NCBI GenBank assembly: GCA_013407085.1
Contig: JACCGJ010009915.1
Location: forward strand, 1-64,000
DNA from: Atriophallophorus winterbourni
Taxonomy: Eukaryota; Platyhelminthes; Trematoda; Plagiorchiida; Microphallidae
Direction: 5' to 3'
DNA length: 64,000 bases
Part shown: in pieces, positions 1-64,000 of the stretch
How the letters are laid out: each line of letters begins with the position of its first letter
Numbering within the stretch: position 1 is the first letter of the stretch
The notes under the pieces: generated by a model
The model's database searches: none
What the model saw: the letters and a program-made list of their open reading frames with translations, nothing else
What the model was told of the DNA's origin: nothing
Program-made: the position numbers and the translations under genes

Positions 1-74
1 GATAAACCTTTCATCTCCTGTGCCTTTTCTCCAATGTTCTTGGGGACATTATCAGTGTATTCTGGTCTACTACA
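1..74 (+). repeat. 5' LTR, 3' portion only
   Basis: Positions 1-74 align with 3180-3254, sharing blocks such as GTGCCTTTTCT and TCTTGGGGACATTAT, and both end in TCTACTACA. The primer-binding site follows three bases later, as expected downstream of a 5' LTR. The LTR start lies outside the window. Confidence 0.8.
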
Positions 75-77
75 AAT

Positions 78-94
78 TGGTGAGCCCGACGTGA
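78..94 (+). promoter_or_regulatory. primer-binding site, tRNA-Trp type
   Basis: TGGTGAGCCCGACGTGA is complementary, with one mismatch, to the 3' end of tRNA-Trp as used by CsRn1-type elements. It lies just inside the 5' LTR end and would prime minus-strand cDNA. Two decayed copies follow (see the repeat at 78-208). Confidence 0.7.
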
Positions 95-208
95 TGCACG
101 AATCCTTTGTGTACTACAATTAGTGATCCCGTCGTGATGCACTAATCCTTCGTGTACTACAAATTGGTGAGCCCGACATACACGCATTCTTCGTGTATCT
201 TTTCCGGT
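78..208 (+). repeat. primer-site region present as three imperfect tandem copies
   Basis: The block TTGGTGAGCCCGACGTGATG followed by CACGAATCC and TGTACTACAA occurs at about 77, is repeated with changes (TAGTGATCCCGTCGTGATG) near 120, and again (TTGGTGAGCCCGACATACAC) near 165. The spacing is about 43-45 bp. The LTR-terminal string CTACTACAA is part of each copy, so the duplicated unit spans the LTR/primer-site border. Confidence 0.7.
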
Positions 209-305
209 ACTTCAAACTTTTTCCCCTTCACAACGGAGTTTTCAGGTAATTTTTTTTACCTCGTTTAATCGTGCATTTTATTTGCATTAATTGCTCTTGT
301 TTATC

Positions 306-1690
306 ATGAGTGATTCTAAACGCGTTATTTTGGTTTCGACGGTCATCACAATACCCAGCTTTATTTCACAGGACCCTGAGTATTGGTTTCAATTTTTAGA
401 AACTGAATTTAGTTCTAAAAATATCATTGATGACTACGCTATGTTTTCACAATTGACGCAGAAACTCCCCGCGGATGTGTTATTACAGGTACGCGACGCA
501 GTCCTGACTGCACCCATAGGTGACCGCTACCGTATCGTCAAACAAGCCGTGATTTCTCGCACGGTTCCGTCTGAACGATCTAGGCTGCAGCAGTTGTTCG
601 GAAACTTAGAAATTGCCAACAAAAAGCCATCTACCATACTAATGGAGATGCGCCGCCTGCTAGGGTCATCGCACATGGACGAGTCCTTACTAAAGGAACT
701 GTGGCTCCAGCGCTTACCTCGTGCCATCTTGGTTGCTGCGAAAAGCACTCCGGTATCTGAGCTTTCGAAAATGGCGGACAACATCGCTGAATGTATCCGT
801 CCCTATCCAGATGCCCATGTTTCTACAGTAACCACAGGACTTTCACGCACACAGGGTACTCCAGCGAAAGGCAGCAATACGGATCTACTGTCTGAGGTTG
901 CAACTTTACGCAATGAGGTTCGAAACCTCACACTCAACAGTAAGTCACGATCACATACCCCATCCCGCCAAGGCTCGAGTAATCACACTCGGTCACCCGT
1001 TTGCTGGATCCATCGGAAGTACAGCGATAATGCGCGGCCTCGCATTAAACCTTGCGCCTATCGCACATCGCCAGCGGAATCTCGGTTCGACACCTCACGA
1101 CGACTACTGTCGTTGGTCCCGAAGAGTTTGAGTCGTCTCTTCTTTATAAAGGATAAATCCACAGGACAACGTTTTCTGGTTGACACCAGTGCCGAAATCA
1201 GTGTACTGACGGTAGACACCCGCGCAACGTCCAATCCGATGAGTCAACACTTAAAGGCAGCTAACGGATCCCTTATGACAATCTACGGCCAACGCTCCAT
1301 GACCATTGATTTAGGTATACGTCTTGAATTCCGCTGAATTTTTACAATCGCTGCGGTTCCATTTGCGATCCTAGGCGTTGATTTCTTGCACTCGTTCAAC
1401 ATTCTTGTCGATTCTCGCCGATCGCAGCTGATAGATGGGACTACTCGTCTTGAAGCTCTTGGTACCCCGAGTAGAGATACACTGATTTCCCCTGTGTTAC
1501 ATTTATGCGAAATAGAACCCTGCTTTGCCACGTCGTTCGCGAAATATCCTAAATTATTTCAATGGTCATCGACTGCACTACCGGCGGTTACTACACCAGT
1601 AGAACACCACATCGCCACCAGTGGTGCTCCGGTTTACGGAAGACCGAGACGATTACCGCCTGAAAAGTTGCAGATAGCGAGCAAAAGTTC
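306..1690 (+). pseudogene. gag-protease remnant of Ty3/gypsy element
   Basis: One frame runs from ATG 306 to a TGA at 1335 and stays in phase to about 1677. The N-terminal part is a capsid-like gag with QDPEYWFQFLETEF and SSKNIIDDYAMFSQL. A zinc-knuckle remnant CWIHRKYSDNARPRIKPC near 994-1050 keeps C, H and the last C but has R where a third ligand is expected. A retroviral-type aspartic protease follows with FLVDTSAEISVL (DTS at 1182-1190; family usual DTG). The TGA at 1335 sits where related proteins often have Trp before FTIAAVPF, so it is probably a nonsense change. The text DFLHSFNILVDSRRSQLIDG after it is the normal protease end. Confidence 0.8.
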
Positions 1691-2488
1691 CAGCACATGC
1701 TACAATTAGGCATCATATGGCCATCTAGTAACCCCTGGTCCTCTCCGTTGCATATGGCCCCGAAAAAGACCATAAACAATTGGCGCCCCTGTGGTGATTA
1801 CCGTAGGCTGAACAAGGCGTATGTACCCGATAGGTACCCCATTCCGCATATTCAGGACCTAACGGCCAATATTCACGGATGCACCATTTTCAACAAGATA
1901 GACCTGGTTAGGGCGTACAACCAAATCCCAGTAGCCGAAGCGGATATACCGAAGACGGCCGTTACTACGCCGTTTGGACTCTACGAGTTCGTTCGTATGC
2001 CTTTCGGCCTGCGCAATGCGGCTCAAACCTTCCAGCGATTTACGGATCAGGTTTGCCGGGGCCTCGATTTCGCGCACGTTTATCTCGACGACGTACTCAT
2101 CGCTAGCTCCTCTAAGGATGACCATGTTCGTCACCTTGCTGTACTATTTGATCGTTTGTCCAGTCATAGGGTTACGATCAACGCGACCAAGTGCAGTTTT
2201 GGTCAGAAAACAGTCTATTTCCTAGGTCATCGGCTCTCGGCTCCGGGTATTCAGCCACTGGAAGAAAAGACGGGAACAATCCTAAACTTCCCAGAGCCCA
2301 CCTCTTTTAAAGAGTTTAGACGGTTCCTTGGGCTGGTAAACTTTTACCTACGTTTTATCCCACAGTTCGCGCGCGTCTCCCAGCCATTAAGCGATCTTCT
2401 CCGTGGTAACGCTGAGAAGTTATGCTTAACTGACGGAGTTATGATGCACCTCTCTTGTTATTCACAGACGCATCCATCGAAGCAGTAG
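1678..2488 (+). pseudogene. reverse transcriptase domain of Ty3/gypsy pol
   Basis: The frame differs from gag-protease; a one-base deletion near 1677 separates them (EQKFQHMLQLGI reads on in the new frame). RT blocks appear in order: WPSSNPWSSPLHMAPKK, CGDYRRLN, IDLVRAYNQIPV, TTPFGLYEFVRMPFGLRNAA, catalytic YLDD at 2081-2092, then the thumb and connection (FLGHRLSAPGI, FRRFLGLVNFYLRFIPQ). It copies the RNA genome into DNA inside the virus-like particle. All catalytic aspartates are present but the frame is lost again near 2440, so it is a remnant. Confidence 0.88.
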
Positions 2489-2970
2489 GAGCAGTGCTTT
2501 AACAGTTTGTTGACGGGTCATGGTTATCGATGTCGTTTATATTGAGGCGACTGCAACCGGCAGCGACTCGTTATAGCACATTCGGTCGAGAGATATTAGC
2601 AACATAGCTTGGGATCAAATACTTCCGCCACATTCTGGAGGGCAGGCAGTTTACCGTGTTTACTGATCATAAGCCCACATTCATTCACTGAGCAGATCGC
2701 CGGATGGATACTCCCCAAGACTAGACGAGAAACCTGGATTTTGTCAGTCAATTCACAACTAATATACAACATATCTCAGGTGCTTAAAACCCAGTCGCGG
2801 ACGCTCTCTTTATAACAGGCGAGGCCGTTTGCCATCAACCGTGGAGGTACAGGAACTTCTCAGCACGGACTATGTTTTTGAAACTTCTTCTGGTTCTTCG
2901 TTTTCAAGCTTACAGATGTGCCTACATCTGCTCCTACTGGGTTCATACGTTCACCAAATGTGATTGGGCT
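2440..2970 (+). pseudogene. RNase H remnant and pol tail, integrase not found
   Basis: In the frame of 2461 one reads FTDASIEAVGAVL, a stop, then RRLQPAATRYSTFGREILAT, a stop, then FRHILEGRQFTVFTDHKP and FVSQFTTNIQHISGA. This is the RNase H core of gypsy pol with several stops. Weak polyprotein-like text (EVQELLSTDYVFE) continues to about 2900. I could not recognise the integrase HHCC or DDE motifs before the 3' LTR. Confidence 0.7.
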
Positions 2971-3145
2971 CCGGCAGCACGTTCAGTACATGTGAGAAGT
3001 GACTCGGCTTATCACTTATCGGTTTTTCGTGTAACCACCACCACCGGCAATCGACCCATGTAGATCAGGTGCTTTGGCTGACTTCAAAGTGACTGGTTGC
3101 TGAGAGACTATGTTCCAGCCTGGAACGACCTGACACCACTTTGCC
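2970..3145 (+). other. tail of the gypsy element, no recognisable coding
   Basis: This short stretch lies between the pol remnant and the 3' LTR. No clear polypurine tract precedes the TGT at 3146. Confidence 0.4.
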
Positions 3146-3254
3146 TGTTAAAATGTCAATTCCTGATCAGAAGTCTCCTCTGATAAATCTTGCATCTCTA
3201 GTGCCTTTTCTTCAAAATTCTTGGGGACATTATTTTACTGGTCAGTCTACTACA
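3146..3254 (+). repeat. 3' LTR of the gypsy element
   Basis: It begins TGTTAAAATG and ends CTACTACA, giving the TG...CA ends of an LTR, and its last 75 bases match the window start. The length of about 109 bp is short for the family, so either the true start lies further upstream or the LTR is itself deleted. Confidence 0.65.
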
Positions 3255-3900
3255 AGAGGCCTTTATAATAGCTTACGTCAGTCCTCAGAAACTGGCCACC
3301 ACATACTACATACTCGTATTGGGCGATTTCAATTGCAGATTTGATCCAGGTTACGAGTCTGTGTGATGTTTTCACGGAAATTTTAGTGTTTGTAGAACGA
3401 ATGAAAATGAAAAAACATATTTAGAGCTGTGTAAAGAGTTCAGCATTTTGTGTCAGTAACACATTCTTTCAAAGAAAAACATAGTATAAAATCGCTTGGG
3501 AACATCCTTGGTGGAAGCATTAGCATCAGCTTGATCTTATTATTGTTAAGCACGAATATGAAAAACGTACTCTATATAAGATACTATGAAAGCGGAGACT
3601 GTGAAAATGGGCAATCATTGATTTGTGCAAAACTGAAGTTTCCCTGGACTAGATTTCACCTCGCCAAATGGTCGGCTAAGCCAAGGATAGATGTCACTCG
3701 TATGTGCCCACCAAATCTAGTTGTAAGCTTTGCAAAAGCCTTTACAACCGCGTTGAACAAAACCCCTTAATCGATTAGGATTCAGAAAACTTAGAATCGC
3801 TAAAAAGTTGCCGAGTCAAAGTTTCCACTTACGGCCCAAAGACAGCTGGATAGATAAAGTGAATGAAAAAACAGTTTCTAGGATGACTGCAGTCACCATA
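3255..3900 (+). pseudogene. RTE-like non-LTR element, endonuclease fragment (craniofacial-development-protein-2-like)
   Basis: Directly after the LTR, shifting frames read FYNSLRQ, a GDFN-like motif (WAISIADLI; compare LGDFNAR), CVSNTFFQRKT, WEHPWWKH.HQLDLIIVKH, then GDCENGQSLICAKLKFPWTRFH and AKPRIDVTRMCPPNLVVSFA. This follows the order of an AP-endonuclease domain (NTFF, W.HP.SKH.HQLD, D..TDH.L) and the linker to RT. The minus-strand copies at 12380-13345 and 34041-35005 are its closest relatives here and keep TDHS where this copy has ENGQS. Stops and frameshifts show it is dead. Confidence 0.7.
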
Positions 3901-5270
3901 CAGTCTGTGAATAAGAATTTTGGTCTCGTTCCTGATGATTTTCAGCTCAATCATTGATTTATTTCGTATGCTCTACGGCTTGATACACCGAACCTATTGC
4001 ATGATGTGTCAGGTTCCCTATCGTTGATCCTTATAAATAGCTCACAGTTATTTCCACGGAGCATTTTTAGGCTATTTAATATTGAAATATGTTCTTTATA
4101 ATCAATTTTTTTAATTTGAAAGTAAATAATGGCTTATACCAAACACCATGAGAAAATCTGCACCTTAGCTTTTATTATGATGGGAAAACTGCTGATTTTT
4201 TACTCACACACATTGAGAAAATTCAACTAATTCGCTAAACTTTAATTTGTATTTGCATAACAATTTTCATTGTAAATCAAAAACGTTTTCAGCGTTAGCT
4301 TAATTATATTATTTAAATACTATAATAGTATGAAAATAGCGTGGAAATATTTTGTGCAGATTAAACAACTTATCAAACCCTTTTCGTTAGGTAAGTAAAA
4401 CAAGGATATGTATTAGCGCAAAATTATATTTGCTTCGCATGCATTTTTATAAATTTTTTTTCTGGAAAATGGAACGATTAAATTAAATGAATGAACAACA
4501 CAGAAACGTTTACGAGGACACGCAAATCTAATCATTTCATTTCGGGTCAAATAGCCTCTGAGTAACATGAAATGTTTAACCCTCCATCCCATGCCTGCAC
4601 GCTTTATCATTACTTAAACAATAATACAACTTATGATATAAATTTGTGATCTGCCGTAGTATTACTGATTTTGGTTCGAAGCGTTGAATCGATTAGCCCA
4701 TCGTCTACATATACATGTGCATTTTTTAAATCATAAACTATAAACCGCTCACGATAGGTTTAATTCGTTTTGCAAATTCCATCATTTGGAACTATGTCCA
4801 CTCTGGCTTTTTCATTACCCTTATATATAATTGTGGTATATTCAATCTAATACGTGAGAATCATTGCTAATTTTTATAATAATATTTGTGTAAACATTAG
4901 AAAAGATTACTTACAGGTTTATCCAAGGAAATCGGATGTAAACTCAACGCTGCTTATTCTGCGACGCACCTAGGTGGGGGTATGAATTTAATTCGGAATA
5001 TTTCAAACCATTCATGTTATCTAAATTCATGAAGTTGAAAGTGAATATCATTACATATTTTGCTTGATTATCGCAGTTCATTTAATTGAATTTTTAGAAT
5101 ATTGCTAAGTTTTTAATTCACATAGTTATTTATGTGATTGTACAAATCGAACATGGTAACAATTGCGCCTAACTTCATGTAAATTATCGAAATTAATTTT
5201 TTTTCCAGCTCTCTCCAGGTAGATTGGAAATAATTTCGTGTATGCACTGACGGTTTGACAAACATTGCTA
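3901..5270. other. AT-rich DNA, nothing recognised
   Basis: I see no conserved coding or RNA feature. Reading frames are short with no recognisable motif. Confidence 0.5.
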
Positions 5271-5271
5271 G

Positions 5272-5273
<2 letters not shown>

Positions 5274-5315
<42 letters not shown>
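5274..5315. repeat. (TA)n microsatellite
   Basis: An uninterrupted alternating TA tract of about 40 bp. Translations of it give IYIYIY strings and are not protein. Confidence 0.95.
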
Positions 5316-5317
<2 letters not shown>

Positions 5318-6780
5318 TTTGATAATTTAGCTTTTATACCTGATTGCAATCACTTGAACGGAGAAACATTCGAGAATTCAGGTATCTTTTGATGTAAACT
5401 TCTTACATACAGGTATAACCTCTACTTAACAGGACATAATGTAATATCGTTTAACTTCCTTAATGTTGCTGAGATGTGTCGAATATCGTCTCAAAAATGT
5501 TTCCAAGAATGACACTGAAATCAGCATTTTCTAGATTAATCCTTGACAGACTATGCAAGTTTTCATATTTATACTGTCTACTTCAGCAAGTTTCAATACT
5601 GTTACCATTTCTTGCACCTACATTTGTTATGTATAAAATTTAAAATGGAAAACGTTAGTTCAACTTTGAATTTAATTTAGAATTAAACATTGTCTGCTTG
5701 CCTGATGCGCCTTTAGCACCAGTAGGAACCACCTTCCCGTCAGCTAAAACGAAAGATTCATTTGAAATATTAAATGAAATGCAGTCAGAAGAGAATACTG
5801 TTATGTTTCTCTAAACTTACCATCAACCATAAACAATTTAGCTTAAAACCAAAGTGAAGAATTCCGGTTTTAAATGAGTTAACGTTAAACTGTGGTAACC
5901 ACTTTTATCAATTGGCGAGTTGCAGAATATGGTTACCTAAAGGTCAAACAAGCGCAATATTCCATTTATTTATATACGCATATTATTATTGTGTGTATAC
6001 GAATAACCAAATATATAAGAATGTCATGTTTCAAGTTTCATTTGAAAATAAGATTTGGAACGTATGTTGCTAAATTTAGCTTCCTGCAATGCACTGGGAG
6101 ATTGTTCACTTGCACCTGAAATATTCCAGATATTTACATAAATTTGTCACTTGTCAAGCGTAGCGCTAAGATATCTCAAGTTACTTTGCAATGCTGTTAC
6201 GTTATTTTGCAATGCTGCTTCAGTGTTCTATTATGAGGCACTTCACGCTCTACGTGAATAATACTTGGAAATACGAAAAATACAGCGCTCACGATTCAGA
6301 TGATATGCTCTCGATTTCACATCGTTTTTGTTCGCCGCAATCGCGTTTAATGCTACAATTTGTGCTGAGTTTAACACATTTCGATCACAGTTCATGTGTT
6401 ATCGATGAACATTTTATATATCAGGCTTACTCTGAAAAATATCTATACATTAGTAATTTATTCATGATAGATATATAGTCGTTTCTTTTGTTCCACGCTT
6501 TCATTCATTATATTTGTCACTAATACAGCGTAAATATTTTTATTCTGATTTGGATTTATTTTTTTTCCACTCGATTCCTAAAAGACTACTCTAGGATTAA
6601 AGACAGAATATATTATTTCACATTTGAATAATTTGAAACGAATTCGCCATCTTGAAATCATCACGTGATTTATAATGTGCCTCTTTGAGGAAATATTCTT
6701 TGAGATAACTCTAATGTACTTGAAGAGTTTTATTAAGTCACTAATACTAATTTGCCAATTTCTACTAACGAATTGCTAAT
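5316..6780. other. AT-rich DNA, nothing recognised
   Basis: No repeat shared with the rest of the window was noticed. A frame at 6191-6478 (95 codons) is the longest but has no motif I know. Confidence 0.45.
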
Positions 6781-6789
6781 TAATCGTTG

Positions 6790-8990
6790 ATTTTTAATAA
6801 ATAAAGATGAACGTCAGTATTTTCATAAATACAGAATTTAAATGTCTTTTTTCATATGAAATAAAAAATATTTATTAGTGATGCGATGGATATCGATGAT
6901 TGTTAAAGCACGTTCTTGTAATGAAGATGCAGATGCTGGTTGGTGATATTTGAAATAATGAAATGTTATATTAAATCAAATACGTCTACACTTTTAACTT
7001 TTCACGGATGAGAGGTAATTTTTTGGATAATTAATTTTGAAAACCAGAATTATCTGCATTAACACAGAATTTAGAGATCTTGTTCATACTATTCCGCATA
7101 ATAAATGGCATTATATCCGTTTCAAATGATCTAAGATCCGTTTTAAATATTTCATGAATCGTATCACGAAATATTTGGCGCGGGACATTTAATATTTTGA
7201 GATTTTTTCAGGCATGTTAACATGTTATTATATTGCAATCGCTGACACAGATATATTGTTGAACAGAACATTCTTAGGATTCACTTTTGTTTGGTATATA
7301 CATCACTGAAAGTTTAATTTATGGCGATCTTATGCTTCTATTAAAATGGTAAAACTAATGTTGATTTTAATGCCTAAAATCAAGAAAAACAATACTACTT
7401 AAAATATTCCATTCAACGTGAAATCATCAAATTTTATATTTTCAAAATATATTTCTAATTTACATGATAGTAAATAGATTAAAAAAGCAAATTAAGGGAC
7501 GCCTGAACAAAATCATTTACATAAAAGTATAATTATTATTGATAGGTAAATAAAAATGTCATTGCCAACGAATCGCTATGTAATTGTGCAGCTGCTGGTT
7601 AGTGAATGTTGTAAAATAATGAAATTCGAATTTGTTTATTTTTAAATAATAAAGGTATATAGAAACGTAAGTATTTGCTTAAATAAATAATTTAAATGTT
7701 CGTAGTAACAAACGTACCTGAAACTGGAGTTTATTCGCAAACGTTGTTTAAAAATTCTAATATTAATGCCCAAGTCAGTTGAGTGTGCACATCGCAGATC
7801 CAGCTGTGGAGTGTAGTTGTTGACCTAATCCTTCGGTGGAAGTCGACCGCTTCGACTTTTAAAACGCTTATAAAATTCGTGTATCCTTTAAGTGATTAAC
7901 ATTGCTACATCATTGTTAGATTATATTTGAATATTCTGAAAAAAACATGTGTTTGAATATCGTGGTTCTAAATTAGCAAGAATGTTGTGATAATTATATG
8001 CAAAGATATACAAAATATACACATATATAACGACAATGAAAATGCTTGTGGATTTCACGATTTGATCTGATTCGATCTTCTGTTTCGAAATCGTGTTTGT
8101 AATGTAGTTATCATAATGTGCTACATTTAGAAAACCATAAAAAGTATATTTATAACGAAACGTAAATAATAATTTCAACGAACCACCAGTAAATTTTCGG
8201 GGAACCGCTGGTTTGTGAAAATTTTCACAATAATGAAATGATATAATAATTCGATTTCGTTGATTTTTTCAAAATTTATTTAGATATTTAGAAACGTCAG
8301 TATTTGCACAAACAAAAAAATTTAATGCATGCTGTCATAAAAAACATTTATTAGTGTCTGTAGTATAAAAATAATTGCTAAAGAATCTCTACGTGATGAT
8401 TGAGCTGTAGATGCTGTTTGTGATTTTTCTAAATGAGAAATGTTAGATTAAGTCAAAGTCCTCTTGAGGTTTATCTTATTACTGGTGAAATAAAAATTTT
8501 GTAAGTGATTAATTATGAAATTTATAATCCTCAGTATTTGCATTAATACAGAATTTGAATATATTGTTCATAGATTTCCGGATAATAATTGACATAAGAT
8601 CCGTTTTAAATGTTTCATGAATCGGATCACGAAATATTCGGCGCGGGACATTTAATATTTTGCGATTTTTTCAGGCATGTTGACATGTTATTATATTGCA
8701 ATCGCTGACACAGATATATTGTTGAACAGAACATTCTTAGGATTCACTTTTGTTTGGCATATACATCACTGAAAGTTTAATTTATGGCGATCTTATACTT
8801 CTGTTAAATTGGTAAAACTAATGTTGATTTTAATGCCTAAAATCAAGAAAAACAATACTACTTAAAATATTCCATTCAACGTGAAATCATTAAATTTTAT
8901 ATTTTCAAAGTATATTTCTAATTTACATGATAGTAAATAGATTAAAAAAGCAAATTAAGAGACGCGTAAACAAAATCATTTAGAATTAGG
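6790..8990. repeat. basic repeat D, two tandem copies with about 1.46 kb period, with related DNA between
   Basis: About 6860-7515 and 8340-8980 match at an offset of roughly 1.46 kb. They share CACGAAATATT(T/C)GGCGCGGG, the bases around GGCATGTT.ACATGTTATTAT and TTGTTGAACAGAACATTC. The same basic repeat recurs in every HOR-II copy later. The DNA between (7520-8340) recurs almost unchanged at 43600-44340. Confidence 0.75.
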
Positions 8991-9431
8991 GGGTAAAATG
9001 TTGAATCAGTTTATCACCATGCCGCAAGTTTCACTATCATAAAAACGGATTTTTTTGCAATGTATTTGAATGGATCAACATTTTGGAGCCACCGGATTCT
9101 AGCATGTTACTGGTAAATTGTATGATTCTGAATAAACATGATTTTTATATCACCGCGAGATTTTACAGAAATTACTGAGACTTCTAAAACAAATTAATAC
9201 AGTATCAGACTTTTGAATCTGATCAATTCATCATTGTTTTTTACATATATACATATATGTTTATATATTAGCAATTGACATTATCTTAAATTGTATCTGT
9301 TGGTGTATGAATATTGTAATGTATTAAAATATATAAATATGCATTAATCATAAATTAAAAGTTTTTGTTTATAATTTTTGGGATAACAAATAAATTTAAA
9401 TTACTGATTATGACTGTGAAGAGAACATTAT
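8990..9431. repeat. module E-type AT-rich repeat
   Basis: It holds the ATACATATATGTTTATATAT motif and the string ATGAATATTGTAATGTA that recur in HOR-II copies (for example 21350 and 31540). It leads straight into the CR1 fragment. No gene was seen. Confidence 0.5.
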
Positions 9432-11212
9432 TTGGCCCCATCCTGCTTTTCCGATTCACCTTCCACCAACGTATCCGAAGTCTATTGTGCACTTTCGGCT
9501 GTCTCACGTTTTAAGGCTGCAGAACCTGATAAACTCTCGCCCATTGTACTAAAAGAATGTGCTGGAGAGCTATCATCCCCATCACATCCATTTTTGACCG
9601 TTGCATGGGAGGAGAAATTATGCCGGATTGCTGGAAATCTGTCTGCATTAGCCCGATTCCAAAGAAAGATCCCGGTAAATACCCTCCTATCGCGTGCACG
9701 TCGCAGATGCATAAGGTACATGAGAAAATAGTTTTACGGCGACTCGTGTCCAGCTGTCAGGTGCATGATGCTCATCAGTTCGCGTACCGGAAAAATCGTT
9801 CAACTGTCGATGCTGTCGCTGTCCTCAGATTTTATCTCACGTTCTCTAGATAGCAAAACTTTGGATTACACAAATGCCTTTAACAGTGTTCTAGGAAACT
9901 CCTTACTTAAAAAAATTATCTGATCTTGGCGTCACGGCAAATATTCTTCATTGGCTGTATCCTATTTTGAGGGTCGTATCCAATACACATTCGCGAAGGA
10001 CCAAACCTCCCGTGAAATAGCTATTCTCCGTGGTGTCCTTCAAGGTGCAATATTGTCCCCATTCCTATTTTCCCTTTATATTTCTGATCTTCTGTCTGAC
10101 CTATCTGCAATTACCCTCAAATACGCTGATGATGTTGCCATTGTTGTAAATCAATTTCGTCGGATCGAGCAACATGCCTTAGGATCAATGGCAACGAACA
10201 TTGGTCAATGGTCCTCCACGATTGGTTGAATCCTTCTAAATGCAGCGAAATTGTATTTTCTAACATGATTGGACAGCGTTGATTAGCCCTTCATCAAGAA
10301 ATTCCTCGCGTTTTTCCTAACGGCTTGGTGTTAGACTTATGCTGCAGCTTTAATTATCTTGGTGTTACAATATCTGAAAATCTTAGCTGGACTGAAAATG
10401 TTACAAGAGCATTCATAAAAGCGCGCCAACTGTCATTCTACGCACTACGTATCCGTTCTTTCTACGTTCCACCAAATCTCATTCAACTTTTCGCTTTTTT
10501 CTTGCATTATTCCCCACCTTCTTCTCGCATTTCCTGTGATTTTTCCCGGCCTTTTGGAAAAGGATTTCACGATGATCAGAAGATGCAATAAGCTCATCTC
10601 AATATTCAGTTGTGTTTCCGCTGATGACATTCAAGACACTATTGTCAATCGTCATTTTCGGGAATGCAGCAGATTGATCGCGAACATTTCTACTGATAGT
10701 TTACATCCATTGAACAAAAGCCTTGTTTCTTGCAGATGTTTTTCTTCCACCCAAAGCCGGTACGTTATTCCCTATTCAAAAACGAATAAATTTAGAAATT
10801 CTTTTATTACATACTTGGCCCGATACATGGTACAGCAATCAAGAGCTGTTACAGAGTTGAAAGAACGCTTGACAATTTTCTAATGATGCCACGATGTCCC
10901 AGTTAATTTTCGAGTTAATTTTTTAAACTCCGCTAACATTTGTCTAGCCCATGGTAACCTGACACTATTTTAGCCCAAGTATTACTTCATTATGTGGCAC
11001 TTCATATATATTTTATTTTATTTGCATTATATAAAGAACCTAATTTTTTATTCCCGTGACATTTGTCTAGCCCGTGGTAATCTGACACTCCATTGGCCTA
11101 TGTATTATTTCATTGTGCACACGCTATACGTATTTTTTTATTGGTATTATGTGGAGAAATTAATCTATTGCTGAAAATTCGTGAACACTAATAAAGTCAT
11201 TCTTCTTCTTCT
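9432..11212 (+). pseudogene. CR1-like non-LTR retrotransposon (SR1/Perere type), RT and 3' end, copy 1
   Basis: The 5' end is truncated. Split frames give PDKLSPIVLKECAGEL, DCWKSVCISPIPKKDPGKYP, QFAYRKNRSTVDAVAVLRF, then GVLQGAILSPFLFSLYISDL and the catalytic YADD (in LKYADDVAIVV, near 10123-10134). The frame breaks again before FNYLGVTISENLSWTENV and ends with SRYVIPYSKTNKFRNSF and ELKERLTIF. These are RT blocks and the C-terminal tail of CR1/jockey-type elements. The 3' untranslated part holds a ~123-bp tandem duplication and ends AATAAA (11190-11195) plus a short TTC repeat. Confidence 0.88.
10936..11180 (+). repeat. tandem duplication in the CR1 3' UTR
   Basis: ACATTTGTCTAGCCC(A/G)TGGTAA occurs at 10936 and again at 11059, each followed by a similar AT-rich tail (CATTATATAAAG / GGTATTATGTGGAG). 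The same pair is present in the CR1 copies ending near 18110 and 53850. Confidence 0.8.
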
Positions 11213-12379
11213 CATCATGCATATAATTTTCAATATACACTCAATTCATTCCAGTCTACAGACTTCTGAAACTGGTATCTTAGACAAGAGTGTCATGAGT
11301 CGAACCTATTGTGCTGGTTATAAATGCTTCAGAATTTATTAACTGATGCACCAAATAGATTTGGCAGAAAATGATTTTGTCGTTTCATACTCAGTTTCGT
11401 AAATTACTTTGTAGTTTAGGTTTCCAGATTCCATTTATTATAGGCAAATACGTCGTCACTCATTGACACAATTTGAACTATTTCCTGCCAATGCTCCGGA
11501 GATCGTGCTTATGTATATTCAACTAGACGAAAAAAGTCATTTGTAAAACGGAACTTCATGATGCTGTCTATACTTACGAGTTGAGTATGGCAATTAACAA
11601 AACGTTCGGTGCTTGAGAAGCACAGGTTAAAAAATGCAAATAGAGATTGTTTCACAAATACTCATTTTCACGCATTTACATCACTCAAGCAGACATTTTA
11701 CGAACGAATTCTCGCTCAATGCTCTAATCCGTTAGGGGCAGTTTGATCAGAAACCGCTCATACTTTAGTTGCTTCATATGCATCAATTTTCAGATACATT
11801 ATTGCGAAATATAATAGTATGTTAATGTGGAAATAATAGCGTTAATGTGTATATTTTCTAAATTATACCAGATCGAATTTGTTGTATCACAGATTTAAAT
11901 TTAGAAAGCAAAGCAAGCATATTTTGCAAAATGTTAACTAATAACAGATGAAACGTGAGAAAGTTAGAGGAACGAATGGTACTTTATATCAAGTTTAAAT
12001 TCGGAAGCACACAATTTATCAGGTAACTTAGCAATTCAGAAAAACAGCCGTTTTTGCAATACTGTGAATATATACACTCTTATACGAAACAATCTTAAAC
12101 TTACCACCTTAATTTCCTCTAATATAACGAACTTGTTTCACTCTTTATCTTTTTTCATATATTGAACTTCGAATTCTAAGCATTTGGTTTTTTTATGATT
12201 TTTACGTATACCATTTTTAGATCCATACTACTAATAATAAATATGTCCAACTATTTTGCAGTAACGCTCATATTCTATATCCGGATACATACGATTGGAT
12301 TCTCCCGAAATCATGATAGATTAGCTTTCTAATGATGCTCTGCAATCCAAAAATATAACGTGTTTACATCTGCCAATCC
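11213..12379. repeat. HOR-I module X, copy 1
   Basis: It starts CATATAATTTTCAATATAC and holds GACTTCTGAAACTGGTATCT and the long tract GAAAAACAGCCGTTTTTGC. Copies lie at 18116-18515 (truncated), 23520-23845 (end only), 33295-34040, 52465-53142 and 53855-55030, with a diverged one at 43050-43300. No coding content was recognised. Confidence 0.75.
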
Positions 12380-13345
12380 GCTTATCAATCTCCGTGTCTA
12401 GCGAGAGGTTATCCGCATTGGTTGAACTAAGATATGTGAAATGATGTACTAGTTTAAGCTGACAGTTTCCAGCAGTGATGATTGGAGGCGACAAAGTTCC
12501 CTGTTAGTATTGTTTGGAATATTTGTAGCTCGAGTCGGCAAGTTTATGCGGTAGAACCTTACTGTCCCTGGAGTAGAGAGAGGAGAATTGCTGTACCCGT
12601 TTTCCCATCTGCTGATTTTTGTAAACAATCGGGTCACCGGATGCAGATTTAATGGGATCCGTTTTAAGTTGGTTTGGGCCAATGGCTCTCATGATCCCAT
12701 CATACGTACCGTGAAAATCTCCGATATCCGCAGTTTTTACACATTGAGGCTAATTTCATTAAAGTAGTCGTTTGCACATCGCCTTGCAATCTGTTGGACC
12801 TTATTTCTAGCTGCTATTAGAAGTCGTCAGTTTTCGCCTGTTGGCATAGCTTTGAACCTCCAGAATGCTGACCGTTTCTCATCCAGCACAGCAGTCATCT
12901 CAGAAGCTTTTGCTTCGAACCAGTCGCTCGTTCGAGCTTTCTTCGGACCGAAAGTGGAAAGTGCGAATCGGCATATGCAGCTTTTTATCGATTCCCAGTT
13001 TTCTGAAGCAGTTTCGAGTTGGTGTTCTTGTTGAACTCTGCTGTGAAGGCTTTTGCGAATCGCGCAATTAGATTAGGTTTGCACGTGCGAGTGACGTCTA
13101 TCCTAGGCTTGGCAGATATTTTGGTGCGGTGAAATCTCTTGTGCGGAAGCTTCAGTTTTGCAAAGACACGTGAATGATCAGTGTTGCAGTCTGCCCTTTT
13201 ATATGATTTTGAGAAGAGCACGCTTCCTATATTAGTGCGCTTAACAAGAATAATATCAAGCTAATGCAAATGCTTAGAGCGAGGATGTTTCCGAGAGACT
13301 TTATGCTGTGGTTTTGTTTGAAATTAAGTGTTAGTGACACAGTAT
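12380..13345 (-). pseudogene. RTE-like element remnant, minus strand, copy 1
   Basis: Reading the minus strand from 13345 down one finds the endonuclease C-terminus (LSRKHPRSKHLH-like frames, then SYKRADCNTDHSRVFAKLKL and KPRIDVTRTCKPNLIARFAK), the linker, then MRAIGPNQLKTDPIKSASGD and the N-terminal RT segment (QMGKRVQQFSSLYS), and finally GTLSPPIITAGNCQLKLVHH followed by FTYLSS (usually YLGS). The catalytic RT centre between the last two pieces is missing, so it carries an internal deletion. It lies antisense to the neighbouring CR1 copies. Confidence 0.78.
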
Positions 13346-13617
13346 GAACTGTGTAGGATACTTTCAAATATAAACATATAAAGTTTTTACATCGAAATAT
13401 GTTTAGCATAATTAGCATAAATTGACCTTGCTGACAGTCGCTTTCCTCTCACAAATCATTTCATGGAATTTATATACCGAATTTATCGAATACGGAAAAT
13501 GTCAACGCAGTTTCACATTTCACATTATTAATTGCCATCAGACTGATCTACTATTAATTTTTCTGTATTATATATGCTTCTAAAAATAAAACGTAATATT
13601 TAGAGTGTTTTCGCCAG
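13346..13617. repeat. HOR-I module A, copy 1
   Basis: It contains TAAACATATAAAGTTTTTAC, GTTTAGCATAATTAGCATAA and TATATGCTTCTAAAAATAA. Module A is found next to the RTE remnant at 20185, 24238, 34945, 39800 and, more diverged, at 28185 and 55345. Confidence 0.8.
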
Positions 13618-15535
13618 TCAATTTGTCTAATAAACCCTGTATATATTGACCCATTTTATGATTGCATTTCAAATATAACTCTAAATATGCTTGTATTTAC
13701 ATCATAAAGTTGAATAAAGAAGGTATACATTTTTAGCACTGAATAATCCATTGAGCTATTTGCAGTAGTTATGTTGTTCAACTGTAGTCGATGAGCTTAT
13801 TTTAAATCTATCGTCACCATGGCTTTTTCGTTTATGACCGACTGGTTATCTGAGGTATGCTAGAATTTTTATGGTATCTAGGTAATAAATATCTGGTTTA
13901 CGTGAAGCAGAAAATTTGGACAGGTCACAAAATAATCGGCGAGGGACATTTAATCTTATGCCATTTATTCATACAAAATGACTTAACTCGCTTTCCAGTT
14001 GAATTCCAGATATTGTTCATTCGGAAGAAACGATTTTACAACTAATACGCTCATTTTACTTATGATTCAAGAATAACCATCATAGGTACCACAGGTTTTA
14101 CAAATATCTGCGATGCTATAGATTCTCTTGTTGAAACATTTAATTAGAATATTAATGGAGCTCTATTCCATCCGTCAAATTAGGTTTACGTTAATAAACT
14201 TTGGTGGTCGGAATAGCTGACAATTTATTCAAATATATCACTAACCACTGAAACGGTTTGACGAAACATTTGCGTGTTTTCTTCAAATGCTCTCTGGAAA
14301 TCGTGACTTATCGAATATATTCACCTAAGCGAATTAATTTTGTTCATTGAGATACATTTCTAGTCAATCTTCTGTGAATATCGTAAAAAGAAATTCGCTT
14401 ATGTCAACATATGCGAGATACATTTTGTGTACGTTAGATTATTTCTATCAACATACCGGTTCTTTGCGCAGCATTTCCTGCAAATAAGTTGAGAGAATGT
14501 AATTTTTGATGTGTTTAGCACCGCTGAACATCACTCTAAATCTTGCATGCTATAAAGTCAGAGATAATGTATTATGTCAATTTGTCTAATATACCCTGTA
14601 TATATTGACCCATTTTATGATTGCATTTCAAATATAACTCTAAATATGCTTGTATTTACATCATGAAGTTGAATAAAGAAGGTGTTCATTTTTAGCACCG
14701 AATAATACATTGAGCTATTTGCAGTAGTAATGTTGTTCAACTGTAGTCGATGAGCTTATTTGAAATCTATAGTCACCAGGGCTTTTCCGTTTATGACCGA
14801 CTGGTTATCTGAGGCATGCAAGAATTTTTATGGTATCTAGGTAATAAATATCTGCTCGCGCATACGTAAATATCTGGTTTCCGTGAAGCAGAAAATTTGG
14901 ACAGGTCACAAAATAATCTGCGAGGGACATTTAATCTTATGCCATTTATTCATACAAAATGACTTAACTCGCTTTCCAGTTGAATTCCAGATATTGTTCA
15001 TTCGGACGAAACGATTTTACAACTAATACGCTCATTTTACTTATGATTCAAGAATAACCATCATAGGTACCACAGGTTTTACAATTATCTGCGATGCTAT
15101 AGATTCTCTTGTTGAAACATTTAATTAGAATATTAATGGAGCTCTATTCCATCCGTCAAATTAGGTTTACGTTACTAAATTTTGGTGGTCGGAATAGCTG
15201 ACAATTTATTCAAATATATCACTAACCACTGAAACGGTTTGTCGAAACATTCGCGTGTTTTCTTCAAATGCTCTCTGGAAATCGTGACTTATCGAATATA
15301 TTCACCTAAGCGAATTAATTTTGTTCATTGAGATACATTTCTAGTCAATCTTCTGTGAATATCGTGAAAAGAAATTCGCATATGTCAACATATGCGAGAT
15401 ACATTTTGTGTACGTTAGATTATTTCAATCAACATACCGGTTGTTTGCGCAGCTTGTCATGCAAATAAGTTGAGAGAATGTAATTTTTAATGTGTTTAGC
15501 ACCGCTGAACATCACTCTAAATCTTGCATGTTATA
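13618..15535. repeat. tandem duplication, 959-bp period (end of A plus start of B)
   Basis: GTCAATTTGTCTAATA(A/T)ACC at about 13618 recurs at 14577, and the whole interval repeats to 15535 with few differences. The second copy contains an extra block (CTGCTCGCGCATACGTAAAT) missing from the first. The extra block is present in the other B copies, so the first unit has lost it. Confidence 0.88.
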
Positions 15536-16744
15536 AAGTCAGAGATGATGTATGATGTGATCCCATGAAAATAAAATTGTTTACTTTATCAAACATATTG
15601 TGATTAATGACATTCGACGTTCCTGACAGAACATTATTTTGAAATTCGCACAAAACGGAAAAATGTTTGTCATTCGACTAAATTCAAACATTCTTTCCAA
15701 ATTTGGTATAAACCCACAAATTAAATATTTCGTCAAATGTATGTCATTCGCCAATTTGGTTTGATTTCGCTACTGATTTATTTTTTTGCGCTGCTATGAT
15801 GAAAAATAACATTTTCTCAATAATTCCATTTCATTCTTAATTGCTACACGATTCAATTAATGTTCAATTCAATTATTCATCCATTTTCCTTGTTGAAAGA
15901 TCAGCTAAAATTTAGGAGAAGTTTTTGATTTGAAAATTATTTCGCTTGAACAAAATTAAGGATGTTTCCGGACTGATTGCACTCATCTGTTTGAGGAAGC
16001 ATGATATCATGTATTGATCTCTGATTTTATACCTTTACGCGTTTCCAGGAGCCTAATAAAACGTTTGCAAACTAATGATATGAAATATCCCGAAAACACT
16101 CGCGATGTGTGTGATGAAAATGCATGCAAATGCGGATCTTTTTCATTAACTTTGGCTTAGCCTCACATTTTTGTAAGTAATCAAGTGATATAAAATTTTT
16201 GATCGTGTGGACGTTATACAACGAAGACTAAATCGTTCAAGAGCTTTGGTGTTTTCCGTATTTTCAAGGCGGTCAACCACTCGATGCTAAAAACGATAAT
16301 ATTGTAGAGGATCGCAAGATAAATTCATAAAATGACACAAATGTTTATTTATATTTAACTATTAAATTGTTGACAGATCTTGCCAAATATGCTTCGACAC
16401 ATTTGCCTTTCAATTAATGTTTTTATGATATTAAATTTCTTGTGTTTTGATAATACGTCACTTGATTGTATACTACTGAGCGCGTTGATATACCAAGAAC
16501 CTAGTAGAACACCCGACCATTCAAATGGTTTGAGCAACCCACATTCTCGATTGGACATACTCCATAAAAGTTTCTCAGTGAATAATTGTTAAACGTGGAA
16601 CGCATTACTTGATTAAATCATGCACTCGGGACTAGCTATTGTACTTACATGGTAATTCAGCGAATACATTAACTACCATACGTTATGAGCCTGACAAAAT
16701 TAGGTCTTGTAATGGTATATGATTTGACTTAATATAACTCGTTC
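15536..16744. repeat. HOR-I module B, distal part, copy 1
   Basis: It begins with GATGTATGATGTGATCCCAT and runs through ACATTCGACGTTCCTGACAG to the CR1 insertion point CTCGTTCT. It is shared with 25700-26914, 41300-42518 and, truncated, 62000-62455. Short frames on both strands at 16355-16592 recur only because the DNA is copied. Confidence 0.8.
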
Positions 16745-18115
16745 TAGATAGCAATTCTTTGAATTACACAAATGCCTTTAACAGTGTTCTAAGAAACTCT
16801 TTACTCAAAAAAATTATCTGATCATGGCGTCAAGGCAAATATTCTTCATTGGCCGGATCCTATTTTGAGGGTCGTATCCAATACACATTCGCGAAGGACC
16901 AAACCTCCCGTGAAATAGCTATTCCCCGTGATGTCCTTCAAGGTGCAATATTGTCCCCATTCCTACTTTCTATTTATATTTCTGATATTCCCTCTGACCT
17001 ATCTGCAATTACCCTCAAATACGCTGATGATGTTGCCATTGCAGTAAATCAAAATCGTCGGATCGAGCAACATGCCTTAGGATCAATGGTAACGAACATT
17101 GGTCAATGGTCCTCCATGATTGGTTTATCGTTGAATCCTTCTAAATGCAGCAAAATTGTATTTTCTAACATGATTAGAGAGCGACGTTCAGCCTTTTATC
17201 AAGAAATGCCTCGCGTTTTTCTTAACGGCTTGGTGTTCGACTTATGTTGCAGCTTTAAGTATCTTGGTGTTACAATATCTGAAAATCTTAGCTGGACTGA
17301 ACATGTTACAAGGGCATTCATAAAAGTGCGCCAACTGTCATTCTACGCACTACGTATCCGTTCTTTCTACGTTCCACCAAATCTCATTCAACTTTTTGCT
17401 TTTTTCTTGCATTATTCCCCACCTTCTTTTTGCATTTCTGTGATTTTTCCCGGCCTCTTGCAAAGGATTTTACGATGATCAGAAGATGCATTAAGCTCAT
17501 CTCAAGATTGAGTTGTGTTTCCGCTGATGACATTCAAGACACTATTGTCAATCCTTATTTTCGGGAATGCAGCAGATTGATCGCGAACTTTTCTACTGAT
17601 AGTTTACATCCATTGAACGAAAGCCTTGTTTCTTGCGGATGTTTTTCCTCCACCCGAAGCCGGTACGTTATTCCCTATTCAAGAACGAATAAATTTAGAA
17701 ATTCTTTTATCACATACTTGGCCCGATACATGGTACAGCAATCAAAAGCTGTTACAGAGTTGAAAGAACGCTTGACAATTTTCCAATGATGCCACGATGT
17801 CCCAGTTAATTTTCGAGTTAATTTTTTAAATTCCCCTAACATTTGTCTAGCTCATGGTAACCTGACACTATTTTAGCCCAAATATTACTTCATTGTGTGG
17901 CACTTCATATATATTTTATTTTATTTGCATTATATAAAGAACCTAATTTTTTAATTCCGTGACATTTGTCTAGCCCGTGGTAACCTGACACTCCATTGGC
18001 CTATGTATTATTCAATTGTGCGCACGCTATACGTATGTTTTATTGGTATTATGTGGAGAAATTAATCTATTGCTGAAAATTCATGAACACTAATAAAGTC
18101 ATCCTTCTTCTTCTT
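16745..18115 (+). pseudogene. CR1-like retrotransposon, RT and 3' end, copy 2
   Basis: This is the best-preserved CR1 copy. From 16849 to 17478 a single open frame carries GRIQYTFAKDQTSREIAIPR, DVLQGAILSPFLLSIYISDI, catalytic LKYADDVAIAV, then NIGQWSSMIGLSLNPSKCSK, FKYLGVTISENLSWTEHV and YALRIRSFYVPPNLIQLF. The frame shifts near 17440 and the C-terminus continues to 17789 (ELKERLTIFQ). The 5' end is truncated at AGATAGC, where it joins module B at CTCGTTCT. The family GVLQG motif reads DVLQG here. The 3' UTR has the same internal duplication and ends AATAAAGTCATC plus TTC repeats. Confidence 0.9.
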
Positions 18116-18515
18116 ATAATGCATATGTTTTTTTTAATATACGCTTAATTCATTCCAGTCTACAGACTTCTGAAACTGGTATCTTAGACAAGATTGTCAT
18201 GAGTCGAATCTATTGTGCTGGTTATAAATGCTTCAGAATTTATTAACTGATGCACCAAATAGACTTGGCTGAAAATGATTTTGCCGTTTCATACTCAGAT
18301 TCGTCAATTGCTTTGTAGTTTATGTTTCCAGATTCCATTTATTTTAGGTAAATACGTCGTCACTCATTGACACATAATTTGAACTATTTTCTGCCAATGC
18401 TCCTGAGATCGTGCTTATGTATATTCAACTAGACTAAAAACGTCATTTGTAAAACGGAACTTCATGATGCTGTCTATACTTAAGAGTTAAGTATGGCAAT
18501 TAACAAAACGTTTAT
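18116..18515. repeat. HOR-I module X, truncated copy
   Basis: It matches 11213-11610 closely and stops matching after TTAACAAAACGTT. Confidence 0.75.
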
Positions 18516-20060
18516 AGAATCTTGAATGTCAATCACACCGACATTTGAAGAATAACGCTATAAGATCAATATTTTCACATCGCGGATTAGGTTGAGTAAA
18601 TCAACGTTTGTGAATAACTCGTCTGCTAGGGACTGTTATTTAAAAATCGCTTTCAATTATACACTGGGAATTGATATTTATCTTGCTTACTACCAAGTGG
18701 ATCCATCCCCATATATTCGGGAGATTTCTGTTGCTCTGTAAACAAAATTTCATTATACATAATATAGTACCTTTTATGAACTGCGAAATGTTGGTGCTTG
18801 AAATACACATGTTAATAAAAATCAAATAGATAATGCTTCAAAAATGCTAATTGTCTCGCATTTACATCACAGACACAGACATTATACGAACGATTTCTTG
18901 CTCATTGCCCTCAACCGTTAGGGACAGTTTGATCAGGAATCGCTCATACATCTCAGTTTCTTTATATTCTTCATTTCTCAGATACATTTTGGCAAAATAT
19001 TACAGAATATTATCGTAAGAATAACAGTGGTTTTGTGTATATTTTCTAACATCTTTATTTGCGCCTTTGCCATTTTGTGTTTTTATTCAGGTGGTTATAT
19101 TGAAACGCGCTACTGGATCGCTGTAAAACTGCAACCGCTTCGATTTAATAATCTGATTAATATGCTATCTAATGTAGAAGACCTTGTCTTCGGTTTATTT
19201 TATCTTAATGATTTATTGCAAACACCAGCTACAAATTCGTTGAATGATCTGAGAATCTGCTAAATAAATTATCGATCTGTAAATTAGTGTAAATTCTACC
19301 GTTCCCTCTATCATAACATTCCGGTTTCTCATGTCGTTGTAGATGTATTTAATAAAGTGTGTCTAAACATCTTTTTCTATTGCGCTTCGCTAATTCCCTT
19401 TGAATAAAATATTCTTCAACATTTGGTAACAATTGAATGTTAAATTTTACGCGACGAAACGATGTTGTCCAAAGTTCTGTGGGAAATAATCTGGTCAACA
19501 AAAAACATCATCGCTACATTTTATCGGTTTTCGGATAACGAGCTTGTTTGTAATTTGAGGTCTGCTTTATGCTCAATTCTCATATGTCATCTTTGTGTTT
19601 TACTGTGTCGTTTGTTGTGAATCTGACGTAGCTGACTCATCACTGTCTGTCCCATAATCTTTACGCGTCTTGTGTTGATTAGACAAAAATGCTTTAACTC
19701 GCTATGACAAGAAAATACTTGTGGATTTCACTATTTGATGTGATTCGATCTTCTGTTTCAAAATCATGTTTGTAATGAAGTTATAATAATGGTTTATATG
19801 TAGAAAAACATAAACGTATATTTATTATTGATATGTAAGTTAAAATGTCATTGTCAACGAACCCGGTAATTGTAAAAATGTTTGACCTTTTGTTTGTAAA
19901 TGTTGTGAAATAATGAAATGTTAGACTGATTCGAATTGGGTGATTTTGTACTCAATACAATTATATAGACGTATTTATCAATGTGTCTCTAAATATCTTT
20001 CAAAATTGCGCTCCGCTAATTCCTTTACAGTAACAACAGTTGGTAACAATTTAATGCCCA
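18516..20060. other. mostly unshared AT-rich DNA
   Basis: Parts resemble module X (GATAATGCTTCAAAAATGC; CGAACGATTTCTTGCTCA) and E-type repeats (GTTTGTAATGAAGTTAT), but I see no gene. A 78-codon frame at 19027-19263 has no recognisable motif. Confidence 0.45.
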
Positions 20061-20061
20061 G

Positions 20062-20076
20062 GTATATATATATATA

Positions 20077-20110
<34 letters not shown>
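20062..20110. repeat. (TA)n microsatellite
   Basis: An alternating TA tract interrupted once by TTCA. Confidence 0.9.
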
Positions 20111-20111
<1 letters not shown>

Positions 20112-20149
20112 TCTCACAGGAAAGCTATTGCTAAGACAATCCTAAGGTT

Positions 20150-20640
20150 GCCGCCTTTATTTTTTTTTAATATAACGAACTTCCGAGAGACTTTATGCTG
20201 TGGTTCTGTTTGAAATTAGGTGTTACTGACACAGTCTGAGCTGTGTAGGATATTTCAAATATAAACATATAAAGTTTTTACATCGAAATATATTTAGCAT
20301 AAATAGCATAAATTGACAGTCGCTTTCCTTTCACAAATCATTTCATGGAATGTATATACCGAATTTATCGAATACATAAAATTTCATCGCAGTTTCACAT
20401 TTCACATATTAGTCGATCGACTGATAGTTGTTGTGTATTATATATGCTTCTAAAAATAATACTTGATATTTAGCGTTTTTCGCTAATGTCAATTGTTTAA
20501 TGAACCGTGAATGCTTTGACATATTTTATGATTGCATTTCAAATCTAACTTCGAAAATGCTTTTATTTCCAACATAAAGTTGAATAAAAAAGGTATACAT
20601 TTAATAGCACCGAATAATCCATTCATGTATTTGCAGCAGT
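20150..20640. repeat. module A, diverged copy
   Basis: It starts with AACGAACTTCCGAGAGACTT and follows module A through GAATAAAAAAGGTATACATT. The first ~75 bases are the end of the RTE endonuclease segment read on the minus strand. Confidence 0.7.
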
Positions 20641-20658
20641 AATCTTGTTCAACTGTCT

Positions 20659-20696
20659 CCACCTGACGACGGCAAACAGCCAGAAACCGGTAGTGG
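20659..20696 (+). ncRNA. hammerhead ribozyme-like motif (older family), near-complete
   Basis: Stem I is CCAC (20659-20662) with GTGG (20693-20696). The core is CTGACGA (20663-20669). Stem II is GGC-AAACA-GCC, flanked by a C·A mismatch (C20670, A20682) where the 10.1-11.1 pair should be. GAAA is 20683-20686, the short stem III is AC-CG-GT, and the expected cleavage base is A20692. All invariant core bases are present. The C·A mismatch may weaken it, so activity is uncertain. Confidence 0.6.
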
Positions 20697-20699
20697 TGT

Positions 20700-22435
20700 G
20701 TAATGGATAGGGATGTGAGCAACACATTAATTTGACATTATATCTGTTACAAATGTTTCATCAAACGTTTCACAAAATATTCGGCGCAGGAAAATTAATG
20801 GTTTGCGATTTGTGCAGGCATGCTTAAATGTTGTTATATTGCAATCGTGGCAACAGAAAATTCTAAGTATTCAATTTTGTTGGGTATAAACATCTCTGAC
20901 AGCTCAATTTCTGTCGAAATTATGCATCTGTAAAATTGGTAAAATTAATGTTGCTTTTAATGCCTAAAATCTGAAAAGACATTGCTAACAAAATATTCCA
21001 TTCAACTTCAAATCATCAAATTTTATATTTTCAAAATATATGTCTAATGTACAAGATAATAACTAATATATAAAATGCGAATTAGGAGATGCGTAAACGA
21101 AATCATTTTCAATCAGGGAGTCAAATGTTTTTGGTATCATAAAAAATGGAATTTTAATTGCACTTTAGTTGAAGAGATCAACATTTTGGATCCAACAGAT
21201 GCTAGTCTGCTACTGGTAAATTGTATGATTCTGAATAAACATGACAGTTTTTTATAAGCGCTAGATTTGGCAGAAACTATGCAGTCTTCTAATACATAAA
21301 TTATTACTGTATTAGAATTTCAAATCTGATCAATTCTTTATTTTTTGCATATATACATATATGTTTATATATTTGCAATTGACACTATCTCAAATCGTGA
21401 ATTTCAATTATACTCAAACAACTGGCCGTGTGCGCGTTGTGTGTTTGACGAAACAAAATGCACAACGATATTAGAGAATTCAGTCCGGTGGTTTCAACGA
21501 GTCCACAAGTTTGTGAATAAATGGGTTGAACAGGTTCGTAATAACAAAAGTATCCGAAACTGGAGTTTATTCTCAAACGTTGTTTAATAATTCTAATAGT
21601 AATGCCAACGCCAGTTGATTGTGCACAGCACAGATCCAGCTGTGCAGTTTAGTTGTTGACCTTCTTCTTCGGTCGAACTTGACCGCTTCGACTTTCAAAA
21701 CTCTTATTAAATTCTTTTTTCTTGTAAGTGATTAACATTGCTGCATCAATGTTGTATAATATTTTGATATTCTAAATTTTTTTTGAAATTCTAGAATAAT
21801 TAATAATAATACGTTAGTATAAACCTTATCGATAACGCACCTCGAGGTCTTGCTAAAGCTGTAGTGGTTTGTCAAAGAAAATCACCGTTGAAATAAGGTG
21901 GGTTTGCACAATTTTGTTTCAATTTTTTGAAACATTTCTGCGTCTATGCTTAACGCAAATGCATGTGAAAGTCACGTTTTGCTGATAAACGATTTTCTGA
22001 TTCAAATTGTGTTACTAATGTAGTAAGAACTTTGTAATCATTATATACACCGATATAAAAATATGCATATATATAACAGCGGCAGATTCTATGTTGTGAT
22101 TATTTAAATAATGAAATGTTTTATTATGTCATTCTCGTCGTTACGTTTATCTTTTCATTGGTAAGATGTAAATTTTGTGGAAAATTAATGTTAAAATTTG
22201 GAATTCTCATTGCATTATTATTAAACTCAAAGTTCTTCTTTGTAATTTTTAGGATGATAATTGACTTCTTATCCGTTTGAAAAGGTTCATCAAAACGTTC
22301 CACAAAATATTCGGCGCAGTACATTTAAGCTCAACCGATTGGATTAGACAGGCTTAAATATTAATATATTGCAGTTGTTACAATTCATGTGAGATTTCTT
22401 GATCGAATATTCTACTAAATTCAAAACACAACTTT
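20700..22435. repeat. HOR-II basic repeats D and E, copy 1
   Basis: Two D-type blocks (near 20765 and 22290, about 1.52 kb apart; each with TTCATCAAA.CGTT and TTCGGCGCAG) flank an E block that holds ATACATATATGTTTATATAT, CTCAAACAACTGGCCGTGTG and CACAGATCCAGCTGTGCAGT. It is shared with 29500-31795, 44810-47340, 48420-50970 and 58310-60030. No coding content was recognised. Confidence 0.78.
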
Positions 22436-22800
22436 AGTCATCCATAAGCGCCTTGAGTGCTTGACCACGATTCATTATGTGATTCTGTGTATGAACATCA
22501 TGATTCGTTGTACGGTGCCTATGCAACAGTGGCATTCAAGTATCACTCGTTCACCGTTTATCCAGTGTTTCATGGCTCGCTGAAGCTAATCTTATAGTCT
22601 CTACCTGATAAACACAAACAGCCAGAAACCGGTATCGAATTGTAATTTCGGGGGATGTGAGCAACACATACCATTGGTCATCCATAAGCGCCTTGAGCGC
22701 TTGACCACAAATCATCATGTGATTCCGTGTTTTAACATCGTGGTTCATTGTACGGTTCGTTGAACCTGCTTAGCGTTGCTCGTCGAAGATCAGTGCTTGT
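22436..22800. repeat. 240-bp tandem repeat with decayed hammerhead motif, 1.5 units
   Basis: TCCATAAGCGCCTTGAG occurs at 22441 and again at 22681, exactly 240 bp apart. Each full unit holds CTACCTGATAA...AGCCAGAAACCGGTATC, a hammerhead-like core with G8 changed to A. The second unit ends in GATCAGTGCTTGTA and passes into module F. Confidence 0.8.
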
Positions 22801-23445
22801 ATGAATAGTGTACCTGATGGAATTTATTGATTTGTCTATAAAAAATGACAGTAAGATTGTTTTGTTTGCCGAAGGTATGAATATATGATGTCTTATCAAC
22901 AATGTCGAGGACATTTTTCTTGCAAACAAACAACTTGATTTCATTGTACGAATAGACATCCGAATGTAACATGCCTTTGAAAACGCATCAATCTAAGACC
23001 ACGCAGATTGGCAGCGGTCTTGGCTTTTCTTACCCATACCAACTTGGAGACCGAATCCACGAATTCACAGCAAGAGAAACGTAATAGATGTCACGATTTG
23101 TTGTGATTTGGAAAATGGTCTTTAAAGGGAAAGAGTGTGTAAAAGCTGCTATTTAAGTTAGGCGGATATCAAGTAATTTTTTCCCGGTTTTTTGCCTCTT
23201 ATGATAAATACCTTATAAAATCTGGTTCTAGACAATCCTGCCAAAGGGTATGCACAATGATTCTATAATGATATTTTTATTCAGGTCTACCTGATAATAA
23301 ATAGCATAAAAGCTGTTCCATGGTTTTGAAAATACACAATATGTCTAGCAACTTATACGTCTGGCTCTGCGGACGCTTACTCCCGTTGGATAATGTATTC
23401 TTGACAAAAACATTATAGCATGCTTGATATACCCCAGACAAACGT
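22801..23445. repeat. HOR-II module F, copy 1
   Basis: It contains CAATGTCGAGGACATTTTTC, GACCACGCAGATTGGCAGC and ends ATATACCCCAGACAAACG. It is shared with 32165-32805, 47712-48337 and 51345-51968; 38275-38525 and 60650-60826 are partial copies. No gene was recognised. Confidence 0.75.
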
Positions 23446-23520
23446 GAATATATACACGTGATATGATATATATATTTATGTGTGATGTGATGTGATATAT
23501 ATATATATATATACTGGGGA
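23446..23520. repeat. TA/GATATG-rich simple repeat
   Basis: GATATGATATATATATTTAT and TGATGTGATGTGATATATA followed by a pure TA tract. Confidence 0.85.
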
Positions 23521-23847
23521 TATATACACTCTTACACGAAAGCTATTGCTCAAGCAATCCTAAACTTATCACCTTACTTTCCTCTAATATAACGAACTTG
23601 TTTCAATCTTTATCTTTTTCTATATATTTCACATCGAATTCTAAGCATTTGGTTTTTTTTATGATTTTTACGTATGCCATTTTTAGATCCATACTACTAA
23701 TAATAAATATGTCCAACTATTTTGCAGTAACTGTCATATTCTATATGCGGATAAATACGATTGGATTCTCCCCAAATCATGATAGAATAGCTTTCTAACA
23801 ATGCTCTGCAATCCAAAAAATATAAAGTTTTTACATCTGAAAATCCG
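23521..23847. repeat. HOR-I module X, terminal part
   Basis: It matches 12070-12379, from ACACTCTTACACGAAAGCTA to TTTTTACATCTGAAAATCCG. Confidence 0.75.
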
Positions 23848-24130
23848 CTAATCAATCTCCGTGACTAGTGAGAGGTTATCCGCAATGGTTGAACCAAGAT
23901 ATGCGAAATGATATACCAGTTTAAGCTGACAGTTTCTAACAGTGATGACTGGAGGCGATAAAGTCCCTTGTCCGAGGACTTTGGTCTTACTCATTCTGAT
24001 TGTTAGCCCAACGTTTTCGCGTGCGGACGAATAACAGTCCATTATCGACTGTAGGTTCTCTTGGGAGTGAGCAATAAAGGCTGCACCGTCGACAAACAAT
24101 AGGTAACGTATTATCACATTCAGTACATTA
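23848..24130 (-). pseudogene. RTE-like RT fragment with the catalytic block, minus strand
   Basis: The minus strand reads YLLFVDGAAFIAHSQENLQS, then MDCYSSARENVGLTIRMSKT, KVLGQGTLSPPVITVRNCQL and FAYLGSTIADNLSLVTEID. The family motif FADDAA is changed to FVDGAA, so a catalytic Asp is lost. This piece supplies the RT centre that is deleted in the copies at 12380 and 34041. It is truncated at both ends. Confidence 0.82.
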
Positions 24131-24164
24131 GTTTGTGCTCTTAACCGGTTCAGGTTAAAAAGCT

Positions 24165-24646
24165 TACCATCTCACAAAAAGCTATTGCTAAAACAATCCT
24201 AAAGTTGCCGCCTTTATTTTCTGTTAATATAACGAACTTCCGAGAGACTTTATGCTGTGGTTTTGTTTGAAATTAAGTGTTACTGACACAGTATGAACTG
24301 TGTAGGATACTTTCAAATATAAACATATAAAGTTTTTACATCGAAATATGTTTAGCATAATTAGCATAAATTGACCTTGCTGACAGTCGCTTTCCTCTCA
24401 CAAATCATTTCATGGAATTTATATACCGAATTTATCGAATGCGGAAAATGTCAACGCAGTTTCACATTTCACATTATTATTTGCCATCAGAGTGATCTAC
24501 TGATAATTTTTCTGTATTATATATGCTTCTAAAAATAATACGTGATAGTTAGAGTTTTTTCGCCAGTGACAATTTGTCTAATAAACCCTGAATATTATGA
24601 CCCATTTTATGATTGCATTTCAAACATAACTCTAAAAATGCTAAAG
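24165..24646. repeat. module A, copy
   Basis: It follows the RTE fragment after a short joint (AAAGCTATTGCTAAAACAAT) and matches 13270-13720. It ends at the solo-LTR target site. Confidence 0.78.
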
Positions 24647-24651
24647 AAGGT

Positions 24652-24846
24652 TGTTATATTTACAAGTAAGCACAAGGCACTTATTCCCGACAGAACAGCA
24701 AGAACAAACGACCGGTCTTGTGATCGAAACCAGTGTTAAATAATTGATGGACAAAGTTTAAATGCGTGGCGCGTGAGTGAGTGATCGATCGGAAATCAAT
24801 AGGTCAACGCACACAGCGGACAGGTCTATGCAGCGTAGACACAACA
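24652..24846 (+). mobile_element. solo LTR or TRIM-like insertion, 195 bp
   Basis: It begins TGTTATATTTACAAG and ends GACACAACA, and is flanked by AAGGT on both sides (24647-24651 and 24847-24851). The ends TG...CA plus a 5-bp target duplication are the hallmark of LTR elements. Module copies at 13720 and 35380 keep one AAGGT with no insert, which is the empty site. It is not visibly the same as the LTR at 3146 beyond the first few bases. Confidence 0.75.
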
Positions 24847-24851
24847 AAGGT

Positions 24852-26914
24852 GTACATTTTAGCACTGAATATTCAACTGAGCTATTTGCAGTAGTAATGT
24901 TGTTCAACTGTAGTCGATGAGCTTATATTAAATCTATAGTCACCATGGCTTTCTCGTTTATGACCGACTAATTATCTGAGGTATGCAAGAATTTTTATGG
25001 TATCTAGGTAATAAATATCTGCTCGCGCATACGTAAATATCTGGTTTCCGTGAAGCAGAAAATTTGGACAGGTCACAAAATAATCGGCGAGGGACATTTA
25101 ATCTTATGCCATTTATTCATACAAAATGACTTAACTCGCTTTCCAGTAGAATTCCAGATATTGTTCATTCGGAAGAAACGATTTTACAACTAATACGCTC
25201 ATTTTACTTATGATTCAAGAATAACCATCATAGGTACCACAGGTTTTACAATTATCTGCGATGCTATAGATTCTCTTGTTGAAACATTTAATTAGAATAT
25301 TAATGGAGCTCTATTCCATCCGTCAAATTAGGTTTACGTTAATAAACTTTGGTGGTCGGAATAGCTGACAATTTATTCAAATATATCACTAACCACTGAA
25401 ACGGTTTGACGAAACATTTGCGTGTTTTCTTCAAATGCTCTCTGGAAATCGTGACTTATCGAATATGTTTACCTAAGCGAATTAATTTTGTTCATTGAGA
25501 TACATTTCTAGTCAATCTTCTGTGAATATCGTAAAAAGAAATTCGCTTATGTCAACATATGCGAGATACATTTTGTGTACGTTAGATTATTTCTATCAAC
25601 ATACCGGTTCTTTGCGCAGCATTTCCTGCAAATAAGTTGAGAGAATGTAATTTTTGAAGTGTTTAGCACCGCTGAACATCACTCTAAATCTTGCATGTTA
25701 TAAAGTCAGAGATGATGTATGATGTGATCCCATGAAAATAAAATTGTTTACTTTATCAAACATATTGTGATTAATGACATTCGACGTTCCTGACAGAACA
25801 TTATTTTGAAATTCGCACAAAACGGAAAAATGTTTGTCATTCGACTAAATTCAACCATTCTTTCCAAATTTGGTATAAACCCAAAAATTAAATATTTCGA
25901 CAAATGTATGTCATTCGCCAATTTGGTTTGATTTCGCTCCTGATTTATTTTTTTGCGCTGCTCTGATAAAAAATAACATTTATTTCATTAATTACATTTC
26001 ATTCTCAATTACTACACGATTCAATCAATGTTCAATGCAATTAATCACTCATTTTCCTTGTTGAATGATCAGCTGAAATTTAGGAGAAGTTTTTGATTTG
26101 AAAATTATTTTGCTTGAACAAAATTAAGGATGTTTCCTGATTGATTGCACTCATCTGTTTGAGATTGCATGATATCATGTATTGATCTCTGATTTTATAC
26201 CTTTACGCGTTTCGAGGAGCCTAATCAAACGTTTGCAAACTAATGATATGAAATATCCCGAAAACACTCGCGATGTGTGTGATGAAAATGCATGCAAATG
26301 CGGATCATTTTTCATTAACTTTGGCTTAGCCTCACATTTTTGTAAGTAATCAAGTGATATAAAATTTTTGATCGTGTGGACGTTATACAACGAAGACTAA
26401 ATCGTTCAAGAGCTTTGGTGTTTTCCGTATTTTCAGGGCGGTCAACCACTCGATGCTAAAAACGATAATATTGTAGAGAATCGCAAGCTAAATTCATAAA
26501 ATGACACAAATGTTTATTTATATTTAACTATTAAATTGTTGACAGATCTTGCCAAATATGCTTCGACACATTTGCCTTTCAATTAATGTTTTTATGATAT
26601 TAAATTTCTTGTGTTTTGATAATACGTCGCTTGATTGTATACTACTGAGCGCGTTGATATACCAAGAACCTAGTAGAACACCCGACCATTCAAATGGTTT
26701 GAGCAACCCACATTCTCGATTGGACATACCCCGTAAAAGTTTCTCAGTGAATAATTGTTAAACTTGGAACGCATTACTTGATTAAATCATGCACTCGGGA
26801 CTAGCTATTGTACTTACATGGTAATTCAGCGAATACATTAACTACCATACGTTATGAGCCTGACAAAATTAGGTCTTGTAATGGTATATGTTTTGAGTCA
26901 ATATAACTCGTTCT
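24852..26914. repeat. HOR-I module B, full copy
   Basis: It runs from GTACATTTTAGCACTGAATA to the CR1 junction CTCGTTCT and matches 14690-16744 and 40443-42518 closely. Confidence 0.82.
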
Positions 26915-27170
26915 AGATAGCAAATCTTTGGATTACACAAATGCCTTCAACAGTGTTCTAAGAAACTCTTTACTCAAAAGAATTATCTGATCATGGCGTC
27001 AAGGCAAATATTCTTCATTGGCTGGATCCTATTTTGAGGGTCGTATCCAATACACATTCGCGAAGGACCAAACCTCCTGTGAAATAGCTATTCCCCGTGG
27101 TGTCCTTCAAGGTGCAATATTGTCCCCATTCCTATTTTCGATTTATATTTCTGATCTTCCCTCTGACCTA
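26915..27170 (+). pseudogene. CR1-like fragment, copy 3, interrupted by ribozyme array
   Basis: It starts AGATAGCAAATC and includes GRIQYTFAKDQTSCEIAIPR, GVLQGAILSPFLFSIYISDL, ending at CTGACCTA, where copy 2 continues TCTGCAATTACCC. The remainder of the CR1 element is absent after the array. Confidence 0.85.
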
Positions 27171-27195
27171 CTAGTTCGAAACGCGAAGATTCCAG

Positions 27196-27250
27196 CGGAT
27201 ACGCATAGCTGATGAGAGGCAAAAACCTCGAAACCGGTCCTGTGCTTCCG
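27196..27250 (+). ncRNA. hammerhead ribozyme, type I, unit 1
   Basis: Outer stem I is CGGA/TCCG (27196-27199 with 27247-27250), with a TAC/T internal loop. Inner stem I is GCATAG/CTGTGC (27203-27208 with 27240-27245). The core is CTGATGA (27209-27215). Stem II is GAGG-CAAAAA-CCTC, then GAAA (27230-27233), mini stem III AC-CG-GT and C17 at 27239. Self-cleavage is expected between 27239 and 27240. An additional helix CGAAACGC (27177-27184) with GCGTTTCG (27262-27269) extends stem I. Confidence 0.9.
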
Positions 27251-27452
27251 GTGAGATTTTAGCGTTTCGGAATAGTATTCTACTTTGAACTATCCAGGGG
27301 TTGTAATGACCATCGCGGCATTACGCCGTTGGATCAGTTGGGGCTTAGTTTCGCCCCTTCAGCTACTTATAAAGTAGTGAGTAGACGAGAACTTCAGTTC
27401 ACATTGCGCCATCCGTCAAGACAAATACTAGTTCGAAACGCGAATAGTCCAG

Positions 27453-27507
27453 CGGATACGCATAGCTGATGAGAGGCAAAAACCTCAAAACCGGTCCTGG
27501 GCTTCCG
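27453..27507 (+). ncRNA. hammerhead ribozyme, unit 2, predicted inactive
   Basis: It has the same layout as unit 1, but the invariant G12 is A (27487, CCTCAAAAC instead of CCTCGAAAC). The 3' side of stem I reads CTGGGC, which breaks one pair with GCATAG. G12 takes part in catalysis, so this copy should not cleave. Confidence 0.88.
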
Positions 27508-27709
27508 GTGAGATTTGTGCGTTTCGGAATGGTATTCTACTTTGAACTATCCAGGGGTTGTAATTACCCTCGCGGCAATACGCCGTTGGATCAGTTGGGG
27601 CTTAGTTTAGTCCCTTCAGCTACTTATAAAGTAGCGAGTAGACGAGAACTTCAGTTCTTATTACGCCATCCGTCTACACAAATACTAGTTCTAAACGCGA
27701 AGAGTCCAG

Positions 27710-27764
27710 CGGATACGCATAGCTGATGAGAGGCAAAAACCTCGAAACCGGTCCTGTGCTTCCG
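27710..27764 (+). ncRNA. hammerhead ribozyme, type I, unit 3
   Basis: Identical to unit 1 over all 55 bases of the motif. The core CTGATGA is 27723-27729, stem II is GAGG/CCTC (27730-27733 with 27740-27743), G12 is 27744, and the expected cut is between 27753 and 27754. The extended outer stem has one change (CTAAACGC). Confidence 0.9.
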
Positions 27765-27966
27765 GTGAGGTTTTAGCGTTTCGGAATGGTATTCCACTTT
27801 GAACTATCCAGGGGTTGTAATAACCCTCGCGGCAATACGCCGTTGGATCAGTTGGGGCTTAGTTTAGTCCCTTCAGCTACTTATAAAGTAGCGAGTAGAC
27901 GAGAACTTCAGTTCACATTGCGCCATCCGTCTACACAAATACTAGTTCGAAACGCGAAGAGTCCAG

Positions 27967-28021
27967 CGGATACGCATAGCTGATGAGAGGCAAAAACCTC
28001 GAAACCGGTCCTGTGCTTCCG
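27967..28021 (+). ncRNA. hammerhead ribozyme, type I, unit 4
   Basis: Identical to units 1 and 3 over the motif. The expected cut is between 28010 and 28011. Together with unit 3 it would release a 257-nt RNA (27754-28010). Confidence 0.9.
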
Positions 28022-28176
28022 GTGAGATTTTAGCGTTTCGGAATGGTATTCTACTTTGAACTATCCAGGGGTTGTAATTACCCTCGCGGCAATACGCCGT
28101 TGGATCTGTTGGGGCTTAGTTTAGCCCCTTCAGCTACTTATAAAGTAGCGAGTAGACGAGAACTTCAGTTCACATT

Positions 28177-29500
28177 ATTTTATGGAAATTGTATACTGAA
28201 TTTATCCAATACATAAAATTTCATCGCAGTTTCACATTTCAAATATTAGTCGATCTGCTGATAATTTTTGTGTATTATATATGCTTCTAGAAATAATGCT
28301 TGATATTTATCGTTTTTTTGCCAGTGGCAAGTTGATTGACGAACCGTGAATTTTTTGACATATTTTATGATTGCATTTCAAATATAACTTTGAAAATGCT
28401 TGTATTTCCAACATAAAGTTGAATAAAGAAGGTAAACATTTTTAACACCAATCAATCCTTTCATGTATTTGCAGCAGTAATGTTGTTCAACTGTAGGCGA
28501 TGAACTTAGTTTGTATTTTATATTTACCATGACGTTTTCTTTCAAGACGCAATTGACTGATTATCTTAGGTATGCAAGACGTTTGGTGGTATCCAAGTAA
28601 TCAAAAACTTCAGGTGCATACTTAAGAACCGGGTGACAGTTAAGCAGTAAATTTGGAGAGCTCGATCTATCTTTCCATCAATTGACATTAGTCGGCAATC
28701 TTTTTACCTGATAGTCAATCTTTGGGAGCTGTTTAAACTTTATTTATTTCAATATACATACAGTGAAACGTTCATGTGATCGCAGTTTTCCGTAGCAATT
28801 TTTCCGTATTTTAAACATACACACTCATTGTAATTTCAACCAATCACAAAAATGTTTTAGGTATTAAATAAACTATAAAAAATGCATAATTTCCGCATGC
28901 ATATGAGAATTTGAAAAAATATTATTGTGGTTCTACTGAAACGAGCAACAAGAACGCTGTAAGGCTGCAATCCACAATGCACAATTTTGTTGCAGTTTTT
29001 GAAACATTTTTGCGTCTATGCTCAACGCAAATGCATGTGAATATCAGGTTTTTCTGATTAAAAATTGTGGTAGAAATGTAGTAAGAATGTTGTACTCATT
29101 AATACACAGATATAAAATATGCACATATATATATATATTTATATATAACAGCGGCAGATTCTATGTTGTGATTTATTTGAATAATGAAATGTTTTATTTT
29201 AGTAACGTCAACATTTTCCTGAATACAGAATTTAAATGATTTTTCTTCATATGAAACTTAAAAAATATTTATCCGTGATACGATGGATATCAATGATTGC
29301 TAACGTACCTCTTCTTGATGATGGTGGAGATGTATTAGCTGGTTTGTGATATTTCAAATAATGAAATGTTATATGAAATGAAATATGTCTTCACTTTTAT
29401 CTTTTCAAGGGTGAGAATTAATTTTTATATAATATATCAGGAAAATTAGAATCCTCAGTACTTGCATTATTGAAGGATTTAAAGATCTTGTTCATAGTTT
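28177..29500. repeat. module A-derived repeat and following AT-rich DNA
   Basis: Right of the array the sequence joins diverged module A at ATTTTATGGAAATTGTATAC. The whole stretch matches 55430-56735 almost base for base, including CCATGACGTTTTCTTTCAAG and the TA-rich ACATATATATATATATTTAT. A short frame at 29018-29239 is identical in both places, but so is the non-coding DNA around it. Confidence 0.78.
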
Positions 29501-31795
29501 TCTGGATGATAATTGACATTATATCTGTTACAAATGTTTCATCAAACGTTTCACGAAAATTTCGGCGCAGGAAAATTAATCGTTTGCGATTTGTGCAGGC
29601 ATGCTTAAATGTTGTTATATTGCAATCGCGGCAAAAGAAAATTCTAAGTATTCAATTTTGATAGGTATAAACATCTCTGACAGCTCAATTTCTGTCGAAG
29701 TTATGCTTCTGTAAAATTGGTAAAATTAATGTTGCTTTTAATGCCTAAAATCTGAAAAGTCATTGCTAACAAAATATTCCATTCAACTTGAAAACATCAT
29801 ATTTTATATTTCCAGAATATATTTCTAATTTACAAGATAGTAACTAATTTATAAAATGCAGATCAGGAGATTCGTAAACGAAATCATTTTCAATCAGAGA
29901 GTCAAATGTTTTTAGTATCATAAAAAATGGACTTTTTATTGCACTTTAGTTGAAGAGATCAACATTTTGGATCCAACAGTCTGCTACTGGTAAATTGTAA
30001 GATTCTGAATAAACATGACAGTTTTTTATCAGCGCGAGATTTGGCAGAAACTATGCAGTCTTCTAATACATAAATTATTACAGTATTAGAAATTCGAATC
30101 TGATCAATTCTTCATTTTTTGCATGTATACATATATGTTTATACATTTGCAATTGACATTATCTGATATTGTGAATTTCAATTATACTCAAACAACTGGC
30201 CGTGTGCGCGTTGTGTGTTTGACGAAACAAAATGCACAACTATATTAGAGAATTTACTCCGGTGGTTTCAACGAGTCCACAAGTTTATGAATAAATGGGT
30301 TGAACAGGTTCGTAGTAACAAAAGTATCCGAAACTGGAGTTTATTCTCAAACGTTGTTTAATAATTTTAATAGTAATTCCAACGCCAGTTGATTGTGCAC
30401 AGCACAGATCCAGCTTTGCAGTTTAGTTGTTGACCTTCTTCTTCGGTCGAACTGGACCGCTTCGACTTTCAAAACTCTTATAAAAATTTTTTTTGCTTGT
30501 AAGTGATTAACATTGCTGCATCATTGTTGTATAATATTTGAATATTCTAAATAGTTTTTGAAATTCTAGAATAATTATTAATAATACGTTAGTATAAACA
30601 CTATCGATAGCGCACCTCGTCCTCTTGGTGAATCTGTAGTGGTTTGTCAAAGAAAATCACCGTTGAAATGAGGTGGATAAGCACAATAATAATGCTAATT
30701 TTTGAAACATTTCTGCGTCTATGCTTAACGCAAATGCATGTGAAAGTCACGTTTTGCTGATAAACGATTTTCTGATTCAAATTGTGTTACTAATGTAGTA
30801 AGAACTTTGTAATCATTATATACACCGATATAAAAATATGCATATATATAACAGCGGCAGATTCTATGTTGTGATTATTTAAATAATGAAATGTTTTATT
30901 ATGTCATTCTTGTCGTTACGTTTATCTTTTTATTGGTAAGATGTAAATTTTGTGGAAAATTAATGTTAAAATTTGGAATTCTCATTGCATTATTATTAAA
31001 CTCAAAGTTCTTCTTTATAATTTTTAGGATGATAATTGACTTCTTATTGGTTTCAAATGTTTCATCAAAAAGTTTCACGAAATATTCCACGCGGTACATT
31101 TAATCTGAACCAATTTGTTTAGACAGGCTGGAATATTAATATATTGCAGTCGCTGCAAATTCATCTGGGATTTCTTGATCGGATATTCTACTGAATTCAC
31201 AACGCAACCTGAAAGATACTTTGTTAAATCATTTTTAGGATTTCAGTTTTGATTGTTATACGAAACTCTGAAAGCTCAATTTGTCGCGAATTGTTTTCAC
31301 TAAAATTGTTATGAATAATGTTGATTTTAATGCTTAAAATCTTCAAACAATACGAGCTAAATTATTCTATTTAATTTCAAATCATCACATATCATTTTTT
31401 TAAAATATAAAACTAATTTAAACAATGGAAACAACTTTACAAAAAAAGCAAATTATGACAAGCGTAAATGAAATCATTTTCGATTGAGGGTATATATATA
31501 TGTGATGGTGCTGGAGCTGTAGCTGTTGGTGTATGAATATTGCAATGTAATAATAATAATATATATATACATTATTCTTAAATTAAAACTTCTTGTTCAT
31601 AATTTTTCGGATGATAATTAACATTATATTCGTTTCAAATGTTTCATCAAAACGTTTCACTTACTATTCGGCGCGGTACATTTAATCTCAACCGATTGGT
31701 TTAGACAGGCTTAAATAATAATATATTGCAGTTGCTACAAATTCATGTGAGATTTCTTGATCGAATATTCTACTAAATTCAAAACAGATGACTTT
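29500..31795. repeat. HOR-II basic repeats D and E, copy 2
   Basis: D-type blocks near 29550, 31080 and 31650 flank E. The order is the same as 44810-47340. No coding content was recognised. Confidence 0.78.
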
Positions 31796-32165
31796 AGTCA
31801 TCCATAAGCGCCTTGCGTGCTTGACCACAAATCACAATGTGATTCTGTGTTTGAACATCGTGATTCGTTGTACGGATCCTATGCAACAGTGGCATTTAAG
31901 TATCACTTGTTCACCGTTTATCCAGTGTTTCAAGGCTCGCTGAAGCTAATCTTATAGTCTCTACCTGATGACGACAAACAGCCAGAAACCGGTATCGGAA
32001 TGTAATTTCGGGGGATGTGAGCAACACATAACATTGGTCATCCATAAGTGCCTTGAGAGCTTGACCACGAATCATTATGTGATTCTGTGTTTGAACATCG
32101 TGGTTCGTTGTACGGTTCGTTGAACCTGTTTGGCGTTGCTCGCCGAAGATCAGTGCTTGTACCAA
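31796..32165. repeat. 240-bp tandem repeat with hammerhead-like motif, 1.5 units
   Basis: TCCATAAG occurs at 31801 and 32041, a 240-bp period. The hammerhead-like core at 31961-31999 keeps CTGATGA (31965-31971) and GAAA (31985-31988), but stem II (CGAC/GCCA) and stem I are poorly paired. It passes into module F. Confidence 0.8.
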
Positions 32166-32805
32166 TAGTGTACCTGATGGAATTTATTGATTTGTCTATA
32201 AAAATGACAGTTAGATTGTTTTGTTCGCCGAAGGTATGAATATATGATGTCTTATCAACAATGTCGAGGACATTTTTCTTGCTACCAAACAACTTGATTT
32301 CATTGAACGAATAGACATCCGAATGTAACATGCCTTTGAAAACGCATCAATCTAAGACCACGCAGATTGGCAGCAGTCTTGGCTTTTCTTACCCATACCA
32401 ACTTGAAGACCGAATCCATGAATTCACAGCAAAAGAAACGTAATTGATGTCACGATTTGTTGTGATTTGGAAAATGGTCTTTAGAGGAAAAGCGTGTGTA
32501 AAAGCTGCTATTTAAGTTAGGCTGATATCAGGTAATGTTTTCCCGGTTTTTTGCCTCTTATGATAAACACATTGAAAAAGCTGGTTCTAGACAATCCTGC
32601 CAAAGGGTATGCACAATGATTCTATAATGATATTTTTATTCAGGTCTATCTGATAATAAATAGCATAAAAGCTGTTCCATGGTTTTGAAAATACACAATA
32701 TGTCTAGCAACTTATACGTCTGGCTCTGCGGCCGCTTACTCCCGTTGGATAATGTATTCCTGACGCAAACATTATAGCATGCTTGATATACCCCAGACAA
32801 ACGGT
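32166..32805. repeat. HOR-II module F, copy 2
   Basis: It matches 22801-23445 and 51345-51968 and ends GATATACCCCAG. Confidence 0.75.
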
Positions 32806-33294
32806 ACTTAAGCAGGTAAATTTGTTGGCTGCGTACGTATTTTGACTAGAATGTTAAGCTTGAGCATTAATTTTGAACTATCATGATGATGGGGTCTACT
32901 CATTATATACATTTGCATGAGTAATGTTGTTCAATTGTAGGCGATGTGTTCAGTTTGAATTTTATCTTCACCATAGGGTTTTCCGTTCACGACTAAAATG
33001 ACTAATTGTATGAGATATGGAAGAATATTTGTGTTATTTGTGTAATCAAAGGATGTTATTCCTCTAAATCTTCACGGTCATTGTTTCCATCGGTTAATAT
33101 TAGTCAGAAATCCGGTTACCTGATAGCCAATCTCTGTTTTTTTATTTTTTCATTCCGTTATACATACTGTAAAAAGTTCATTATATATTGAAAATACTTT
33201 ATTGACTTTCTTACCGCCAGTTGATCCAGAATTCATATATAGATTATTTTCCACTTGAATTGTAAGTAAAATTTAGTTATACATAACATATAAC
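32806..33294. repeat. module G, copy 1
   Basis: It starts ACAAACGGTACTTAAGCAGG and contains TTGGCTGCGTACGTATTTTG. It is found again at 51969-52465 at an offset of about 19.18 kb. No coding motif was seen. Confidence 0.75.
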
Positions 33295-34040
33295 TTTTAT
33301 GAACAGCGCAATTTCGGTGCTTGAGAAGCACAGGTTAGAAAAATGCAAATAGAGATTGTTTCACAAATACTCATTTACACGCATTTACATCACTCAAGCA
33401 GACATTCCACGACCGGTTTCTCGCTCGATGCCCTCATCCGTTAGAAGAAGTTTCATCAGAAACCGCTCATACATCAGTTGCTTCATATGCTTCATATTTC
33501 AGATACATTATAACGAAATATTATAGTATATTAATGAGGAAATAATAGCGGTAATGTGCATATTTTCTAAATTATACCAAATCGATTTTGATGTTTCAGA
33601 GATTTAAATTTAGAAAACAAAGCAATTATATTTCGCAACATGTTAATTAATAACAGATGAAACATAAGACAGTTAGAGGAACGAATGTTACTTTATATCA
33701 AGTTTATATCAAGCACACAATTTATCAGGTAACTTAGCAATTCAGGAAAACAGCCGTTATTGCAATACTGTGAATATATACACTCTTACACGAAACAATC
33801 CTAAACTTACCATATATATATTGAACTTCGAATTCTAAGCATTTGGTTTTTTTTATGATTTTTACGAATACTGTTTTTAGATCCATACTACTAAAAATAA
33901 ACATGTCCAACTATTTTGCAGTAACGTTCATAATCTATATCCGGATACAGACGATTGGATTCTCCCGAAATGATGATAGATTAGCTTTCTAATAATGCTC
34001 TGCAATCCAAAAATATAACGTTTTTAGATCTGCCAATCCG
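33295..34040. repeat. HOR-I module X, copy
   Basis: It matches 11610-12379 with small deletions and leads into the RTE remnant. Confidence 0.78.
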
Positions 34041-35005
34041 CTTTTCAATCTCCGTGTCTAGCGAGAGGTTATCCGCAATGGTTGAACTAAGATATGTGAA
34101 ATCATGTACTAGTTTAAGCTGATAGTTTCCAACAGTGATGATTGGAGGCGACAAAGTTACCTGTTAGTATTGTTTGGAATATTTGTAGCTCGAGTCGGCA
34201 AGTTTATGCGGTAGAACCTTACTGTCCCTGGAGTAGGGAGAGGAGAATTGCTGTACCCGTTTTCCCACCTGCTGATTTTTGTAAACAATCGGGTCACCGG
34301 ATGCAGATTTAATGGGAGCCGTTTTAAGTTGGTTTCGGCCAATGGCTCTCATGATCCCATCATACGTACCGTGAAAATCTCCGATATCTGCAGTTTTTAC
34401 ACATTGAGGCTAATTTCATTAAAGTAGTCGTTTGCACATCGCCTTGCAATCTGTTGGACCTTATTTCTAGCTGCTATTAGAAGTCGTCAGTTTTCGCCTG
34501 TTGGCATAGCTTTGAACCTCCAGAATGCTGACCGTTTCTCATCCAGCACAGCAGTCATCTCAGAAGCTTTTGCTTCGAACCAGTCGCTCGTTCGAGCTTT
34601 CTTCGGACCGAAAGTGGAAAGTGCGAATCGGCATATGCAGCTTTTTATCGATTCCCAGTTTTCTGAAGCAGTTTCGAGTTGGTGTTCTTGTTGAACTCTG
34701 CTGTGAAGGCTTTTGCGAATCGCGCAATTTGCACATGCGAGTGACGTCTATCCTAGGCTTAGCAGACATTTTGATGCGGTGAAATCTCTCGTGTGGAAGC
34801 TTCAGCTTTGCAAAGACACGTGAATGATCAGTGTTGCAGTATGCCCTTTTATATGATTTTGAGATGAGCACGCTTCCTATATTAGTGCGCTTAACAAGAA
34901 TAATATCAAGCTAATGCAAATGCTTAGAGCGAGGATGTTTCCGAGAGACTTTATGCTGTGGTTTTGTTTGAAATTAAGTGTTAGTGACACAGTCTGAACT
35001 GTGTA
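34041..35005 (-). pseudogene. RTE-like element remnant, minus strand, copy 2
   Basis: Nearly the same as 12380-13345 at an offset of about 21.66 kb. The minus strand reads SYKRAYCNTDHSRVFAKLKL, AKPRIDVTRMCK, MRAIGRNQLKTAPIKSASGD and QVGKRVQQFSSPYS. The same catalytic centre is missing at the same joint, so both copies descend from one deleted ancestor. A small extra deletion near 34730 removes the LIARF region boundary. Confidence 0.8.
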
Positions 35006-36669
35006 GGATACTTTCAAATATAAACATGTACAGTTTTTACATCGAAATATGTTTAGCATAATTAGCATAAATTGAACTTGCTGACAGTCGCTTTCCTCTC
35101 ACAAATCATTTTATGGAATTTATATACCGAATTTATCGAATACGGAAAATGTCAACGCAGTTTCACATTTCACATTATTATTTGCCATCAGACTGATCTA
35201 CTGATAATTTTTCTGTATTATATATGCTTCTAAAAATAATACGTAATATTTAGAGTGTTTTCGCCAGTGTCAATTTGTCTAATAAACCCTGTATATTTTG
35301 ACCCATTTTATGATTGCATTTCAAATATAACTCTAAATATGCTTGTGTTTACATCATAAAGTTGAATAAAGAAGGTATACATTTTTAGCACTGAATAATC
35401 CATTGAGCTATTTGCAGTAGTAATGTTGTTCAACTGTAGTCGATGAGCTCATTTTAAATCTATCGTCACCATGGCTTTTTCGTTTATGACCGACTGGTTA
35501 TCTGAGGTATGCAAGAATTTTTATAGTATCTAGGTAATAAATATCTGCTCGCGCATACGTAAATATCTGGTTTCCGTGAAGCAGAAAATTTGGACAGGTC
35601 ACAAAATAATCGGCGAGGGACATTTAATCTTATGCCATTTATTCATACAAAATGACTTAACTCGCTTTCCAGTTGAATTCCAGATATTGTTCATTCGGAC
35701 TAAACGATTTTACAAGTAATACGCTCATTTTACTTATGATTCAAGAATAACCATCATAGGTACCACAGGTTTTACAATTATCTGCGATGCTATAGATTCT
35801 CTTGTTGAAACATTTAATTAGAATATCAATGGTGCTATATTCTATCCGTTAAATTAGGTTCACGTTATTAAATTTTGATGGTCGGAATAGCTGACAATTT
35901 ATTCAAATATATCACTAACCACTGAAACGGTTTGCCGAAACATTTGCGTGTTTTTTTCAAATGCTCTCTGGAAATCGTGACTTATCGAATATATTCACCT
36001 AAGCGAATTAATTTTGTTCATTGAGATACATTTCTAGTCAATCTTCTGTGAATATCGTAAAAAGAAATTCGCTTATGTCAACATATGCGAGATACATTTT
36101 GTGTACGTTAGATTATTTCAATCAACTTACCGGTTTGTTGCGCAGCTTGACATGCAAATAAGTTGAGAGAATGTAATTTTTAATGTGTTTAGCACCGCTG
36201 AACATCACTCTAAATCTTGCATGTTATAAAGTCAGAGATGATGATTTATTTTTTTGCGCTGCTATGATGAAAAATAATATTTTTCTCAATAATTCCATTT
36301 CATTCTTAATTACTACACGATTCAATTAATGTTCAATGCAATTAATCACTCATTTTCCTTGTTGAATGATCAGCTAAAATTTAGGAGAAGTTTTTGATTT
36401 GAAAATTATTTTGCTTGAACAAAATTAAGGATGTTTCCGGACTGATTGCACTCATCTGTTTGAGGAAGCATGATCGGAAGCATGATATCATGGATTGATC
36501 TCTGATTTTATACCTTTACGCGTTTCTAGGAGCCTAATCAAACGTTTGCAAACTAATGATATGAAATATCCCGAAAACACTCGCGATGTGTGTGATGAAA
36601 ATGCATGCAAATGCGGATCTTTTTTCATTAACTTTGGCTTAGCCTCACATTTTTGTAAGTAATCAAGTG
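35006..36669. repeat. HOR-I modules A and B, copy without the solo LTR
   Basis: It follows 13346 onward. AATAAAGAAGGTATACATTT near 35370 is the empty target site of the 195-bp LTR insertion. Module B is truncated near 36669 at TAAGTAATCAAGTG and has lost an internal stretch near 36240. Confidence 0.8.
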
Positions 36670-37664
36670 TTTGACGAAACAAAATGCACAACTATGTTAG
36701 AGAATTTAGTCCGGTGGTTTCAACGAGTCCACAAGTTTATGAATAAATGGGTTGAACAGTTTCGTAGTAACAAAAGTATCCGAAACTGGAGTTTATTCTC
36801 AAACGTTGTTTAATAATTCTAATAGTAATGCCAACGCCAGTTGATTGTGCACAGCACAGATCCAGCTGTGGAGTTTAGTTGTTGACCTAATCCTTCGGTC
36901 GAACTGGACCGCTTCAACTTTCAAAACTCTTATAAAATTCTTTTTTGTAAGTGATTAACATTGCTGCATCATTATTGTATAATATTTGAATATTCTAAAT
37001 ATTTTTTGAAATTCTAGAATAATTATTAATAATACGTTAGTATAAACCTTATCGATAACGCACCTGGAGGTCTTGATGGAGCTGTAGTGGTTTGTCAAAG
37101 AAAATCACCGTTGAAATAAGGTGGGTTTGCACAATTGTGTTTCGATTTTTTGAAACATTTCTGAGTCTATGCTTAACGCAAATGCATGTGAAAGTCACGT
37201 TTTGCTGATAAACGATTTTCTGATTCAAATTGTGTTACTAATGTAGTAAGAATATTGTAATCATTATATACACCGATATAAAAATATGCATATATATAAC
37301 AGCGGCAGATTCTATGTTGTTATTTTTTTAAATGATGAAATGTTTTATTATGTCATTCTGGTCGTTACGTTTAGCTTTTTATTGATAAGATGTAAATTTT
37401 GTGGAAAATTAATGTTAAAATTTGGAATTCTCAGTATTTGCATTATTATTAAATTCAAAGTTCTTCTTTATAATTTTTAGGATGATAATTGACTTCTTAT
37501 CCGTTTGAAAAGTTTCATCAAAACGTTCCACAAAATATTCGACGCAGTACATTTAAGCTCAACCGATTGGTTTAGACAGGCTTAAATATTAATATATTGC
37601 AGTTGCTACAAATTCATGTGAGATTTCTTGATCGAATATTCTATAAATTCAAAACACAACTTTA
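36670..37664. repeat. HOR-II repeat E and D, partial copy
   Basis: It starts within E at TTTGACGAAACAAAATGC and runs to the hammerhead tandem repeat. The stretch 36690-38455 is almost identical to 59060-60826 (offset 22373-22374). Confidence 0.8.
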
Positions 37665-38275
37665 GTCATCCATAAGCGCCTTGAGTGCTTGACCACGAAT
37701 CATTATGTGATTCTGTGTTTGAACATCGTGATTCGTTGTACGGTGCCTATGCAACAGTGGCATTCAAGTATCACTCGTTTAGCATTTATCCACTGTTTCA
37801 AGGCTCACTGAACCTAATCTTTCTGTCTATATCTGATGAAGGCAAAAAGTCAGAATACGGTATTGGAGTGTGATTTTGGGGGATGTGAGCAACAGATAAC
37901 TTTGGTCATCCATAAGCGCCTTGTGTGCTTGACCACAAATCAAAATATGATGCTGTGTTTGAACATCGTGATTCGTTGTACGGACCCTATGCAACAGTGG
38001 CATTTAAGTATCACTTGTTCACCGTTTATCCAGTGTTTCAAGGCTCGCTGAAGCTAATCTTATAGTCTCTACCTGATAAAGGCAAACAGCCAGAAACCGG
38101 TATCGGATTGTAATTTCGGGGGATTTGAGCAACACATAACATTGGTCATCCATAAGCGCCTTGAGCGCTTGACCACAAATCATTATGTGATTCTGTGTTC
38201 TAACATCGTGGTTCATTGTACGGTTCGTTGAACCTGCTTCGCGTTGCTCGTCGAAGATCAGTGCTTGTACCAATA
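37665..38275. repeat. 240-bp tandem repeat with hammerhead-like motif, 2.5 units
   Basis: CATAAGCGCC occurs at 37671, 37911 and 38151, an exact 240-bp period. The first unit has CTGATGAAGGCAAAAAGTCA; the second has CTGATAAAGGCAAACAGCCA followed by GAAACCGGTATCGG. Both are decayed hammerhead cores. Confidence 0.85.
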
Positions 38276-38525
38276 GTGTACCTCATGAAATTTACTGATT
38301 TGTCCATAAAAAAATGACAGTAAGATTGTTTTGTTTGCCGAAGGTATGAATATATGATGTCTTATCAACAACGTCGAGGACATTTTTCTTGCTACCAAAA
38401 AACTTGATTTCATTGAACGAATAGACATTCGAATATAACATGCTTTTGAAAACGTATCAATCTAAGACCATGCAGATTGGAGCGGTGTGGCTTTTCTTAC
38501 CCATACCAACTTGGAGACCGAATCC
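38276..38525. repeat. HOR-II module F, truncated copy
   Basis: It matches the start of module F to about CTTGGAGACCGAATCCA, then is cut by an RT fragment. Confidence 0.7.
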
Positions 38526-39055
38526 AGACTAAATGTAAACAAATCCCCAGGAGCGGATGGCATCACATCGGATGTGCTCAGCTTTGTGTACGGCTTACCA
38601 GCCTGTTTATCTATTCGTTGAATAAGTAAGTTGTACCGAAAAATTGGATATCTGGCGTGATGACACCTATCTTCAAAGGCGGTTGCCGATCTGTCGCTGC
38701 AACTTATCGTCCCGTCACACTTTTACATGTTATTGCTAAGCTCATAGAACGTATAGTCTTGAAATGAATGGTTGCACACATAGAATAGCAGAATTTGTTT
38801 TCGTCAGCGCAGCATGGAGTTCGATCTCATCGCTCTTGTCTAATGAATCTTCTCACAGCGTTAGACAACTGGACAAAGCAGTTGGATAGAAGTTCTTGCA
38901 TCTACGTCTGCTACCTAGACATCTGAAAAGCTTTTGACAGAATCAATCATCATTTGCTTTTTCAACAAGTGATGCGTTTAAGAATATGTGATCCACTCCT
39001 CTCATGGTTGTGCGACTATCTGTCAGATTGCGTCGCAAAAATTAAAGTTAACCGA
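38526..39055 (+). pseudogene. second CR1/jockey-like RT fragment, different lineage
   Basis: Shifting plus-strand frames read LNVNKSPGADGITSDVLS, FKGGCRSVAATYRPVTLLHV, IAKLIERIVLK, SSAQHGVRSHRSCLMNLLTA, LDNWTKQLDRSSCIYVCYLD, KAFDRINHHLLFQQVMRLRI and PLLSWLCDYLSDCVAKIKVN. This is the KSPG-DG, RP, QHGF-R and YLD-KAFD order of a non-LTR RT fingers and palm. It stops before the GVLQG and YADD blocks, and several stop codons interrupt it. The text differs clearly from the CR1 copies at 9432 and 16745. Confidence 0.82.
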
Positions 39056-39466
39056 GCGGTACATTTATTCGTTTGCAAATTGTGCAGGCAGGTTGATATG
39101 TTAAAATATTGCAGTCGCTGCAATTGCCTGTGGGACATCTTAATCGGATATTCTACTAAATTCAAAACGCAACCTGAAAGATATATTGTCAAACAAAACA
39201 TTTTTTGAGATTTCGATTTCGAGTGGTTTATGAAACTCTGAAAGCTCAATTTCTCGCGAAGTTTTTTCACTAACATTGTTATGAAAAATGTTGATTTTCA
39301 TGCTTGAAATCCTCAAACAATAGGACCCAAAATATTCATTCTGACTTCGAATCAACAAATAATATATTTTTAAAATATAAAACTAATTTGAACGATGAAA
39401 ACAATTTCCAAAGATTGGAATTTATGAGAAAGGTAAATAAAATCATTTGAGCGTATATATATATAT

Positions 39467-39504
<38 letters not shown>

Positions 39505-39735
39505 TATGACGTGTAATGGTGTTTTGTCATAAAACCATGACAACATTTTGTTAGATAAACGTGGAAAAAAATCCATGATAAAAGCCAACAACAGGTTTGG
39601 TTGAGCTTTAAGCTAATTGTGTGTGAATATTGTAATTCTAATAATATTATATATATATATATATATATATGCAAGTAATCATAATAAAATTTCGTGTTTC
39701 ATAATTTTTCGGATGACAATTTTGTGATGAAACAG
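39056..39735. repeat. D-type repeat with TA microsatellites
   Basis: It starts GGTACATTTATTCGTTTGCA directly after the RT fragment and resembles 46375-46980. TA tracts lie at about 39455-39505 and 39647-39670, followed by AATTTTTCGGATGACAATTT. Confidence 0.75.
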
Positions 39736-40237
39736 TCTCACAGGAAAGCTATTGCTAAAACAATCCTAATGGTGCCGCCTTTATTTTCTGTCAATATAAC
39801 GAACTTCCGAGAGGCTTTATGTTGTGGTTTTGTTTGAAATTAAGTGTTACTGACACAGTATGAACTGTGTAGGATACTTTCAAATATAAACATATAAAGT
39901 TATTACATCGAAATATGTTTAGCATAATCAGCATAAATTGACCTTGCTGACAGTCGCTTTCCTCTCACAAATCATTTTATGGAATTTATATACCGAATTT
40001 ATCGAATACGGAAAATGTCAACGCAGTTTCACATTTCACATTATTATTTGCCATCAGACTGATCTACTGATAATTTTTCTGTATTATATATGCTTCTAAA
40101 AATAATACGTGATATTTAGAGTTTTTTCGCCAGTGACAATTTGTCTAATAAACCCTGAATATATTGACCCATTTTATGATTGCATTTCAAATATAACTCT
40201 AAAAATGCTTGTATTTACATCATAAAGTTGAATAAAG
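39736..40237. repeat. module A, copy
   Basis: It matches 24165-24646, including TCTCACAGGAAAGCTATTGC and the minus-strand end of the RTE endonuclease, and ends at the LTR target AAGGT. Confidence 0.78.
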
Positions 40238-40242
40238 AAGGT

Positions 40243-40437
40243 TGTTATATTTACAAGTAAGCACGAAGCACTTATTACCGAAAGAACAGCAAGAACAAAC
40301 GACCGGACTTGTGAACGAAACCAGTGTTAAATAATTGATGGACAGAGTTTAAATGCGTGGCGCGTGAGTGAGTGATCGATCGGAAATCAATAAGTCAACG
40401 CACACAGCGGACAGGTCTATGCAGCATAGACACAACA
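40243..40437 (+). mobile_element. solo LTR or TRIM-like insertion, second copy
   Basis: The same 195-bp length, TGTTATATTT start, CACAACA end and AAGGT flanks (40238-40242, 40438-40442) as at 24652. It was copied together with its surroundings and is not a new insertion. Confidence 0.75.
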
Positions 40438-40442
40438 AAGGT

Positions 40443-42518
40443 GTACATTTTTAGCACTGAATAATCAACTGAGCTATTTGCAGTAGTAATGTTGTTCAAC
40501 TGTAGTCGATGAGCTTATATTAAATCTATAGTCACCATGGCTTTTTCGTTTATGACCGACTAATTATCTGAGGTATGCAAGAATTTTTATGGTATCTAGG
40601 TAATAAATATCTGCTCGCGCATACGTAAATATCTGGTTTCCGTGAAGCAGAAAATTTGGACAGGTCACAAAATAATCAGCGAGGGACATTTAATCTTATG
40701 CCATTTATTCATAAAAAATGACTTAACTCGCTTTCCAGTAGAATTCCAGATATTGTTCATTCGGAAGAAACGATTTTACAACTAATACGCTCATTTTACT
40801 TATGATTCAATAATAACCATCATAGGTACCACAGGTTTTACAATTATCTGCGATGCTATAGATTCTCTTGTTGAAACATTTAATTAGAATATTAATGGAG
40901 CTCTATTCTATCCGTTAAATTAGGTTCACGTTATTAAATTTTGGTGGTCGGAATAGCTGACAATTTATTCAAATATATCACTAACCACTGAAACGGTTTG
41001 TAGAAACATTTGCGTGTTTTTTTCAAATGCTCTCTGGAAATCGTGACTTATCGAATATATTCACCTAAGCGAATTAATTTTGTTCATTGAGATACATTTC
41101 TAGTCAATCTTCTGTGAATATCGTAAAAAGAAATTCGCTTATGTCAACATATGCGAGATACATTTTGTGTACGTTAGATTATTTCAATCAACATACCGGT
41201 TTGTTGCGCATCTTGTCCTGCAAATAAGTTGAGAGAATGTAATTTTTGATGTGTTTAGCACCGCTGAACATCACTCTAAATCTTGCATGTTATAAAGTCA
41301 GAGATGATGTATGATGTGATCCCATGAAAATAAAATTGTTTACTTTATCAAACATATTGTGATTAATGACATTCGACGTTCCTGACAGAACATTATTTTG
41401 AAATTCGCACAAAACGGAAAAATGTTTGCCATTCGACTAAATTCAAACATTCTTTCCAAATTTGGTATAAACCCACAAATTAAATATTTCGACAAATGTA
41501 TGTCATTCGCCAATTTGGTTTGATTTCGCTCCTGATTTATTTTTTTGCGCTGCTCTGATAAAAAATAACATTTTTTCATTAATTACATTTCATTCCTAAT
41601 TACTACACGATTCAATTAATGTTCAATTCAATTATTCATTCATTTTCCTTGTTGAAAGATCAGCTAAAATTTAGGAGAAGTTTTTGTTTTGAAAATTATT
41701 TTGCTTGAACAAAATTAAGGATGTTTCCTGACTGATTGCACTCATCTGTTTGAGGAAGCATGATCGGAAGCATGATATCATGTATTGATCTCTGATTTTA
41801 TACCTTTACGCGTTTCGAGGAGCCTAATCAAACGTTTGCAAACTAATGATATGAAATATCCCGAAAACACTCGCGATGTGTGTGATGAAAATGCATGCAA
41901 ATGCGGATCATTTTTCATTAACTTTGGCTTAGCCTCACATTTTTGTAAGTAATCAAGTGATATAAAATTTTTGATCGTGTGGACGTTATACAACGAAGAC
42001 TAAATCGTTCAAGAGCTTTGGTGTTTTCCGTATTTTCAGGGCGGTCAACCACTCGATGCTAAAAACGATAATATTGTAGAGAATCGCAATCTAAATTCAT
42101 AAAATGACACAAATGTTTATTTATATTTAACTATTAAATTGTTGATAGACCTTGCCAAATATGCTTCGACACATTTGCCTTTCAATTATTGTTTTAATGA
42201 TATTAAATTTCTTGTGTTAAGATAATACATCGCTTGAGTGTATACTACTGAGCGCGTTGATATACCAAGAACCTAGTAGAACACACGACCATTCAAATGG
42301 TTTGAGCAATCCACATTCCCGATTGGATATCCCCCGTAGAGATTTGTTTGTGAATCATTGTTAAACTTGGAACGCATAACTTGATTAAATCATGCACTTG
42401 GGACTAGCTATTGTATTTACATGGTAATTCAGCGAATGCATTAACTACCATACGTTATGAGCCTGTCAAATTTGAGTCTTGTAATGGCATATTTTTTTGA
42501 CTCAATATAACTCGTTCT
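40443..42518. repeat. HOR-I module B, full copy with uninterrupted end
   Basis: It matches 24852-26914. At CTCGTTCT (42511-42518) the sequence continues CGTAAGCATTTTG rather than into CR1, giving the pre-insertion site. Confidence 0.82.
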
Positions 42519-43490
42519 CGTAAGCATTTTGTTAGGAGTAATGGTTTTCTACCATAGAAAGTTTAAGTTCTGTAGTTCGTGTAGCTACATTTTCAGGTGC
42601 ATCAGCGGTACAAATATACGCACTTATATTTAAAACCTCCTTGTCTGCATCAATGTATCTTGGCCTTTAAGGATATGCATTCTCTAACAAAACATTTTAA
42701 TGATTATCAATCCACACACAAGCAGAAATTATATAGATGAAAAAACACTTTTCTTGATTTTCAAATCATTTAGGATTGAGCGATTGAATTTTTGTATACG
42801 ACATTTGTTTCACGTGAGTTCAATGAAAGAGAGTTCACGGGCATTAATGAGATAATAAGGAAATAAAATTTCCACGAGTAAAAGATAATAATAATAAAAT
42901 TAATATTATTAATAATAATATATACTTTTCCATTGAAAAATCCCGGTCTCATCAGAAATTAAGTAATCAAAGCTTAACCACGTGTTTTACTTAAAATAAT
43001 GCTCCTCATTCTGGCTGTGTTAGTGAGAAATTCTCATTGTTCCTTTATTTCTCAATATTCCCTTAATTCGCTCCAATCTGTGGGATTCAGAACCTGGTAT
43101 CTTAGACAAATGTGCTAAGAGTCAACTTTTCTCTGATGCTTAAAAATGCTAAACATATTAAAAACTAAACATATTTTGCCGTTTTGTAATCAGTTTCGTA
43201 AAATTCTTCGTGGTATAGGTTTCCTGTTTCCATTTATTTCAGGAAATTATCTCCAAGAGACGTTTTGGTTGCCACCACCGTGTTAGCGCATAACTCATGG
43301 AACGTAAATGTAAAAAATTTCCGAGACCAAAGGAGATAATTTGAAGGCTGCTGAAAACCTCTAATCGCAATTCTCTGAAAATTGTTTCGTATATTTTACC
43401 ACATGATCCACGCTCGAGTGACACAGAACAAATTGTCAAGAAGACAATTAACACCGATTTATAAAAAGGTTGCAGGGGTTGCATTTATAT
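42519..43490. other. pre-CR1 flank and diverged module X
   Basis: About 525 bp unique to this copy lies between B and X. From about 43050 it resembles module X (GGTATCTTAGACAAATGTGC; GGTTTCCTGTTTCCATTTAT). No gene was seen. The short AATAATAATAA tract near 42890 is simple sequence. Confidence 0.55.
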
Positions 43491-44520
43491 TGTTATGACA
43501 ATAAAAATGCTTGTGAATTGCACGATTTGATGCGAACCGGTCTTCTTTTTAAAATCATGTTTGTAATGTATTTATATTGATGTGCTTTATTCAGTAAACA
43601 ATAAAAGTATAATTATTATTGATAGGTAAATAAAAATGTCATTGCCAACGAATCGCTATGTAATTGTGCAGCTGCTGGTTAGTGAATGTTGTAAAATAAT
43701 GAAATTCGAATTTGTTTATTTTTAAATAATAAAGGTATATAGAAACGTAAGTATTTGCTTAAATAAATAATTTAAATGTTCGTAGTAACAAACGTACCTG
43801 GAACTGGAGTTTATTCGCAAACGTTGTTTAAAAATTCTAATATTAATGCCCAAGCAAGTTGAGTGTGCACATCGCAGATCCAGCTGTGGATTGTAGTTGT
43901 TGACCTAATCCTTCGGTCGAAGTCGACCGCTTCGACGTTTAAAACGCTTATAAAATTCGTGTATCCTTTAAGTGATTAACATTGCTACATCATTGTTGTA
44001 TTATATTTGAATATTCTGAAAAAAACATGTAACCCCAAAATAACTATTAATAATACATTATTACAAACGTACTCAATGACACAACTGCAGGTCCTTCATC
44101 TGTAGTGGTTAGTTTAAGAAAATCGCTGTTGAACTGAGGTGGATAAGCACAATAATAATGCTAATTTTTGAAACATTTTTGCGTCTGTGCCTAATGTAAA
44201 TGCATGTGAATATGGTTTGTGAAAATTTTCACAATAATGAAATGATATAATAATTCGATTTCGTTGATTTTTTCAATTAATTTAGATATTTAGAAACGTC
44301 AGTATTTGCACAAACAAAAGATTCAATGCATGCTGTCATGAAAAACATTCATTAGTGTCTGTAGTATAAAAATAATTGCTAAAGAATCTCTACGTGATGA
44401 TTGAGCTGTAGATGCTGTTTGTGATTTTTCTAAATGAGAAATGTTAGATTAAGTCAAAGTCCTCTTGAGGTTTATCTTATTACCGGTGAAATACAAATTT
44501 TGAAGGTAATTAATTATAAA
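43491..44520. repeat. copy of 7520-8520 with an internal deletion
   Basis: 43600-44030 is nearly identical to 7520-7950 (TAATTATTATTGATAGGTAA; AATCGCTATGTAATTGTGCA). 44210-44520 matches 8205-8520. A different 180-bp stretch lies between. Confidence 0.8.
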
Positions 44521-44713
44521 TGCTTCTAAAAATAATACTTGATATTTAGCGTTTTTTCGCAAATGTCAATTGCGTAATGATCCTTGAATGTTTTGACATA
44601 TTTTATGATTGCATTTCAAATATAACTTCGAAAATGCTTTTATTTCCAACATAAAGTTGAATAAAAAAGGTGCACATTTTTTAGCACCGAATAATCCATG
44701 TATGTAATTGCAG
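44521..44713. repeat. module A fragment
   Basis: GCTTCTAAAAATAATACTTG to GCACCGAATAATCCATGTAT matches 20440-20640. Confidence 0.7.
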
Positions 44714-46789
44714 CAGTAATCTTGTTCAGCTGTCTCCACCTGTGACGGCAAACAGCCAGAAACCGGTAGTGGTGTGAAAGGGATGGGGATGTGAGCAACA
44801 CATTAATTTGACATTATATTTACTACAAATGTTTCATCAAACGTTTCACGAAAATTTCGGCGCAGGAAAATTAATCGTTTGCGATTTGTGCAGGCATGCT
44901 TAAATGTTGTTATATTGCAATCGCGGCAAAAGAAAATTCTAAGTATTCAATTTTGATAGGTATAAACAGCTCAATTTCTGTCGAAGTTATGCTTCTGTAA
45001 AATTGGTAAAATTAATGTTGCTTTTATTGCCTAAAATCTGAAAAGACATTACGACCAAAATATTCCATTCAACTTCAAATCATCATATTTTATATTTCCA
45101 GAATACATTTCTAATTTACAAGATAGTAACTAATTTATAAAATGCAAATCAGGAGATGCGTAAACGAAATCATTTTCAATCAGGGAGTCAAATGTTTTTA
45201 GTATCATAAAAATGGACTTTTTATTGCACTTTATTTGAAGAGATCAACATTTTGGATCCAACAGATGCTAGTCTGCTACGGGTAAATTGTATGATTCTGA
45301 ATAAACATGACAGTTTTTTATCAGCGCGAGATCTGGCAGAAACTATGCAGTCTTCTCATACATAAATTATTACTGTATTAGAAATTCGAATCTGATCAAT
45401 TCTTCATTTTTGCATATATACATGTATGTTTATAAATTTGCAATTGACACTATCTCAAAATGTGAATTTCAATTATACTGTGTGCGCGTTGTGTGTTTGA
45501 CGAAACAAAATGCACAACTATATTAGGGAATTTGGTCCGGTGGTTTTAACGAGTCCACTAGTTTATGAATAAATGGGTTGAACAGGTTCGTAGTAACAAA
45601 AGTATCCGAAACTGGAGTTTATTCTCAAACGTTGTTTAATAATTTTAATAGTAATTCCAACGCCAGTTGATTGTGCACAGCACAGATCCAGCTGTGCAGT
45701 TTAGTTGTTGACCTTCTTCTTCGGTCGAACTGGACCGCTTCGACTTTCAAAACTCTTATTAAATTGTTTTTTCTTGTAAGTGATTAACATTGCTGCATCA
45801 TTGTTGTATAATATTTGAATATTCTAAATATTTTTTGAAATTCTAGAATAATTAATAATATTACGTTAGTATAAACCTTATCGATAACGCACCTCGAGAT
45901 CTTGGTGGAGCTGTAGTGGTTTGTCAAAGAAAATCACCGTTGAAATAAGGTGGGTTTGCACAATTGTGTTTCTATTTTTTGAAACATTTCTGCGTCTATG
46001 CTTAACGCAAATGCATGTGAAAGTCACGTTTTGCTGATAAACGATTTTCTGATTCAAATTGTGTTACTAATGTAGTAAGAACTTTGTAATCATTATATAC
46101 ACCGATATGAAAATATGCATATATATAACAGCGGCAGATTCTATGTTGTGATTATTTAAATAATGAAATGTTTTATTATGTCATTCTCGTCGTTACGTTT
46201 ATCTTTTTATTGGTAAGATGTAAATTTTGTGGAAAATTAATGTTAAAATTTGGAATTCTCATTGCATTATTATTAAACTCAAAGTTCTTCTTTATAATTT
46301 TTAGGATGATAATTGACTTCTTATTGGTTTCAAATGTTTCATCAAAACGTTTCACGAAATATTCCACGCGGTACATTTAATCTTAACCAATTTGTTTAGA
46401 CAGGCTGGAATATTAATATATTGCAGTCGCTGCAAATTCATGTGGGATTTCTTGATCGGATATTCTGCTGAATTCACAACGCAACCTGAAAGATATATTG
46501 TTAAACAAATCATTTTTAGGATTTCAGTTTTGATTGATATACGAAACTCTGAAAGCTCAATTTCTCGCGAATTGTTTTCACTAAAATTGTTATGAATAAT
46601 GTTGATTTTAATGCTTAAAATCTTCAAACAATACGAGCTAAATTATTCTATTTAATTTCAAATCATCACATATTATTTTTTTCAAATATGAAACTAATTT
46701 AAACAATGGAAACAACTTTACAAAAAAAGCAAATTATGACAAGCGTAAATGAAATCATTTTCGATTGAGGGTATATATATATGTTATAA

Positions 46790-47160
46790 AGTGACTGGTG
46801 TTTTGTCATAAAACCATGAAAACCTTTTTTTTAGTGAAACGTAGGAAAACAATCCATGATATTGCTCCAACAGGTTTTGGTTGAGCTTTAGCTGTTGGTG
46901 TGAATATTGTAATGTAATAATATATATATATATATATATGCAGTAATCTAAAATAAAATGTTCTTGTTCATAATTTTTCGGATGACAATTTTGTGATGAA
47001 ACCAAGAGAACATATTTGATAGTGATACGTAGGAAAAAATCCATGATAACGCACGGATAGGTGGTGCTGGAATGTAATTGCAATGTAATTATATATATAT
47101 ATATATATATATGCATTATTCTTAGATTAAAACTTCTTGTTCATAATTTTTCAGATGATA
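46790..47160. repeat. two 187-bp subrepeats each with a TA microsatellite
   Basis: AATCCATGAT occurs at 46851 and 47038. Each unit ends with TAATATATATATATATATGC or similar, then CTTGTTCATAATTTTTC. The same pair is at 50420-50790 and related units lie at 31500, 39520 and 62560-64000. Confidence 0.82.
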
Positions 47161-47339
47161 ATTAACATTATATTCGTTTCAAATGTTTCATCAAAACGTT
47201 TCACTTACTATTCGGCGCGGTACATTTAATCTTAACCGATTGGTTTAGACAGGCTTAAATATTAATATATTGCAGTTGCTACAAATTCATGTGAGATTTC
47301 TTGATCGAATATTCTACTAAATTCAAAACAGATGACTTT

Positions 47340-47712
47340 AGTCATCCATAAGCGCCTTGCGTGCTTGACCACAAATCACAATGTGATTCTGTGTTTGAAC
47401 ATCGTGATTCGTTGTACGGATCCTATGCAACAGTGGCATTTAAGTATCACTTGTTCACCGTTTATCCAGTGTTTCAAGGCTCGCTGAAGCTAATCTTATA
47501 GTCTCTACCTGATAAAGACAAACAGCCAGAAACCCGTATCGGATTGTAATTTCGGGGGATGTGAGCAACACATAACATTGGTCATCCATAAGTGCCTTGA
47601 GCGCTTGACCACGAATCATTATGTGATTCTGTGTTTGAACATCGTGGTTCGTTGTACGGTTCGTTGAACCTGTTTGGCGTTGCTCGCCGAAGATCAGTGC
47701 TTGTACCAATAG
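47340..47712. repeat. 240-bp tandem repeat with hammerhead-like motif, 1.5 units
   Basis: TCCATAAG occurs at 47345 and 47585. The core reads CTGATAAAGACAAACAGCCA then GAAACCCGTATC, so it is decayed. Confidence 0.8.
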
Positions 47713-48337
47713 TGTACCTCATGAAAGTTACTGATTTGTCTATAAAAAAATGACAGTAAGATTGTTTTGTTTGCCGAAGGTATGAATATATGATGTCTTT
47801 TCAACAATGTCGAGGACATTTTTCTTGCTACCAAACAACTTGATTTCATTGTACGAATAGACATCCGAATTTAACATGCCTTTGAAAACGCATCAATCTA
47901 AGACCACGCAGATTGGCAGCGGTCTTGGCTTTTCTTACCCATACCAACTTGGAGACCGATTCACGAATTCACAGCAAGAGAAACGTAATTGATGTCACGA
48001 TTTGTTGTGATTTGGAAAATGGTCTTTAAAGGGAAAGCGTGTGTAAAAGCTGCTATTTAAGTTAGGCGGATATCAGGTAATTTATTCCCGGTTTTTTGCC
48101 TCTTATGATAAACACCTTAAAAATCTGGTTCTAGACAATCCTGCCAAAGGGTATGCACAATGATTCTATAATGATATTTTTATTCAGGTATATCTGATAA
48201 TATATAGCATAAAAGCTGTTCCATGGTTTTAAGAATACACAATATGTCTAGCAACTTATACGTCTGGCTCTGCGGCCGCTTACTCCCGTTGGATAATGTA
48301 TTCTTGACAAAAACATTATAGCATGCTTTATATACCC

Positions 48338-51300
48338 CAGTAATCTTGTTCAACTGTCTCCACCTGTGACGGCAAACAGCCAGAAACCGGTAGTGGTGTG
48401 AAAGGGATGGGGATGTGAGCAACACATTAATTTGACATTATATTTACTACAAATGTTTCACCAAACGTTTCACGAAAATTTCGGCGCAGGAAAATTAATC
48501 GTTTGCGATTTGTGCAGGCATGCTTAAATGTTGTTATATTGCAATCGCGGCAAAAGAAAATTCTAAGTATTCAATTTTGATAGGTATAAACAGCTCAATT
48601 TCTGTCGAAGTTATGCTTCTGTAAAATTGGTAAAATTGATGTTGCTTTTATTGCCTAAAATCTGAAAAGACATTACGACCAAAATATTCCATTCAACTTA
48701 AAATCATCATATTTTATATTTCCAGAATATATTTCTAATTTACAAGATAGTAACTAATTTATAAAATGCAAATCAGGAGATGCGTAAACGAAATCATTTT
48801 CAATCAGGGAGTCAAATGTTTTTAGTATCATAAAAATGGACTTTTTATTGCACTTTATTTGAAGAGATCAACATTTTGGAATATAACAGATGCTAGTCTG
48901 CTACGGGTAAATTGTATGATTCTGAATAAACATGACAGTTTTTATCAGCGCGAGATTTGGCAGAAACTATGCAGTCTTCTCATACATAAATTATTACCGT
49001 ATTAGAATTTCGAATCTGATCAATTCTTCATTTTTGCATATATACATATATGTTTATATATTTGCAATTGACACTATCTCAAAATGTGAATTTCAATTAT
49101 ACTCAAACAACTGGCCGTGTGCGCGTTGTGTGTTTGACGGAACAAAATGCACAACTATATTAGGGAATTTGGTCCGGTGGTTTCAACGAGTCCACTAGTT
49201 TATGAATAAATAGGTTGAACAGGTTCGTAGTAACAAAAGTATCCGAAACTGGAGTTTATTCTCAAACGTTGTTTAATAATTCTAATAGTAATTCCAACGC
49301 CAGTTGATTGTGCACAGCACAGATCCAGCTGTGCAGTTTAGATGTTGACCTTCTTCTTCGGTCGGACCGCTTCGACTTTCAAAACTCTTATTAAATTGTT
49401 TTTTCTTGTAAGTGATTAACATTGCTGCATCATTGTTGTATAATATTTGAATATTCTAAATATTTTTTGAAATTCTAGAATAATTAATAATATTACGTTA
49501 GTATAAACCTTATCGATAACGCACCTCGAGATCTTGGTGGAGCTATAGTGGTTTGTCAAAGAAAATCACCGTTGAAATAAGGTGGGTTTGCACAATTGTG
49601 TTTCTATTTTTTGAAACATTTCTGCGTCTATGCTTAACGCAAATGCATGTGAAAGTCACGTTTTGCTGATAAACGATTTTCTGATTCAAATTGTGTTACT
49701 AATGTAGTAAGAACTTTGTAATCATTATATACACCGATATGAAAATATGCATATATATAACAGCGGCAGATTCTATGTTGTGATTATTTAAATAATGAAA
49801 TGTTTTATTATGTCATTCTCGTCGTTACGTTTATCTTTTTATTGGTAAGATGTAAATTTTGTGGAAAATTAATGTTAAAATTTGGAATTCTCATTGCATT
49901 ATTATTAAACTCAAAGTTCTTCTTTATAATTTTTAGGATGATAATTGACTTCTTATTGGTTTCAAATGTTTCATCAAAACGTTTCACGAAATATTCCACG
50001 CGGTACATTTAATCTTAACCAATTTGTTTAGACAGGCTGGAATATTAATATATTGCAGTCGCTGCAAATTCATGTGGGATTTCTTGATCGGATATTCTGC
50101 TGAATTCACAACGCAACCTGAAAGATATATTGTTAAACAAATCATTTTTAGGATTTCAGTTTTGATTGATATACGAAACTCTGAAAGCTCAATTTCTCGC
50201 GAATTGTTTTCACTAAAATTGTTATGAATAATGTTGATTTTAATGCTTAAAATCTTCAAACAATACGAGCTAAATTATTCTATTTAATTTCAAATCATCA
50301 CATATTATTTTTTTCAAATATGAAACTAATTTAAACAATGGAAACAACTTTACAAAAAAAGCAAATTATGACAAGCGTAAATGAAATCATTTTCGATTGA
50401 GGGTATATATATATGTTATAAAGTGACTGGTGTTTTGTCATAAAACCATGAAAACCTTTTTTTTAGTGAAACGTAGGAAAACAATCCATGATATTGCTCC
50501 AACAGGTTTTGGTTGAGCTTTAGCTGTTGGTGTGAATATTGTAATGTAATAATATATATATATATATATATGCAGTAATCTAAAATAAAATGTTCTTGTT
50601 CATAATTTTTCGGATGACAATTTTGTGATGAAACCAAGAGAACATATTTGATAGTGATACGTAGGAAAAAATCCATGATAACGCACGGATAGGTGGTGCT
50701 GGAATGTAATTGCAATGTAATTATATATATATATATATATATATGCATTATTCTTAGATTAAAACTTCTTGTTCATAATTTTTCAGATGATAATTAACAT
50801 TATATTCGTTTCAAATGTTTCATCAAAACGTTTCACTTACTATTCGGCGCGGTACATTTAATCTTAACCGATTGGTTTAGACAGGCTTAAATATTAATAT
50901 ATTGCAGTTGCTACAAATTCATGTGAGATTTCTTGATCGAATATTCTACTAAATTCAAAACAGATGACTTTAGTCATCCATAAGCGCCTTGCGTGCTTGA
51001 CCACAAATCACAATGTGATTCTGTGTTTGAACATCGTGATTCGTTGTACGGACCCTATGCAACAGTGGCATTTAAGTATCACTTGTTCACCGTTTATCCA
51101 GTGTTTCAAGGCTCGCTGAAGCTAATCTTATAGTCTCTACCTGATAAAGACAAACAGCCAGAAACCGGTATCGGAATGTAATTTCGGGGATGTGAGCAAC
51201 ACATAACATTGGTCATCCATAAGTGCCTTGAGCGCTTGACCACGAATCATTATGTGATTCTGTGTTTGAACATCGTGGTTCGTTGTACGGTTCGTTGAAC

Positions 51301-51968
51301 CTGTTTGGCATTGCTCGCCGAAGATCAGTGCTTGTACCAATAGTGTACCTCATGAAATTTATTGATTTGTCTATAAAAATGACAGTTAGATTGTTTTGTT
51401 TGCCGAAGGTTTGAATATATCATGTCTTATCAACAATGTCGAGGACATTTTTCTTGCTACCAAACAACTTGATTTCATTGTACGAATAGACATCCGAATT
51501 TAACATGCCTTTGAAAACGCATCAATCTAAGACCACGCAGATTGGCAGCGGTCTTGGCTTTTCTTACCCATACCAACTTGAAGACCGAATCCACGAATTC
51601 ACAGCAAAAGCAACGTAATTGATGTCACGATTTGTTGTGATTTGGAAAATGGTCTTTAGAGGGAAAGCGTGTGTAAAAGCTTCTATTTAAGTTAGGCTGA
51701 TATCAGGTAATTTTTTCCCGGTTTTTTGCCTCTTATGATAAACACATTGAAAAATCTGGTTCTAGACAATCCTGCCAAAGGGTATGCACAATGATTCTAT
51801 AATGATATTTTTATTCAGGTCTATGTGATAATAAATAGCATAAAAGCTGTTCCATGGTTTTGAAAATACACAATATGTCTAGCAACTTATACGTCTGGCT
51901 CTGCGGCCGCTTACTCCCGTTTGATAATGTATTCCTGACACAAACATTATAGCATGCTTGATATACCC
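48338..51968. repeat. HOR-II unit, tandem duplicate copy 2 (3.63 kb)
   Basis: Same order as 44714-48337. The joint at 48338-48340 is CAG, which is present at both parental ends (GCAGCAG|TAATC at 44714 and CCCCAG|ACAAACG at 51971), so a 3-bp microhomology marks the duplication junction. The middle (about 46000-47340 versus 49630-50970) looks almost identical, while the ends carry scattered differences. Confidence 0.88.
50972..51345. repeat. 240-bp tandem repeat with hammerhead-like motif, 1.5 units
   Basis: Counterpart of 47340-47712 with one base missing in the first unit (GGGGATG for GGGGGATG), giving a 239-bp spacing. The core is CTGATAAAGACAAACAGCCA then GAAACCGGTATCGG. Confidence 0.8.
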
Positions 51969-52465
51969 CAGACAAACGTTACTTAAGCAGGTTAATTTGT
52001 TGGCTGCGTACGTATTTTGACTAGAATGTTAAGCTTGAGCAATAATTTTGAACCATCATGATGATGGGGTCTACTCATTATATACATTTGCATGAGTAAT
52101 GTTGTTCAATTATAGGCGATGTGTTCAGTTTGAATTTTAACTTCACCATGGGTTTTCCATTCACGACTAAAATGACTAATTGTATGAGATATGGAAGAAT
52201 GTTTGTGTTGTTTGTGTAATCAAAGGATGTTATTCCTCTAAATCTTCACGGTCATTGTTTCCATCGGTTAATATTAATCGGAAATCCGGTTACCTGATAG
52301 CCAATCTCTGTTTTTTTATTTTTCATTTCGTTATAGATACTGTAAAAAGTTCATTATATATTGAAAATACTTTATTGACTTTCTTACCGCCAGTTTGTCC
52401 AAAATTCATATATTCATTATTTTTCACTTGAATTGTAAATAAAATTTAGTTATACATAACATATA
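51969..52465. repeat. module G, copy 2
   Basis: It matches 32806-33294 and includes TTAAGCTTGAGCAATAATTT and CCATCATGATGATGGGGTC. Confidence 0.75.
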
Positions 52466-53142
52466 ACTTTTATGAACAGCGCAATTTCGGTGCTTGAGAA
52501 GCACAGGTTAGAAAAATGCAAATGGAGATTGTTTCACAAATACTCATTTACACGCATTTACATCACTCAAGCAGACATTCCACGACCGGTTTCTCACTCG
52601 ATGCCCTCATCCGTTAGAAGAAGTTTCATCAGAAACCGCTCATACATCAGTTGCTTCATATGCTTCATTTTTCAGATACATTATAACGAAATATTATAGT
52701 ATATTAATGTGGAAATAATAGCGGTAATGTGTATATTTTCTAAATTATACCAGATCGATTCTGATGTTTCACAGGTTTAAATTTAGAAAGCAAAGCAAGT
52801 ATATTTTGCAAAATGTTAATTAATAACAGATGAAACATAAGACAGTTAGAGGAACGAATGTTAATCTATATCAAGTTTATATCAAGCACACAATTTATCA
52901 GGTAACTTAGCAATTCAGGAAAACAGCCGTTATTGCAATACTGTGAATATATACATTCCTACACGAAACAATCCTAAACTTACCATATATATATTGCACT
53001 TCGAATTCTAAGCATTTGGTTCTTTTTATGATTTTTACGAATACCATTTTTAGATCCATACTACTAAAAATAAATATGTCCAACTATTTTGCAGTAAATC
53101 TCATAATCTATATCCGGATACAGACGATTGGATTCTCCCGAA
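52466..53142. repeat. HOR-I module X, copy ending in a CR1 junction
   Basis: It matches 33295-33970. After GATTCTCCCGAA it passes straight into CR1 3' sequence instead of continuing to the RTE remnant. Confidence 0.78.
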
Positions 53143-53850
53143 TTGCATTATTCCCCACCTTCTTTTCGCATCTTCTATGATTTTTACCGGCCTCTAGGAA
53201 AAGGATTTTACGATTATCTGAAGATGCATTAAGCTCATCTCAAGATTCAGTTGTGCTCCGCTGATGACATTCAAGACACTATTGTCAATCGTCATTTTCG
53301 TGAATGCAGCAGGTTGATCGCGAACATTTCTACTGAAAGTTTACATTCATTGAACAAAAGCCTTGTTTCTTGCAGATGTTTTTCCTCCCCCCAAAGCCGG
53401 TACGTTATTCCCTATTCAAATACGTATAAATTTAGAAATTCTTTTATCCCATACTTGGCCCGATTTAGGGTTCAGCAACCAAAAGCTGTTACAGAGTTGA
53501 AAGAACGCTGAACAATTTTCTAATGATGCCACGATATCCCAGTTATTTTTCGAGTTAATTTTTCAAATTCCCCTAATATTTGTCTAGCCCATGGTAACCT
53601 GACTCTATTTTAGCCCAAGTATCACTTCATTGTGTGGCACTTCATAGATATTTTATTTCATTTGCATTATATAAAGAACCTAATTTTTTTTTCCCGTAAC
53701 ATTTGTCTAGCCCGTGGTAACCTGACACTTCATTGGTCTAAGTATTATTTCTTTGTGCGCACGCTATACGTATTTTTTATTGGTATTATGTGGAGGAATT
53801 AATCTATTGCTGAAAATTCGTGAACACTAATAAAGTCATTCTTCTTCTTT
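53143..53850 (+). pseudogene. CR1-like element, 3' end only, copy 4
   Basis: It begins TTGCATTATTCCCCACCTTC. The frame at 53251-53511 reads ADDIQDTIVNRHFRECSRLI, ANISTESLHSLNKSLVSC and SRYVIPYSNTYKFRNSF up to AVTELKER, the C-terminal tail of CR1 ORF2. It ends one residue early at TGA. The 3' UTR with its duplicated ATTTGTCTAGCCC block and AATAAAGTCATTC end follows. Confidence 0.87.
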
Positions 53851-55030
53851 TTATCATGCATATATTTTTCAATATACGCTCAATTCATTCCAGACTACAG
53901 ACTTCTGAAACTGGTATCTTAGACAAGAGTGTCATGAGTCGAATCTATTGTGCTGGTTTTAAATGCTTCAGAATTTTTTAACTGATGCACCAAATAGATT
54001 TGGCTGAAAATGATTTTGCTGTTTCATAATAAGTTTTGTAAATAACTTTGTAGTTTAGGTTTCCAGATTCCATCTATTATAGGTAAATTCGTCGTCACTC
54101 ATTGACACATAATTTGAACTATTTCCTGCCAATGCTCCTGAGATCGTGCTTATGTATATTCAACTAGACGAAAAACGTCATTTGTGAAACGGAACTTCAT
54201 GATGCTGTCTATATTTACGAGTTGAGTATGGCAATTAACAAAACGTTCGGTTCTCGAGAAGCACAGGTTAAAAAAATGCAAATAGAGATTGTTACACAAA
54301 TACTCATTTTCACGCATTTACATCACTCAAGCAAACATTCCACGACCGGTTTCTTGCTCAATACTCTAATTCGTTAGGGGCAGTTTGATCAGAAACCGCT
54401 CATACTTTAGTTGCTTCATATGCATCATTTTTCAGATACATTATTGCGAAATATTATAGTATGTTAATGTGGAAATAATAGCGTTAATGTGTATATTTTC
54501 TAAATTATACCAGATCGAATTTGTTGTATCACAGATTTAAATTTAGAAAGCAAAGCAAGTATATTTTGCAAAATGTTAATTAACAACAGATGAAACATAA
54601 GAAATTTAGAGGAACCAATGTTAGTTTATATCAAGTTTAAATTCGGAAGCACACAATTTATCAGGTAACTTAGCAATTCAGAAAAACAGCCGTTTTTGCA
54701 ATACTGTGAATATATACACTCTTACACGAAAGCTATTGCTCAAACAATCCTAAACATACCACTTCAATTTTCTCTAATATAACGAGCTTGTTTCAATCTT
54801 CATCTTTTTCTATATATTTTACTTCGAATTCTAAGCATCTGGTTTTTTTTAATGATTTTTACGAATAGCATTTTTAGATCCATACTACTAATAATAAATA
54901 TGTCCAACTATTTTGCAGTAACTCTCATATTCTATAGCCGGATACATACGATTGGATTCTCCCGAAATCATGATAGATTAGCTTTCTAATGATGCTTTGC
55001 AATCCATAAAAAACATAAAGTTTTTACATC
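53851..55030. repeat. HOR-I module X, full copy
   Basis: It matches 11213-12379 (ATATTTTTCAATATACGCTC to ATCTAAAAATTCGC). Confidence 0.78.
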
Positions 55031-55186
55031 TAAAAATTCGCTTATCAATCTCCGTTTCTAGCGAGAGGTTATCCGCAATGGTTGAACCAAGTTATGCGAA
55101 ACGATATACCAGTTTAAGCTGACAGTTTCTAACAGTGATGACTGGAGGCGATGAAGTCCCTTGTCCAAGGACTTTGGTCTTACCAA
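55031..55186 (-). pseudogene. RTE-like RT tail fragment, minus strand
   Basis: It matches the lower part of 23848-24130 (KVLGQGT..PPVITVRNCQLK and the following YLG region on the minus strand) and is cut after GGACTTTGGTCTTACC. Confidence 0.75.
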
Positions 55187-55328
55187 GTGGCATACAAGCA
55201 TACTTTTGTTTACAACTTTACCACTGTTTCAAAGCTCACTGAACCTGATCTTACTGTCTCCATCTGACGACGGCAAACAGCCAGAAACCGATAGTGTTGT
55301 GTAAGGGATGGGGATGTGAGCAACACAT
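55187..55328 (+). repeat. hammerhead-type repeat monomer, decayed
   Basis: It holds GTGGCATACAAGCATAC, ACCACTGTTTCAAAGCTCAC and a motif at 55260-55297 with CTGACGA (55264-55270), GGC-AAACA-GCC and GAAA, but stem III is ACCGAT and stem I is CCAT/GTGT. It ends GATGTGAGCAACACATT. Confidence 0.65.
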
Positions 55329-55974
55329 TTCTATAAACATATAAAGTTTTTACGTCGAAATATGTTTAGCATAATTAGCATAAATTGAATTGCTGACAGT
55401 CGCTTTCCTCTCATGAATTATTTTATTGAAATTGTATACTGAATTTATCCAATACATAAAATTTCATCGCAGTTTCACATTTCAAATATTAGTCGATCTG
55501 CTGATAATTTTTGTGTATTATATATGATTCTAGAAATAATGCTTGATATTTATCGTTTTTATGCCAGTGGCAAGTTGATTGATGAACCGTGAATTTTTTG
55601 ACATTTTTCATGATTGCATTTCAAATATAACTTTGAAAATGCTTGTATTTCCAACATAAAGTTGAATAAAGAAGGTAAACATTTTTAACACCAATCAATC
55701 CGTTCATGTATTTGCAGCAGTAATGTTGTTCAACTGTAGGCGATGAACTTAGTTTGTATTTTATATTTACCATGACGTTTTCTTTCAAGACGCAATTGAC
55801 TGATTATCTTAGGTATGCAAGACGTTTGGTGGTATCCAAGTAATCAAAAACTTCAGGTGCAAACTTAAGAACCGGGTGACAGTTGAGCAGTAAATTTGGA
55901 GAGCTCGATCTATCTTTCCATCAATTGAAGTTAGTCGGCAATCTTTTCACCTGATAGTCAATCTTTGGGAGCTG
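55329..55974. repeat. diverged module A and flank, copy of 28190-28735
   Basis: It begins CTATAAACATATAAAGTTTT and continues with GTATACTGAATTTATCCAAT. It shows the uninterrupted sequence to the left of the point where the ribozyme array ends at 28176. Confidence 0.75.
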
Positions 55975-58900
55975 TTTAAACTTTATTTATTTCAATATAC
56001 ATACAGTGAAACGTTCATGTGATCGCAGTTTTTCGTAGCAATTTTTTCCGTTTTTTAACCATTGTAATTTCAACCAATCACAAAAATGTTTTAGGTATTA
56101 AATAAACTATGAAAAATGCGTAATTTTCGCATGCATATGAGAATTTGAAAAAATATTATTGTGGTTCTACTGAAACGAGCAACAAGAACGCTGTAAGGCT
56201 GCAATCCACAATGCACAATTTTGTTGCAGTTTTTGAAACATTTCTGCGTCTATGCTCAACGCAAATGCATGTGAATATCAGGTTTTTCTGATTAAAAATT
56301 GTGGTAGAAATGTAGTAAGAATGTTGTACTCATTAATACACAGATATAAAATATGCACATATATATATATATTTATATATAACAGCGGCAGATTCTATGT
56401 TGTGATTTATTTGAATAATGAAATGTTTTATTTTAGTAACGTCAACATTTTCCTGAATACAGAATTTAAATGATTTTTCTTCATATGAAACTTAAAAAAT
56501 ATTTATCCGTGATACGATGGATATCAATGATTGCTAACGTACCTCTTCTTGATGATGGTGGAGATGTATTAGCTGGTTTGTGATATTTCAAATAATGAAA
56601 TGTTATATGAAATGAAATATGTCTTCACTTTTATCTTTTCAAGGGTGAGAATTAATTTTTATATAATATATTAGGAAAATTAGAATCCTCAGTACTTGCA
56701 TTATTAAAGGATTTAAAGATCTTGTTCATAGTTTTCTGGATGATAATTGACATTATATCTGTTACAAATGTTTCATCAAACGTTTCACGAAAATTTCAGC
56801 GCAGGAAAATTAATCGTATGCGATTTGTGCAGGCATGCTTAAATGCTATTATATTGCAATCGCAGGCACAGAAAATTCTAAGTATTCAATTTTGTTGGGT
56901 ATAAACATCTCTGACAGCTCAATTTCTGTCGAAGTTATGCTTCTGTAAATTTGGTAAAATTAATGTTGCTTTTAATGCCTAAAATTTGAAATGACATTAC
57001 GACCAAAATATTCCATTCAACTTCAAATCATCATATTTTATATTTCCAGAATACATTTCTAATTTACAAGATAGTAACTAATTTATAAAATGCAAATCAG
57101 GAGATTCGTAAACGAAGTCAATTTCAATCAGGGAGTCAAATGTTTTTAGTATCATAAAAAATGGAATTTTTATTGCACTTTAGTTGAAGAGATCAACATT
57201 TTGGATCCAACAGATGGTAGTCTGCTACGGGTAAATTGTAAGATTCTGAATAAACATGACAGTTTTTTATCAGCGCGAGATTTGGCAGAAACTATGCAGT
57301 CTTCTCATACATAAATTACTACTGTATTAGAATTTCGAATCTGATCAATTCTTCATTTTTGCATATATACATATATGTTTATATATTTGCAATTGACACT
57401 ATCTCAAAATGTGAATTTCAATTATACTCAAACAACTGGCCGTGTGCGCGTTGTGTGTTTGACGAAACAAAATGCACAACTATATTAGGGAATTTGGTCC
57501 GGTGGTTTCAACGAGTCCACTAGTTTATGAATAAATGGGTTGAACGGGTTCGTGTTTGAACTTTATTTATTTCAATATACATACAGTGAAACGTTCATGT
57601 GATCGCAGTTTTCCGTAGCAATTTTTTCCGTATTTTAAACATACACACTCATTGTAATTTCAACCAATCACAAAAATGTTTTAGGTGTTAAATAAACTAT
57701 GAAAAATGCGTAATTTTCGCATGAATATGAGAATTTGTATAAATATTATTGTGGTTCTACTGAAACGAGCAACAAGAACGCTGTAAGGCTGCAATCCACA
57801 ATGCACAATTTTGTTGCAGTTTTTGAAACATTTTTGCGTCTATGCTCAACGCAAATGCATGTGAATATCAGGTTTTTCTGATTAAAAATTGTGGTAGAAA
57901 TGTAGTAAGAATGTTGAAATCATTAATACACAGATATAAAATATGTATATATATATTTATATATAACAGCGGCAGATTCTATGTTGTGATTTATTTGAAT
58001 AATGAAATGTTTTATTTTAGTAACGTCAACATTTTCCTGAATACAGAATATAAATGTTTTTTCTTCATATGAAACTTAAAAAATATTTATCAGTGATACG
58101 ATGGATATCAATGATTGTTAACGTACCTCTTCTTAATGATGGTGTAGATGTATGAGCTGGTTTGTGATATTTCAAATAATGAAATGTTATATGAAATGAA
58201 ATATGTCTTCACTTTTATCTTTTCAAGGGTGAGAATTGATTTTTATATAATATATTAGGAAAATTAGAATCCTCATTACTTGCATTATTAAAGGATTTAA
58301 AGATCTTGTTCATAGTTTTCTGGATGATAATTGACATTATATCTGTTACAAATGTTTCATCAAACGTTTCACGAAAATTTCGGCGCAGGAAAATTAATCG
58401 TTCACGATTTTTTCAGGCATGCTTAAATGCTATTATATTGCAATCGCAGGCACAGAAAATTCTAAGTATTTAATTTTGTTGGGTATAAACATCTCTGACA
58501 GCTCAATTTCTGTCGAAGTTATGCTTCTGTAAATTTGGTAAAATTAATGTTGCTTTTAATGCCTAAAATCTGAAAAGACATTACGACCAAAATATTCCAT
58601 TCAACTTCAAATCATCATATTTTATATTTCCAGAATATATTTCTAATTTACAAGATAGTAACTAATTTATAAAATGCAAATCAGGAGATTCGTAAACGAA
58701 GTCAATTTCAATCAGGGAGTCAAATGTTTTTAGTATCATAAAAAATGGAATTTTTATTGCACTTTAGTTGAAGAGATCAACATTTTGGATCCAACAGATG
58801 CTAGTCTGCTACTGGTAAATTGTAAGATTCTGAATAAACATGACAGTTTTTTATCAGCGCGAGATTTGGCAGAAACTATGCAGTCTTCTAATACATAAAT

Positions 58901-59135
58901 TTTTACTGCATTAGAATTTCGAATCTGATCAATTCTTTATTTTTTGCATAAATACATATATGTTTATACATTTGCAATTGACATTATCTCATATTGTGAA
59001 TTTCAATTATACTCAAACAACTGGCCGTGTGCGCGTTGTGTGTTTGACGGAACAAAATGCACAACTATATTAGGGAATTTGGTCCGGTGGTTTCAACGAG
59101 TCCACTAGTTTATGAATAAATGGGTTGAACAGGTT
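55975..59135. repeat. tandem duplication, about 1.585 kb period
   Basis: ACTTTATTTATTTCAATATA occurs near 55980 and again near 57560, and the order of modules repeats to TTGAACAGGTTCG near 59135. The offset drifts from 1590 to 1585. Each copy contains the TA-rich block, D-type sequence and the GGCCGTGTGCGCGTTGTGTG block. No coding motif was recognised. Confidence 0.85.
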
Positions 59136-60032
59136 CGTAGTAACAAAAGTATCCGAAACTGGAGTTTATTCTCAAACGTTGTTTATTAATTCTAATAGTA
59201 ATGCCAACGTCAGTTGATTGTGCACAGCACAGATCCAGCTGTGCAGTTTAGTTGTTGACCTTCATATTCGGTCGAAATGGACCGCTTCGACTTTCAAAAC
59301 TCTTATTAAATTCTTTTTTTGTAAGTGATTAACATTGCTGCATCATTGTTGTATAATATTTGAATATTGTAAATATTTTTTGAAATTCCAGAATAATTAT
59401 TAATAATACGTTAGTATAAACCTTATCGATAACGCACCTCCAGGTATTGGTGGAGCTGTAGTGGTTTGTCAAAGAAAATCACCGTTGAAATAAGGTGGGT
59501 TTGCACAATTTTGTTGCTCTTTTTTGAATCATTCAAGCGTCTATGCTTAACGCAAATGCATGTGAAAGTCACGTTTTGCTGATAAACGATTTTCTGATTC
59601 AAATTGTATTACTAATGTAGTAAGAATATTGTAATCATTATATACACCGATATAAAAATATGCATATATATAACAGCGGCAGATTCTATGTTGTTATTTT
59701 TTTAAATGATGAAATGTTTTATTATGTCATTCTGGTCGTTACGTTTAGCTTTTTATTGATAAGATGTAAATTTTGTGGAAAATTAATGTTAAAATTTGGA
59801 ATTCTCAGTATTTGCATTATTATTAAATTTAAAGTTCTTCTTTATAATTTTTAGGATGATAATTGACTTCTTATCCGTTTGAAAGTTTCATCAAAACGTT
59901 CCACAAAATATTCGGCGCAGTACATTTAAGCTCAACCGATTGGTTTAGACAGGCTCAAATATTAATATATTGCAGTTGCTACAATTCATGTGAGATTTCT
60001 TGATCGAATATTCTACTAAATTCAAAACACAA
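59136..60032. repeat. HOR-II module E and D, copy of 36770-37660
   Basis: Near-identical to the earlier copy at an offset of 22374. Confidence 0.8.
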
Positions 60033-60650
60033 CTTTAGTCATCCATAAGCGCCTCGAGTGCTTTACCACGAATCATTATGTGATTCTGTGTTTGAACATC
60101 GTGATTCGTTGTACGGTGCCTATGCAACAGTGGCATTCAAGTATCACTCGTTTAGCATTTATCCACTGTTTCAAGGCTCACTGAACCTAATCTTTCTGTC
60201 TATATCTGATGAAGGCAAAAAGTCAGAATCCGGTATTGGAGTGTGATTTTGGGGGATGTGAGCAACAGATAACTTTGGTCATCCATAAACTCCTTGCGTG
60301 CTTGACCACGAATCATTATGTGATTCTGTGTTTGAACATCGTGATTCGTTGTACGGTGCCTATGCAACAGTGGCATTCAAGTATCACTCGTTCACCGTTT
60401 ATCCAGTGTTTCAAGGCTCGCTGAAGCTAATCTTATAGTCTCTACCTGATAAAGGCAAACAGCCAGAAACCGGTATCGGATTGTAATTTCGGGGGATTTG
60501 AGCAACACATAACATTGGTCATCCATAAGCGCCTTGAGCGCTTGACCACAAATCATCATGTGATTCCGTGTTCTAACATCGTGGTTCATTGTACGGTTCG
60601 TTGAACCTGCTTCGCGTTGCTCGTCGAAGATCAGTGCTTGTACCAATAGT
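60033..60650. repeat. 240-bp tandem repeat with hammerhead-like motif, 2.5 units
   Basis: ATCCATAA occurs at 60041, 60281 and 60521. The motifs are CTGATGAAGGCAAAAAGTCA (first unit) and CTGATAAAGGCAAACAGCCA plus GAAACCGGTATCGG (second). Confidence 0.85.
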
Positions 60651-60826
60651 GTACCTCATGAAATTTACTGATTTGTCCATAAAAAAATGACAGTAAGATT
60701 GTTTTGTTTGCCGAAGGTATGAATATATGATGTCTTATCAACAACGTCGAGGACATTTTTCTTGCTACCAAAAAACTTGATTTCATTGAACGAATAGACA
60801 TTCGAATATAACATGCTTTTGAAAAT
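60651..60826. repeat. HOR-II module F, truncated
   Basis: It matches 38276-38455 and ends at ATGCTTTTGAAAA, where it joins a module A fragment. Confidence 0.75.
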
Positions 60827-60960
60827 AACGATTAAATTAGAGGTGTTTCGCAGCCGTGACAATTTGTCTAATAAACCCTGAATATATTGACCCATTTTAT
60901 GATTGCTTTTCAAATATAACTCTAAAAATACTTGTATTTACATCATAAAGTTGAATAAAG
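60827..60960. repeat. module A, 3' fragment
   Basis: CAGCCGTGACAATTTGTC to GAATAAAGA matches 40130-40237 and ends at the LTR target. Confidence 0.75.
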
Positions 60961-60965
60961 AAGGT

Positions 60966-61160
60966 TGTAATATTTACAAGTAAGCACAAGGCACTTATTC
61001 CCGAAAGAACAGCAAGAACAAACGACCGGAATTGTGAACGAAACCAGTGTTAAATAATTGATGGACAGAGTTTAAATGCGTGGCGCGTGAGTGAGTGATC
61101 GATCGGAAATCAATAAGACAACGCTCACAGCGGACAGGTCTATGCAGCGTAGACACAACA
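60966..61160 (+). mobile_element. solo LTR or TRIM-like insertion, third copy
   Basis: 195 bp, starting TGTAATATTTAC and ending CACAACA, with AAGGT at 60961-60965 and 61161-61165. Same site as the other two copies. Confidence 0.75.
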
Positions 61161-61165
61161 AAGGT

Positions 61166-62455
61166 GTACATTTTTAGCACTGAATAATCAACTGAGCTAT
61201 TTGCAGTAGTAATGTTGTTCAACTGTAGTCGATGAGCTCATTTTAAATCTATAGTCACCATGGCTTTTTCGTTTATGACCGACTGGTCATCTGAGGTATG
61301 CAAGAATTTTTATGGTATCTAGGTAATAAATATCTGGTTTCCGTGAAGCAGAAAATTTGGACAGGTCACAAAATAATCGTCGAGGGACATTCAATCTTAT
61401 GCTATTTATTCATACAAAATGACTTAACTCGCTTTCCAGTTGAATTCCAGATATTGTTCATTCGGACGAAACGATTTTACAACTAATACGCTCATTTTAC
61501 TTATGATTCAAGAATAACCATCATAGGTACCACAGGTTTTACAATTATCTGCGATGCTATAGATTCTCTTGTTGAAACATTTAATTAGAATATTAATGGA
61601 GCTCTATTCCATCCGTCAAATTAGGTTTACGTTAATAAACTTTGGTGGTCGGAATAGCTGACAATTTATTCAAATATATCACTAACCACTGAAACGGTTT
61701 GACGAAACATTTGCGTGTTTTCTTCAAATGCTCTCTGGAAATCGTGACTTATCGAATATGTTTACCTAAGCGAATTAATTTTGTTCATTGAGATACATTT
61801 CTAGTCAATCTTCTGTGAATATCGTAAAAAGAAATTCGCTTATGTCAACATATGCGAGATACATTTTGTGTACGTTAGATTATTTCTATCAACATACCGG
61901 TTCTTGGCGCAGCATTTCCTGCAAATAAGTTGAGAGAATGTAATTTTTGAAGTGTTTAGCACCGCTGAACATCACTCTAAATCTTGCATGTTATAAAGTC
62001 AGAGATGATGTATGATGTGATCCCATGAAAATAAAATTGTTTACTTTATCAAACATATTGTGATTAATGACATTCGACGTTCCTGACAGAACATTATTTT
62101 GAAATTCGCACAAAACGGAAAAATGTTTGTCATTCGACTAAATTCAACCATTCTTTCCAAATTTGGTATAAACCCAAAAATTAAATATTTCGACAAATGT
62201 ATGTCATTCGCCAATTTGGTTTGATTTCGCTCCTGATTTATTTTTTTGCGCTGCTCTGATAAAAAATAACATTTATTTCATTAATTACATTTCATTCTCA
62301 ATTACTACACGATTCAATCAATGTTCAATGCAATTAATCACTCATTTTCCTTGTTGAATGATCAGCTGAAATTTAGGAGAAGTTTTTGATTTGAAAATTA
62401 TTTTGCTTGAACAAAATTAAGGATGTTTCCTGATTGATTGCACTCATCTGTTTGA
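61166..62455. repeat. HOR-I module B, truncated copy
   Basis: It matches 24852-26165 and lacks the CTGCTCGCGCATACGTAAAT block, as at 13880. It stops after TCATCTGTTTGAGA. Confidence 0.8.
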
Positions 62456-62974
62456 GAAAGGCATAACTTGGAAGATGATATCAGTATGAGATCTGAGTAA
62501 TACCTATATATTTATATATATATATATATATATTTATTTATATATATATATATATGCATTAATCCTAAATAAAAGTTTTTGTTTATAATTTTTCGGATAA
62601 CAAATAACTTTATATTCTTTTCAAATGTTTCATCAAAACGTTTCACGAAATGTTCCACGCGGTTTATTTAATCATAACCGATTTGTTGTAATCATGAATA
62701 AAATGTTCTTGTTCATAATGTTCCGGATGACAAATTTGTGCTGAAACCAAGAAAACATATTTGATAGTGATACGTGGAAAAAATCCATGATAACGCACCG
62801 GGAGGTTGTGTTGGAGCTGTAGCTGTTGGTGTATGAATATTGTAATGTAATAATAATAATATATATATATATATGCATTATTCTTAAATTAAAACTTCTT
62901 GTTCATAATGTTTCAGATGATAATTGATTTTATACCCAAAATAATGTGTTGCTCACATCCCCATCCCTTACACA

Positions 62975-63012
62975 CCACTACCGGTTTCTGACTGTTTGCC
63001 GTCGTCAGGTGG
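62975..63012 (-). ncRNA. hammerhead ribozyme-like motif, minus strand
   Basis: On the minus strand: stem I CCAC/GTGG, core CTGACGA, stem II GGC-AAACA-GTC with a flanking C·A mismatch, GAAA, stem III AC-CG-GT, and A at the cleavage position. It has the same plan as 20659-20696. Confidence 0.58.
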
Positions 63013-63642
63013 AGACAGTGAGATCAGCTTCAGTGAGCCTTGAAACAGTGGATTAATGGTAAACAAGGTTATACTTGTATGCCAACAGTTATATAGGGTT
63101 CGTACAACGAAGCACGAAGTTGAGGCACGGAATCACAAAGTGATACTTGGCCAAATTAAATGTTCTCGTTCATAATTATTCGGATTACAATTAACTTAAT
63201 ACCCGTTTTAAATGTCTCATCAAAATGTTAGTGCTACGTAGGATAAAAATCCATGATAACGCCTCAACAGTATTCGGTTGAGCTGTAGCTGTTAGTGTAT
63301 AAATATTGTAATGTAATAATATATATATATATAATATAATATATATATATATATATATACTAATATCTATATATATATATATATGCAATAATCATAAAAA
63401 ATTAAACGTTTTGTTTATAATTTTTCGGATACACAAATTAATTTATATTTCGTTTCAAATGTTTCATCAACCACAGGAGCTCAAGTTGAGCTCTGTGCTG
63501 TAGCGTTGGGTATGATATGTATGTAATAATTATATTGATATATGCATTATTCTTAATTAAAAACTTCTTGTTCATTATTTCAAAAATGAATAATCGATTT
63601 TATACCCAAAAAATGTGTTGCTACATCCCCATCCCTTACACA

Positions 63643-63680
63643 CCACTACCGGTTTCTGACTGTTTGCCGTCGTCAGGTGG
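63643..63680 (-). ncRNA. hammerhead ribozyme-like motif, minus strand, second copy
   Basis: Identical in core and helices to 62975-63012, 668 bp further on, within the duplicated unit. Confidence 0.58.
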
Positions 63681-64000
63681 AGACAGTGAGATCAGTTTCA
63701 GTGAGCCTTGAAACAGTGTATTAATGGTAAACAATGTTATACGTGTATGCCAACAGTTATATAGGGTTCGTACAACGAACCACGAAGTTCAGACACGGAA
63801 TCACAAAGTGATACTTGGTCAAATTAAATGTTCTTGTTCATAATTTTTCGGATTACAATTAAATTTATACCGGTTTTAAATGTCTCATCAAAATGTTAGT
63901 GCTACGTAGTATAAAAATCCATGATAACGCACCGACAGGATTCGGTTGAGCTGTAGCTGTTGGTGTATAAATATTGTAATGTAATAATATATATATATAT

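Follow-up and report, generated by a model that had tools for sequence, protein, structure and literature searches.

Metazoan non-LTR retrozymes are described as having units of 170-400 nt and as occurring in platyhelminths among other phyla (PMC7229834). Their GC content is given as below 50% in the text of that paper and as below 45% in a figure legend, and a target-site duplication of more than 4 bp is reported "when present" (PMC7229834). Most invertebrate motifs are stated to have a stable helix III, and retrozymes seem to be promoterless (PMC7761336), which fits transcription by read-through. In S. mansoni, four W-element families carry hammerhead-like sequences in units of 332-428 bp (PMC8490949, table 1); of five candidates tested from W25.2 and W36.2, three showed activity, and stem III is described as extremely short in all of them (PMC8490949). 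Newt and axolotl repeats, which have the same form of helix III as the locus analysed here, are reported to cleave poorly as single motifs (6% in an hour), with better cleavage when built as dimers (PMC7229834), and a dimer mechanism for hammerheads is also described in PMC6155905.

The locus lies in a window of 64 kb (the whole stretch of DNA that was analysed; all positions refer to it) and is a 1-kb stretch within repeat-rich, animal-like DNA. A 257-bp unit is repeated there head-to-tail in 3.92 copies on the plus strand (27169-28176; 95% matches and 0% indels by TRF). The hammerhead array is genuine and probably belongs with the retrozymes; as a kind it is ordinary. The array and its ribozymes are as follows.

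27169 to 28176, plus strand: tandem array of 3.92 copies of the 257-bp unit (TRF; pairwise copy identity 93.0-97.5%)
27191 to 27262, plus strand: hammerhead 1, intact core, predicted cut 27239/27240 (HH9 42.5 bits; strict descriptor)
27448 to 27519, plus strand: hammerhead 2, mutated core (HH9 34.3 bits; alignment; missed by the strict descriptor)
27705 to 27776, plus strand: hammerhead 3, intact core, predicted cut 27753/27754 (HH9 41.3 bits; strict descriptor)
27962 to 28033, plus strand: hammerhead 4, intact core, predicted cut 28010/28011 (HH9 42.5 bits; strict descriptor)

A strict type I hammerhead descriptor matched exactly three sites on the plus strand of the 64-kb window and none on the minus strand, with core starts at 27209, 27723 and 27980 and the cleavable C17 at 27239, 27753 and 28010. 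The same descriptor gave a mean of 0.0 matches in 100 first-order Markov sequences of 64 kb searched on both strands. The best-scoring Rfam family for the motifs was Hammerhead_HH9 (RF02275), an isolated motif of amniotes, with E-values for the whole window of 1.7e-07, 7.2e-05, 4.2e-07 and 1.7e-07 for copies 1-4 (42.5, 34.3, 41.3 and 42.5 bits). All four scores lie below the HH9 gathering score of 52 bits, so that a default Rfam scan of the window, at gathering score, is empty for every family. A chance match is ruled out by the Markov controls together with the HH9 E-value of 1.7e-07. Judged by sequence, the motifs are type I hammerheads, accepted by the descriptor in three of four copies and matched by HH9 in all four at E ≤ 7.2e-05. 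On the minus strand of the window neither the descriptor nor Rfam found a hammerhead, and the both-polarity layout of viroid-like RNAs was not seen. In viral contigs, a relaxed core pattern had 88 matches, none of them a complete hammerhead by a test that recovers the three sites of the window; the strict pattern occurred in none of the viral contigs, bacterial genomes or archaeal genomes searched, collections in which an animal element is hardly expected. Two 19-base core strings were absent from openly licensed papers, and a 12-base string was found there in three, all unrelated by title.

A first-pass annotation had proposed a hammerhead array with 257-bp spacing, three motifs with a full core and cleavage at 27239/27240, 27753/27754 and 28010/28011. 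All of this is borne out, by the TRF period of 257 (3.9 copies) with a motif in each copy, by the acceptance of copies 1, 3 and 4 and by the positions of C17. The Rfam covariance search it had put forward as a check gave a divided answer, with no copy reaching the gathering score and HH9 E-values from 1.7e-07 to 7.2e-05. Its reading as type I hammerheads on the retrozyme/Sm-alpha plan holds by the Rfam E-values, the layout and the features given in the literature, but fails in its description of helix III (see below).

The explanation that we consider likely is that the array consists of tandem copies of a small non-coding retroelement, one of the metazoan non-LTR retrozymes, which would spread through circular RNA. 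We infer that RNA of the array is cleaved and circularised. Read-through transcripts of the plus strand would fold such that the ACCGGU segments of two copies pair, and the core of one copy would cut the GUC site of the other, releasing 257-nt RNAs with 5'-OH and cyclic-phosphate ends. Host tRNA ligase would close the released RNAs into circles, and a reverse transcriptase of LINE or PLE type would copy the circle into tandem DNA. The RNAs expected from this process are the following.

27240 to 27496 (unit 1), 27497 to 27753 (unit 2) and 27754 to 28010 (unit 3), plus strand: unit-length RNA between predicted cut sites

In size and tandem arrangement (257 bp, 3.92 copies) the array agrees with the retrozymes. 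Its GC content of 47-48% (0.467-0.482 for the unit) lies under the 50% of the text of PMC7229834 and over the 45% of its legend. The unit RNA is predicted to be a strongly self-paired, compact circle, as in retrozymes, with circular minimum free energies (MFE) of −85.9 to −91.0 kcal/mol against shuffle means of −59.4 to −63.4. By unit, the values for units 1-3 are −90.1, −85.9 and −91.0 kcal/mol, with 67-69% of bases paired, and the means of 100 Markov shuffles are −59.4, −63.4 and −63.0 kcal/mol, the circular folds lying about 3-4 standard deviations below the shuffles. Antisense units 1-3 as circles gave −74.3, −63.9 and −69.7 kcal/mol. Further copies of the unit were found in the 64-kb window neither by a unit model nor by short-word BLAST against the masked window: beyond the four copies the model gave just weak minus-strand matches inside the array (13.6-15.4 bits), which are the unit's own self-complementarity, and BLAST gave only two 12-mers.

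Two other functions of the unit were considered and rejected. A coding array is contradicted by a sole stop-to-stop frame of at least 75 aa (86 aa, 27466-27723), by a period that is not a multiple of 3 and by the absence of a listed frame of like length for the other copies. For an internal pol III promoter, the best A/B-box pairs in the unit carry four mismatches (sense) and three (antisense), levels reached by 164 of 200 shuffles (≤4, sense) and 63 of 200 (≤3, antisense); none is promoter-like above chance.

The flanks of the array bear on how it arrived.

24847 to 27170, plus strand: left flank, a repeat containing a reverse transcriptase frame and truncated at the array (self-comparison)
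28174 to 30313, plus strand: right flank, a different repeat, entered internally, with a copy at 55417-57553 (self-comparison)

Self-comparison showed that homologues of the left-flank repeat, by inference of LINE type, run on uninterrupted past the same point at 10103 and 17001, and RVT_1 was found in an uninterrupted copy (16822-17475). Over its first 0.5 kb the right flank shows 75-79% similarity to a block situated in the left part of the other flank's repeat. No target-site duplication was found, the outer 40 bp of both sides sharing at most two AT-rich 6-mers that sit away from matching junction positions. Neither end of the array is at a cleavage site, which is expected if a circle or an uncut multimer was copied; this counts for little in favour of copying, since the ends may be secondary.

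Another explanation, which we regard as possible yet clearly the less probable, is that the array is a satellite block that keeps the ribozyme of an old SINE-like element and whose spread went by way of DNA (unequal crossing-over, DNA circles or end joining) and not of RNA. The array sits between two different repeats in a repeat-dense region without a target-site duplication. Its junction overlaps of only 2-3 bp (TA; ATT) could stem from end joining or recombination, and the observed junctions are what would be expected either of end joining or of recombination involving two loci that both carry an array. The hammerhead-bearing repeats of schistosomes also make large satellite blocks (PMC8490949, table 1). 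Against a satellite origin, three of the four copies keep an intact core and the circular folds are far more stable than those of shuffles, which suggests recent RNA function, and there is little sign of step-wise duplication within the array, given that a single one of the 22 variable columns groups two copies against two (2 and 3 against 1 and 4). The remainder are private changes, spread unevenly among the copies (9, 8, 4 and 1), three of which fall in the stretch missing from copy 4. Variation is lower in the ribozyme (3/67 columns against 19/190), a difference that is not significant (Fisher p 0.21). As read from the alignment, the column pattern weakly favours copies made together, and would fit either a single round of copying followed by drift or an earlier homogenisation of the block.

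The window is largely filled by repeats, several of them longer than 1 kb at 92-97% identity (self-comparison). Several repeats have in common a block of about 400-500 bp (77-96% identity), and the array is joined at its right end inside one such block.

13289 to 13785, 20181 to 20656, 24238 to 24642, 34939 to 35437, 39805 to 40242, 55332 to 55847 and 28171 to 28663: shared block of about 400-500 bp (self-comparison)

A direct tandem duplication of about 3.6 kb stands end to end at 98% identity (44714-48340 and 48338-51971). Two arrays of a 240-bp unit, with 2.4 copies each, lie inside larger repeats (37650-38223 and 60023-60597; TRF), and related sequence occurs at 22422, 31783, 47327 and 50959 (self-comparison). 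Pfam searches of five stop-free ORFs of the window found RVT_1 in two, DUF7041 in one, no domain in two and GIY-YIG in none. Pieces of a Ty3-type element span 291-2485, comprising a DUF7041 ORF (291-1334), which is presumably gag-like, and a reverse transcriptase ORF (1664-2485). The Ty3-type polymerase had 5469 protein matches; among the best 120 of these, the best single-domain relatives are 65% identical, and named relatives at 57-61% include flukes, a tapeworm and a sea cucumber. The top matches in the same 120 are P0005-P0007, two of which (P0006 and P0007) come from the spider Oedothorax gibbosus, with scores inflated because the domain is present twice. A reverse transcriptase fragment had four distant protein matches, the best at 40%. 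No spliced-leader 12-mer or telomere repeat was found in the window.

The most useful feature of the array is its helix III, which predicts dimer-dependent cleavage. Stem I has an inner part (GCAUAG/CUGUGC) and an outer part (CAGCGG/CCGGUG, with one G.G mismatch) separated by the loops AUAC and UU, and stem II is GAGG/CCUC with the loop CAAAAA. Two loop sequences, UAC in stem I and CAAAAA in stem II, match the HH9 consensus exactly. Only six letters, ACCGGU, stand between GAA and the cleavable C17.

27233 to 27238, 27490 to 27495, 27747 to 27752 and 28004 to 28009, plus strand: self-complementary helix III segment ACCGGU (sequence; unchanged in four of four copies)

By its sequence, helix III is either one A-U pair with a palindromic CCGG tetraloop or a 6-bp helix formed only between two copies, and it points to dimeric cleavage. 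The "2-bp stem III" of the first-pass annotation would close a 2-nt loop and cannot form; ACCGGU gives one A-U pair and CCGG. The ACCGGU/ACCGGU duplex has a predicted energy of −8.3 kcal/mol, and the self-complementary segment that characterises dimeric (newt-type) hammerheads is found in all four copies. The trait is not new, given that a supplementary legend of PMC3088659 describes most of its listed stem III/loop III sequences as palindromic enough for dimers.

Folding energies, which leave out loop-loop tertiary contacts, were compared for paired and single action. In two-copy transcripts (1-2, 2-3 and 3-4), the dimer hammerhead lies 0.9, 0.9 and 0.3 kcal/mol above the MFE, two open-core monomers lie 11.6, 11.6 and 8.6 above it, and two monomers whose core is allowed to pair lie 6.4, 6.4 and 3.4 above it; in the MFE fold the copies pair with each other in another way, and the core is covered. 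When the ribozymes are folded as separate 67-nt molecules, the dimer gains 8.5-10.7 kcal/mol over two monomer hammerheads, but it is less stable by 5.5-8.9 kcal/mol than the co-fold MFE and by 3.7-4.9 than two monomers each in its own MFE fold. The dimer is thus unfavoured between separate short molecules, and the case for it rests on tandem copies in cis. A retrozyme whose ribozymes work as monomers, tolerating a helix III of a single A-U pair, appears doubtful, because the lone 67-nt ribozyme of copies 1, 3 and 4 has an MFE (−23.2 kcal/mol) that pairs the core GCUG with CGGU and hides the core, against −17.1 kcal/mol for the hammerhead fold with stems I and II and −11.2 with the one-pair helix III. 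Monomer action would gain from tertiary contacts ignored by the energy model, which the HH9-identical UAC and CAAAAA loops could give, and from the monomeric activity reported for amphibian motifs, 6% and 22% after one hour (PMC7229834).

Dimeric action would also matter for copy 2, in which GAAA has become AAAA at 27487 and the 3' strand of stem I carries G for U at 27500 (alignment columns 62 and 75). The lost G corresponds to G12, the general base. Since each core in a dimer acts on its partner's site, the copy 2 site (27496/27497) may still be cut by a neighbour's core, with a lower predicted efficiency owing to the A.G mismatch in stem I.

That the array is a pseudo-LTR remnant of a Penelope-like element is highly improbable: minimal type I hammerheads and a tandem arrangement are described for such elements (PMC11167929, PMC7761336), but helix III and tertiary interactions are said to be usually absent from their hammerheads (PMC6155905) where the array has HH9-type loops, the 257-bp period is too short for a PLE ORF, and the five ORFs scanned contain no GIY-YIG domain or other protein that would bear out the Penelope affiliation suggested at first pass.

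The retrozyme model is supported by HH9 in all four copies, by three descriptor sites against 0.0 in controls, and by the period, the GC content below 50%, the circular folds below shuffles and the two-copy dimer energies. It is weakened by the missing target-site duplication, by flanks that are different repeats, by GC above the 45% of the legend, by the lack of promoter-like pol III boxes beyond chance level, by the dimer energies of separate molecules and the core-covering two-copy MFE, and by uneven private changes with ribozyme conservation that is not significant. One PLE tested in vitro is reported to insert without need of hammerhead cleavage (PMC11167929), which also counts against the model.

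More tentatively, the array may represent an unlisted retrozyme family whose ribozymes act only in pairs. If so, only multimeric transcripts would allow release and spread, a circle of one unit would be stable because an active dimer could not form within it, and neighbours would process a dead copy such as copy 2. This would bear on how such circles escape re-cutting, a question left open by PMC7229834. The array would add a sequence family to the animal hammerhead-bearing circular-RNA elements. With one dead and three apparently live ribozymes, this compact natural array makes dimer dependence and service by neighbours directly testable, and it indicates that a scan at Rfam gathering scores can overlook such an array.

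Compared with metazoan non-LTR retrozymes (Cervera and de la Pena 2020, PMC7229834), the array shares tandem units of a few hundred bp with a type I hammerhead, no visible LTR and a unit RNA predicted to be highly self-paired. It differs in a helix III of the amphibian palindromic type, where most invertebrate motifs have a stable one, and in having no target-site duplication, which the wording "when present" makes compatible with membership. The hammerhead-bearing repeats of schistosomes (SM-alpha/W36.2, W25.2, W26.2 and W27.2) resemble it in their tandem satellite-like units, type I hammerheads and extremely short stem III; by description, not sequence, their units of 332-428 bp differ from the 257 bp found here. 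The first-pass label "Sm-alpha-like" accordingly applies to structure only, the S. mansoni hammerhead families having units of 332-428 bp (PMC8490949) and the SM-alpha/W36.2 repeat itself one of 332-335 bp. W31.2, compared likewise by description, is near in length (260 bp) but stands outside the four families reported with hammerheads (PMC8490949). Rfam HH9 (RF02275) shares with the array motif the loop II sequence CAAAAA and the UAC of the stem I loop; the array motif differs in that its loop III is deleted and in its score of 42.5 bits against a gathering score of 52. The satellite hammerheads of newt and axolotl (HHR_Amex1, PMC7229834) have longer units (330-350 bp) and, compared by structure, resemble the array: both combine a single-pair helix III with a palindromic tetraloop.
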